Assembly: GCA_947568835.1 (NCBI GenBank)
Contig: OX387602.1
Coordinates: 21,875,021 to 21,939,020 of the forward strand
Source of the DNA: Protonemura montana
Lineage: Eukaryota; Arthropoda; Insecta; Plecoptera; Nemouridae
Reading direction: 5' to 3'
DNA: 64,000 nucleotides
In this document: positions 1-64,000 of the stretch, piece by piece
How positions within the stretch are numbered: position 1 is the stretch's first letter
Layout of the letters: each line of letters begins with the position of its first letter
The notes under the pieces: generated by a model
What the model saw: the letters and a program-made list of their open reading frames with translations, nothing else
Told to the model about the DNA's origin: nothing
Database searches by the model: none
Made by a program: the position numbers and the translations under genes

Positions 1-3000
1 GATTGCCAGTCCAGCGTGCACAGAGCTTGAGGTGATAATGTTAGATTGGCTCGGCAAGATGCTGGACCTACCGAAAGTGTTCCTAGCCTGCTCAGGAGGG
101 AAGGGCGGCGGTATTATACAGGTGAGACGCCCTAGGCTGGCGGCTCGTGCCACTCCGCTAGCTGTCACTTTCACTTCGATGCTTATTTGAAAAACATATC
201 TCGATCTCATATCGGCTCGTTGGTCTAGGGGTATGATTCTCGCTTAGGGTGCGAGAGGTCCCGGGTTCAAATCCCGGACGAGCCCAATTGTTTTGTTTTT
301 GTTCGATGCTATTTATAGTGCTTTACTTCTAGATTGAGAGTTTGCAATTGATTGCAACTTCAGCTTTATTGGCATGTATCCTCAGTTGAAACGAATGCAA
401 TTTAATTAACACTTAGTCTTCATGAAAAATTCCAATTGGTTTGCTATAATGTGCATTTATATTAAAATCACACTCAAAGAAGAGCAATACACGCTTTACT
501 TCTTGTCGCCCCGCTAGGGTACGGCCAGCGAGGCGACTCTCGTCGGACTTTTGGGCGCGAAGGCCCGAGCCATTCGCAAGGCCAAGGCCGAGTTCCCTGA
601 CTTGACCGACTCTGCGATCGTCTCCAAGCTTGTCGCCTACAGTTCATGTAAGCCGCTCGATTATTGATAGCCAAGGCTTATCATACGAACACATGTCAGT
701 ATCGGCCGCGTGTTTGCTATCGAAGAGGCACGACTTCACGTTTCAAAGTTCGACATCAGTCGCTTGCCAGCAGTTCGCTAGCAGTATGAATTTACCATGA
801 ATACAGAATCAAATGATTGCGCTGTGATGAGCTATTATGCTTCGTCACTGTTGGCGTGTTATGCGATAATGCCATTACCTGCTATTGAGTTTGCTTGCTC
901 TAAAGATGACACTCTGGTTTGATTTTGTATCCCTCATAGAATATGAAGGGGATGTAGCTCAGTGGTAGAGCGTTCGCTTTGCATGTGAAAGGCCCCGGGT
1001 TCAATCCCCGGCATCTCCAAATTTTTTTAAATCATAAAGTACTTTGCTTTCTAGTCTTAGCTTAGTTGCACTTCCTTTCCAAACAATATTCGTAAATATT
1101 AGCGTATCACATCCTAAATCCTTAGGTTTTTATGTTAGTTTATATTTTAGTTTTCTTCTATTGAGTCTGTGTTCAAAATGTTAACGTTTATTTTATATTG
1201 ACCAGGCCAAGCACACTCTTCGGTGGAAAGAGCCGGTCTGTTGGGCGGCGTCAAGTTCAATCTGCTGCCAACAGACGACAATAACGTGATGCATGGCGAC
1301 GTCCTGGAGCGAGCTATCCAGGAGGATCGTGCCCAGGGTCTTATCCCGTTCTACGTGAGTGTCTCGCCGACTGCCTAGCCATCAGGCGTCAGGGAAGACA
1401 CAATTCCTGGCCGTGGCATAGTGGTTTTCGAATTCCAAATCGTTGATATTTCTGACATATTAGAAAAAACACGTTATTTCCATTGTTCTCATGCAGCTTT
1501 CTAAACAATCTACATCAAATGTGTGCTCTTCAAAAAATTATTTTTTCTTAAAGTCTCTCCAAATGTACAAGAAGTATACACGCCACCACTCGAAACTTAT
1601 CGTTGAAGTTTCCAGCTAAAACAATTTGTGTCAATTTTTTGATTTGTTTGATTGCCAAGTGAACTTCACTTTATAAAAATCACCAATTGAGTATAGCGAG
1701 AGGAAGCCAGCGTTATCTTGTATTCTGATCTAAGAGAATGGCTTGTTCCTGTTATGTACAAATGGACGTCCTATAAGTATTAGGAAATCTTGTCCTAATT
1801 GTTTTGTTGGATATCTACTTTGTTACACATCTGAAAAATTGCTCCCCGCGTGACACTTAAGAGTGTGGTGCTCTCCAGGTGGTGGCTACGCTGGGTACTA
1901 CGTCATCGTGTGCGTTCGACGCCCTCACCGAGATCGGACCTGTGTGCAACGCCGAGGACGTCTGGCTGCACGTGGATGCTGCCTACGCTGGCTCGGCATT
2001 CGTCTGCCCGGAGTTCCGCTATTTGATGGCCGGCGTTGAGTGTGCAGACTCCTTCAACTTCAACCCGCATAAGTGGATGCTCATCAGCTTTGACTGCTCG
2101 GCTATGTGGTGAGGCAGTGCAGTTAGTTTCTTTAAGTTTGGAAAAGTTAAACATACCTACCTATCGCTTTAGCCAACTTGATTGATTTTTAACAGAGTTT
2201 CATCCACTTGTAAATTTGAGCTTCCGACTCCAGTCCAGCAATTAAGGCAGTTATTCTCCAGGACACTGACCGCAAATAATCTCATTATTAGAGAATATCG
2301 ATGGTAGGAGAACGAACTAATTTTGACCAAGTCGTGACAAATTGCGTTGGTGAAATACAAGAACTTACAGCTAAGAAATCTCCCTCCGTGATTTAGGTTC
2401 AAGGATCCGAGCGATGTGATCAACGCCTTCAACGTCGATCCCCTCTATTTAAAGCACGACCATCAAGGCAGCGCTCCTGACTACAGGGTAAGTCAGAATG
2501 AATGAGGGTTAATCAGTAACAGCAAGCTCCATGTAAGCGACTTCTGATTGCCGACTCCGTCTTTACCCGTTTCTCAGCACTGGCAGATCCCGTTGGGTCG
2601 GCGTTTCCGGTCCCTCAAGCTCTGGTTCACGTTGAGGCTATATGGTGTGGAGAACATTCAGGCATACATCCGCAAGCAGATTGCGCTCGCGCATGAGTTC
2701 GAGGACTTCGTACGCCAAGATGAACGGTTCGAGATCTACAACGAGGTCCTGATGGGCCTTGTCTGCTTCCGGCTCAAGGTAAAATCGTTTTAAACAAGTT
2801 CGGGCATTTTTGGGATTGCTGCCCCAATGAGCAGAATCTACTACCAGCTATCACATTCCCACTTATCTCATTCCCACCTATGCATTATTGGGCGTGTGTG
2901 TTATGCCAATAATTAAGCGATATTTCTTTATAATAAAATGCTCAGACTTCCTAATTAATTCATTTTTCTAATCTAAAAAATCTGCACTTCCGTGTCAGGG

Positions 3001-3208
3001 GTCCAACGAAGTTAACGAGACGCTACTCAAGAGGATCAACGGACACGGTGTAATCCACTTGGTGCCATCGAAAATCCGGGACGTGTTCTTCCTCCGGATG
3101 GCAGTCTGCTCCCGCTTTTCGGAGTCCTCAGACATTGAGCTGTCGTGGACCGAAGTACGCAGCCTCGCTGACGACGTCCTAGCCGAGGCTGAACTGGCCG
3201 TGAAGTAG
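1..3208 (+). CDS. AAAD paralog A: aromatic-L-amino-acid decarboxylase (5' partial)
   Basis: A PLP-dependent group II decarboxylase that converts aromatic amino acids (DOPA, tyrosine or 5-HTP) to amines in the cytosol. Seven phase-consistent exons are visible: <1-121, 518-647, 1206-1354, 1879-2108, 2397-2487, 2578-2778 and 2999-3208 (stop TAG at 3206). The first exon starts at the conserved SPACTELE segment, so the N-terminal exons lie before the window. Visible motifs are [18 protein letters not shown] with the catalytic His, HVDAAYAG with the PLP-binding Asp, NPHKW with the Schiff-base Lys, and LYLKH with the loop Tyr. The residue before QAH is Cys where Asp is usual. The protein ends soon after the conserved core, with no tail. 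An intron splits DYR and HWQ, which paralogs C and D lack. Two tRNA genes sit in introns 1 and 2. DDC versus tyrosine decarboxylase cannot be settled here. Confidence 0.93.
214..285 (+). tRNA. tRNA-Pro (AGG), in intron 1 of AAAD A
   Basis: A complete 72-nt cloverleaf. The 7-bp acceptor stem is GGCTCGT/ACGAGCC, the anticodon loop is TTAGGGT with anticodon AGG, and the T arm carries GGTTCAAAT. The sequence is identical to the copies at 4532 and 25546. It is transcribed in the same direction as the host gene. Confidence 0.96.
948..1019 (+). tRNA. tRNA-Ala (TGC), in intron 2 of AAAD A
   Basis: A complete 72-nt tRNA with acceptor stem GGGGATG/CATCTCC, anticodon loop TTTGCAT (anticodon TGC) and T loop GGTTCAATC. 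A run of T follows it as a pol III terminator. Confidence 0.95.
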
Positions 3209-4531
3209 ACCTCTTTGGGATATCGACCTTCGTGGACTCCCGCGTCATGTTTCTGTGCTTAAACGCAGTTAGCTTAGAAGCCAACTGATAAATCAAACAC
3301 TGCGCAATTCTCTTGCTCGATTTGCTTAATTTATATTTATTTCTCGCTCTCTTTTCCCCCTCTCTTACCCACGTACTTGTAGTAATACTATAATAAAATA
3401 TTAATACACGTATTTATATTTAAGTTATCACAGAATTTTGTTTGGCATATATGCCAAACAGATTTTGATTGTAGAGTTAGAGCAATAAGTAGGTCGATAA
3501 CTTAGCCTTGCCACTTTGACATTTATTTTAGTGAAAATAGAACTTTAGAAATTTGAGTTATGTGTTGAATATTTTTTTAAACCGAAGCTTTATAAATAAA
3601 ATCCAAACATTTTATTACTGACGTGATTCAGTAATAGTTTTTAGTAGTAGTTGTACCTACTGGCTAGGTATGTAGGTTCTCTTGTTTTGCCATTGGCGCA
3701 AAGTTCGGTGACAGGGTTTGTAGATCAGCCTGGGTATTTTAGCTATTTTTGTCAAGAATTTGTCAGTGACAAACTGTTCATTTTTATGGTAATTTGTCAT
3801 AAGAAACAACTTTACGAATGTTCCAATCTCGAACAAGAAATATTGCCCACAGAAGTGTTCTAGATGTTTGTAGGAAAGGTAATCGCAGAACTTGCGCATG
3901 TAGTGCATTCTGTACAAATGCCAACTGTTTTTATGTTTACATTATATTTGTGTAAATAGTGTATAATTATATTGTAGTCTGTTATAATTGTAGTTTGTTA
4001 ATTTAGTACGACCCAGATTTTAACTATGTTGCATTTTTTAATTGGGATCGGTAACTACAAGTGTGTAATTGGTGCCTGATACTCATAGATGTACACATAT
4101 GCTTAATATCTACTTGTATTGATAATGGACCAAATACATGTTAATTATCTAATAAGTTAACTAAATATAACATGTTATGATAGGTTTGTGGTGAGGTAGT
4201 CTACATAAAAATAAAAATAAAAATAAAAATAAAACGTATAATGTGATACTGATAATATGATGTGTTTACCAATTAATGCATGCTCGTTTCGCAACCTTGG
4301 GCTGTTGCGAGACAAGAATTCGGCGTGAGTGAATAGAGAAATCACAGTGCTCGGCAACGGTACTAGTGCTTGTGCGTTCCTTCTGTAGCTAAGTTCGAAT
4401 ATTCGCTACCAGGCATCGCATTGAAGTCGAGGTGTTATCGCTAATATCCGTAGGGCCTGAATTATTAGAAAGTGACCTGGTTCTTGTATAGTAAATTGTC
4501 TTTATTAACTTGGTAATAGCTTTATTTCATC
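3209..4531. other. Intergenic: 3' flank of AAAD A
   Basis: Holds the 3' UTR of gene A, with a canonical AATAAA at 3392-3397 about 185 nt after the stop. A short AAAAAT simple repeat lies near 4207-4236. I see no coding sequence. Confidence 0.6.
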
Positions 4532-4603
4532 GGCTCGTTGGTCTAGGGGTATGATTCTCGCTTAGGGTGCGAGAGGTCCCGGGTTCAAATCCCGGACGAG
4601 CCC
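4532..4603 (+). tRNA. tRNA-Pro (AGG), intergenic
   Basis: A 72-nt tRNA identical to the copy at 214-285, anticodon AGG. It lies between AAAD A and the convergent amine oxidase B and is the only intact tRNA in the window outside a protein gene. Confidence 0.96.
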
Positions 4604-4793
4604 AATTCTTTTGAAAGATTGTAGTCATGATCAGCATGGATTTCTCGTTGCAATTTAAACCTAACCACCATCGACACTCAGAACATTTATTAAATTACGT
4701 TTATAATTTTGACAATTTTTATAATACATCTAGAAATCTCGCTAACTTCATACTTCTTTCACTAAATAACTGAAAAGCGTGCACTCACAGGAT

Positions 4794-6849
4794 CTACAGA
4801 CACGGCGAAACAGGACAAGGTTCTTGTACTTTCGGAGGTCCTCTGAATCTCTTGGTGAGCTGTATGATTCTTTCTGCCTCTCTGATGCCACTAAGCCGCG
4901 CTCCGTGCACTGTGGCGAAGTGGCCAGGACAAGTCGCCTCCCCCGCGAAGAGCAGGATCGGCGGAATAGGCCCGCAGTTGCCGGGCAGCGGCGCCCCGAG
5001 GTCGCACTGGTGGCCCACCGTCGACTCCAGGCTCATATAGCTGAATGAGCCGCAAAAGTACGGGTCGGAGGACCACTTGGACCGCAGAATGTTCTTGGGG
5101 TATGGTAGCGTGGGGTCGCCGGTGAACTGCCGCAGCACCCTCGTGATACCCTCGGCAATCTCCTCGTCGGGACAGCGCTCGGTGGCTCGCGCCTCGGGGC
5201 CCGAAACAGTCGCGCAGAGGACGTGCTGACTTCCCATCAGCTCCTCTATCGAACTCAGACCCTTGACCCATTCGAGTCTGTCGGACAGCTCGTCAGCCGA
5301 CCAAGCCAGCTTGATCCCACCCTCGCGCCACACCCAGAACGGCTTCTCGTAGTCAAGGAAGATCTTGTTAACATGGCCGTAGCCAAGCTTCCGAATGGCG
5401 TCCATCTTCTCTGCGGGTAGCGTCGGACAAAAGAGCCGCTCGGCATAGTTCTTGAGGACACCGAGAGACATGGTGACCACCACGTAATCGGCGCCGAACT
5501 CGTCGCCGTCCATGGCTTTGACGACGGCGCGCGGGCCCGAGGAGCCGACGGTGCCCCAGCGGATGTTCTGCACGGGCTTGCAGTACTTGACGGTACACTC
5601 GGTCGGTAGATCGCGCAGCAGCGGCGCGAGGACGCCGACGTAGCCCAGCGGCACCTTAACGTCGCCGCCGGGGATATTGATGTAGCTCCCGAACTGGTCT
5701 GCGCTCACCAGCGACAGGTCGTCGCCGACGCGGCACCGGATCGAGTTTGTCAGGCCGTACATGACTCGAGCGGCGTCGTACCTGTGTTCAGCAATTAGCA
5801 TATTTATTTTACACAACATCCATGCTTAGAAAAGGTGTCAATCTGCTTTTGACGTAACTGGTGGACCATATCATGCACACAAAGTCATAGACCCGCAAGT
5901 CGTCGAATTTTGTTTACAGAACATTAAATTGGTTAAACTAATACGGAATGCTCATTCTTCAAAGCGATAAAGCCAAATGGCTATACTTGCCACTAAGAAA
6001 TCTTACACACAAACCACGAAAGCTAAAGAAAACTCCCTTTAAGACCACACACTACAGCTACCTTACCTACCTCTGTTCCTCGGGGAAGCTGAGCAACTCC
6101 TGCTGAATGCGAGCGCCGACGAAGTTTCCCAAGTTCCCGTGCGTTTTCCCGCATCCGAGCGCAAAGAGCGCAGCAGCCTGCTCTTCGATGCGACGAAACG
6201 CATGAAAGGCCGTTATACTGACGGGATAGTCGACTGCGCGCCCTTCGCTTGTACAATACAGACCCTTGAGTCGGTCCCCTCTAAGAAATACGAGATCACC
6301 GATGAAGTACATATTCAATTGTCAAATGTAGTGAGGCGAGCAAGTCACTCTGAGCACCTTGTGAGTGGGGGCTTTAGAAGACCTTCTTGTGCGGCGAGGG
6401 TGAATACAGGGTTCGCCACACAACCGCCCTGGATGTCGGAGGAACCCATCTCGGCTACAACGTCGCCCACCCAACAGGAGTGGATCCGACCGCCAGGCCT
6501 AATGAAAACGTACACACATCACGCCGAGAAAACAAGAACACCTAAAAGTACTAAAATGTTTGGTCAATGGAACACGGCAATAATCGCTCCAAGACTACGA
6601 ATAATCCAAGGTAGGTACTTACCTGTCGGTGGCTTCAAGTATCGTGAAGTTCTTTATGCCACACTGAACTAATCTGTGCGCTGCTGAGAGTCCGGCCATG
6701 CCGGCACCGATGATGACAACCTTTGGGGATTCGTGGCAAGGGTCCACCATGCAGGTGTCCGTTTGACACGTTTGAACCACGTTTTTGCAAGGCTCCACTC
6801 CCGAGGGAGGCCCTGCTCTGGCCATCCCCCGAGTTTGTGATACGATCAT
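4794..6849 (-). CDS. Gene B: polyamine/spermine oxidase-like FAD amine oxidase
   Basis: A flavin amine oxidase of the SMOX/PAOX family, which oxidises polyamines to an aldehyde, an amine and H2O2. Transcription order of exons: 6849-6623, 6498-6358, 6280-6071, 5781-4794. All junctions keep phase, giving about 521 aa, the usual family length. The N-terminus has the FAD Rossmann motif GAGMAGLSAAHRL followed by EATDRPGGRI. The C-terminal half has NKIFLDYEKPFW, which includes the conserved active-site Lys, then GEATCPGHFATVHGARLSG, the second FAD-binding signature. The start is the in-frame ATG at 6849; a pyrimidine tract and AG just upstream suggest a 5' UTR intron. AATAAA lies at 4691-4686. In exon 2 the family's WIHG motif reads DIQG, so polyamine specificity is uncertain. 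The gene is convergent with AAAD A. Confidence 0.9.
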
Positions 6850-8539
6850 ACATCTGAGAAACAAGGTTTTGTTTGTTTGATTGTTTTGGTAAATTTAAGA
6901 ATGCAAATACTGGTGCGAACTACTAATTTATTCAATATTGGTATGCTTACAATGCTGATAGGTATGCAATGTTGCTGGACAAGACTGACATTTATTATTG
7001 TCCGGCAACAAGTTTTTAAAATCAATGTACAGCTATATCTTAATTCAAACAAAATACATATAAATTTACAGTGAATATCGTGTTAAGTAGGTAGAAAATC
7101 CTTCCTGTCTTACCGTGATAGAGAGGTGCCACAAAATTTACATCCTAATATTGTCAGTTTGGGAAGGATCATTATTCGCAACTGTCTTCAATGGTCTGGT
7201 AAAATATCACAGATTTTTTGAGTAGGTTTGCTCATTATCTTTTTATGTATATTAACTATCAAAATAAGTACCGTTTCTATGATTTCCTTTGATAGGAAAT
7301 ATATAAATTTAAAAAATGCTTGAAACAATAGATAGTAGGCCAAATAATTGGATATCTAAACTGAAAGATTTCTAGCAGAATTTCCACGTGACCATGGAAA
7401 TGAAAAACACGCGCGACGTTATCTTAAATAATAACTAGTGAATAAACTAATTTCTTCTCTTCTGGCTTTCATCGCAAGTGCAAGTAAGAATGAAATCTTC
7501 TTACTCTTCCTTTCTTCGTTTTGGTCTTTTATTGCCTGGAATTCTTGTCATTGGGCTTGCCATTGGAAAACGATTATATGACATGTTTTTCTGAGATGAG
7601 TTATAGAGATTCATCGAAATGGATATCTTTAAAAACAGAACAAAATATCGATATAATAGTCCTTCAGTGAATAGCATGAGCAATATTTCGAAATATTTGA
7701 TAACGTCTAATACATTTCCAAACAAATCTATCAACCAAGCACGTAACAGCGAAATTATTTCGTAAACATGGAGTTGATTTGTGATATATTCAAACGCAAA
7801 TGAAATACCTTGTTGCCTCTACTAATCGGAGGTTTGTGATTGGTAAAATATCAAACTTTTTGTAGCATGCATTATAACCACCAGAATCGGAACTAATATC
7901 TGTTGAGATTATATTTTTAGACTTTATGAATATCGGGCCTATGTGATGTCCCGTTGGCCGGAAGACTGGGTTCAATGTCAGCCGCTAAAATATTTGTTTC
8001 CGTCTCTATATATACTCCAATATATTCAATATAATCCAATATATTGGATTTTCTCGCAGCATGGTTTCCAAATTTCCAGCCTTCTAAAGATCTAAGTTTA
8101 AGATTGGTCAACAACGCATAATCAGCCAAGTTTCGAGGCCTCTGCTAGAGGTTTCTTGGTCCCAAAAATCAACCTTGACTATTGGCTCTTCTACATTTTC
8201 ACTATTTTTCCACAAGTACAAACTTTTTTTTTTAACTGCTAGTTTTCCCTAATAATAAGTATCCCGACTGATTTCAGATCAATCCTTTCAGCTTTTTCCT
8301 GGCCGTTCCTTTAGTGGCAACACCACAAATTTGCTTTGCTCACGTCCTTTCTCGACCAAATTTTTAAGATAATTTTTGAGAAAGACTGAGAATTCTAACA
8401 AGTTCAGAAATGGTGTTCAGAGGAAAATTCAGGGAAGTGTTTGCTTTTTAGCTGGAAAAATAAAGTAGGTATATTTAGCCATTCTAGTCTGTACACCTGA
8501 GATGATAATAAGCTGGGGTCAAGCTGATCAACGTCTCAG
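6850..8539. other. Intergenic, AT-rich, no gene seen
   Basis: Low-complexity AT-rich sequence upstream of gene B. I found no ORF with a recognisable domain and no RNA gene. Confidence 0.5.
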
Positions 8540-8668
8540 GAATTATATCGTTATATCGTGTAGTTGGTTTATTTCCCGCACCTTGTAGCCGTAGAGCGTA
8601 GCTCTGTGGTAAGCGCTCTTCTTCGTGTCGCGCGTGTGGCGCGTTCGAATCCCGGCGTGGCTGCTTTT
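8540..8668 (+). repeat. tRNA-derived SINE, copy 1
   Basis: An A box-like TAGCTCTGTGGTAAGCGC and a B box-like GCGTTCGAATCCCGG are spaced as in a tRNA, but the acceptor and anticodon stems do not fold properly. It shares about 125 bp, including a leader of some 45 bp, with the copy at 9333-9461. This suggests a pol III SINE rather than a functional tRNA. Confidence 0.65.
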
Positions 8669-9173
8669 TGGTGAAATATGTATATATATATATAATATTC
8701 ATAATATTTAACAAATAAACAAATAATAAGATAAAAAAGAAAAATATAAAAGATAACTATTTTTCTAGTTTTATATTTTCGTTTGCTCAGAGTAAATATT
8801 TAATATAAAATACTCATATCCATTATAATATCCATTAATAGCATAATATCTAATATATCCAACATAATATCCAACAGATTGCGCTGGGGGTCACAGTGCG
8901 ACTTAACACGACTGCATGTTCGGTGCAACATTACAAATAAGAGAACCTGGAGGACCTGTTATCAGACAACGGAGTTCGACTGGCGTTCTTGCAGTCAGGC
9001 TGTAATGCTTGCATCATCGAGCTAGGTCTTGCTAGATCTTGCTAGATCCTGCAACTATGCAGGAGCAGGGGCAAGTCCTTCTTTCTCGGCGCTGTTACTG
9101 GAATTTTCTAATCGCTTGATGGCGTTCAGATATTAGGCCATACTAATTTTTAAGAAGAAAAAAAAAACGGGGA

Positions 9174-9240
9174 TTCGGCTGGATTCGAACGCGGGCCTTC
9201 CCGCATAGCACTATTATTCTTTAACCGCTCGACCTCGACA
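9174..9240 (-). repeat. Degenerate tRNA-like (Leu-type) sequence
   Basis: On the minus strand, a GTCGAGCGGTTAAAG A box and a GCGTTCGAATCCAGCC B box can be read, but there is no matching anticodon stem. Probably a SINE head or a dead tRNA. A similar degenerate tRNA-like sequence lies at about 9768-9853 on the minus strand. Confidence 0.4.
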
Positions 9241-9332
9241 GCAGTTGATCATTTCGGAAGTTTTTTTGTAAATATATATTGCTAAACTATGAAGAAGAGA
9301 AGCATATGAGAGGTATTGATTACTTCGGTCGA

Positions 9333-9461
9333 GAATTATATCGTTATATCGTATAGTTGGTTTGTTTCCCGCACCTTCAATCGTACAGCGTAGCTCTGTG
9401 GTAAGCGCTGTGCATCGTGTCGCGCGAGTGACGCGTTCGATTCCCGGCGTGGCTGCTTTTT
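9333..9461 (+). repeat. tRNA-derived SINE, copy 2
   Basis: Second copy of the 8540-8668 element, with the same leader, A box, B box and GGCTGCTTTTTAG end, and scattered substitutions. Confidence 0.65.
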
Positions 9462-10734
9462 AGTTTCTTACAATCGAACTAGATAACACTTGGCCAAATA
9501 TGAAACATTATTACAAGTCCAGAGTGTAGTACCAATTTCTGCCAACAGGTAGCTCTGATGCTAGTTTTGTACTTAACTCTAGTTCCCATGTTCCTATATA
9601 CTTGATGCTAGACGTAGGAGCTGCACACGGGGTATAGGTGGGGTTTGGGGTCGTGGGAACGGCCCGCAAAATTGGCGGGCGCGACTGGCGCGAAGCGCCA
9701 GGAGCGCCCGGCAATTTTGCTACTGTCTAAACTATACGCCCAAAAAAATGGCAAAAGTTTGATGTAGCGCCGTGGCACATACGTGATTCGAACCCAGTCG
9801 TCCAACATTAATTTGAACAGGTGATCGATGACTTTAACCGCACGAGCAAGCGGACACATGTTTTTTACTGCATTAATGAGATCTATAAGTCTCCTTACTA
9901 CAGCTGCAACTGGGGGATGTTGGATGCCGTATTTCAACGATAACATGGTTCCTCCGTCGAGTGGATGCGATCCAAGTAGCGGATACTTTCGACGTAACCG
10001 AAGTAGCGACTATACCGTTGTGCCACGCAGACATCCAAATTAGTGGAGAAAGAAGAACCTATTGGAATTTCATGTTTGAAAACCCGGCTTACTGCGTCAC
10101 TACTTGAAACCGACCGCACCCTCTGTTTAGTTCGTTTTAGTATGGGCAGTCCGGAAATGTATTTCTTAAATTTACTAAAATATCAGTGACAATTATTAAT
10201 CATACTCGCAAGCAAGAGCTTCCACCACGCCTAGCAATGCAGATGTACAAGGTCGCCCACCTAGCAGTTCACAAGCACTCGACAACTAAAAAATATGGGC
10301 TTTCACCATTTGCAACAAAGCTAACGTGAGAACGCAAACTCTAGAAGCTGACTAGAGGAACGTCAGTCTAAGCCCGATGCTCGATCACAGTGCCCCCATT
10401 TACTCTTATTTGTTAAGTTTCACCAAACCCGCAGTCGTGTTAAGACGCACAGCTACCCCCAGCGCAATCTTTCGGATATCAAATGTAGTCGATCAATCAA
10501 TGCTGGAATCGGTCGGTAACCCGAATATTGATACGCCTGATGTTAAAACATATAACATCGCTCGAATTACCTACTTCGGATGTAGAATCCGAATCAGCAG
10601 CATCGAAGATATTTTCCGAGTTTTATATTTTCGATCACTCACAGCTCCCAGATCTTTCATCTAGCAGAACAACTGCCTTCCAGTGGTGGCGCCGTGTTAC
10701 GAAACTGGTGTCCCGAAATTGGTCGACTCAGAAG
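9462..10734. other. Intergenic, repeat remnants
   Basis: Apart from the degenerate tRNA-like stretch near 9770-9850, I see no supported gene. ORFs here look random. Confidence 0.45.
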
Positions 10735-11672
10735 CATGGGCGTCCGCAGGATTTTTTCCAGGGGGATGCAAATGCTTCCAAGAATATCGACAAAAGAGCT
10801 TTAACTGGGGGGGGGGGGGGGAGGGGGGGAGGAAGAATCGCACGTTTTAAATATGTTGAATGAAAACTAGTCTGGGTGAAACACTCGCCTACCGCCACTG
10901 TGCACGTCAGCTTTGTATGCACTCGAAAACCATGGTTTTGTCACCAGCGTGTGTCTCAGTTTGTCGGTTAGGTCCTGATTCACGAAGTGACCAATATCCA
11001 AAACAGCTTGAGGACCTAGATCACATTCAGTTTCAAAGGCTGGTATTGGATTTTCGGAATACGCCGTCGTCGATGTAGATGCACATGCACTTTCAATACT
11101 GCGATCGCTGTTGCCATGACTGTCCGAAATTTCACGCGCGTCATCGTTCGCCTTTCTCTTCACACTCGCACTAAAAAATGTGCGTATATCCATACTCCCT
11201 CAATCAACACACTTAACTAAAACGCTCGGACTAACAAACCACCCTACTCGAGTCGCTCCCGACACATAACTGACTTACGTAAAGTTGGGTTCGACCGGTA
11301 GGAAAACTAAAACTTCATTAAGTGTAAAATTCTGTTGGCGGAATCGGAATCACGAGGGAGAAATTTGGGGAAGTAGGTACCTGCAAAGTTCAACTCTTGT
11401 AGGATCCCAGTTTCATTGAATTACGCCGTGATTTTTTTTCTGGAAAGGTTGGATGGTCGCCCACCTTTCCTTTCTATGAATGCAATACAAATTTAGAGTT
11501 TCCGTTTAAATGGCACTATTTTGATCAATTAAGTGAGAGAACATGTTAAACTTGCCCTTTGAATGATAAAATAACAAAGCCTTTATAGAGTGTTTATTTT
11601 TTAATGTTTGAAGATTTCAGGGGGGTGCAAGCGCATCCCCCCTCCCCTTGCACCCCCCTCCGGACGCCCATG
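10735..11672 (-). mobile_element. Non-autonomous hAT-like DNA transposon
   Basis: Bounded by inverted termini CATGGGCGTCCG (10735) and CGGACGCCCATG (ends 11672), followed inward by G-rich subterminal tracts, including a G run at about 10809. Inside on the minus strand, 11193-10867 encodes a fragment beginning MDIRTFFSAS and carrying LRHTLVTKPWF. This resembles the N-terminal region of hAT/TTF-type transposases. The catalytic domain is absent, so the copy is internally deleted. The flanks are CTCAGAAG and GCCGCAAG, which are not a duplication of each other. Confidence 0.6.
10867..11193 (-). pseudogene. hAT transposase N-terminal fragment
   Basis: A 108-codon ORF inside the hAT-like element. 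It starts with a DIRTFF motif, then a Ser/acidic low-complexity stretch, then an IGHFV...LTDKLRHTLVTKPW segment of the type that precedes the zinc finger in hAT transposases. No DDE domain follows before the element's end. Not expected to be active. Confidence 0.5.
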
Positions 11673-13213
11673 GCCGCAAGTGTTATCGTGTGGCACCTGC
11701 CGTTACCACGTGTTGCCGACTCGTTTGCTCAGCAGACAGTTTAACAGTAAGGCTCTGACTATGTAGAGCTAAACTATCATATGAATCTATTTGATATCTA
11801 TCTATCATATGAATTTAAGAGCCGATTTTTCAGAGTTCCGTTACAAACCTAACAGTCATTTAAATTGTGTGTGTGTGTGTTTTTTTTTGCTTGGCAACGG
11901 CCAATAAGAAAATGTTTTTGTTTGTCAATTCTAAAAGGCATGGTGGTAACACAGGTGGTAAGATAGCATTACCACCAGTTCTGGATTTTTTTCTGCCGAT
12001 TCCAAGGGCGGTAAAACTTACGCATACCTCAAATCGCTTGCGCTTAGATTTGTGGATTGGCGGTAAAAGAAGCTACATATTACACTATAATAATCAGTTC
12101 GCTCGCTCGCTGCCTTTGAGGGCATACCAATGCATGTGCGCTTTAATTTTTGAATACAAATGAATTTTTATCTAAGCTGATATATCTACTACCATCTCTG
12201 AGCTTTCAAACAGTATTTTCATAGTTATTACGAGTTCTAGTCATAAAAAAGGGTGGTAATTTGCCCTTATACTTCCATGCACTATGAGTACTGCATGGTC
12301 TAGTACGAGGGCTGAAAGTTGTTTTAAAAAGTAAATCATTATGAGAATTATTTTGATCTTTGTGACTGAGATGTATCACCCAATTGGACTGTCAGTGACC
12401 AGGTGCTAAAGCCACACTTGATAAAACCAAATGAACAGAAATTAATTTTGACGACGGTTTATTTTTGGATGGCAGTGAATTTAAAGGTGACTTTTGGTGA
12501 TGAAACAATGTAATTTGGCTATAAATACAAGAGAAATGGGTGGCAGACCTCAGTGAATTAAGAACTTGGGGGTAAACTAGTGTAATTGAGCACTTTAATC
12601 GCGCAATGATAACGACGTAGCGTCTAGAAGACGACCCGTCGTTATTTTATTTTGTTTGTGTATGTCTATAAGAGTTTTATATTATGTTCATATTGATTTT
12701 AAATTATTGTATCTTAGATTTTTCCGTCATGAATGATTTTTTAAGCATATCTTATCTTTTCGCACTGAATAAGGTAAACACGCTTGCTACATGGTAGTAT
12801 TGTATTACCACCCCATAGGGATGGGAGAGTTGGTGATCATAATTGCCTACACGTATTATAGTGTTTGCCATTCAATAAGCATTAAACCCACCAACTTTAA
12901 AAGATAAAAATAAACAAGAGTTAAAATTTGGAAACGGTTTGTTTGTCAACCTTTGACAAAAATGTAAATCTAATTTCTTTCCTTTATGACATTTACTTGG
13001 GAGTGCATAGACAACTTTGGGCAACATTTCTTTCAACGGGCAGTTTTAATATGTCCATCTTAATTTATGAGACTCATCTCCATGGTTATGCGTAATCAGA
13101 TACTTCTGTTTTTATTTTAACCTGCTTCTTGAACTGGCGTTTAGTATTGTAAAAACGGTGAGAATAGAAATGGAGAAGTTCGGCTGAAATTTAGGTATTT
13201 TTCAGGAAGGCTT
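11673..13213. other. Repeat-rich intergenic, no gene seen
   Basis: Contains a GT/T simple tract near 11869-11889 and several scattered ATTACCACC-type words. There is no convincing coding sequence. Confidence 0.45.
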
Positions 13214-13432
13214 CCAGGAAGGTGCCACTCGAACAGCAGGATTCCTCCACAAATCCATGCAGTCGAGTGTTTGAGTGAAGTTGCTGTACTAACTTTCATT
13301 CCTTCAACTTCTCTCCCGAACATAACTGATCATGTGTATGATGGTCACCCATCCAATACCTGACCCAGCGCAGTGTTGCTTACCGTCGGTGATCTCATGA
13401 GAACCGGTGTTTCCAGCACGCCAAACCGTTCG
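13214..13432 (-). repeat. 5S rRNA-derived SINE-like repeat, copy a (truncated)
   Basis: Read on the minus strand, the head matches the 5S rRNA internal control region: GATCACCGACGGTAAGCAAC, then a segment ending GGATGGGTGACC (C box). It is followed by the family body, with GGATTTGTGGAGGAATCCTG. The distal part is missing or diverged. Confidence 0.7.
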
Positions 13433-13449
13433 GTGTGCCGATTCGAGGA

Positions 13450-13939
13450 GGGCTCGTAAGCAATTGGACCCGCTGTATGACTTGATTTGGTCAAGAACAC
13501 TCACATCTAACAAATGCTAACATAGTTAAAATTAATCTAATGAAACATTCGCAATTAAAGTACGAGAATTTGCAGTTTTTTAGCATCTGCATGCCTGGAA
13601 AACATTTGGTCTGTGATAGCAGCCGTGGACGCCATTGCTGTTATCACCTCGGTCCACTTCGAAAACCGGTCAGCCAATAGGAGCCGAGCTTCAGTCGATC
13701 GAAAGTACGAGGCGGGGTCGATCGAGCACGTGTTGTGACGTCACTTGCACAGCGATGCAGTAGGTTTCAGGCGATACTCTTCTGTCGGCTACTCGCCTAG
13801 TACGAAGAGACAAATTTTCGCCTCGTTTTAGACGATTATTTCAGTTGAAACTTGTCATGGTTGGATTAACCGTACGTATAGGCAGTCCCGTGGCACTCAC
13901 GCGTACCACGAGTTGCTTCAAAGTTTTCACAGGCAAACT
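13450..13939 (+). repeat. Long direct repeat, copy 1
   Basis: About 490 bp nearly identical to 15866-16352, including TCAAGAACACTCACATCTAA near the start and ending near AGGCAAACT. I cannot identify the family. No terminal TG...CA was found, so LTR status is not supported. Confidence 0.75.
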
Positions 13940-14094
13940 AAACATTCTGAAGACGTGATACTTTCCCAGATTTATTTTCAGTTCATTTTTTATAACTTTA
14001 TAAACTGCCTTATTTATTTTCCTAAAACAAACTAAAATAAACGGCATTGTAAATATATTCAAGAGACTTCGGGCCCACGAGCGAATTTATTTTG

Positions 14095-14545
14095 CGATGT
14101 TTAACGACGCACTGTTTTGACATCTAGCCATGCGGCTCTGGTCTAATGGCGTCGGGGAATGAGTGGATGATGATGAGGATGATGATGATGATGATGATGA
14201 ACCTAACCTAGCCTGGAGAGAGGAGGGAAAACCCGGTGCCGGCACATAGCCTACTCCTGTCGAACAGCGCCAAGGGGACCACCGGCTTAACGTACCTTCC
14301 GAAGGACGGTACAACTCGAACAGCAGGATTCCTCCACAAATCCATGCTGTCGAGAGGTTGATAAGCAAGGAGTGTGAAGTTGCTGTACTAACTTTCATCC
14401 CTCCAACCTCTCTTCCGAACTGAACTGGTCATGTGTATGTGGCCACCCATCTTATACCTGACTCGGCGCAGTGTTGCTTAACTTAGGTGATATCACGAGA
14501 ACCGATGTTTCCAACACGTCAAAATTTTCGGTCCCACGAGCGAAG
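14095..14545 (-). repeat. 5S rRNA-derived SINE-like repeat, copy b (near full length)
   Basis: On the minus strand: a 5S-like head (C box plus TTAAGCAACACTGCG), a body with CTGCTGTTCGAGTTGTACCG, a CATCAT microsatellite at about 14168-14200, and a tail ending CAGTGCGTCGTTAAACATCG. This is the most complete copy along with 38880-39310. Confidence 0.75.
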
Positions 14546-15865
14546 GCTCGAGGACTCCCAACCCTCCCGCATCAGGGGAAAACATTGGCTCGTGCCGCAC
14601 TCGGGCCGGTCGACAATCCCCTACGGCGGACCAAAGACTCGGCTGACGTAGCTCACGACTCGGTGATGACTGTCAAAATAATGCAAATTTATAAGTTGCA
14701 CAAAAATAATAACAATAAAAATACAATAATAATAATAATACATAGTTTATTCCATGATTGGTTACATTTATAAAATTGGCAAGAAATTTTACATACTCTG
14801 AAACATTTTACATATTTTGAAAATCATAAGAAATCCTTTTACATTTACATCATACATACATAAAGTCATCTTAAATTATTTAAATCATATCTTTTTAATG
14901 ATCGTTTAAAAGAGTAGAAACAATGTGCCATTAGGAATTTTTTTTAGCACCCTATCATAGTGTTTGTCATTGTGTCTTGCTTTAACATTGAAAGGAAGGT
15001 GATAAAACATCTTCACTCCATTTAAGATTGGTCCTTTTGTTAAAAATTTAGTTGTCAACTCATACCATTTGGTATTACGTCTCCGGGTGCGATTGTAAGT
15101 GCTACATTATTGATTTGCGTCGACGATTTTAATCGTAAGTCAATTGTTAGACCTTAGCACATGGCTTCATCCCTTACCCTTGAGGTAAATAAGTGGGGAC
15201 TTCTTGTATGTATCGATCAGTTTACTGCTCTGATGGGGGTTTTGATGAATCAGCACAGTTTTTTCGGCGTTAAGATTTAAGTAATTGTGATTTAAATGAC
15301 AAAACTGTCATTTAATTTTGATTTAAAAGTAATTGTCATTGGAGATTTAACTCCATTCTTCCATTTGTTTAACCATTGTTTAAGGCTATGGGAGAGAAAA
15401 AATACAACGTTTGAATTCTGCTAGCTTGCTATCCGACCCTTTCCAGATTGTGGTTTAAAAGTTACTACTTTACTTTCTTTCGGTACATACTATCGTTGAT
15501 ACTATGTTAGTAGTTATAAAAAGCTCACCAGAAAGTTTCATGGTAGTTTCATTCATTAGTTGTCTTTATCATTTACATCTTCTTGGTCCTGTCCTTGGGT
15601 GAATCATCTCGGATACAAGGAATTAATTCCGACTTAATTTTTGTGCATTTTGAGTGGTTTGCTTTGATGGATACTAACGAACGGCTTCTTATTTTGCATC
15701 CCAAAATATTGCTACGATCTTACAAGTTTTAAAGCCATTCAACCAAAATTCTCAACAGAGTATTAAAATTTTGCACCACTCCTATGATTGTCTACACAAC
15801 TTGCATGCACAACAATGTAATTGCACGGATAATTGCCGGTCGATGCATTGTGTCGATTCAAAAAG
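14546..15865. other. AT-rich interval between direct repeats
   Basis: Includes a short AAT-rich tract near 14700-14745. No gene or RNA seen. Confidence 0.45.
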
Positions 15866-16352
15866 GGCTCATACGCAATTTTACTCTCTATGTGACTTAA
15901 TTAGTCAAGAACACTCACATCTAACAAATGCTAACATAGTTAAAATTAATCTAATGAAACATTCGCAATTAAAGTACGAGAATTTGCAGTTTTTTAGCAT
16001 CTGCATGCCTGGAAAACATTTGGTCTGTGATAGCAGCCGTGGACGCCATTGCTGTTATCACCTCGGTCCACTTCGAAAACCGGTCAGCTAATGGCAGCCG
16101 AGCTTCAGTCGATCGAAAGTACGAGGCGGGGTCGATCGAGCACGTGTTGTGACGTCACTTGCACAGCGATGCAGTAGGTTTCAGGCGATACTCTTCCGTC
16201 GGCTACTCGCCTGGTACGAAGAGACAAATTTTCGCCTCGTTTTAGCCGATTATTTCAGTTGAAACTTGTCATGGTTGGATTAACCGTACGTATAGGCAGT
16301 CCCGTGGCACTCACGCGTACCACGAGTTGCTTCAAAGTTTTCACAGGCAAAC
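15866..16352 (+). repeat. Long direct repeat, copy 2
   Basis: Partner of 13450-13939. Similarity begins at GGGCTCATACGCAATT and ends at AGGCAAACT, with only a handful of differences over the core. Confidence 0.75.
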
Positions 16353-16576
16353 TTAATTTCCTGACAACGTCATTCGTTCCCAGCTACTTGACACAATTTT
16401 ATTAAATATAGCTTTGAATTTTAGGCATAGGCAAAGCCTCGGGAGATTTTTATCGGAAGATAAAAATATGTGATATTCTGACTTTTGTTGCAAAACTTGT
16501 TGCAAACCTTTACAAGATACGATATTTTCTGCGTTGTAGTGTGATCTTACAGATCTTACAGATTGATTGATTGATT

Positions 16577-17658
16577 AGTGACGTTTAACGACGCACTGTT
16601 TTGACAACGGACAATGTGCAGTGTTTTCATCTATTATCTTTATCTAGATAATATTTTGTGTCGTCATCTTTATCTTTATCTAGATTATAAATTAGTTACC
16701 TAAACGCTATGTTTAGATAATAGATAATAGATAACTTGTTTTGTAATTGTAAGTGAACACCTATGAACTTAGAATTTCCAGACATTACTCAAGTCATCAC
16801 AGCTCAGACTTCAATCAAAGTTCAAAAAATATATATCTATATGTATATAATAATAATGTTCGTATTTTGCGAGACAAGACAAAATCCGCCACTTCAGAAC
16901 GGCCACTTCTTCTGACTAATTCTGTCAAGTAACGTCCAATCTTGAGATTAATGTCACTAATGCCTCATGATTTGTAAGTCTGGACCCTCTATGTAAGAAC
17001 ACCTACCTATTGGAAGGCAGGATGCGGTCCTACGGCATTGATACTCAACGTAAATATTTTCCAATATTCTAAAATCCATTTCAAATAACAAAAAAAATCA
17101 TCTATTATCTAAAGTAAATTATCTAGATAATTTATTTTTTCTTTTATCTTTTAGCTGGATGATTTTTTTGAGAATCATCTATTATCTTAGATAAATCTAT
17201 ATGTATCTAAATCTATAGATAAATCTAAGATAGATTATCTTAGATAAAAAAATTCCCAATTATCTTTATCTTTATCTAGATAAACAAAAAATTATCTAGT
17301 CACAACACTGACATTGTGGCATTGGTCTAATAGTGCCAGTAAATGAGTGAGTGATGATGAGAATGATGATTTACCTTCCTAATTAAGAAGGGGGGAGGGG
17401 AAACCCAGTGCACGTGGCCTACTCCTGTCGACGAGCACCAATGGGACCACTGGCTTAACGTCCCCTCCGCAATTGAATAATTGACAGCAATTGAAAAAAT
17501 TGAAGGACGTTACAACTCGAACCACAGGATTCTTCCACAAATCCATGCCGTCGAGAGGTTGATAAGCAAGGCGAGTTAAGTTGCTGAACTAACTTTCAAC
17601 CCTCTAGCCTCTCCCCCGAACAGAACTGGTCATGTGTATGATGGTCACCCATATTTCA
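16577..17658 (-). repeat. 5S rRNA-derived repeat, copy c, split by an insertion
   Basis: The tail part (GACGCACTGTTTTGACAACG) is at 16590-16618 and the body at 17311-17650. The two are separated by the 692-bp element at 16619-17310. The 5S-like head is truncated just after the GGGTGACC C box, at about 17650. Confidence 0.7.
16619..17310. mobile_element. hAT-like MITE with 8-bp target duplication
   Basis: Termini CAGTGTT (16619) and AACACTG (ends 17310) are inverted. The flanks ACAATGTG (16611-16618) and ACATTGTG (17311-17318) match at 7 of 8 positions, as expected of a hAT target duplication. The interior is packed with TTATCTAGATAA-type subterminal palindromes and has no ORF. It is inserted into a 5S-derived repeat. 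Confidence 0.75.
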
Positions 17659-17659
17659 G

Positions 17660-18276
17660 AAGTCAAATCTAAAAGCTGACCATCATGTGAAATGGTTTAA
17701 AGCATAGATTTAAATTGCAAATGGGGTTGGATTGTTTCGCTCGCTACGCTCATCAAACACAGACCATTTCAATGTTTTAATGTCGAAGTCGATATTCGAC
17801 TTCAATAACCAGAATTTAAAGGTCAAATTAAGTTGCAGGAGACATTTTGCATTACATGCATGCTCCTTTATGATATCAGCGATAAGAGGCGCCGGAGCAG
17901 CGATCATATTTCAGAGATTAGCCAGATCAGTGAACTCCAGTCTGCTAGAGCCTCTCTGCTGGAACATTAAACACGGAGAGAGATTTTTCTGCTGTTTTGA
18001 CTGCCGAGTTAAATTTTAACCAGTGGACTTGTTTCGCGGCGACCAGCACTATACAGCGAAATGAGTAATTCGACTCTGGATGGGCGCAGAGTTTCGTGTC
18101 TGCAAGATATCCGTCAAAAACAAGGTGTGAGCTTACAGATTCTTTTGAAATAAGGAACCTGGACCAATACTTTGTTCGCTGCCAGCAAAAATTAAAAATT
18201 GATTTCGTTGCGTGGAGCGAAACAAGCACCCTGTTACGGAATGTCCTGCACAGAAGCGACAGCGAATTTTATTTCC
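17660..18276. other. Repeat-flanked interval, no gene recognised
   Basis: Short ORFs of 65-105 codons occur on both strands, with no recognisable domain. Confidence 0.4.
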
Positions 18277-18324
18277 ACGGGGGGTGCAAGCGCACCCCCT
18301 TGCACCCTCCTCGGGACGCCCATG
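18277..18324 (+). mobile_element. Solo terminus of a hAT-like element
   Basis: A G-rich then C-rich hairpin (GGGGGGTGCAAGCGCACCCC) followed by a GGGACGCCCATG end. It matches the right terminus of the element at 10735-11672. It is followed by CTCAGAAG (18325-18332), identical to the 8 bp before 10735. Confidence 0.55.
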
Positions 18325-18551
18325 CTCAGAAGAGTCTTGCCCAGTGGCACTTTCAACGTCACACTCAATGTGCTTTAATGTTGTTTATTGTTTGGGTGAT
18401 CATACATAGATGATATAAACATAGTCAGTAATTCGATAGCGAATATCGATAGCGCCTCCTGGTATCGATCGACTGATGCCCGGCTCCCCTTGGCTGACAG
18501 GTTTTCAATAGACAAAAAAAAAGAAAAGGCTTTTTTATGGTGATAAAAGCA

Positions 18552-18614
18552 ATGGCGGCCACGGCTGATATCAGCTCAAACGATTCCTCCACAGCAGACA
18601 ACGTATTCATTGAG
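18552..18614 (+). other. Candidate orphan first coding exon
   Basis: ATG GCG GCC ... in a fair initiation context is followed by 21 Ala/Ser/Asp-rich codons ending in GAG just before GTAAGA, a consensus splice donor. I could not find a convincing partner exon. It may be the start of an unannotated plus-strand gene or transposon gene, or chance. Confidence 0.22.
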
Positions 18615-19016
18615 GTAAGAATGTTTAATATAACAAATCTTCCAACCCTCCTGTCATAAGTGCACAGTTTTTCTTAGCATTGTAAACATGAGGTTGTCTG
18701 GAAAGGAAAATCGGAGCTGCCGCTTTATCTCAGGTTGTAGAAAAATAAAGCAAGAGACTTTAATTTTGAACAGGTTTCTCTCAGGTCGCTACGCTTACCA
18801 CTTACTTGATAAGAAACTAAAGAATAAGTACAAAGTATTTTATTTTTAAGCAGCCATTCTACGCTTTACGCCGCAGCATTTTACATAACATTAAAATATA
18901 TTTACATAGCAAAAACTTTCACTTACACAATCTGCCAATCATGAAAACAGCATAAGAATAGTTGAACGTTATCGAAAATCCAGAATCCTCGAGTTCCCAT
19001 CAAGACGCGTTCAGTT

Positions 19017-22000
19017 TTACTCGCAGGTCAGCAAACGAGCCTGCTCGTTGCCCTGTTTCGATGCTGCCTCGCACACTTTCATCTGCTTGGCGAGGACGGC
19101 GCCCACCTTCCTCTCAGCCGTGCATTCGAAGGCGACCACGCCATTGCCGTTGTGCTGTCCGTTCGCCTTCTTGCCGTTAACAGGTCCATCGTTAGAGCAG
19201 CCGTTCGTGTGGCCATTGGAATGGCCATTGGTACCTCCTTTCTTGTTGCCATTTGAGATTTCGTTGACGGTCCCGTTGCTTTTCACGGGTTCAGACGGAA
19301 TGGTCAGAAGGTCGTCGTCGTCCGTCCTGGAGAGGACAGCGCCGGCTTGGGCCAAGATCTCGTCCCATGCAAAGTCCACATCGCGCTCCTCTGTGAGGCG
19401 CGAGCAGATAACGAAGCGGATGACCAGATCCTCTTGCACTTTGGCGGACACGAGGTAAATCTTCTTGCGTGCTGTCAGACGATCGAGTAGTCGCTTCGTC
19501 AAACCGTTGGAACCCTGAGAGAGAAACAAAACTAGGCTATTTTATTGAGACCATATTGGTATAGAGAGAAAGATGTCAGGTTGGGCTGTTAAGGCATGGT
19601 TTTAATAAATTCTTCGATGAAATGAGCATGCAATATTACTAACATCTGACTACAAAATGTATGCTAATCAATTGCATCATTCATAAGGCGAAATACAGGC
19701 TACCATGTACAATGGAAGTTATCGAATTGAAAAGGCGACCGCTTCAGACTTGGGACTCTCGTTCACCTTAAGCCGAAAGCAGACAACGCCCATCGAGACC
19801 CTTGTGACGACGCTGAAACGCTCGTCGGCGTCTGCGAGAGTCTCGAAGCGTTGCGTGAGTGCGATCTGCTTGCGGATGTGAGCTTGCAGACCCGCAACGC
19901 CGTAGATCCTGAGCACCAGCCAGAGCTTGAGGGAGCGGAAGCGCCTTCCTAGCGGGATCTGCCAGTGCCGGTAGTCGGGCATCACGCCCTGTTGGTGATG
20001 CTTCAAGTAGATGCGATCCACGTTAAAAGCATCTACAAGCCACGCCGAGTTCTTCACCCTTAGAAACGAAAATGTGGGCGTTATGGGATACTCTAACTCA
20101 CCGCAAGAAAGTATTTGCTATCTAGAAGAGGCCTCTACTCTTACCACATAGCCGAGCAATCAAAGTTGACCAGCAGCCACTTATGGGGGTTGAAGTTAAA
20201 CGAGTCCGCCATCTCAACGCCCTGCATATGGTGTCTGTACTCCGGACAGATAAATGCCGCGCCTGGAAAAAACCAAGGCTTAGCACGTAAGTATTCCATG
20301 TTCCATACTTCGGTTGTTGCACGCATTTTAACGAAATACAAACGGCAACTCACCTGCGTAGGCGGCGTCGACGTGCAGCCAGATCGCCTCGCGCTCGCAG
20401 ATCTGTCCCAGCTCCTCGAGGTCGTCGAAAGCGCACGTACCCGTCGTACCGAGCGTCGCCACCACCTGGCGTCGACATGGAGGACAAAGGTTAAACACGC
20501 TGCTCGCGAGATTTGAGCTTTAGAGTCCGAGATAAGTAATGGTGGCACACTCACGTAGCACGGGATAAGCCCTTTGGCACGGTCCTCCCTAATAGCAGCC
20601 TCCAGGGTAGGTCCACGCAGCCGGCACTGCGCATCACTACGCAGCAGACGCATCGGCATCGAGCCCAGAAGGCCCGCCTTCTCCACAGAAGAGTTGGATT
20701 GGTCTGCAACAGAGTAAAATAAACACATGTTGCTCCTTTCAACTAAATTTCCACTGTACCATACAAGCATTCACTGAATAGTGAATAAATCGCAGATTTG
20801 ATAAAGTAGGCTATATAACTGATCAATACTAACGGTGTTGTCTCCTATACACATCCCCTGCTTACCCGACGTGTAGGCAACCATCTTCCCTTTGATCGCG
20901 CCCTCCTCCCAGTCTGGGTGTTCGGCTTGGATCTTACGTAGCATACGGTCCTTGGCTGCGAGTAGGCCGACCAGAGTGGCCTCGCTGGCCGATCCCTGGA
21001 AAGGAAGGAGATTAGTAGTTTGCATACCTGTGACGTGGAAAAATTTCAATACGCGCATCGAGGAGGGGATATGTTACCTGTATCACGCCACCGCCGGGAC
21101 CCTCTGAGCAGTTGAGGAACTCTTTGGGAAGCGCCATCAACTTTCCGAGCCAATCCATCATTGCCACCTCCAGCTCCGTGCATGCAGGACTCGTAATCTG
21201 CAATCAAATGGTTGTATGGCAGAGTTGGTCAGTTGGTCACACGTAATCTAGTACATATCTGCCTTAAAAACGGCGACCCATTTGAGAATCCACATGGACC
21301 TGCTAGAGGTCAAAGAAATAACAACCAGGAAACGATTAAGGAATTCTTTACATCGCTGCAGTAAACGATTGGCGAATGGTCTATGTCTGATAAAGCAATG
21401 GGGCAAACGACTGAAATGAGACATTATAATAGTTTCCTTGGATAAGGGGTCATCGATGAAGCAGTGCCATTTTGTTACACAGCCATTTGCCAGACCTATG
21501 GAGATGGCGTAGCAGAGAAAATCTATCTGATTGCCATCTGGTCATCCTGATTACCATCTGGTGCAAGCTCAAACTCCATCCAGCATTGCTAATAAAGCTA
21601 TTAGAATCGTGAATGTGAAATATCCTTCAGCAGCCTATACCCCAGAATAGCGAGCGACGTTGCTTGTGTAACGCCTTACCCAACTGAAGCCCACACAGCC
21701 GATGCCGGCGCTAAGCATCTCGCCTACGATCCCTGGATAGGAGTTGGCGGTCGGGTAGTACGCGTGGAACTGCGGGGAGTGCCAGTGAGTGACTCCAGGC
21801 ATAACGACGCGGTCCATGTCCTTCAGGACGTCCTCCCACTTCTCGCCCTGCTGCGGCGCTTCCCCGGGGATCAGTGGCTGGAGGTAACCAGGAGACACCA
21901 CGGACAATACCGGCCTGCAAAAGAGAGCATGTCCATGAGATTGTGGAATTCTGAGAGGACTGAGAAGTTTGTGGCGTTAGCGTAAAGTGTGCTCGCTAGC

Positions 22001-22780
22001 TTGGCACAAGGAGCATGGCGGTTAAGTGCTCCCGTGACATGATCTCTGTAACCCGACACGTTCTTTTAGATTTTTTGTCCTTTCGTGGTCAGTGCTATAA
22101 CTGTGCCAACGAAAACTGCTTTGTGCTCATTACAACCATTTTAAGCCTATCGATAAATTATGATTTAAATCCGAATAGAATTTCCTGCAAAGAAGCCCAA
22201 CATTTTTTTAAACATCTTTGGTCAATTCACCTGCCGTGATTTTATGACAGGTTTAGTACAGACCCGGGCTATTTTTCATTAGAATTCTGCTGTGTTATGT
22301 TGAACGCCGTGGTCAATGGTCAATAGTTCACCACGGAAAGAATCTCACTTGGAGAGGACCACCAGGTCAACGTTCTATCGCTGCTATGGTGGTTGATATT
22401 GGCTAGCGATCACAGTTATCAAAGGACGGGACGGAAAGGACAACAATTTAGTTGAGCACTAATTGCTTCATGTAGCAATTAGTGAACTACGTCTCGATAG
22501 ATTTAAGTGACAGATCATAGTTGCTAAAACCGAAGCAAAACTATAGAGTGAGAATTGGTAGTATTGTTTTGTATATCACTCTCCCCTGACATTTGATACT
22601 TTAGTTTCTGTATACTGAAGCTAACCGTTATGGATACCGTGATAATAACTGTGCCTATCAGGGAGCAAGCAGTATGACAGGAACCCCCGACGCCTCTCAC
22701 CTGTCCCGAACGTTCTCGATGTAGTCGGCCAGGTAGTCGACGGTGGCTTTCCCGAACTTCCTGAACTCGGCGGCGTCCAT
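19017..22780 (-). CDS. AAAD paralog C: DHPAA synthase-like (aromatic aldehyde synthase type)
   Basis: A PLP-dependent AAAD-family enzyme of 577 aa. Exons in transcription order: 22780-22701, 21914-21680, 21197-21078, 20995-20866, 20703-20555, 20465-20354, 20262-20145, 20058-19767, 19514-19017; every junction is in phase. Visible motifs are [49 protein letters not shown] with the PLP Lys, and IYLKH with the loop Tyr. Where decarboxylases have His in QAHSS, this reads QSNSS. That His-to-Asn change is the known signature of insect DHPAA synthase, which turns DOPA into 3,4-dihydroxyphenylacetaldehyde with CO2, NH3 and H2O2, for flexible cuticle. The aldehyde-forming activity is an inference. The C-terminus has an NG-rich tail of about 100 residues ([10 protein letters not shown]). 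AATAAA lies at 18844-18839. The start is the first in-frame ATG at 22780, at the usual family N-terminus ([10 protein letters not shown]). Confidence 0.9.
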
Positions 22781-23962
22781 GGTAGAGTAGGTCCTCTCGG
22801 CGTCCTCCTCAAGACTGGCGACACTGCTGGCACACCAACCAGATTAGCCACTGCGCACGCATGCAGGGTCAAACGCATCGCCTCTCTCTGCCCCTTGCAT
22901 TCCGACGGTAGCAGACACAAATATACGCACAGTAAATGCGTACCTGTGGCCCGCGGGTATAATGAAGTAAGGGGGACGAAAGTTAGGCGATGTACGAAGT
23001 TGTTTTGTGTCAATTCAGGCAGTGGATGGTGACACATGTCAGTGTCTTCAGAGATTAGAAACTAAAATAGCTTTAGCTAAACAATTCATATTCATAAAGA
23101 AATGTTGGAGCAGATGAGTGGAAAATTTATCTGAACTAAATGGTTGCTCACGCATGAAAATGTGTATAAATAAATAACTTGTAGCAATGCTTGCGGGTGA
23201 GTGTGATTATATGTGGCAATAATAAAACTGAAATTAATTAGTGATATTGTGCCCGATATTTTGTAGGGTGGTGCCCTGTTCGGAGGAGTTTGTCGGGCCT
23301 TGAGGGACCTTGAAAACCACAGAATGGGAATACCTATGGTAATAGCAAAACAAATTTCAACGAGTGTGAGTAACTAGCACTGGAACATTTTGAAATGACG
23401 AATAGTCAGTCTCACCAATTGTACGCTGAACCACGAGCAAAGGGCACTAAACCCCCACAGCACCACACCTAAAGAGCACGGTAACAACGAACGACTGGCA
23501 CCTGACTTCACCGATCGATACAATCCAACCGATAGCCCCTCGACACCTCGGTTATATACGCTGTGCCTTCGTCTGTGTGACAACTCTCTTCAGGGACCTT
23601 GAACGTGCCTGCGAAAATCACTCGATTTGCTTTTGTTGCCAAATTTTGTTGGGTAAGTAATGTTTCTGTTTGATTTTTAATGGTCTTGAAACACTGCAAG
23701 ATCGTTAGTAAAAGAACAATCGCAAAAAGAATAGCTTCTGACGCAAATTATATTTATTTTCTCTTGCACATTTATAATTTGCCATTTAAATGTTTTTCTT
23801 GGAGACTCCTTAACAATTATGGACGATAAAGATGGTTTCGTCTACGTGAAGTTTTAAATATACGTCATTTGTGCTACTACACGAAGAAAAATATCTCCTT
23901 TAGCAAGCACCTTGAGCTTATTCTCTTAAAACTTACTCTCTTAAAACTTACTCTCCTAAAAC
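22781..23962. other. Intergenic between AAAD C and D
   Basis: Upstream of C and downstream of D. An AATAAA for D lies at 23758-23753, and a four-fold CTTAAAACTTACT short tandem repeat at about 23925-23970 abuts the stop of D. No gene seen. Confidence 0.55.
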
Positions 23963-26900
23963 TTACTCTCCGTTGTTATTCCCATCCAGTTTCCCATCTC
24001 CCCAGCCATTCCCATGGACGTCGACGTCGTCGAACGTCCACCCGAACTCCTCTCCATCACGCTGGCTTCCATCTTCGTCCCAACTGCCGTCTGCGTCAAC
24101 GCAAATCCCCGAGGAGTCACTGCCCCATGCCGGCGACCCCTTGCTGGCGTTCTCAACGTCAACGCCTCCCGGTTCGCGGTTGCAAGAGTTGAGCCCCACC
24201 GATAGTAGGTCCTTGGGGCTGACTTGCACGGGTAGCAAATCATTATCGTTGGGAGAGGCTAACACGTGCCCAGATTGCTCCACGATCTCCATCCACGCGA
24301 GGCGGATATCACTCGGCTCGCTGTACCGGCTACACACGACGAACCGAATGACCAGGTCGTCGCCGACGAACGCCGACACCAGGTAGATGCGACGTCTAAG
24401 CGTGAGACGCGTGATTAGACGCTCGGTGAGGTCGTTCTGACCCTGCGAGACGAGGGGTGGAGGTTAAGTCAAAATACCGATTCTGTACCTATGATTAACC
24501 AGATTTAAGAAATACAATTTTGAACAAATTTACTGAACCCATCTAAATACTGACCACACCTGATGTTGCTTAACTTTGGAGAACGGACGAGTCCTGCGAT
24601 AATCTCAACATGATATGGTCGCTGACACAGTAATTACCAATGTCGCTGCTGCTTTATCTCACCTTTAGCCGGAAGCAGACAACGCCCATAAGCACGTCCG
24701 TCGCGACGCTAAACCGATCGTCGGCGTCGACTAGCGCCTCAAACTGTTGCGCGAGCTCGACTTGTTTGCGAACGTGTGCCTGCAGGCCCTGAACGCCATA
24801 AATCCTAAGCACCAGCCAGAGCTTGAGCGCGCGGAAGCGACGGTCGGCAGGGATCTGCCATGTGTGGAAATCGGGCATTCCGCGCTTTGGAGGTCGTGGA
24901 TCCACGCTGAACGCGGCCACAAGCCACGACGAGTCTTTCACCCTGCACAGAGAGGGCTGCTCAGTGGGATGATCGTTATTGGCAACAGATTACTGTAAAC
25001 CTGATGCTCGGACTTACCACATAGCCGAGCAGTCTGCATTCACCAGCAGCCACTTATGAGGGTTAAAGTTGAAGGAGTCTGCCATTTCCACGCCCCGCAT
25101 GTGATGCCGATATTCAGGGCAGATGAACGCAGCACCTGTGCGGAATGCTCGTCGTGTTAGGGTGATAATTTACATCCAGGATCTTTCCTTTGACGATTGG
25201 GTGATGAACGGATTTGGACAATTGTGCGCGGTGAAGGTTATGTAAGGAACTTGAGATCGTCAGTATGAGATGGCATAGTTCACTATTTTTACAAAAAAAA
25301 CTGTAGGTAGCAATTAATCTATTTTCTCAATGTGTATCCCAGGCAAAGCCAAAATCTGGCCGGGGCGTCCTTGTGGTTGACAATCTTCGTGTGCTTAGAG
25401 TGCAAAAGCACTGTTCTGATAAGTAAAGCGCGCGATATACAATCACTCAATCGATCTTTCATCACGTCACGCAACGCTGGCTCTGCACTTTGAGTTATGA
25501 TTAATTGCTAATTAGGAACATTTTAATAACGCTCTCATAACAGTTGGCTCGTTGGTCTAGGGGTATGATTCTCGCTTAGGGTGCGAGAGGTCCCGGGTTC
25601 AAATCCCGGACGAGCCCAAGTTTTTTCTATTCGTTTATGTTTTCGGGAAGCGTGGATGGTTGTTGTCACAGACAGTATTAGCTCTTCAGTTATTATTTTT
25701 GTTTTATTTTAAATCCCAAAAGTTGCTGCAGTAGAGGGCTTGACTCGGGAGAGCACGAAGGTTTCAAATTAACCAAGGAAGATGTTATTATTTTGCGCCG
25801 GGGTAATTTGAAAAAATAGCACTTCGAGAATAAAATTGTTGCCATTCCATAAAGGATCGAAAGGTGGCATATTTGAAGGGATATTAATTTAAAAAAAAAG
25901 GTGTAACCGGACAGCTTGAGCGTACAAACTACCAAGACAAAGTAAGGCCAAGGAAAAGGGAGAGTATTTTGGCCTGGCGCTCCTGAAACCAAGTTACAGG
26001 GCCAAAAATTGTCAGCGAAAAAGAATACGCCAAAACACTGCCAACGTAAATTCTAATTAGGTAGCGGCTCCCTTGCACGACAGCTGACTCCTCAGAGCGG
26101 CGAATTACCAAACTGGACACATCTCTAAGTTTACTACGCAATAAAAAACAATTTGAGCGCCATGCTGCGACTGGACCGGTTACTCACCTGCATATGCGGC
26201 GTCGATGTGGAGCCAGAGGCCGTGGCGCTCACATATCGGCCCGATCTCATCCAAGGCGTCGAAAGCGCACGTGCCTGTCGTTCCCAGCGTCGCCACCACC
26301 TGCCTCAAAGCGCCACCCGCTTGGTCATCGAAGCGAAATCGAAGTAATTCATAATATTTGATAATAAGAATAGGTACTGTGTTTCAGGGGACAGTAAACT
26401 AGTTTGTTCGTTGCAGTTGCCGATTATATAAAGCTCGTGTTATCGATTCTTCTTTCTCATAACAAAAGTAATGTGCAGTGGCTTGTGACTACTTGTGATT
26501 GTTTTGCCCATGATGGTGCCGATTTCTTTACAGCCCTGTGACGAAACTCTGAATCACTAGTAAACAAGATGGACAGGCCACGGAATGCAATGGTGGGTGC
26601 AATACCTGGTGATGGGGCAACAAAACAAACCCAAATTGCACTGAAAATAGAGATTGATGCACGTGACTTGAGTGGAAAGTTGTACAGTCAGCGCATCATT
26701 TTCCGTTTTGAACGTTACAGAAGTGACCATTATTGGTACTACCGCAGAAAAGGAAGCTGGACAATTTTATTAATAGGAAATATGAAATCGCCCGTTTTAC
26801 TCACGTAGCACGGAATTAACCCTTTTTCCTTGTCCTCTAGAATAGCGGCCTCTAAGGCAGGTCCACGAAGGCGACATTGCGTATCGCCACGCAGCAGGCG

Positions 26901-29654
26901 CATCGGCATTGATCCCAGCAGACCCGCCTTCTCCACCGAAGAGTTGGATTGGTCTGCACAAACAAATCGTATTGGCTTAGAGGTATTGGCCTTTGGGGGT
27001 TCATATCCATTCTACTGTAAATTCCTTTTCTCATCGCTAGAATTTACCAGAAGTGTAGGAGACCAATCTGGCCGCAATGTTGGCGCGGTCTATCCGCGGG
27101 TTGTCACTTGTCATCCTCCACAGCATCCGCTCTTTGGCAGCAAAGAGGTTGATCAGGGTCGCCTCACTGGCTGAGCCCTTTAGGAGAAGCAAAGATCAGC
27201 AAGTGCTACGTAGTAAAAGTAATGTACAAAGCCATCTTACAAAGCGCAGATTAGTTGCGGAAATAATTACTAAGAGAACACATAAAAAATTGCCCTTGCA
27301 TGAATAAAGTGGAGGTAAGCTGTAGGAAACAATGAAGTGGATTCCTAAATATTCAAAATCAACGACGAAGATGGGATTCGAACCCACGCGGGCAGAGCCC
27401 ATTGGATTAGCAGTCCAACGCCTTAACCACTCGGCCACCTCGTCTGCTGGTAACGATTGTAATTTGTGCAACCCTGTGAGTAAAGATATATCATCTTGCC
27501 CTAGTACTGTAGTGTATTTTATCGCTCCACCAGCGATCTGTCAAACTGTGTTTGTAAACTATTCTACGGCATAAAAAAATCACAAAACAACTTGATTGTA
27601 TTTCCTTCCTGTTTCACGATTTCGCACCAATAGTTCGGCGATAGTCACACAGCATCGAAAGTAGTCGCAAAACATTCACCGCTACTTGCGTTTCTTGCCA
27701 CATACCCCATGCCGGCAAGGGCTAGACAACCCTCACCAAGGTTCCCCTCCAACAGGCGCAATTTGTTAATGATAATGACATTGAAGCGGCGTTCGGGCGT
27801 GAAATCTGAAGCGACAAGTTCATGGAGGAGCGTTTCTCTCTCTGTCACTCTTTACCGACAGAAGCTAGTGAAAACAATTGCCAGCTTTCTAATTTCCAGC
27901 TAATCGATTAGCAAGACCTAATTGCTGATTTCCAAATAAAAGCTAATCGGTAGAATCTTCGAGACCATTCATAAGTGTGCAGAAATTTAGTATGACAAAT
28001 GAAAAGCAAAGGCCCCTGCTCATTTCCCCTCGCTTACACAAGCATGTCATAAAATCGCGAACTAAGCGAAGCCTTGGGGCAGTCTACGTGGATATCGAGT
28101 AGGAAATATCTGTCTACGCCTCGATGCATACGACAGTCTGTTTTGCGAGTGATTCTCACAGGACGTCAGTTTTTCGGCCAATTGATAATTAGCCAGCCAC
28201 GCTCGGAAACGTGCAACCCGCTAGGGCGGAAGGAATAGATTCCATACCCAAGAAAAACCACTAAGCAGTCGAGTACTTGTGTTGGTCACCTTGATAATGA
28301 ACGTGACTGAAAGGAATGGTTGGAGGCTGGATGAACGCATAACGAAATGCACAAAATAGAATTTATCAGCATGCTCGACGTGCCTCGATCGGCTACGACG
28401 TCCCTTACCTGAATGATTCCACCACCTTTGCCCTCTGAGGCAAAGAAGGCTTTAGGCAGACCCATCGCTTTGCCCAGCCAGTCCATGACGGCAACCTCCA
28501 GCTCCGTGCACGCAGGGCTTGACTCCTGCAACCAGCAGGAAGAGCGTTTGGTTAGATCCAGACCTCATGAGACTCGCAGGGATTCACGATCATGTAACAA
28601 CTTATATGATTTTAAACACAATTTAAAAATTCTATTCATACCATTATATTGCAATCTCATTTAAGTATAACCATGCCATAATTTGTCATTTTTTATAACT
28701 TGATATCTTACGACATTTATAATAATACATTTATACTTATAATACATTTATAATAAACAACTGACCAGTATCCAAGCTACCGTCTAGTCCATCTAGTCTG
28801 GAATATTTTGGAATATAAAGTGAAGGCAAACCGACCCATTCTGCTCCGAGACAGCCGATGCCAGCACACAGCATCTCGCCTATGATCCCGGGGTAGGAGT
28901 TCGACGTGGGGTAGTACGCGTGGAACTGCGGTGAGTGCCAGTGCGTGACTCCAGGCATGATGACGCGGTCCATGTCCTTTAGGACGTCCTCCCACTTCTC
29001 GCCCTGCTGCGGCGCTTCCCCGGGGATCAGTGGCTGCAGGTAGCCGGGGGAAACAGGTGGAAGCACCGCTCTGCAAGTAGGCACAAATTATGCAATCGGT
29101 TAGCGTGCAATAGGTGCGATAGGTGGAGATCGGGGTTCGAGTCTTCGTTTGGACATCAATTTTTGAGACGGTTATAGTGTTCATAATAATACAAAAAAAA
29201 AGTTAGCACCATGTTTGGACTTAAATGCATATGGAAGGGCATGCGTTCTATAGGAGATGATCTATAAGAAAACAAGAAAATATAACCAATGACAGATTGT
29301 AAAGATACCCGGACTTGTCTTGACTTATGTGCGAGGCAAATGGAATTTGGCTTAAGGAAGGAGGCATGGAGTGGTGTGTTCAGAGTAGAAAAGTAATTTT
29401 GTGTAGGCTACTCCACATCCAAACATGATTCGCCGCCGCCCTTTTCAAACATGATGGTTGATTTTAACAATTAAGGACACTAGCATAGTTAAAGGCGGAC
29501 GTGGAATGAAATATTCATGTCAAATATTCATGTCTTTGACATCTTACGGTGTTTGAGACGAAATAATAACCAACCTATCTCTGATGTTCTCCAGGTAGTC
29601 GACCAAATAATCGATGGTGGCGTTTGCGAACCGCCGAAACTCGTGCACGTCCAT
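23963..29654 (-). CDS. AAAD paralog D: divergent DHPAA synthase-like enzyme lacking the loop Tyr
   Basis: Tandem paralog of C, 566 aa. Exons in transcription order: 29654-29575, 29070-28836, 28525-28409, 27177-27048, 26953-26805, 26299-26188, 25135-25018, 24942-24663, 24442-23963; all are in phase, with exon lengths nearly equal to C. It has QSNSS (Asn for the catalytic His), HIDAAYAG and NPHKW. In the loop where A has LYLKHDHQG and C has [10 protein letters not shown] reads RPPKRG, so the loop is shortened and the Tyr that protonates the quinonoid is gone. Retaining PLP Lys and Asp while losing both His and Tyr fits an aldehyde synthase or a repurposed enzyme better than a decarboxylase. The C-tail is acidic and Gly/Asp-rich ([15 protein letters not shown]), unrelated to the tail of C. 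The exon 2 donor GTCGGT and exon 1 donor GTTGGT are weak. A tRNA-Pro and a tRNA-Ser lie in introns. Confidence 0.88.
25546..25617 (+). tRNA. tRNA-Pro (AGG), in an intron of AAAD D, antisense to host
   Basis: A 72-nt tRNA identical to those at 214 and 4532, anticodon AGG. It lies in the 25136-26187 intron on the opposite strand to the host gene. Confidence 0.96.
27363..27444 (-). tRNA. tRNA-Ser (GCT), in an intron of AAAD D
   Basis: An 82-nt class II tRNA with a long variable arm. The anticodon loop CTGCTAA gives GCT, the discriminator is G, and the T arm is GGGTTCGAATCCC. It differs from the two other Ser copies by one base in the acceptor stem (a G-U pair). Confidence 0.96.
29092..29190 (+). 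repeat. tRNA-derived SINE, 3' part
   Basis: Contains GCGATAGGTGGAGATCGGGG, a B box-like GGGGTTCGAGTC, and the tail ATCAATTTTTGAGACGG. It is the same family as the copies at 33550-33960 and 48316-48522. It lies in intron 1 of AAAD D. Confidence 0.6.
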
Positions 29655-31229
29655 CTAGAAAGAGTTGTTGTCCACACACTATTCGATGCGCGAGCGTCCC
29701 TCGAGAGCTTCCACTGGACCACTGGCTGGAGGAACAAAACTCCGAGCACATTAGGTCATTTGTCTGTAAGATTCAATCGAAAAAAAATATATAAACAACT
29801 AATCTTTCTAAACACTTGTTCGGAGGTATTCGGACTAGTCTTTTCTCCTAATGGACAGGGATTAATGATTCAACTTTCTTCACGTGCACACGCATTATTG
29901 TTCATTTGACGTTTAACACCTTGGTGCTTTCGGAGGTCTGAATGTCAGCTTAATGTCTGGCAAGATATGTTTTATTTTTACTTGCTTTCAAAGATGCCGA
30001 ACCAAAGTGCGACCCAAGATCAGTTCCAGTGAATAAACAATTTACGATTAAAAAATAAAATTAACTGATAGAAGAAAACTAAAATACTCTCATTGTTCTC
30101 ATTTTAAATTTGATTTTAGAATTTCTTAATTTCTGACACCGTCGACTTAGAATTAGCTTGTATTTCTCAAGTCACAAAATAGGACCGAACATATTTGAAA
30201 AATCCCTCGGACATTGATGCCACTGAGAAGGAGGCTGATTCTCGAAACACTGGCAATTGAAAAACGCATCATCAATAGCTTGCATACACCTTCAAGGCAT
30301 CAACAAAACTGCATCTGCATCACGCACAAGCAGTTATTCTTGATTGGTTCGCTTGTTTAATAATAACATAGTTTGTGTAACTTACATGTTTTTAAATCGA
30401 GACTTCAATCTTCTCGTGTTTATTAATAATTGACTAATTAATACAACTGGTCCTTAGGCTTCAATCCGGACTGGCGCAGTAGACTAATTCACTTTCACCC
30501 TACGCCGAGGCGTAGATCACGTAGACCAATGCCGCTTTCATGACCTGTCAGCTTCAGACTCACCATCAATAGAAAAAGCAGTCGAAATAGCACGCGTTGA
30601 GACTATGAGGAGATCACTGACCACCGATACACGCGATGCTCAATGTCGAACTTCTAGTCCTTCCTATTCAGTTATGGGTCAAACATAAATTCCAAGCCAA
30701 GGTAGGCCTTGCTTGGTATTTAATCAAAGGTAATCAACCTGGCACAATGAGAATAATACTGCCCTTTAGTTGGTACTTAAACTAGACCCTATACACAGTT
30801 CAATCAGTAAGTGGTTATCTGCGTGCATTTCGGTATAAGTTGAATATAATGTTGTACTCGCAAAACAATAACAGATCCATGACCACGGAAGGGCAGGGAC
30901 GATGGCAGTGAAACAAACCGCAGCGAATGCGACGCAGCAAAAAAGAAAAATCGGGTCAAAAGGAACCTTGAGTTCATGATGCAGCTACAAACAAAGAACG
31001 TTTTTCGCGCTGAATTTCGCCACTGAAAAGAAAAAAGTGGCAATGGCCTTAAGGCTTATATAATCTCGAAGCTTTTCTCTAACTTACCATGACAGATTTT
31101 GTTAAGACTTATTGTAAAACAAATGCAATCTTTATTCTGTGACGAGCTGTCTTGCCAATATGCTGCTCAAGACACAAACAACAGTGTTAATGTAGATCAG
31201 CTTTCAGCCGCCGTCAATTAGAGCGTCGT
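29655..31229. other. Intergenic between AAAD D and the CFAP47-like gene
   Basis: Upstream of D, with the 3' flank of the CFAP47-like gene. On the minus strand, AATAAA at 31136-31131 lies about 95 nt past that gene's stop. No further gene recognised. Confidence 0.55.
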
Positions 31230-34200
31230 TTATTCCTTTCGATTCAGCGACCTCGTGGACCTGTCCGACGGCGTCTTGTTGGGAATCTTGCCCAGGCCCA
31301 TCTGACTGTCCTTTTGCAAGTCGTCGTTGTTCTCCACCCGCGACAGCGTCGACGGCGTCATGAGTCCGACAAAGTCCACGCGGTAGGAGCGAATCTCTTT
31401 GTGATTCTCAGATTCCAGCGTTAGCACCACGCTGAACGGACATGGGGTCTTGGGCGACACGTGGATCGGCATCGCGATGGTCGTAGCCATGCGGAAGTCT
31501 GGGAACCGGGGAACCGGGTCAAGCTCATGGAATAATGGTGCTGCCGGAAGGGATATCTTTTCCTGCTATTAAGGGATTAACACCAAATGAAGATAATGAT
31601 GGCACCTAATGAAGATGAGAAGACACACATTGAAGAATATGATGACACCTAATGAAGATGGGGAAGCCACCTAATAATGAGGGCAATGCCTCTTTTTTCC
31701 ACAAACTTGTCGAATCAGAGTAAAAAAGCGGGAAAAAACACACGCGGCCGACCCTCGGAAAAGTTTTTTTTTCCTGTCTGGTCCAGCGAGATAGTGCTTT
31801 CTACGCGCGATGAGCGACGGAATGCAGCGTCGACAGTGGGTACCTGGGATAGTGAGCTTCTCGGGGACGCGGATCAATTCGGGAGCCGAGCATTCGACCT
31901 TGTAGGTGACCGTCGTGCGGAAGATATGGTCGAACTCTTCTGACGTCTGGTCCTTGACGTCGCCGACCAACCACTGGATCAGTCGCAACCCTATGTTCGT
32001 CTCTGCAAAGACGGCGGCGGTGTCAAAGTTACAGCGAAAAGGTTGTAGAACAAGCGATGGGTAAAAAAAGGTGGCTTAAAAAAATCGAAATTGTGGGCCG
32101 AGACCATAGGTTATTTTTCAAGCACTTGAATATAGCGTTATGGCTGAACGAACTTTTATTTTAAAGCTAAGGGCACATTCAAAATAAGAGAAAAAGAGGC
32201 CATGCTAAGAGCGCGAGAGATGTTCCGACTTATTTTCCAGGTTTATGGTTTACTTTCAAATTAAAAATCTACTTCCGTGGTCACACGTCGTTTTCTTCAC
32301 TAACCCAGATGGTCGGACCAGAACTCCATCTCGTTGGCGCTCAGCGTTTTCTCGAACATGGTACGCACACCAAACCAGAGCTCCTCGTTACGACAGGGCA
32401 TCTGGATGACCGAGCGACAGGGACAGTGCTCGGCGCCGAGTTCCCTCGTTGCCCAGATCGCGGCGCAGAAGCACTCGGCGTCGTTCCACTTGAGCGGCAA
32501 CATCGACGAAACGACGCCCATTACCTCCTTGGTCTTCGATCGCGGGATAATGGTCAGCTGCAACCGAAAGACGCGTTTGCGTAAAATATGGGTTCTACGC
32601 AGTCCACGATTTTGTTCGTGGCATTTATTTGCTGTTATATTTTAAGAGAGCCATGCAGTTAGTTTGTCAGGTGTGACGATTAATCTTTTCTTTTTAATCT
32701 TAATTAATCTTAATTTCACAGATCTGCAAACATTTGGCTCCTTGTAGACATATTTATTTATTTATTTTTTATTTATTCATTTTTATTTCACAACTTTGAC
32801 ATGCATTTCTTTATAAATGCCATCGGATGTTGTTATCTTATTTGAATATTGCTAAGTTTAGCCTTATACAATGTATATTGCTATGTATGCAATGTATAAT
32901 GCTATATTTGCAATGTATATTCGCTAAGCGGATTGGACAGTGAAAACATAACAGAAACCTAAGTGTTAGTTTGGTCTAGATTTGACCTAGATTTTTTTTT
33001 GCAGTGTCTAAAATCTTAATCAATATGAGTCAATCAGTATCAAAGACGACCCTTCCAAAGTGGGCATCGGACGGCATCACCTTGATGATGAAGTCGCCGA
33101 CCTCGGGGCTAATAAACGCTAGCCAGTAGTTCCTCGTGTTTGGCGCCAGACAAGCTATGGTCATGCTCAGCGTCGCCGACTCATCTAGCGAGTACATGGT
33201 CAGATGCGCCTTGTTGAGATAGAGGCGTCGGGGCACCTTTCGATCTCGTAGCTCGCGCCAAGGAACGGCGTCGAAGTCCTCTGCAAGCCAGCAAGGTAAG
33301 TCGTGGACGTAACGCCAGGCAAAAAGTTCGACGAGGATGGGATTCGAACCCACGCGGGCAGAGCCCATTGGATTAGCAGTCCAACGCCTTAACCACTCGG
33401 CCACCTCGTCAGCTGTACTTCACGGTACTAAAATAAGGTTATAAATGCTGTCGCTGCATTATTGGCTCTCGTGAGCTGGACTTTAATAGCAAGTACATGA
33501 TAGTTTCATCGCCGATAGCTTCAAAAATCATATTCGCGCAGTAGATTTTGTCACCACCCACTCACATGAGCACCGATTACACTCACGGTGTTATTATTAT
33601 TGTCACGGTATTTTATTATTATTAACACCGCCTCAACAATTGATGCCCAAACGGGGATTTGAACCCCGAAATCCACCTATCACGTGTGTTGCTCTAGCCC
33701 ATTGAGCAACTTGTTATTAATAATATCATATAATTATATAATTTATGTATATATTAATATATTTTATATATATATACATATATATATATTAATAAAATCA
33801 TGTGCCCAAGTAGCTCAATGGGTTGGAGCACCACCCGCGATAGGTGGCGATCGGGGTTCAAATCCCCTTTTGGGCAATTTTTGAGGTGGTGTTAATAACA
33901 ATAATATACCGTTTAATAACACCTTGAGTGTAATCGATACTCATGTGAGTGGGTGGTGACTTACTGGAGTTAGTGGGCTCGTTCTCAGTGCACCAGATCT
34001 CGTAGTCTGTGCCCGTGGGGTAGGGCGGCTTGATGGAGAGATCGAGCGCCATGGGTCGGTACAACGGCGACGAGATGGTGAACGAGTCGCTCGTCTTGAG
34101 TCGAATCGGTTCGCCCTCTAACGCGAACGTAAGGTTTTGCGCGAAGTGTGGTGGCAGCGTCGACCCGCTCAGCAGCAGGATGGCTAAAATCAAACTTCCA

Positions 34201-37079
34201 GAAGTGAGGCTAAGACGTCGCCAAAATGTCGGTGCCCACTCTCTTAGTGATTCGCTCATGTGCACTAAATGCTGTTCTTTTGGTCCTCTGATTTTTGGTA
34301 TGCACCGGCATGCTGCCTGTTGTATTTTCTTTCTAATAAACTGAATTCGATTATATTTTTAGTAACATAAATTCTACAAAAGCAAGTTACATGTGGACAT
34401 GAATAAAAAAGCATGTAGCATTGATTTTGAATGGTAAGAGGCTACAATACTCGTCATGAAGGTTACATAACAGAATAAGATGAGGTTAACCTACAAAACT
34501 TCATTCACAACTGCCCAGGTCTTGCTCACCGGTGACCACGCCGATCTTCCGCGCGCGATACTTGACCGAGAAAGTGACCTTCTCCCTCGACTGCACAAAG
34601 ATATTCGGCTTGTCGAGCGAGAAGAAGCCCTCAGGGTCGCCGATAAAGTGCGCCGTGTATCCGATCTTGTTAGGGGACGAATTGTAGAGCGTAACACTGC
34701 GCGACACGTCTGCAGTCAGCGCCGTGCGGAACAGGATGGGTGTCTTCGGGTATAACGCCGGCAGCGAGTGGAAGAGGGTTGCCGTCAGCATCAGCAGGAG
34801 GACGGCGTTGGGGAAGACGATGTCGGTGGGCGAGATAGAGAAATCGAGGTGGATGGCGCGCCAAGCGTTCGTCAGTTGCGCGGCGTTGTGGTACGCCTGT
34901 CAAGGACATTCAACAGTTCCATGATTTCACATTCCTTTATTTTCCATTTGTTATTTATTTAGTCGCAAGGGAGTCTCGGTTGGGTCACGGATAGAATGTG
35001 CCCGACAAAGAGATTGAAATTTAAATCAGCGTCAAAAAAAAGTTTAAAATTGATTTGTTGTTTTGAGTAACTTATGAAAATATTAATAGAACCAGTCAAA
35101 AGTTTGTTATTTAATTCTGCTTGAGTTAGTGTGTATTTAATTTATTGCACGAAATTAAAAATCTAGACTTCGTTAAGACCTACAACTATCGCTGCAATAA
35201 TGGCCTGGCTGTGCGTTTTGTTAAAAAAAGTGGTGGTTCAGCAATACGGTAAAAGATCAAAGTGCACACCGTTTACAGCTCGCTCTGTTTTCAAATAGTG
35301 CGAGGTTTGCGTGATTAGATGCTGACGATAAAAGATCAGGTTTGCTATCAGAACCCGGCGTTATCAGCAGACGAGGTGGCCGAGTGGTTAAGGCGTTGGA
35401 CTGCTAATCCAATGGGCTCTGCCCGCGTGGGTTCGAATCCCATCCTCGTCGAACTTTTTTGATCGCCGATACAGGACAAGTCTGATGGACATATACTAGC
35501 GCGGCTTTCATGTGTACATTTCACTTTTTAGAGAGTTGGTTGAAGAGGAAATGTGAGGGCGAAGCATCTCCGTCTGGCTTATTGATTTTCCTGAGAAAAC
35601 CGAACTTGTTCCACCTATCTGCTAAAGAACAGCTTGACCTTTCGGTAGAAAGAATGCGTCCCAGCTCAAGCAACCACACGGTCAAGGCGTTTGCTTAGAC
35701 ATCCGCTGTCAAGAACTCGCCTGCTCAGGCGCGTCCGTGTGCAGATAAAGGTCTCGGAAGAAGAGCGGGACCAGATAGGGGCAGTATGCGGCAGTGACGG
35801 CTGCAAACACGAGGCCGTCGGCCAAGTCCGTGTCGAAGTTGACCACCTTGCGTGGGTCGGGAACCGTGTGCTGTGAGAACGGCGTCAGCGAGATCTGCGT
35901 GACGGGCGGATTGGCCAGCGAGTCGCTGTTACGCGTGACAGTTGACGAGAAGCTATGCGCCGATAGGTTCGCGTTAGACTGGCTCCACAGCACGGTGCGC
36001 TGTGCGTCGAAGTGCGCGTTCAGCCAGATGAGCAGCGCACCCTCTGGTTCGCTGCGCACGCAGACAGGGACATGGTGCAAATCAGGGCTAAGAGTAGATA
36101 GTACTCCGAAGGAATATATTTTAATTGCATCGCTAGTTATTTCAAAGTTCAAAGTTCAAGGTTGGAAAAGTGATCGTTGATGTAGGTTAGTGTTTTCCAA
36201 ACTTTCGACATCTGTTACCCCTTCTATAATTTTCGTAACACCGAGTACTGAACAAAATTCACAAGTGGATCGTTCTATGTCAAATCAACTAAAAAGGCCA
36301 ACTGATACTCCCGTCTTTCTTGAGATCCCTACAGGGAAACTCTAGGGTCAGCTAGCCCTACCTGTACTTGGTGCGGTCGTAGCTGTCGAGGCCACGTACG
36401 GCGTAGGCAGGCGCCGATTCTGCCCGCGAGAACCGCTTGTTCTTGGCCGCCAGACTCGTCGGCGTAGGCGGGCTGGCCCCACCGAACGAGACGGGGGCAC
36501 GGACACGAGGGACACTGGGCACCACGGAGACCACACGAGAGCGCACCGAGCCACCGCTGGGAGTCTCCGAATCGTGGCTGTCAGACTGGCTCGGCTGCCT
36601 AAGATAATGCGCAAGAATGTAATGATGGGATTATTGACCGTCTGTTGATATCACAATGCAAATAGGCAATGCAAATAGGCAACAATGCGAATAGGCAACA
36701 ACGCAAATGAAAATAGTTCTTTACTGCATTAAATGCTTGCCAAATGTTACAAATTCTAAGCATTATCAATATATTTAGGAGCAACAGGTTAGGCTCACCC
36801 CAGGCGCTCCATTAAGGGGGCGGTGGTGATCTTAACTAGCACCAAAGTCTTGTAGATCTGTAGAATGACATCCAGCCAGGCCTGTTTGCAGAGCTGCCGG
36901 AACTTGACTTCAGGAATTATGTCTTCTTCGAGCGGCTCCTTGCGTTGCTCTTGTCTGGTGGGACACTTCAGCTTGGCAGACGCTGTCTGCACGGGTTTTG
37001 ATTTCGACAGCTCACTAGTGATAGACGAAGAAGAGGCTTCACCAGGACTAGAAAAGTCTTCCAGGTCGAAGGCAGGTTC
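31230..37079 (-). CDS. CFAP47: CFAP47-like: CH-domain and C-terminal exons
   Basis: Exons in transcription order: 37079-36799, 36598-36362, 36051-35721 (an alternative in-phase start is 36087), 34896-34530, 34183-33965, 33280 to about 33051, 32557-32305, 32002-31844, 31498-31230. A calponin-homology-like segment spans the 36051 and 34896 exons (EGALLIWLNAHF, then AYHNAAQLTNAW and PTDIVFPNAV). The 36051 exon ends CAG before GCGAGT, a GC donor. The donor after 33051 is unclear (AGG before GTCGTC is weak, but in phase). C-terminal exons return to ASH-like sequence. Confidence 0.78.
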
Positions 37080-39763
37080 CTGAGGGCAAGCCAACGAAGA
37101 GAGTTTTAAGTTGAACTGGAGCGAGTACCATGCACTTCCTAACTAAGGCTTATTCCACTATTATAGGCGTCCAAAAATGTTTCCAGAAATAAGGCTCTAA
37201 AATATCATGTGAGATAATTACAAGGCAATGAAGATTTCTAAACTCTTCAGGTTAGCCACTGAGAAAACATAGTTCCTCCAAAGTTTTTGGTGCCGCATTG
37301 TGTGCGCGGTGATGTTGTTGTCGGGTACCTGCGGCGATGTGAGCGACTCTTTGCAGTTGAGACCGACAGCCGAGCCGAGCGGACTGCGTTTCATGCGCTC
37401 GAGGTGCAGGTAGTCCTCGTAGCTGAGCAGGTGCTTGGGGTGCACGTGAGACAGGAACGCGCCCTGCACGGCCAAGTACTCAAGAAGTCGCTTGCAGTAC
37501 GCGTGCGACTCGGTCACGCGAGCGTCCTTTGTCTCTGGCTCGGGTCTATTCCCATGAAAGCGAGAACCGTGGGGTGTTAGGAATAGCATCGTAGCTCGGA
37601 GACATCGGAAGAGAAGAGTTCCACGAAGGATACAGTTCAAAATATAATTTATCAAACCATCCGTTAATATCCGTAAATATCATCCGTTGGTACAATTTTT
37701 AAGTTCGAATGTAGAGGCCAGGGTTTCTGCAACGAGCTCCTAGGACTACTATCCTGACCACTATTCACCTGAATGGGAAGGTCTTGATGATGGTCGGCCC
37801 GACCAGGTTGACGAGCAAGTCGACGACGGTGCGCATGATAAAGCGCTCCCGGTTGTCGGTGACGCCTGTGCGCGTGTTGGGCACGCTGCCCTCCATCATG
37901 GCCGTCATGCCATCAGGGATAGAGGCGAAGAAGGCGCATTTGAAGCCCTGCTCGTACATCCAAGTCTCTGCAGCTTCCAGTGTTTGGAACATGTGGTGTG
38001 CGTAGCTACTGTTCTGCGCGCGTAGTGGAAATCGTGGGTAGATGGCCGCCGTTTCGACGCTCTCTTTCGACGAACCGGGTGCGCCAAAAGACATATCCGA
38101 CGCTGCGTTGATGCCCATCGTTCCCGAGTTGTTCCCCTGCATGTGGTAGAATATTTCGTGGCTGGCGTCTGGAGTCGGTTTGGTGAGGGTAGCCGAGCCG
38201 GATGAGGGACTGTCGCTAGATACTATAGACTCCACGTGCGCGACCTGCAAGGAAAGGACAGGAGTTCACTCGATCTCGATCTTTTCGTTGGCCATTGAGA
38301 GTAATGTTCACAGTTAATTTCACTCCATAAACCACCGGTTCCAAAAGTGATCCCCGCAGCTTTTGATAAGCTTCAAAAGGTGTCACTCACCGTGCCTGAC
38401 TTCTTGTCTTCGCTGGAGTACGAAAGACTCCCGACGATTTCGTCGAACCGCGAGCTTAGGAAGCCGTGCGTGGTGAGCGTACAGTTGTCGGCGGTCGCCG
38501 TTATGCTCACGATGGCCGGCTGGCTCTTCAGAGTGTCCACGAACGTGATATGCGTCGAGAAGGACACGGGTAGCAAGCTACTGAACACCACCTGCACCAA
38601 GAGATATCGAATCAGTCGATGGTGGTCATCAACTGCTGGGTGCTATAGTTGTTTGTTGTTCGTAAGAAGTTCCATCCATTCACCAAACTTTGTAGAAACT
38701 AGGATCAGTGTGTCGAGAGGTTTATAAGCAATGCTAGCGGCACTGTTGTGTACGAACTTTTAACACGCCAACTTCTTATCTAAGCAGAACTAGTTATAAG
38801 TATGATAATCACCTATCTAATGCCTGATCCAATGCATTGTTGCTGAACTTCATGTGATCTTTACGAGATTATGATTATTGTGTGTAGGGACGCAGTGTTT
38901 TGACAACGGGCACTGTGGCACTGATATAATGGGGTCGGTGAATGAGTGGATGGTAATGAGGATGATGATGAATCTTATCAAGCCTAGAAGAGAGGAGAGG
39001 AAACCCGGGGCCGGCAAGTAATCTACTCCTATCGAATGGCACCTAGCGTAAAATCGGCTTAACTTCCCTTCCGAAAGACGGTACAACTCGAACAGCAGAA
39101 TTCCTCCACAAATCCATGCTGATAAGAGGTTGATAAGCAAGGCGAATGAAGTTACTGCAATAACTTTCATGCCTCCAACCTCTCTCCCGAAATGAACTGG
39201 TCATGTGTATGATGGTCACCCATCCAATACCTGACTCAGCGCAGTGTTGCTCAACTTCGGTGATCGCATAAAAACCGGTGTTTCCAACACACCAAACCGT
39301 TCGGTACCAAACGAGAACCTGTGTTTTTCCCACATACCATAGCAGTGTTTCAGCCATTGCCCTGTACATATGTTGATCGCATGATAATTGCAGATTTTGA
39401 GGTGACTTACCTGTACGGGGATCTGAACCAAGGTCTGTTGTCCAGTGATAGTGTTGCCGTGCGTGAACTGTACTGTGAGCAGGTCATGGGCCACGGGCTT
39501 GCCGGTAGAGTCCTCCGCTGGCCACACCTTCGCCGTCACTTCGGCATTTACAGGGTGGTGCGAGCACTCCAGCATGAACAGTCGCTCGACCTCGATACCC
39601 AGAGGAATCGGTGGAAAGAAAATCTGCACAGTCGCATTCCAATATTAGGGTTTAAAACATGTAAGGTCAAATCTTTTCTGTTCCAGAACGAACCAAACTA
39701 ACTTGGCAAGGAAAAAAATTCTAGCATTGTAAGGAAGTAAAAAGCACGCCCCCGGGTGGACTC

Positions 39764-39803
<40 letters not shown>

Positions 39804-40334
39804 AATTGCGCCACGGAGGCTGATGATTAATCTCGGGGAAAGTATGCTAGTGAGTTGTCAGTTTTAATACTCTTGGGGGATGAGCACAAGAGTCGCTTTC
39901 GTTGGAGTCTGCTTCCTCATGTCAAGTTAATTAAAAAATGTGACGAAACTATTTCCCCCTCGCAGAAATGAGCCTTTTCTTGCTGTTTTCACCCATCGAC
40001 GCTTACTACTAATGACATTTTCAATAGTAATCAACGATTTGACAAAGATTTCTCAAAGATTTATGAGTCCAAGCAAGCAACAAAAGTTAATAGATAAACA
40101 CTAATACAATAGGAACGAAAATTTGTATGACAACGGAGGTGTATAAGGGTCGCCTGATTAGTACTGCATAGTGCAAGACGTAATATTACTAAAGAATGCA
40201 TAATAAGTAAAAGAAATCGATTTTAGAAGCTTCCGGCAGTTAGGTGATTTGGGGGCATAAGTAGAAACATTTAGAAACGACCAGGTATTCGATGGTCAAA
40301 CAGCTTAAATAAAAAAACGCCCCCGGGTGGACTC

Positions 40335-40374
<40 letters not shown>

Positions 40375-43300
40375 AATTGCGCCACGGAGGCGGATGCTGC
40401 GAGGACGTTTAGATTACGTGATTAAAGATTGTTTCTCTTATCAGATAATGCTCGACCCACGCTTAGTGTTTGTTTGATCAATTGACCTCGCAGGCATGAC
40501 AGTCTAGCAGTCTTATTATTGATGCATTAACGTTCAATTAATTGAAGGAGAAGCGGATACTCGTGTTAATAAATAGATGAAAACAATAGTATTCGAAGGA
40601 TGGCCCGAATCCAAGACCGCGCTAACTTTACGTGCTCGGTGGCATGCATCCAAAAAAATATCGTACAGGTAGATCGGTGTCCAAAAATGAACATAGCGTC
40701 ATAAAACTATCTTTTAGCACCTTACCTCTGAGATCGTGGGCCTGATGCATGGCGGGGGATATTTCCCCTGCAGGTGCAGATAATTAAACACCTCGCCCAC
40801 GTCATCCTTGATGTAGATCGGCAGATCGGCCATGTAGTTGCCGGGCGCGCGCGGACGAAACTGTGCCCGCAACACCACATACTCCCCCGGCTCGAGGGTG
40901 CAGTCTACCTGCTTGGGGCGAATCTCCACCGCCTTGCCCGAGTGGAATTTGAATGCGAACGGGCGCGCACACATGTCCAGCTCGTTAGTGCGGATGCAGA
41001 ACGATACCGGGTTGCGGTACTCGTTCGAGATCCGTACGTCTTCTTGAAGGCGCGAGCTTTGGCCAAGGCCCGGCTCCAGAATGAAGTTGAAGTCAAGGCG
41101 TGAGAAGGTGAGTAGGTGGCCGGCCACGGTGCAGTCGACGCGCGCGATTGGCAGCTTCTTCGGGATCTGGTCGGCCAGCAGCGTACAGTACATCTTCATC
41201 AGGCTAAAAAAGGACAACCATCACACGTCACGGTACTGGCACGTGGTCTAAAAATTGGTTCAGTGTAAAGTAGGTGTAGGAAACGCATCTCAAAAAATTC
41301 AGATTCGGCCATCCTCAAAGAGAAAGAGAGATTTGAGATCTAAAGAAAACACTGCCGATACCAATAATAGGTTGTAAAAAAACGCGCAATTTAAACGTCC
41401 ACGAGCAATGGCATGCGAATCTTAAGGCAGTTGTTTAGCCGTTGGCTTTTCCATATCGTAAAATAAATTACCATTCAAAGTATGTGAAATGGTATATACT
41501 TACTCGTCCATAAGGAAGTATGTGTTCGGGTTGTGCGAAGTAATGTTGCCGATGATAGGCGGACCAAGGATGCCGTTGATGATTATAGGTAGGTAGAAGT
41601 TGTAGGTGGCAACGTCGACGGGGAAAAAGTGGACGAAGAACCTCTTATGTCCGCCTGGTTGAAGCGTGAAGCCTTCCGGTCCAAACGAGTATCCTTTGCG
41701 CTTGCGTGACGACGATACGTGGTACTCGGGGTACTCAGTCAGGTCGAACTGCACCTGCGCGACGGTTGAGCCGAGGTTCTCGACGCCCAGCTGGATCGTG
41801 TCGAACGAGTCCGCGCTGATTCGGCGCAGTCGTAAGATCTCCGGCTTGATCACAAGCTGGCGAGAGTCCGAGAGAACACGAGCACTGACTTTCTTTGAAA
41901 TGCGCTTTTCAGAATGTTTTCTTAATGATCTACAAGCAAACCTAGCCTAAACCATTTTTGTTCAAATAGTGGTGAGCTTTTACCCGTGGGTAGCCGACAG
42001 TGCCCGATATTTCTAGCGTCAACTTGTTGGTCCTCTCCACCATCACTTCAAGAGGGAACTTGAACTTAACCACGGCGCCGATCTTGAGCCTGATCTCCAA
42101 CGCCTGGAAGCTGCGCGCCTTCATGACGCCGCCGACTGGGAACACGCTGCACCCGGGCAAAGGGACGGCGTTCACAACCTGCGCACGGGGCAAGCGGTGC
42201 AATGCACTAGAACACTCTGCCACATTTGACGGCGAAGTCGGAGCGCGATTTATGTGGAGTGGAAAGTGATTTATGCTATGCATGCGGCCGTCGAGTAAAT
42301 AATTGTTTCAATGAAAATGTAGGCGACTCAAGCGTCGTGATTCTTCATTCTAACGCCAGTGAACAAATCGGACTTTAACAGGGTTTTATAAATACAGACT
42401 GTGATGTCCCAACGCCCAATGTACAGTAGTGGTTTGTGGGATAAAATGTTGATGGGGCATGGAAAAAGAACGAGCAAGAGGCTATTCGTATGGTTTGTGC
42501 AATGTTTCATCTATGGATGAAAGGTAAAAACAAATATTAGATACTTGGCAAGAAACAAATCGTGTGCGAGCAGCTTTGACTAATTAAAATCTCAAGAGAC
42601 CCTAACCTTGAACATCTTATCCTCGTAGTTGGCGTTGTGTAAGAAGACTGTGTAGGGCACGACGATGTTGAGCGGCAACTCGCCGACCTCAAGAGTGGGC
42701 GTCACGAAGATCACCTTGCTCTTCGAGGGCACAATGGAGCACAGCAACGTCTGTACGAGACCACTCTCGGAGGCGTGCAGGACGATCTCGTTGCTTTGCG
42801 GCCCGAACGGGTTCGGAGTCTTCATAATGTTGCACAATAGTGTGCGATTTGGCGGGATCGTGCCTGCAAAGGTCACAGGGGCAATGTTTAGATGGAGTTT
42901 ACAATCAGACAAAAGAGAGTTGTATGGAAGGATGTAGCGTCTAGCGCCAGTTAAGAGGATCACATGCATCTGATAGCTATTTAGAAAACGAAAGAAGCTA
43001 ACTTCCATTAACTTCCATATGATGCATTGTAAAACAAATACGACCGGCAATTGGAAGGGCCCGGGTTCGTATCCCGGTTCGGTTGCACATTTTTCCAGTC
43101 TAGATTCCTTTCCAAGTACGACCCTGTTCATTCTTTGCAATTTTGGCCTTAAAAAGTTAGGGAGTCATTTTAATTGTCGTTATTAAAACAGAACCATTAT
43201 GTTATTTTTACCTGATGTCGGTATCGGAGTGCACGGCGAGTTCTCAGGCACCTCCCAGTGGAACTTAGTGTACGCCTGCAGCGGATTGGTGATGCCGACT

Positions 43301-46300
43301 GTGGAGAATTTCGGCGGAAACGCCTCGTCGGGTAAGTCGCCGAAGTCGATGCGGCTAAATTCGAGATTGAGTGACTTGAGGACCACCTCTGCGGTGACCG
43401 TCACCTCAAAGCTGTGATTGTCGTTGATCACATAGTCCATGAACCTGGGACAAGGAGTCTGATCAGTGGGATGGTGGAGGTGGGAGATGTACTGTGGGAT
43501 ATAAAAACAGTGGAAGGGTGACCACAATGATGGGCAAGGAAACAACGATAATAAATAATTGATTATGAACGTAACCCAAACTTGATGATTCGAAGCCGGT
43601 ACAGAGCCCCAGTTGACCCACTGCTTAAAGTCCCTTTAAATGGTGGCCAACTCGACCATCATTACCTCTAGACCCCAACGTGCTAAGTGATCTATTTGAA
43701 GACAAACCTACCCGTTGTACCGGCCGAGGTTTTCGGCGTTATAGACCATGACTAGCGAGGACCTCGAATGGGGCATCAGCTTCTTTCTATCGCCCTTGGG
43801 GAATTGGACCCCTGACCGACCCGGCAACAAGTGGATCTTGACAGCGAACCCGTTCAGGTTTTCTAGGTGCAGGATCTCGTAGCTGTTGCTCAGCGGTGCC
43901 ACTTTGCCGAAGTTGATGGCGTGTGGTGTGACCTTTACGTTGTACAGCTGCAGCGGCGACAAGGGCACGTGCACCTCCTGCGCAGAAATTGTGCGCATGG
44001 TAGCAACACTCCCTGGTTTCTCTGTGCCTAAGAATACGCCATTTCAAAAACAAAGTTCGTAATGAAATATTCGCTAATGGAAGCGACTAGTATAGCACAA
44101 TAATCAAAAGAAGGGTAACCTGAATCATTTTCTTGTTCACTAGAAACCGAGCACAAACTGATAAATAGCAAGCTTTGAGGGTATCAATAGATAATTATTC
44201 AACTCAAACCTCAGTTATTTCGACAAGAAATAAGCAATATATTGCGGGAGAACGCGCCTAAATCGTTTGGTAAATTGTTGGTTAAGGAAACAGGAATCTA
44301 ACGCCTTAAACATGACCTTGTTACTGCAGTGCTACAGTTACCATCGTGGTGCGGTAGTGGTCTTACACAGCCGTAACATCATCATCACTGCACTACAACC
44401 ATCACACATCCATGGTCTTACGTTATCACACATTCGAACATTACGGTGGCTGCCCTCCTTAGAACCTACCTGAGGATATCTCGAGTTATCCTTGCCCTGT
44501 GAGAGCTTCGCCTGCTTCGGCGGGTGAATCCTCTGCATGCGACACAGGTGGTCGTACGTGGCGGCGTAGTTGTCGAAGTCTACGCTGTCGACGGAGCGCG
44601 TGTCGAGCTGCAGGTCGTGTATCTCCTGTGCTTTGCCACGCGTGTACTCCAGGTATTTCTGGTCGTGCGCACGCTTTGACGACAATGCGGCTGCGTCGAA
44701 TGTGTACGTGGTGTCTTTCGCAGCGGCATAGCGAGGACAGCCTAGATCACGCCGGGGAAATGGTTCAGAAGTTTCACGCAACCTTCTTGGATTATCATGA
44801 ATTTCAATGACCAGACAATTTGGCAAATGAAAGTGACTTAACTTTTCTAATTTCGCTCGGCTGCACATGTAACGTGCTATGCACAATATAAGAGTAAGTA
44901 TCTATTATTTCGTTATTTTTCAGTTTAAAAAATATTATTTTCCTATCCATAAAATGGAAAGACTGGCACATGCTAAATTCACACATCTATTATCTCCAAA
45001 ATCTGATATTTATTTCTCATATTGAACTAAAACCACTGTTTTTTTAATCCTTCGACTGCGTTATTTATCTGCAATACAGAAATTGTACATGAAAACGCAG
45101 TCCATGTGAACCTACCTGAGAAGATGGCGCGACAGGGCTGACTGTTAGGCCATGGACGCATGCTGCGCTGACGATCGTTGGGGAAGGCCACGAGCTCTCC
45201 CGTTTTCTGTTCCCCTTTCCGACACTCCCTTATGTTGTGCGTAGAGGGCATCTTCTCGGGGGTCCCATGCAACCGTGGGCACTTCTCGCTATCCAGCACG
45301 TAGCGGTAGGTACCTTGAGGTCCCACCAGCTCCCACGTCCCCTTCGGCAGCGTCGGCAGTGACCAGTCTAGCGTAGCGTCCAGCGCTGAGTTGGCCGCGC
45401 GGTCACGCGTTATGTGCTTGGTGCGGTTCTTGATTATGGCGCGGTGCTCCTGATGACATTATCACAAAAACCGTTCACGATACTACGCAGAACAATACTT
45501 CAAAATAACAATCAGTGTTTAGATTTTCTTTCACCTTTCCACACCTTTGTTAAAAATTAATCTTTTATGATAGAGGAGTAAGCAGGCATGAAAGCGCCTC
45601 TGCTTCTGGCGATTACTCAGGACTCATCATCCGGTAGAGCTCTTTGAAAACCTTCGGGCTAGGCTGCAAGTAATAAAAAAAACTATTTGAAATTAGTTTT
45701 AAATGCTAAGTAAAGGACAACTAAATTTCCCGACGTTTCGTAATTTGTAGGGGAGAGGGGGGGAAGGAACATTCGGACAGGAGGCACATTTGGACAATGT
45801 ATTTTCCCACTAGAAATAATTTGAAATTTTTCAAAAAATTACCAATAGAGAGCAGCAGCAGGTGCAACTCTCCAGTGAAGTTTGGCTAGTCTGGTGCCAA
45901 GATTGCAAAAATTAGGTCAACTTGTGGAAAATCGCGGTTAAAAGTAAGTTTATTGTCACTTATTATTGTGTGCGATACTTTTGTACCAAGAAGTAGGTAC
46001 TCTTGGTTTCTGACAATTTTTGTCATGTACACAATAGTTTTAAGTATCTATTGGAGTATTAATATCTCTTCTAAAGCTTCTAACAGATAGGTCAATTAAA
46101 ATCAAACATGCATGCCATGTGTTGGGGCACATTTGGACATTACTTGGGAGGCACATTCGGACATCCATAAATCTGGGTTTCTTACAAAAGGACCTACAAA
46201 ATGACGACTCAAAGAGCTTCTATTTCTTAAGAAGACATAGCAAATGCCATAGATGATGTTCTTGAGAACAAAATGTCAGTAAGAAATGCAGGCTCGGAAT

Positions 46301-49300
46301 ATGGTCTGTCAAAATCAACACTGCAGGATCGCATTTCTAAAATAAGAAATGTTATCCATAAAGATTCGGGACATAAAAGCCAGCACGTGGCGCGATAATT
46401 AACACTTGCTTCAATTCCAAATATGCCTCCTAGCAGGTATTTACCAAATCAGAAGAGGAGTTGCTTCAAAAATACATCTTAAAAAGCTCGCGTATCATTA
46501 TGGATTAACCTATATATTCAAGCTAGAGGACTCGCATATCAGTATGCTGTCAAGCTAGAACGAAAGTATCCAGCGACTTGGGAGTTGACCAACGGGCTGG
46601 TGTCGAGTGAATGAAAAGTTTTATGAAGCGGCATGGTACCTTGTCCTTAAGGAAACCGGAAAACACCAGCCTCTCCCGAGGCCCGCAGCTTTTAATCCCC
46701 AAAACGTCAAAGAGTTTTTTTGACAATTATTCAAGAGTGATGGGCAAATATTATTTCAAACCAGAGCGCATTGGCAACGTCGTTGAAACTGGTGTGTCCA
46801 CTGTTACACTGCTCAGTGTTGTGTAATGTTATGAAATTGTAGGTATGACCCAAAGATACTGTCATGCCTAAACAAAACCAAAGTTTCTTTGCTTTAAAGA
46901 GCTGTCCAAATGTGCCCCGTGACAATATGCAAGCCATTTACATAGCCGTTATACATTTTTTTTCAAAAATCAATAAAATATAGATTTTTTTCTTTTATTT
47001 AAGTAGCTTAGTAGTCATATTAAAGATAATAGACAAGAATTTAATGTACAAAAAAAAAGGAGATTTATTAATTTGCATCGGGGTAATGACAGCCACAAAA
47101 AAAGTGTCCGGATGCCCCCCCCCCCCCCTTCTCCCCTACTAGTTACTTCTTTAAGGGTTAGAGGAGTCCCTTGAAGAAGTAACTAGTACATGTTACGAAA
47201 CGTCGGGAAATTTAGTTGTCCTTTACTTAGCACTCAAAACCAATTTCAAACAGTTTTGTTAAAACTAGTGCTAAGGATAAATCAAGTAGACATGAGTCTA
47301 AAAACCATCATAAGGCTGCAAGTCACTCTGTCGAAGAGCCAACTTTCAAAGTATGTACACAAATAGTATACGTAAAGCTAAACATTTGCATCACTTCAAA
47401 TTGCAATAATCCGACTGATTAGCCACGTGTCGGCGGTGCGTCGTTACACAAGACATGCCTGGTCGTTGAGCACCAGTGGGTCGCACACGAGCGCCATCCC
47501 CGCATGCCACGTCTCCACGACGCACCGCTTGGAGCTCGCTGGTGTCGTGAGTACCACCTCGGGCGGCATTGGCGTCAGCTTCTCCTTGTCCTGTTGCACC
47601 CACGGGCGCCGCGGGCCAACCTCGCACTTGACCATTGCAGACGAGGGCTTGTTAACGCGTGACTTGAACGTTACGCCCTCCACGTTCTTGCCCACCTGGT
47701 GTCGAAGGAGGTAAAGTCGTTAAGATATTTCAAATTAAAGTCGCTGGTGATGCCACACGCACATTTACTGCATTTGTGTTTAATTTTCAACCACTGAGGT
47801 GGTAAAACTTTGTGGAGTTCAAATCAGTAAAATGTACTGGGCTGCGTTTCTACGTGGAAGAATATGGGCACACGTATAACTATACCTTTTTATTGGCTTG
47901 CAAATTGCGTTAACCTGAATAATATCAAAAATAGCATTGTTAAATGTTAACGTTCGAGGTTGCAGTAATGTCTCTTAACCCATTAACCCATTAGTACCTC
48001 GTTGGTGGTCCCCCTAGGCACACAACCAGGGTTAAATCGGGGACCGGGCCGAGTCGTGACCGTCGGCGATGTGAAAGTTACGTTGATAGACGATTTGCCG
48101 ACCACCAGTGCAGTAGTTCCCGGCGGCCGCGGCGAGCAGTCCACCAGTTCGATCTTCAGCCGGGTTGTGAACTCACCTGAAAGATGGCAAAAGATCCCCC
48201 AATTGAAGGCCTAGGAAAGGAAGCTTTAATAATGCACTCTAATTGTGCTAGAGATTTACTGAACTATTAGTATCGGTGGTCTAATCACAATTGAAACTTT
48301 TTTTTTAATAATTGATGCCCAAACGGGGACTCGAACTCCGATCTCCACCTATCGCGGGTGTTGCTCTTACCCATTGAGCTACTTGGACACTGGCTTTTAA
48401 AGACGATTTTAGTGTATTTGATAATGGTTTTACTCCTTGGAGATCCAGTGTCCAAGTAGCTCAATGGGTAAGAGCAACACCCGCGATAGGTGGAGATCGG
48501 CGTTCGAGTCCCCGTTTGGGCATCAATTTTTGAGATGGTAGTAGTGTTTATAATAATTAAATACCCCGCACATTCCCCCAAAATACCCATTGCAAGCGTT
48601 TGCAGTTTAAATAAGATTTCATCGACAATTGAAACCTATCTTCGTAATCTATAGATTCCGGTCTACAGTTGCCACCGTTATCCAAATCAAACGCCCTTCT
48701 TCCCTTCCCTTGAAAAGGGTTTGAAACTTACCCGCCCGAGTTGGCCTCGCGTTGACGACAACCTCAATCGACTGCTCCGGCAGCAACGTGCCCTCGGCAG
48801 GGATCATGTCGTAGCTGAAGGTCTTCTTGTAGCGGAAGCGCACCGATAGCATGGAAAGTGGGTTGGTGAGACGCACCACTCTGGTCTCCATGAAGCCGAT
48901 GTCGATGACACCGAAGTCGATGGAGGTTGGCTGCAAGTCGAGCCGTGCCTCGAGTGCCTCACCGTGGAGACAGAGTCTCACGACGGGGCCCACGATGCTG
49001 GCGGTCAGGTCTACTGTGCTCACCGAGTACTGCGAAGCCTCGCCGACTTTGCAACACAAGTGGGGAGCAGCGGTCACGCACAGAAAAGGGAAAACGAGAC
49101 AGTTATGTTAACGAGACGGACAGTTATTGAATTCCTTGCCTATCTGCTATAAGATTTCAGTGAGTCTTAATTTGAAAAAATCTTGGGATGGGATTTTGTA
49201 CCGGTTGTATAGCAACGTTATTAAGATGACAGTACTGTAGATAAAAAAGATTGAATGCACGACGTGGTCTCCTCAAATGACGGTTTATTTCTATCATGAG

Positions 49301-51678
49301 TCGTAACGTGTAGTTATTTACCTGATGTGAGGTCCTGGTTGGTGGAAAATGTCGACATGAATCCACTAGCGGAGTAGTCGAGTTCGTTCTCTTCTTTCAT
49401 ATGACTCTCGATAGACTTCACTGCAAACAGCAAGAAGTCAGATTGGTCTCCATTCCGAAGACGCAACCAGAGTAAATGACACAGTGAGTGAATGACGGAA
49501 AAGAGAGCGCAGTAGTATCATACCGATTTCCGATAGATCCATGCACTGAACGCGCAGTATCCTGACGAATATAACGAAGTCCTTAGACTTGTCAACGCCC
49601 GTTGTGTGTCTCCATCCCTTGTTTGGTGCCATTTTATTCGCTATCGGCTTGAAGCTGAGGAACGGTCATCCACATTAAATGATAACAAGAATTGAATATA
49701 AGCAGACTTTGTAAGGAAACAATATAGCACTTTACTTGAGAGTGAAAATCTTCCCCTCAAATGGTTCCATTCGGCCTTCGGATGGCTCAATTGAGAACAT
49801 AGAGTACCCAGGAATCGTATCGGCTACATCTCGTAGAGGCTGTGGGGTGAAACAAGTCATGAACTCGGTCCGTTCATAGCCATTGTTGACGTAAGAAAGC
49901 TTCTTAAGTTATTTTTAATCGTTAAGTAAGCTACTTCATCATCGGGAATAAAGTTGGGGATAACTTCGACCTACCTGCCATATCAGCCTCTGATAATTCT
50001 TTGATACTAATCTTTCTCAGAAATGTGTGTGTGATCAGTTATTGAACACGATATCAGTCCTAATAGGGCACATGGTTGAAACGCACTCACATGTAGCTCC
50101 TTGTCAATCTCTGCCAGCACGATGAACGTGCTGTACTGCGCGCTAATATTGCGTACGACCATCGACTCGTGGCGGTCAGTGCCGAAGTAGGTGGGCTTAA
50201 AATCGATCAGCGTGAAGTCGCCCGTCGTGTTGGGATGGTAGACCACTAGGTGCGGCAGGTTTACACTGACGCGGATTGGGATGCGGATGGGACGACTTTT
50301 GCTCTTGATCCTGCGGCGCGGGGAGGAAATAATCTCTGCCGTCAATCATGGTAGTAACATCGATGATGACAGCTCGGTTACAAATCCGGTGCTTTCAGTT
50401 AGTGTAGCACTTTACCAACAAAATTAAAATCTTTTTAGTCCATCAACGAATCTATAGTATTAAGCAAATTTAAATTTACTTAAATTTCTTTTACAATTAG
50501 AAGCTGCTAAACATGAAGAATGGGATGTAAAAAGGTCATATTGTCACATTAATTACGCGTCAGTTGATCGCATTCGCCATCAAACCGCTCTGCTCCTTTC
50601 AGCAAAAACAATGAAGCCAACTAGTTATGCTTACCAGAACTCCCTGAAGAAGTCGCCCTGCATGAGACCGACTAGCTCGATGTGGATGAGGACGATGGAC
50701 TTCGTACGGATGACGCCTCGCACAGGAGTGACGACAAGCTCAAGGTCATTGGCGCCAAGGTCGACTGAGAACTTGCTACCGACTGCGCCCGTGTTCGACA
50801 ATTCGACAGTGCGAACCACGGCCGAAGAACCTACGTCCACCACTCCGAAGTCCACACTCGGAGGGTTCACCTCCAGGCTAGACTTTGCCCCGTTACTACA
50901 GCAGAAAAACCCCAGGTACAAATAAAGGTATTGGAAGTAATACTTCTGTCATTTAGGTACTTGAAGATATAAATGCACGTCTTTAAGCAAGCCCTAAAGT
51001 ACATAATCGCTATTATCACTCGTTGCTGGAATGCTTCTTACACGATAATAGGGTACTCGACGAACTGGTTGTTGATGAACAGCTCGAGCATAGAGCGGGT
51101 GTACGCGTGGCGGACGTTGATGAAAGTCAGCTTCTTCTTGATTATCAGTCCCGGTGAGAGCAGGATCGTAGGCATTGACGACGACAGTCGAAACGCCTGG
51201 ATCAAGATCAGAGGTAGTCAGGACCGGGAATCAACGGATTTAAGCCCGACCAACTGCAATACTTTTAAGCAAATTCTATTAAGCAATATACCCGAGGTTC
51301 GCTAAATATTCGGCGATATTTGACTGGGGCTATGACTGGCGAGTATCATACGGGGCTTTTGTTTTTATATACTAGTATGGTGCAAAAACTCTTGAATGGG
51401 CGGTTTCTTATTTTTTTCCAACAATATTTATATCGAAGTGTCATTATTCAAAATACGCTGAAGACAACAATGAGACTTGCAAACGAGTTGGGTGGAGATA
51501 GCTTGATCCATATCGGGGTGTTCGATATGTTCTGTATGGTAAAGGTAATCTTCTTGACATCTCCCTCGAAGATGTCGTTGAAGACGAGTGCCTTGGGCGA
51601 AACGCGTATCCCGCCGTGGTCAAAAAAGGAGCGTCTCGGCACCCGCCGTTGCGAATCCAAAATCGACTCGTAGCTCAT
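31230..51678 (-). CDS. CFAP47: CFAP47-like axonemal protein (whole gene)
   Basis: A large minus-strand gene of about 32 exons and roughly 2,600 codons. It has repeated immunoglobulin-like ASH/MSP domains of the HYDIN/CFAP47/CFAP65 type, with recurring patterns such as VDFGVVDVGS...V.LSNTG and IDFGVIDIGFMETRVVRLTN, plus a calponin-homology segment about two-thirds along. In animals CFAP47 is a cilium/flagellum-associated protein needed for sperm motility, so a role in the sperm axoneme is likely. Translation probably starts at the ATG at 51678 (MSYESILDS); the stop is at 31230-31232. Introns carry three non-coding families (tRNAs, SINE-like palindromes, nested DNA transposons). Two introns appear to start with GC (51480, 35720). 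One small exon at 45663 cannot be joined in phase. Identity as CFAP47 rather than a sister family rests on domain order and length. Confidence 0.8.
33329..33410 (-). tRNA. tRNA-Ser (GCT), in a CFAP47-like intron
   Basis: An 82-nt class II tRNA, anticodon loop CTGCTAA, discriminator G. The mature sequence matches that at 35370. It lies in the 33281-33964 intron, in host orientation. Confidence 0.96.
33550..33960. mobile_element. Foldback element made of two opposed tRNA-like SINE arms
   Basis: Outer termini GTCACCACCCACTCACATGA (33550) and its reverse complement (ends 33960) enclose about 150-bp inverted arms. Each arm carries a tRNA-like unit (minus copy about 33642-33712, plus copy about 33803-33876, with GTAGCTCAATGGGTTGGAGC and GGGGTTCAAATCCCC). 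An AT-rich TATATA loop separates them. The anticodon loop lacks U33, so these are not functional tRNAs. Confidence 0.7.
35370..35451 (+). tRNA. tRNA-Ser (GCT), in a CFAP47-like intron, antisense to host
   Basis: An 82-nt tRNA with acceptor GACGAGG/CCTCGTC, anticodon GCT and discriminator G, followed by a T run. It lies in the 34897-35720 intron. Confidence 0.96.
37329..47695 (-). CDS. CFAP47: CFAP47-like: central exons
   Basis: Exons in transcription order: 47695 to about 47459, 45663 to about 45610 (doubtful), 45449-45116, 44741-44470, 43977-43712, 43444-43212, 42863-42607, 42178-41984, 41856-41504, 41203-40726, 39623-39411, 38591-38391, 38244-37769, 37545-37329. From 45449 onward every junction is in phase. 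ASH-like stretches include HAINFGKVAPLSNSYEILHL and EFSRIDFGDLPDEAF. The 47695 exon ends either at CAG before GCATGT (a GC donor) or at CTT before GTGTAA. The 45663 exon reads PSPKVFKELYRMMSPE then stops, and its only GT donor is out of phase with 45449. Confidence 0.75.
38880..39310 (-). repeat. 5S rRNA-derived SINE-like repeat, copy d
   Basis: In a CFAP47-like intron (38592-39410). On the minus strand the head reads GATCACCGAAGTTGAGCAAC, then GGATGGGTGACC. The body and CATCAT tract follow, and the tail ends near CAAAACACTGCGTCCCTACA. This is the best-preserved 5S-like head in the window. Confidence 0.78.
39747..39820 (-). tRNA. tRNA-Asn (GTT), in a CFAP47-like intron
   Basis: A 74-nt tRNA with acceptor GCCTCCG/CGGGGGC (containing a mismatch-tolerant pair), anticodon loop CTGTTAA (GTT) and T arm GGTTCGAGTCC. 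Identical to the copy at 40318. Confidence 0.95.
40318..40391 (-). tRNA. tRNA-Asn (GTT), second copy in the same intron
   Basis: Identical 74-nt copy of 39747-39820, about 500 bp away, same strand. Both lie in the 39624-40725 intron. Confidence 0.95.
43034..43086 (+). repeat. 3' half of a tRNA-like sequence
   Basis: CCCGGGTTCGTATCCCGG forms a T arm followed by an acceptor-like strand ending GGTTGCA, but no D or anticodon arm precedes it. A dead tRNA or SINE fragment in a CFAP47-like intron. Confidence 0.4.
45750..47136 (+). mobile_element. pogo/Tigger-like DNA transposon, TA target duplication
   Basis: Termini GGGGAGAGGGGGGG...CATTCGGACA and the inverted CGGATGCCCC...CTTCTCCCC are flanked by TA on both sides (45748-45749, 47137-47138). 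The inside encodes a decayed Tigger-type transposase. 1,387 bp in length, shorter than a full element. Confidence 0.75.
46228..46826 (+). pseudogene. Decayed pogo/Tigger transposase fragment
   Basis: Reads a pipsqueak-type helix-turn-helix (DIANAIDDVLENKMSVRNAG, then YGLSKSTLQDRI), then the CENP-B-like segment FMKRHGTLSLRKPENTSLSR, then NVVETGVSTV. Several in-frame stops interrupt it. In active relatives the last motif contains the first catalytic Asp (VDETG); here it is Val. The rest of the DDE domain is deleted. Confidence 0.7.
47998..51678 (-). CDS. CFAP47: CFAP47-like: N-terminal exons
   Basis: Exons in transcription order: 51678-51481, 51196-51042, 50895-50635, 50310-50091, 49839-49736, 49654-49524, 49420-49322, 49046-48732, 48176-47998. 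All junctions are in phase. The first exon ends TTT before GCAAGT, a consensus GC donor; no GT site gives the needed phase 0. ASH-like strands are visible in the first (VSPKALVFNDIFEGDVKK), third (PPSVDFGVVDVGSSAVV) and eighth (PTSIDFGVIDIGF) exons. MAPNKGWRHTTG at 49632 might look like a start, but coding sequence runs in frame through it from 49654. Confidence 0.8.
48316..48522. repeat. Head-to-head pair of tRNA-like SINE units
   Basis: A minus copy (48316-48390) and a plus copy (48448-48522) of the same tRNA-like sequence (AAGTAGCTCAATGGGTAAGA ... CGTTCGAGTCCCCG) form a near-perfect palindrome of about 75-bp arms with a 57-nt loop. The anticodon loop CGCGATA lacks U33. It lies in a CFAP47-like intron (48177-48731). 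Confidence 0.7.
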
Positions 51679-53099
51679 GATCGACCGAAATTCTGGCTGT
51701 ACGGGCTGGTGTTACGATCGGTTGCCAGGCTGTGAGTGAGGTTTTGGGCCATCGTCTTCGGATTGTTTCGGATTGTTGCATGAAAGATGACAACGAATAA
51801 CAAATCTCCTGATGTGATTGTCGAAAACTGAAATACGCAGACAAAAGGAAAAATCAAGATGGACGGCCGTCCATCGCGGCCAAGTTTACTGCAAACAAGT
51901 ATTGCTACATCTTTTGCAACTTTTACAATCTTACACGAGAGTACAAACTGGAGTTTTCAGCCTCCTGGATCTAAACGATGGGATGCTCCACATTGCTGAA
52001 AAGTGTCTTAATTTTTGGGAAATACCAATCCGACAAAGCATGTCAAGTTTCATCAAAATCGGTCAAGCCGTTTAAAAGATATAACATCCCAAAAAATAGG
52101 CTAACGACGGCCTTCTGTTTCTTAAGCCCAAACACCTCGACCGATTTTGATGAATCTTGAACCGAAAAATCAGAAAAAAATTCTTGACGTACCTTTTGGG
52201 GGTTTTAATTTGCAGTGGATATCTTAAAACCACCTTTTTAAAAAGAACATGAAAAACTCTTTGAATTGGGTACCACGCCTAAGCGGTACAACAGATTTTC
52301 ATGAAACTTAAATAAAAAATACTCTGTACAATGAGAGTGCGTATAGTTACTATTTTAATTTGATGCCACCATTTTTAAATCTTAATTAAAGCACTGACAA
52401 CCTTTAAAAATGTATATTTTTGGAACGGTTCAACCGTTTTTTATAAAATTTCAACAAGTAATACTTAGTACGGTGCAAATCAACATTCCGATAGTTTCGA
52501 CCGTAAGCGAGATATTTAGATAAAAATTAAATATCCAACCTTTAAGAACCGGCAATCACAAAAAATAAATGTATAAAGACTGTGACAAATCACTGCACAC
52601 CTCAACCACCCACATTAGCACTGGCAGTGCTTCGCACTTTATTGTGAGCTATTTGTTTCTTCTGAAAAACACTTCTGCTATAAAACCATGGTTTACCATG
52701 GCAATTGTAATATTATTAGAGGCATAACTAAATAAATGATTGGTATCCCAAGAAAAAACACTCACGTGTAAAAACAGTAGCCAAGTCTACGTTAAAAAAT
52801 GGTTCAGCCTCGAAGAGGCGTGATATCAAAGAGGTAGCGAAGCCAGTGTAGATTTCCACTAACACCTACCAACTTTTAAAGAATTGGTAAGAACTTCAAC
52901 GACAAGACGCGAAAAAATACTTGCCGCACTATTTTTTCACTGTACGGTTGAAAATACATTTTAAGTAGAACTCAGGAAGTAAACATCCTAAAAGAATATG
53001 AACTCTATCTCCAGTATATGATTTACTAATACATAATTCTGTTACAAATAATAGATTAACCTTTATTAAAATCCCTAATCGTGGTTTCCTTAGTTACCG
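51679..53099. other. AT-rich intergenic, repeat-like
   Basis: Likely 5' flank of the CFAP47-like gene. Words of the type ACCGATTTTGATGAA and their complement recur (about 52038-52060, 52138-52160), as in dispersed arthropod repeats. No gene seen. Confidence 0.45.
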
Positions 53100-54510
53100 T
53101 GAGGGTCGTTCCGTCGGCGGCAATTTTAGCCAATTTGCGCTATTTTTAACAATGCTTTTATGACTGATTTTTATTCAAAATTGAACGAAGATTTGCTGAA
53201 TTGAAAATAAAATGCAACACGACACTTTCTTCATGGTTAAAAATGCAAGATATCACGAGAAAACACAGTCGTGAATCTTTTTGTACATTTTTTGGGCATT
53301 TTTTGGGCATTTTTTTATACAAAGCGAGTTTAAAGTATCGTCAACATGAGCGCGTTGTCTCCACGGTCATAAAAGTACCAAACACTTACCGATTTAATGC
53401 TTGGTAAGCGAGAAATTGGTCAAAATACGACGATTTTTCTCCATCCTAGACAAGATCACGCAGTTGATTCCAATCGATCTATGATATTTGCGACATTTAT
53501 GCAAATCACCAAAAATTTTAACTTACTTTGCAAGCTTCTAAGACATTAAATAGGGTTTTTTAACAACCAAAACACACTTGATTCGTTTTTTTATCGATAA
53601 TTTTGCCAAAACTAGATTCGGAGTGACAGATCAAAGATAAACATTTGACAGATGTCTTTCATCGACTTGGGACGCCGTGGATAGTTATTTTATTTTCGAG
53701 AATGCCGTGATCTTTCAACAGGTATTTTAAATTCAAAACGTCTCTGATCACAGAGATCAGTTTCCAAGCGCAATGCCACACTTTTACTGAAAATATTTTA
53801 AATACTTAAATCTCTACCGCGTACAAGCCCGTGGCATTCTCAAGCTTCAATATTATACTATTTTTTAGCACTTGAGCTAAGGTTGGCGGATAGTTTGACT
53901 CCTTTGAAGTGGTTGATTTTAACTCAAAATTAAACATAAAATAATCGCGGCCGACATGATAAAATCCAATACGACGACATTTGGCGGGTTACAAGAGCAA
54001 AAATTCTTGAAAAAACACACTGAAAAATGTGTTTTTAATCATTTTTTTGCACTTTCTAGCAATAAAGGTACTTCAAATGGCATCAAAATGAGCGAGGTGT
54101 CGCTTCGGTCTTAAAGGTATCAACATCATGCCGATTTAATGCTTATTACCTGAGAAATTGTTCAAATACGACGCGTATTATTCAACGCCAGCCTAGACTT
54201 AAGATTCCACCACCAATTTCAAACGGAAATGATATTTCCGACTTTTATGCAAATCACCTGTGGGTTAACATTCCATTGCTAGCAACCTGAGCATGGAATA
54301 CGGATTTTTTAACAACCAAACGATACTAAATAAGTTTTTTTAGAGATTATTTCGACTAATCTTGATTTTGAGTGACAGATCACAAAAACAGGTGATCTTT
54401 CTTTTGCATCGTCGTAAGAAGCCGTGGAAAAATATATAATTTTCAAGCACGCTGTGAATTTGCAACAGGTTTTTCAAATACGCAATCACTTATTTTAAAT
54501 AAGTAGTATG
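53100..54510. repeat. Diverged tandem duplication of non-coding DNA (two units of about 600 bp)
   Basis: Unit 1 (about 53100-53740) and unit 2 (about 53920-54510) share colinear blocks in the same order: CCGATTTAATGCTT, TTATGCAAATCACC, TTTTTTAACAACCAAA, GAGTGACAGATCA, and a GCCGTGGA...CAACAGG.TTT end. There is no ORF. Confidence 0.7.
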
Positions 54511-55229
54511 AATTGCAACAGAATGCGTATGTATGCAGATGCTTAAAATGCGAAATACGATAAATTAACAATTTCTTTGGCACTTTTCAAGGCTGTCCTT
54601 AATATTTGGCGACTTATCTGCGACTATTGGCATTTTTCTTATAGTTTATTATAATACGAAATCGAACATGGAATCGAATCGGGTAAATAAGAACTGAGTC
54701 AGATTAAATTGGTTCAAAATTGAGCAGTGTATAAAACCTCAATTAGATCGTTTTCCACGGGATCTGTATCACTACGGTAATTCTTATCACTCAATACACT
54801 AATCACACGCTAATTTGGAAATACATTCTTGATCTTAAAGCAAGTAAAGGGGGTTCAAAATAAGCAGTTACGGAGTTGGAGTTGGGTGAGATTGAACCTG
54901 GACATGGAGTCTAGGTCTTAAAACTAAGAAAGAGGGTAAACCTTTTTCTGCAGATAAGATCTTTTCTTAGGTACTGAAAAATAGCATTTTAAGTCAAGCT
55001 AATGAACGTAATTGAGACTATCTATTTGATAGAATTTGTCTAAGTAAAGATACAAACGTTACAAACAAATAGTTCACAATTCGAATCAACAAGCTTCTAA
55101 TTTGTTTTCTTGTTAACAAAGAAGCAAATGCGTCATGAGGAAAGTCTTGTGTGCTTTGTCGGTATCTCGGAGGTACATCAGACAATCGAAGAGACAGCAA
55201 AGCGCATTGTTCGTTTGATCCTCCCAGAG

Positions 55230-55728
55230 ATGGCATCGTTTAAGTGCATGTGTTTGGCATTGGCAGTGTTACTAATGGTAGGTCTTAGATTTAATTGTCA
55301 CAGTCATTGCATTAAATATCACGAAAAATACGTAACAAAAACAATCCCCGTTCAATGTCATACCAACAAGAAAGTTTTTCATAGCGTTGAAGAAGCAGTG
55401 AAAACAATGCGAATGACCATGCTCCAATTAGAGATTAGAGGCAAGTCTGTGATTGTTTTATCGACGCTATATCGATGTTGGTGTGACACCCTGCGCGCGC
55501 TCTTGCTTTCAGATGTCATTGGCGTCGTCGAACGGCGTCGGAGGGGCATACCCGTGCACCGACGTGGGCCGGTTCCGCGACCCCGCGAGCTGCGGCCACT
55601 TCTTCCTGTGCTCGCGCCTGCGGAACACGTTGATCTCGGCCAGATACCCGTGTCCCGGAGGTTCCTCCTTCGACCCAGACACCAATCGCTGCTCGATTAT
55701 ATACCAGTGCACAGCTGACGACCTGTAA
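55230..55728 (+). CDS. Gene F: small secreted single-domain chitin-binding protein
   Basis: Two exons, 55230-55277 and 55513-55728, joined in phase 0 (ATG before GTAGGT; TTTCAG before ATG), give 87 aa. Exon 1 plus the start of exon 2 form a signal peptide (MASFKCMCLALAVLLM). The mature part is one peritrophin-A/ChtBD2 domain with six Cys: YPCTDVGRFRDPASCGHFFLC, then CPGG, CSII and CTADDL. A longer ORF across this region is a different frame. It would act extracellularly in cuticle or peritrophic matrix. Polyadenylation signal ATTAAA at 55827-55832. Confidence 0.8.
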
Positions 55729-56311
55729 CTCACTGGCGAGTATTCTAGCAGCTCTTCCATAATTTGTACTCGACGGTAATTTATGTGAGCAACAATCGTA
55801 TAGCTGAATCAGTGATAGCTTGAAAAATTAAAGTATTAATGAAACACTCGGGTTTTTCTGTTACACCTAAACCTTGTTTTGAGACCACATACCCTAGTGT
55901 CACTTCACTGTAACTCACCTCAGGACGTGTGGACTCAATTTTTAAACAGTCCTTTTTGTACCCATTTGAGACGCGTCTAAGGTGGTTTCCTCAAACATTC
56001 ATCCAAATATATGTCGATTTTCTTGAGACTCTCCTTCCTCAGCCCGAAAACATATTTTTACCTCAGTATGGTAACTTTAGATGAAAATATTATATGAAAC
56101 TTTTAACTTAGTAGACGGGCTCATAATCATCAGGTAAGCTTGATGCAAAGCAACAAATGTGGCTACAGATCAAGACCATGAACCCGACCTACAAGCTCTA
56201 GGATTAATACCTGAAGGAGAGTGTACATGCAATTGCATAATCACGACAATAGGATACTTACGACGGCACTGTTGGTCCTTGATATTCCTGCCGACGGGTA
56301 TTAAATGGGTT
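55729..56311. other. Intergenic, 3' flank of F and 5' flank of G
   Basis: No gene recognised. The proximal part upstream of G is similar to the region upstream of H (59190-59306). Confidence 0.5.
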
Positions 56312-56339
56312 GCCAGTTCACTTAAAGTTTGCAGTCCTC
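56312..56339 (+). promoter_or_regulatory. Conserved promoter-proximal block of G
   Basis: 28 nt, beginning GCCAGTTCACTTAAAGTTT and ending GCAGTCCTC, identical to 59307-59334 at the same distance (about 42 nt) from the ATG of H. It contains a TTAAAG TATA-like word and a GCAGTC initiator-like word, so it probably spans the core promoter. Confidence 0.5.
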
Positions 56340-56381
56340 GAGGCAGCACCCACACCAGATTCTTGAGAACAGAGAAACACC

Positions 56382-57170
56382 ATGGCCGCAGCTACTAAGG
56401 TTTTCTATGTCCTCTTCGCGTTGGTGAGTTATTTGGTTTAAGTTGTTGCGACAAGAATAAAATGTGGTCACAATGTGTCCTTGCATAATAAACTGGAGAG
56501 GTTTTAGGTTTCATTGTGTGTAATAAACGCAACTTTATCAAGAAAACAATTCAATGTGCGTGAGGCACATGATAAAGATGCAACTGCGATAAGCAATACC
56601 TCAAATTATCACTGTCGTTGTTTCATTGTGTGAGTCAGTACAGGTGTGACCAGATTGCTTTACGAGGCTGATTAAAAGCGATTTTATTGACGGGTGAACC
56701 TGCCACCCTCTCTTCCACAGTCCATCATCCTGCTCCCAAGCGCGCTCTGCCAAACAACGACTGCGCCATCGGGCGTGCCGACCTGTACGACCGCTGGCAG
56801 AATAGCCGACCCCACGAACTGCAGGAACTACTTCTTGTGTTCGGTTCTCGCTGACGGAGGTTTTATCCAGATGCTGTACACCTGTCCCGGGGAATCGAGT
56901 TTCGACCCGACCACCCTCAAGTGTAGCCTCATTCCCACTTGCGACATCCCTGTCTCCTCGACTACCACGACAACCACGAAGTCGCCGATTACAATAGCAA
57001 GTTCGCCGTTCGAGTGCCCAACGGCTACGGGAAAGTTCGCCGATCCTGACAGTTGCACCAAGTACTTTATGTGCTCGGCTTCGGTGGCTTACAGCTACTC
57101 GTGTCCGAGCAAGTCGCTGTTTGACCCGACGACCAGCAAGTGTTCGCTGCTCTACGTCTGTCCGGTGTAG
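56382..57170 (+). CDS. Gene G: secreted protein with two chitin-binding (ChtBD2) domains
   Basis: Exons 56382-56423 and 56721-57170, phase 0, 163 aa. The signal peptide spans the junction (MAAATKVFYVLFAL then SIILLPSALCQ). Two peritrophin-A domains follow: CTTAGRIADPTNCRNYFLC...C (about residues 38-85), and after a short Thr-rich linker CPTATGKFADPDSCTKYFMC...C (about 110-163). It ends CSLLYVCPV. Exon 2 is closely similar to the last third of H. It likely binds chitin in cuticle or peritrophic matrix. AATAAA at 57434-57439. Confidence 0.88.
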
Positions 57171-59306
57171 TGATCAGAGGGCGGCGGTCTCCGGAGTCGA
57201 TGGTGTGTACCCCTTTTCGGAGTGAAAGTTAAATTCTAAGATCACACTTATAAGTCACACTTTCACTAGGCATAGAATATGCTGAATAAAATATAATATG
57301 AACATGTCTAAATATGTGTGTAAACATAATCTATAATATGTAACATATGTGTTTAGGAATAATGTAATACAAAAGGATTTAAATTAATTGTTAAAAATCC
57401 ATCAAAGTGTGTGACAGTTGATGATTGGTTTGTAATAAATAAAGATAATTTATGTAATGCATAATCTACGAACAGAACAAAGATATGTGGGTCTTGTCGC
57501 CTCTTTATTGCCAATACAGCAACATCCATTCAAAGTACCATTCAAAGTATAGCCGATTTCTTCAGCAATGAAAAGTTCATGAACAGTTGAAATGTGGGGC
57601 ATATATTAATTACAGTTTTCTGGCAAGACGGTTTAAAGGACAGTTATGTCTCATGACTCTACGTGAGGATGAGGCAATGGTCTCTCGCACTTCTGTAACT
57701 TCAAGGCTTGGTTTCTATACCCATTTATTACCACCAACCGTTGCCACTCCACTTTAATGCATCGCAAAGTCGCGAATTATTGATAAACGCTTTGTACAAT
57801 AATGTACACACAAATATCGAGTTTTCGAAGTTGTCGAAGTTAACATCATTTGCAGAAAGGAATGGGAAATAATTTAAAGCAAAATCGCAACGAGATAAAC
57901 AAAGTTTATCAACGTTTTTCAAAGAGAAACAAAGTTTAGGAATCTCGCGTTCTAATTAAAGTCATGGCTAGAGATAGGAAAACCAATTTTTTACACAACA
58001 TAGTCGGCAACTCCCTTAATTTCCCGTTACTCCCAGAAAGTCATTCTGTTCCCTGGAATTATTTTTGTTAACCTCATAGCATTGTCCCAGCATTGTGTTT
58101 TTTTTTTTTCACGGAAACCGCTGAACACAAGACCGAGACACTGATTCGAGATGGAAAATAATTTAATTTTTATTTGGGAAATGTGAAATTTTGAGATTGG
58201 CTTGTGGTACGATATTCAGTTACCTGGTGATATTAGTTTGAAAACGTTACCAGAATTTGTATTTATCCCTTATAACCAATATCTGCACGTAACTCAACCC
58301 CCGTCTAAAAAAATCCCGCCTTCTAGTTGAGACTTGTTAAAAATGTGGGTATGTGTTTGTGGTGATAGCGAAATAACAACCTCCTCCAACGTCGATCGTC
58401 TCTGAACGGTCCAAGTTTCATTTCTTAGCTTCAAATGAACAACGAGTTTTATCTGTGAATCGAGACGAATCAATTGGCTTCATAAAAAATATTAAAATTC
58501 AAAAAACAACATTTTTTTCTTGGGAAGCGATACGATCTTTGGGAATCCCACTAATCCAGCTCGACGAGCGTACTTTAAATTAAAATAACCCGCAACCTAT
58601 GCACTTGTGTTACCTCATGTCACTTTATACGTTGCGTTTGACTACAACACCGTTATCAAAGGCGGATCCAGTCTTGGAATCTATGTAAACTTTCCGAAGT
58701 ATCTCCTTCCTCGGGATTTTTCTTTGAATGTTAAACTTATGTATTTCAAATATTTAGAACCTATCTCAATATCCTTAGATCTCCCCTCAGGACTTTTCTA
58801 TGTAAAATACAAAATATCTGCCGTTCAGTTTAATTTAGGCATCTATTATGGCGTCAGGTTTAAGACGTTGAAATCTTATAGTTCAAGCTTTAAACTGGGA
58901 TTGGAAATATGACCGTACTGTAATACATTTATATAAATGTCTGCTGCTAATATTTTGTCACATACGCACACTTTTCTTCTAGTGCCAATGTGTTATGATT
59001 TTGAGCAGATTGTGCCTGATTTGGCAATATTTGCCGCCTGTTGTATTGTTTAGGTAAATATCCAAATATTTATGCTTATTACTACCGAGAAAATTCGTCT
59101 TTTCCTCATGGTCTTCAAATTAAAAAACATGGCAAATTTACCTTATTACTAAGTAAGACTCATAAATATCATGTGAGCTACACAATTAGACAATGAACCC
59201 GAACTCCGCTCGTCATGATTAATGCACATTAAATTGCATGATCACGGCACTAGAAAATTTACGACGACGATGTTGCTACTTGAAGTTCATGAGTTTTATG
59301 TGGTCT
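57171..59306. other. Intergenic between G and H
   Basis: AT-rich. A 101-codon ORF at 58607-58912 has no recognisable domain. The last 120 bp resemble the upstream region of G. Confidence 0.5.
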
Positions 59307-59334
59307 GCCAGTTCACTTAAAGTTTGCAGTCCTC
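59307..59334 (+). promoter_or_regulatory. Conserved promoter-proximal block of H
   Basis: 28-nt block identical to 56312-56339 upstream of G, in an otherwise diverged flank. Confidence 0.5.
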
Positions 59335-59376
59335 ACAGTCGCACCAACAACAGATTCTCGAGTAACTGCTACCACC

Positions 59377-60882
59377 ATGGCCGCAGCTACTAAGGTTATC
59401 TGTGTCTTCTTCGCGTTGGTGAGTTCTTTCGTGTATGATTGTGACATGGATGAATACTAATCAAAATAAGCCCATGCTCAATAAGCTGCAGAGATTTTAA
59501 GATTGCTGAAAACAATTTATGCATGTTATTGTAATTTATGTTATGATGAAGATGCTTCTGCGATAAGCCATACCTCAAAATACCATTATCATCAATTAAA
59601 TCTGTAAGTCACCACATGTGTGACGATATTGCTTTACGAGGTTGGCTCCAAGTAACTGAGCCGACATGTAATCCTTTCGCCCTCCTTGCAACAGACCATC
59701 ATCCTGCCCTCAAGCGTGCTGTGCCAAACGTGTAACGCTGCCGCCTTCACGTGCCCCTCTACGACGTCGTTCCAAGACTGTCTCGATGGCACGACACCAT
59801 CTGCGCCTACTAACGTCTGTCCGACGGGCACCTTCTGCGACGCTTCTTGCTCGTCGCCATGCCTCGAAAGCGTGCCGTGCTCCGACAAAATGTGCAACTC
59901 TGAGGCATTCTACTGCACCGGTGACAACCCGTATGACTTCCTCACGTGCACGGCGGACAGCTCGGTGCCTTACCCTGACGTACAGACATGCATGCCTGGC
60001 ACACTGTGCAGCATGTTCTGTCCGCTGTCTTGCTGGGAGACGCCCTGTCCGGAGTGCAAGGAAAACGGTCGCTTCCCTGTGGAGGGTAAAGATAGCAACT
60101 ACTATGTCTGCGTCTTGGTCGAAGGTGGCCGTCCGATTTATGAGGAGTACACGTGTCCTGAGGGAGGTATGTTCGACGAGACTACGTCCAAGTGTGTTCT
60201 TACAGACCAAAATGTTGTTGATCCGACCACAGTGACGTCCACGGCGACCACTACCCCAACTACTACATCACCTACCACAACCACAACTCCAGCAGCAACT
60301 ACAACAACAACAACAACAACCACAACACCGACCACAACACCTACCACAACCACAACACCGGCAGCAACTACAAAAACGCCTACTACAACCACAACAACGG
60401 CAACGACAACCACAGCGTCTGGCGTGGGGACTTGCAGTGTCGCTGGCAAAATGGCCGACCCCACCAACTGCAAGAACTACTTCATCTGTTCGGCTGTCGC
60501 CGGTGGTGGCTTCCTCCAGACTCCCTACACTTGTCCCGGGGAATCGAACTTTGATCCGACTACCCTCAAGTGCAGCCTTCTTTCTACGTGCACCTCGACT
60601 TCAACGACATCCACCACCACGACTCCGACCACCACCAAGACGCCGATCACCACCACGACTACGACCACCACCACGACGCCGACTACCACCACGACGCCGA
60701 CTACCACAACAAAGCCGTCATTCATTTGCCCAACGGCTACGGGGAAGTTCGCCGATCCTGACAGTTGCACCAAGTACTTTATGTGCTCGGCTTCGGTGGC
60801 TTACAGCTACTCGTGTCCCGGCGAGTCGCTGTTTGATCCGACGACCGGCAAATGCTCGATGATCTATGTCTGTCCGGTGTAG
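59377..60882 (+). CDS. Gene H: mucin-like secreted protein with three chitin-binding domains
   Basis: Exons 59377-59418 and 59695-60882, phase 0, 409 aa. Signal peptide MAAATKVICVFFAL then TIILPSSVLCQ. The N-terminus has two related Cys-rich units (about residues 25-130: CPSTTSFQDCLDG..., CNSEAFYCTGDNPYDFLTC...). A first ChtBD2-like domain (CKENGRFPVEGKDSNYYVC) is followed by a long Thr/Pro tract (60225-60420), then ChtBD2 (CSVAGKMADPTNCKNYFIC), a second Thr tract (60598-60717) and a third ChtBD2 (CPTATGKFADPDSCTKYFMC). The Thr tracts are probable O-glycosylation sites, as in peritrophic mucins. AATAAA at 61142-61147. Confidence 0.9.
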
Positions 60883-61634
60883 TGATCAGAGGGCGGCGCT
60901 CGACGGAGTGCGCTCGGTGGATCCCTCTTTGCTAGGAGGTATAGGAACATTCAAAGGCGATGGTGTTTGCCTTTTTTCGGTGGGATGGGGTAACTGTAGT
61001 TCATACACCTACATACCGTTGTAAAACTCTAATGGTCAGGACTAAGGTAATTGCTACCCGATGACGCCTTTGTTCGATTTATAGAGATTCCATTATTTAA
61101 TCTGTGGGAACTGAACGACAAATATGTATGAAAGAAAATGCAATAAAGTTTTTCCAGAAATTATTTAATAAATAATTGGAATTTTTCGATGAACTTGTAC
61201 AAATCTAGCCAATTGGTTGACGCTTGGATTACCAACTCTTAAAGATATGTTTTAGTGTGGAGAACCATTCACAAAGAAAGTCTAGACCCGTGTACGAAAA
61301 TGTGTCCAGCAGTCACTAGAATTTTAAGAAAATTATTTGAGATTTTAGTCGCTATGCATGGCACCTCCACCAACGCGAAAATAAGATTGCAATGTGCTTA
61401 AAATCTGACACATTGTTTTTGTTTACGTGCTGAGGTTTCTGAACCAAACTTCTGATTTAATCATACCTTTTTTCCAGTCTTGGATAATCAACGGATAACA
61501 TACTGAGAATGTTTTCTTTTTCACTGGGTGCCAGGGACGGAAAAATATATCTATATTATGCTCAAGGGCTTTGTTTTTTCTTACACTACTTACAATACTT
61601 AGTTACTAAATAAGTACAATAGTAACAGATTTCT
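60883..61634. other. Intergenic between convergent H and I
   Basis: 3' flanks of H and I only. No gene seen. Confidence 0.55.
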
Positions 61635-62609
61635 TCACCACGGAATGGGCCGGTGTCCACATACGGCGATGTTCGAACTGCACACTCTGCCTGTTTCGTC
61701 GAAATAGCCGACCAGTGGGGACTGCGCGCAGCGATCTGCAGTTAGCAGATAGCCACCGGCCTTGAGAGCGCTGCACCAATAAAAGGACTTGCAGTCGTGT
61801 GGCATTGGAAACTTGCCTGCTGCTGAGCAGCTCAGCGGTGGTGTGGCTGTAGTTGTTGGTGTAGTTGTAGTTGTGGTTGTGGTTGTAGTTGTTGGTGTAG
61901 TTGTTGGTGTAGTTGTTGGTGTAGTTGTTGGTGTAGTTGTGGTTGTTGTTGTTGGTGTAGTGGTTGGTGTAGTTGTTGGTGTGGTTGTTGGTGTGGTTGT
62001 TGGTGTGGTTGTTGGTGTGGTTGTTGGTGTAGTTGTTGGTGTAGTTGTTGGTTCAGTGGTGGTTGTTGTTGTTGTAGTTGTTGTTGTTGTTAGGACAGCC
62101 GGGTCCACACAGGGCTTGTCGTTAGCATCGCTGCACGTGAGTCCATAGAGACAACTCGAGGTTCCGGATACCGATGACGTGTCCGAGCACAGCACGAAAG
62201 AGTTGGGCGACACACAGTAGAATGTTTTGGCACCCCCAGGACAGCTGCAGAGAGTAGAGCTGGATACACAAGGAGCCGAGCAGTCGTCCTTGCAAATCAG
62301 ACCTGTGCCGCACTTGTGGAATGGATCACTTTCCGAGATCTCCAGAAATGGCATGCATTCGTAATAGAATTTGTTTGAATCGGGGTCGCAGTAATGCCTG
62401 CTTTCTGGGCAAAGTTGCGCCGAAGAGTACTCGAGTAATGTAGCCGAAAACTGGAAGAAAAATGCACTTAGAAATGTTTTGTGTGGCCCATATATGTGTT
62501 TGGGTTCAAAAACATCATGGAACCTATTTTTATCTTAGACACATGCTAATTAGAGGGTGGTTCAACTTACCCAAATTAAAGACGTTATCAATTTGAATTT
62601 AGTCGCCAT
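61635..62609 (-). CDS. Gene I: secreted mucin-like chitin-binding protein
   Basis: Exons 62609-62571 and 62450-61635, phase 0 (TGG before GTAAGT; TTCCAG acceptor), 284 aa. Signal peptide MATKFKLITSLIW then FSATLLEYSSAQ. An N-terminal Cys-rich region (about residues 26-125, CPESRHYCDPDSNKFYYEC and later units) resembles that of H. A tract of about 75 residues built on PTTT repeats (about 62095-61850) follows. One C-terminal ChtBD2 (CSAAGKFPMPHDCKSFYWC ... CAQ ... CSS ... CGHRPIPW) has all six Cys. It is divergent from the F-G-H group in orientation. Confidence 0.88.
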
Positions 62610-63825
62610 TGCTTGGATGGGCGACTCTTGAACAGTCCCAATTTGCACGCACTCAGCCATTTTATACTCATGACAATCCACTTGCAGCTAATGCAGAGGC
62701 TTCAAAAGTCATAAATTAATAACACGAATTTTTTGATCGCTATTATTTGAAAGTTGACGAGATAAAACCTTGGTGTACCGAACATTTAGAGATTTTTCAA
62801 CTCTGTCGTATTGCGTTTGCACTTTTAAGCTGTTGACGGTCTGCAAATACGCCTTGAAGATTACTGCAGGTCCTCGAACGATAAATATCATCTCTTGTCG
62901 GCATATGAAAATGAGTTGGTAACTGTATTTTTTTTTTCAAAGAAAATGAGAAATACGCAAAGACAAACACAACTGTCGGGTGTCGCAGTAACAAAATCAT
63001 AATTCATAAATGTATTGTACTGTCGATTATTTTACTGTCCATTAATGTACTGTGCGTTTAATCACTTATTTCATCTGGCTAGAGCCTAGAAGCCATAATC
63101 AGATCCGAAATCATTAGAGAACAAAATCCAACCGAACATTGCCCCAATTGAATGCATATGTATTCGGTGGCATGGACTGTACATATATCTCTGGTTATAT
63201 CACAATTACTTAAATTTACCTCATGTGTGGTTCCATTGTGAATCGCAGAATGATTTGAATGATTTGGATGATCTTCAATGATCTGAAAACCTTGTATCAA
63301 CTAACCTTCAAGGCTGAATGCATATAAATGCAAAATATGCATTGTAACTGTGTTTACTTATAGTACACCCGAATCGCGAACTGTGCAGAGCAACGAGGTC
63401 GAGCCTGATTTACGACCGGCGACAAGGACCTCGTCACGAGGCGAGACGTGCAAATAATTCCGAGAAGAGAATCAACACCATGCTGTCATAGACTCGACTC
63501 TACCCACCTGAGACCATTCCTCAGGAGCGCATCCGAGTAGCAAGAGTTGTTTAAAGCGATCATGGTACAGGCCATTCGCTCAATGGAGGTAAGTCGAACA
63601 TCACATACGTTGGTTAGTGATGCAGCCAGTTTGGGTTCAACCAACTTATTACCTTATTGATGATTAGTTCTTAAAAAGTTTGTAATTTAAATATATGATC
63701 GGTTTGCCTACATTATAACTGGTCCTTTCGACACAATGACAACAAAGTACATCCCCCCCCCCCACCCCCTCTTTCGTCAACAACGCGCCAATACAGTTTC
63801 GCAGAGAAACCAATAACGGATTTCT
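62610..63825. other. Intergenic between I and J
   Basis: Contains the probable promoter of I, a C-rich run near 63756-63770, and a possible 9-codon first exon on the plus strand (ATG at 63562, GTAAGT after 63588) for which I found no partner. Confidence 0.4.
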
Positions 63826-64000
63826 TCACCACGAGATGGGCCGGTTTCCATAAACAGATATTTTCGAACTGCACACTCTGCCTGCTTCGTCAAAGTAGCC
63901 GGTCAGTGGGGACTGCGCGCAGCGATCCGCAGATAGCAGGTAGCCACTGGTCTTTAGAACTCTGCTCCAATAGAAGGACTTGCAGTCGTGTGGCATTGGA
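63826..64000 (-). CDS. Gene J: partial paralog of I (C-terminal ChtBD2, two Cys lost)
   Basis: Runs off the window end; the stop TGA is at 63828-63826. It aligns residue for residue with the C-terminus of I (PMPHDCKSFYW..., SADRCAQSPLTGYFDEAGRV). Cys 3 of the ChtBD2 domain is Ser (FYWS) and Cys 6 is Tyr (SVYGNRPISW). The frame is otherwise open. It is either a diverging paralog with a destabilised domain or an early pseudogene. Confidence 0.7.
   Translation of the reverse strand, partial: PMPHDCKSFYWSRVLKTSGYLLSADRCAQSPLTGYFDEAGRVCSSKISVYGNRPISW

What the first reader, a model, noticed from the sequence alone, without database searches (positions are those of the whole stretch)
19017..29654. 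Two tandem AAAD paralogs carry the His-to-Asn switch typical of DHPAA synthase
Genes C and D read DQSNSS where gene A reads CQAHSS. In characterised insect enzymes, Asn at this PLP-stacking position converts a decarboxylase into 3,4-dihydroxyphenylacetaldehyde synthase. The flanking residues ([14 protein letters not shown]) also look more like the insect aldehyde synthases than like DDC. The cluster therefore probably makes both amines and reactive aldehydes.
Basis: partly seen in the sequence, partly recalled or inferred. Interest (0 to 1): 0.8.

Follow-up and report, generated by a model that had tools for sequence, protein, structure and literature searches.

The report
Insect aldehyde synthase plus loop-less copy
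An insect dopamine-gene neighbourhood carries two side-by-side copies of a gene for an enzyme thought to turn DOPA-like amino acids into reactive aldehydes; one copy looks like the ordinary working enzyme, while the other is intact as a gene but lacks the active-site lid tyrosine that its near relatives keep.

Summary
Genes C and D (minus strand, 9 exons each) have Asn at position 192, where gene A has His. Of the 225 nearest listed homologs, 103 have Asn192; 102 of these share Lys197 and 102 share Met206, as C and D do. C and D fall inside this insect AMD/DHPAA-synthase/AAS clade (100/100 against 15 DDC rows; C+D sisters, 100/99). A is an ordinary insect DDC.

It does not carry over to D. D keeps the PLP site and Asn192 but lacks Tyr332-Leu333 (present in 225 of 225 homologs), its loop being 4 residues shorter. 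It also has F103A, F309A, R345H, L351A and G352D (human R347 and L353 are sites of inactivating variants). Its changes are enriched in loop2/loop3, which a subunit lends to its partner's active site. Yet D is stop-free, seems constrained (C-D dN/dS 0.17) and shares an apparent gene-conversion tract with C. Best reading: C is a DHPAA/aromatic aldehyde synthase; D is a constrained paralog, probably inactive or altered as a homodimer, possibly a heterodimer partner of C. Neither has been assayed.

The parts
19017..22780 (-). Gene C: insect AMD/DHPAA-synthase-type AAAD, 577 aa. Exons 22780-22701, 21914-21680, 21197-21078, 20995-20866, 20703-20555, 20465-20354, 20262-20145, 20058-19767, 19514-19017
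   Evidence: Spliced model, all internal introns GT-AG, open frame ending in a stop; 76% identity to best listed homolog P0001
20693..20695 (-). C Asn192 codon (AAC)
20007..20009 (-). C catalytic-loop Tyr332 codon (retained)
23963..29654 (-). Gene D: tandem paralog of C, 566 aa. Exons 29654-29575, 29070-28836, 28525-28409, 27177-27048, 26953-26805, 26299-26188, 25135-25018, 24942-24663, 24442-23963
   Evidence: Spliced model, all internal introns GT-AG, open frame; sister to C 100/99
26943..26945 (-). D codon (AAC) aligned to Asn192
24837..24905 (-). D altered loop3: Tyr332 and Leu333 deleted, 11 residues where C has 15; R345H, L351A, G352D (C numbering)
   Evidence: contiguous inside exon 8
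28842..28844 (-). D Ala at position 103 (Phe, Leu or Val in the 222 homologs with a residue there)
25035..25037 (-). D Ala at position 309 (Phe in 219 of 225 homologs)
28981..29036 (-). D side of the 56-nt identical run (apparent gene-conversion core, exon 2)
21825..21880 (-). C side of the 56-nt identical run (apparent gene-conversion core, exon 2)
2..3208 (+). Gene A: DOPA decarboxylase, 5' part cut off by the window edge; exons 2-121, 518-647, 1206-1354, 1879-2108, 2397-2487, 2578-2778, 2999-3208; His192 at 1214-1216
4797..5825 (-). Gene B (one large open stretch): flavin amine oxidase, closest to spermine / N1-acetylpolyamine oxidases
   Evidence: PF01593 E 7.4e-47; PDB spermine oxidase 190 bits, N1-acetylpolyamine oxidase 187 bits

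Best explanation
The window holds a Ddc-AMD neighbourhood of an insect (perhaps polyneopteran). A is DDC (amine maker). C is a DHPAA/aromatic aldehyde synthase: PLP bound at Lys303 decarboxylates an aromatic amino acid and, because Asn replaces His192, the quinonoid is not efficiently protonated and instead reacts with O2 and water to give the aldehyde, NH3 and H2O2. This chemistry is inferred from characterised relatives and was not shown here. D arose by tandem duplication of C, after its split from the other lineages sampled, and is kept as an intact, constrained gene. It has lost parts that a subunit lends to its partner's active site (Phe103 of loop2; Tyr332, Arg347, Leu353 and Gly354 of loop3, human numbering) while keeping most of its own PLP site, so as a homodimer it is probably a dead or strongly altered enzyme.
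For: C and D lie inside the Asn192 clade: 65 rows, SH-aLRT 99, 30 rows, 100/100; C+D sisters 97 and 100/99. A lies in the DDC clade beside Anabrus and Gryllus (97/88). C departs at 3 of 118 positions conserved at 97% or more; D departs at 11, of which 9 are private to D and 6 of those 9 lie in loop3, loop2 and loop3 together holding 16 of the 118 (Fisher p 1.6e-4; p 8e-4 if the two deleted residues count as one event). Against the P0001-P0003 majority, 16 of 67 D-private changes fall in loop2/3 (43 of 463 usable positions; p 8e-5, or 5e-4 with the deletion as one event), against 1 of 16 C-private changes. The 16 PLP-site and pocket residues listed are the same in D as in C. Constraint: C-D dN 0.20, dS 1.19, ratio 0.17 over 471 codons; neutral drift at 0.3 substitutions per site left 0 of 2000 simulated frames stop-free. 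Literature: human R347Q and L353P lose activity (PMC12443470, passages); R347' and L353' act in trans (PMC10382914, passages); Asn192 is the main determinant of DHPAAS activity (PMC6494836, parts 1-3 of 7; PMC10380194, passages).
Against: No assay and no expression data. C has Tyr79 rather than the Phe79 of Bombyx DHPAAS, and PMC7497351 (passages) warns that residue 192 does not give a clean switch, so C may make some amine. By PDB score C is closer to Drosophila DDC 3K40 (692 bits) than to the DHPAA synthase 6JRL (622 bits), and D scores 6JRL (539) little above HDC (525). Y332F in pig DDC makes DHPAA (PMC7497351), so loss of Tyr332 alone need not kill D. F309A lies in D's own site, not in a lent loop. 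The dN/dS averages both branches and dS is near saturation outside the apparent conversion tract, so recent relaxation of D is not excluded.
Confidence: 0.75

Rival explanations
1. C and D are both ordinary DHPAA synthases; D's loop differences are tolerated.
For: D keeps Asn192, Lys303, Asp271, His302, Lys197 and Met206. Loss of the Tyr332 hydroxyl in pig DDC (Y332F) still allows DHPAA formation (PMC7497351, passages).
Against: 225 of 225 homologs keep Tyr332, Leu333 and Leu351; D alone has an 11-residue loop (15 in 217 of 225; 14, 16 or 18 in the other 8). The human equivalents of two changed residues, R347 and L353, are sites of inactivating variants.
Confidence: 0.12
2. D is an enzyme of changed specificity: loss of the aromatic clamp (Phe103, Phe309) opens the pocket for another amino acid or amine, with slow oxidative deamination.
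For: Small residues at 309 recur in Asn192 proteins (6 of 103: P0020, P0027, P0028, P0052, P0056 Ser; P0148 Ala, which also has Val103) and in 0 of 122 His192 rows. Aquatica locus tags RN001_008393, _008396 and _008397 suggest a tandem array there, two of the three with Ser309.
Against: Those six keep Tyr332 and Leu351; D goes further and also changes Arg345 and Gly352.
Confidence: 0.2
3. D is a young pseudogene or a gene under relaxed constraint that has not yet collected a stop.
For: End branch 0.44 against 0.11 for C; 67 private changes against 16; departures at positions conserved in all 225 homologs.
Against: Synonymous divergence from C is high, yet the frame, all 8 introns and the PLP-site residues listed are intact; simulated neutral drift at 0.3 per site left 0 of 2000 frames open.
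Confidence: 0.15
4. C and D are tyrosine or histidine decarboxylases that acquired Asn192 independently.
For: No TDC or HDC rows were available for the tree, so this was not excluded by a tree; D scores HDC 4E1O (525 bits) almost as high as DHPAAS 6JRL (539 bits).
Against: PDB scores for C: DDC 3K40 692 bits, DHPAAS 6JRL 622, HDC 4E1O 538, tyrosine decarboxylase 6EEI 454. Lys197 and Met206 match the Asn192 clade and the trees nest C and D in it.
Confidence: 0.02

Closest known systems
Insect 3,4-dihydroxyphenylacetaldehyde synthase (Drosophila AMD, Aedes and Bombyx DHPAAS; EC 4.1.1.107)
   Same: C: Asn192, Tyr79-Tyr80 as in Drosophila isoform X2, complete catalytic loop, near a Ddc gene
   Different: C: Tyr79 instead of the Phe79 of Bombyx; 577 aa, long low-complexity tail. 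D: no Tyr332, short loop, Ala103, Ala309, His345, Ala351, Asp352
PonAAS2, aromatic aldehyde synthase of a galling sawfly (makes indoleacetaldehyde)
   Same: P0083, a Euura 'Pontania' aromatic aldehyde synthase and presumably PonAAS2, is in the same Asn192 clade, 63% identical to C
   Different: Substrate preference of C (DOPA, Tyr or Trp) cannot be read from sequence
Insect DOPA decarboxylase (Drosophila 3K40)
   Same: Family and PLP site; gene A belongs here
   Different: His192, Arg197, mostly Tyr79-Phe80; makes amine
Loop3 variants of human AADC (R347Q, L353P)
   Same: D is changed at both equivalent positions (His345, Ala351 in C numbering)
   Different: Different replacing residues and many further loop changes; D is a paralog, not a disease allele

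Membership tests
Insect DHPAAS/AAS (gene C) | Asn at position 192 | tested here: met
Insect DHPAAS/AAS (gene C) | Tyr80, with Phe79 or Tyr79 (commonest in the family, not universal) | tested here: met
   Tyr79-Tyr80; 84 of 103 Asn192 rows have Tyr79, 81 of 103 have Tyr80; Drosophila X2 combination (PMC6494836)
Insect DHPAAS/AAS (gene C) | Phylogenetic place in the Asn192 insect clade apart from DDC | tested here: met
Insect DHPAAS/AAS (gene C) | PLP site and catalytic loop (Lys303, Asp271, Tyr332) | tested here: met
Insect DHPAAS/AAS (gene C) | Aldehyde and H2O2 from an aromatic amino acid | not testable with these tools
   needs an assay
Insect DHPAAS/AAS (gene D) | Asn at position 192 | tested here: met
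Insect DHPAAS/AAS (gene D) | Descent from the same clade | tested here: met
   sister to C, 100/99
Insect DHPAAS/AAS (gene D) | Catalytic loop with Tyr332 and loop3 residues (human R347, L353, G354) | tested here: not met
Insect DHPAAS/AAS (gene D) | Aldehyde synthase activity | not testable with these tools
   needs an assay
DOPA decarboxylase (gene A) | His192, Arg197, place in the DDC clade (positions 79-80 lie outside the window) | tested here: met
Tyrosine or histidine decarboxylase | Groups with TDC or HDC | tested here: inconclusive
   only PDB bit scores compared; no TDC/HDC rows in the tree

The most novel reading that the evidence does not exclude
D is an obligate heterodimer partner of C. 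In the C:D dimer only one site works: the one built on D's PLP pocket (Asn192, Lys303, Ala309) and closed by C's loop2 and loop3 with Tyr332. The duplication would thus have made a composite, half-sited aldehyde synthase with an enlarged pocket, and exon-2 gene conversion would keep the shared part of the two subunits matched. In human AADC an R347Q subunit paired with a normal-loop (E227Q) partner gave a heterodimer with 75% of wild-type catalytic efficiency (PMC10958467), so the geometry is workable.
Probability: 0.12. Interest if true: 0.72.

Novelty: new variant of a known kind. Interest (0 to 1): 0.42.

Why it matters
C by itself only adds one more insect aldehyde synthase to a family already linked to flexible cuticle and, in a galling sawfly, to auxin synthesis. 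D matters more: if it is functional, it is a natural duplicate of a homodimeric PLP enzyme that has changed above all in what it lends to its partner while keeping its own cofactor site. That makes a concrete test of whether enzyme paralogs can evolve into regulatory or composite-site partners, and it warns that calling DHPAA synthase from residue 192 alone can mislabel non-standard paralogs.

Tried and rejected
Own-genome search for further AAADs and for A's missing 5' end: the genome search answered 'busy' each time, so copy number in the genome is unknown. TDC/HDC rows for the tree were not obtained (all 3 homolog searches went to C, D and A); only PDB scores stand in. Idea that B is a monoamine oxidase feeding the pathway: set aside, B scores best with spermine and N1-acetylpolyamine oxidases. 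Idea that A's Cys189 is abnormal: rejected, 24 of 122 His192 rows have Cys there. Idea that D's missing loop is a splice or frame artefact: rejected, the stretch is contiguous inside exon 8 and the other two frames there show no YLK; an assembly error was not tested. Papers: the listings showed no title or abstract start about a loop-less insect AAS paralog; one search listed 20 of 33 papers, only 10 of 8,575 and 8 of 18,433, and the library is open-access only, so this is no proof of absence. One search, meant to document the Drosophila Ddc-amd neighbourhood, listed nothing that I opened. Recalled, from no call: that Drosophila Ddc and amd are close neighbours; that 6JRL is the Aedes enzyme; that 6EEI is a plant enzyme. 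Changed on checking: A's Cys is at 189, not 191; loop p values are now also given with the deletion counted as one event.

Full report
What was checked. Six-frame translation finds two DQSNSS motifs on the minus strand and QAHSS on the plus strand. I read the three loci in all frames of their strand, printed the splice sites and built spliced models. C has 9 exons (22780-19017, 577 aa) and D has 9 exons (29654-23963, 566 aa), all internal introns GT-AG, both open frames. A (2-3208, plus strand) is cut off by the window edge at its 5' end. Asn is residue 192 of C and aligns to 192 in D; A has His.

What the genes are. Three homolog searches (each lists the best 120 of about 8,000 scored hits) gave 225 distinct proteins, so the counts below describe the nearest relatives, not all AAADs. 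Of these, 103 have Asn192 and 122 have His192. Lys197 is found in 102 of 103 Asn192 rows, Arg197 in 122 of 122 His192 rows; Met206 in 102 of 103 against 15 of 122. C and D carry Lys197 and Met206; A carries Arg197 and Phe206. The careful tree (45 rows: three window genes and 42 hand-picked homologs, 15 DDC rows including A set as outgroup) separates the two groups at 100/100, puts A next to Anabrus and Gryllus (97/88), and joins C and D at 100/99. The larger quick tree (94 rows) agrees: C+D 97, Asn192 clade 99, DDC set with A 95. Neither tree resolves where C+D attach inside the Asn192 clade. C's best listed matches are P0001 (76%, no organism given) and Zootermopsis nevadensis P0002 (75%); the clade holds P0083, deposited as an aromatic aldehyde synthase of Euura sp. 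'Pontania', and P0006, named alpha methyl dopa resistant protein 1 of Ischnura. The window is therefore from an insect, perhaps polyneopteran (inference, resting mainly on A).

Neighbourhood. A is DDC; B (4797-5825, minus) is a flavin amine oxidase scoring best with spermine and N1-acetylpolyamine oxidases; then C and D. In other insects the locus tags printed with the hits suggest the same Ddc-AAS linkage: Aphidius HCN44_009367 (Asn192) and _009369 (His192), Ampulex KM043_014627 and _014625, Eretmocerus QAD02_015265 and _015268 (inference from tag numbers, contigs not read).

Gene C. The active-site residues checked fit a working DHPAA/aromatic aldehyde synthase: Tyr79-Tyr80-Asn192, Tyr332, Lys303, Asp271, Phe103, Phe309; C departs at 3 of 118 strongly conserved positions, all far along the C-terminal part (383, 397, 406). 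PMC6494836 (parts 1-3 of 7 read) reports Asn192 as most important in Bombyx DHPAAS, Phe79/Tyr80 as contributors, and Tyr79-Tyr80 in Drosophila isoform X2, which includes NP_476592.1. PMC3026038 (passages) shows that NP_476592 makes DHPAA and links the gene to flexible cuticle. PMC10380194 (passages) states that all insect AASs have Asn and all AAADs have His there. PMC7497351 (passages) cautions that mutating residue 192 gives only partial conversion. C scores Drosophila DDC 3K40 (692 bits) above DHPAAS 6JRL (622 bits) in the PDB, so raw similarity does not separate the two functions. C is most likely an aldehyde synthase, perhaps with some amine; its substrate cannot be decided from sequence.

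Gene D. Across 118 positions conserved at 97% or more, D departs at 11, 9 private to D: 133, 157, 309 and, in loop3, 332, 333, 344, 345, 351, 352. Tyr332 and Leu333 are present in 225 of 225 homologs and deleted in D; the stretch 329-343 has 11 residues in D, 15 in 217 of 225 homologs, and 14, 16 or 18 in the other 8. D has Ala351 (Leu in 225 of 225), Asp352, His345, Phe344 and Ala309, and, at the less conserved loop2 positions, Ala103 and Glu104. In human numbering 345, 351 and 352 are 347, 353 and 354. R347Q and L353P human enzymes keep their fold and PLP but lose activity (PMC12443470, passages); Arg347' and Leu353' act from the neighbouring subunit (PMC10382914, passages); the loop brings Tyr332 to His192 and Ser193 of the other subunit (PMC9121088, passages). 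With loop boundaries from PMC10958467 (99-109 and 323-357 human), 6 of the 9 private departures fall in these loops, which hold 16 of the 118 conserved positions (Fisher p 1.6e-4; 8e-4 and 3e-4 at the 95% and 90% thresholds). Two of the six are one deletion; counted as one event the p values are 8e-4, 3e-3 and 1e-3. Scored against the majority of P0001-P0003, 16 of 67 D-private changes are in the loops, which hold 43 of 463 usable positions (p 8e-5; 5e-4 with the deletion as one event), against 1 of 16 for C. The 16 PLP-site and pocket residues listed are the same in D as in C; Ala309 is an exception in D's own site.

Is D alive? C and D differ by dN 0.20 and dS 1.19 over 471 codons (74% amino-acid identity). 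Simulated neutral drift from C's 471 core codons gave 21 of 2000 stop-free at 0.1 substitutions per site and 0 of 2000 at 0.3 and at 0.6. D's end branch is 0.44 against 0.11 for C. So D evolves faster but seems to have been constrained; a recent relaxation cannot be excluded.

Gene conversion. Codons 41-80 (exon 2) are 96% identical at DNA level with synonymous difference 0.15, against 0.47-0.81 in the other windows. The longest identical run is 56 nt; 0 of 10,000 codon permutations reach it (null 99th percentile 36). Among amino-acid-identical codons (Met/Trp left out), 31 of 34 inside 42-80 are identical against 147 of 290 outside (p 2.3e-6; the bounds were chosen after seeing the window scan); a run test on such codons is weaker, 79 of 20,000. 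This points to a C-D conversion covering Tyr79-Tyr80 but stopping short of position 103.

Mechanism. Shown: the sequence changes, the clade, the loop enrichment, the identical tract. Inferred: that C makes aldehyde, that D is constrained, that D's homodimer is inactive or altered. Speculative: that D works only with C, its PLP pocket being closed by C's loops. Human heterodimers make this feasible: E227Q/R347Q has 75% of wild-type efficiency because only one site is damaged (PMC10958467, abstract and passages); PMC9570296 (passages) discusses the same geometry. Small residues at 309 in 6 of 103 Asn192 rows and 0 of 122 His192 rows suggest that pocket opening recurs among AAS copies, but those six keep Tyr332.

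Verdict. The claim that both genes are typical DHPAA synthases fails for D, which is the more interesting of the two. The paper listings named under Tried and rejected showed no loop-less insect AAS paralog; they were capped and the library is open-access only.

Noticed in passing
214-294 and 25546-25626 (also 4532-4603): tRNA-Pro-like repeats in introns of A and D, 97.5% identical over 81 bp, with a third ARAGORN call of the same type at 4532; ARAGORN tRNA-like genes in the window, probably tRNA-derived SINEs in part.
   Followed up: partly
34501-50948, minus strand: Possible exons of a CFAP/HYDIN-type flagellar protein: one CFAP47 domain above Pfam's cut-off (37221-37679, E 2e-9) and sub-threshold HYDIN/CFAP65/CFAP74 Ig matches at 40717-41220 and 48652-49107.
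   Followed up: no
59659-60879 (+) and 61638-62534 (-): Proteins with long Thr-rich stretches; the first has three CBM_14 chitin-binding stretches, the second no Pfam hit.
   Followed up: no
P0148 (Eretmocerus hayati): An Asn192 protein with Ala309 and Val103 and a loop one residue shorter, in the same species as the standard copy P0072: a partial parallel to D.
   Followed up: partly
about 19017-19322 (C) and 23963-24250 (D): C and D both end in long low-complexity tails (Asn/Gly-rich in C, Asp/Gly-rich in D), roughly 100 residues each; only 4 of 103 Asn192 homologs are as long as D.
   Followed up: no
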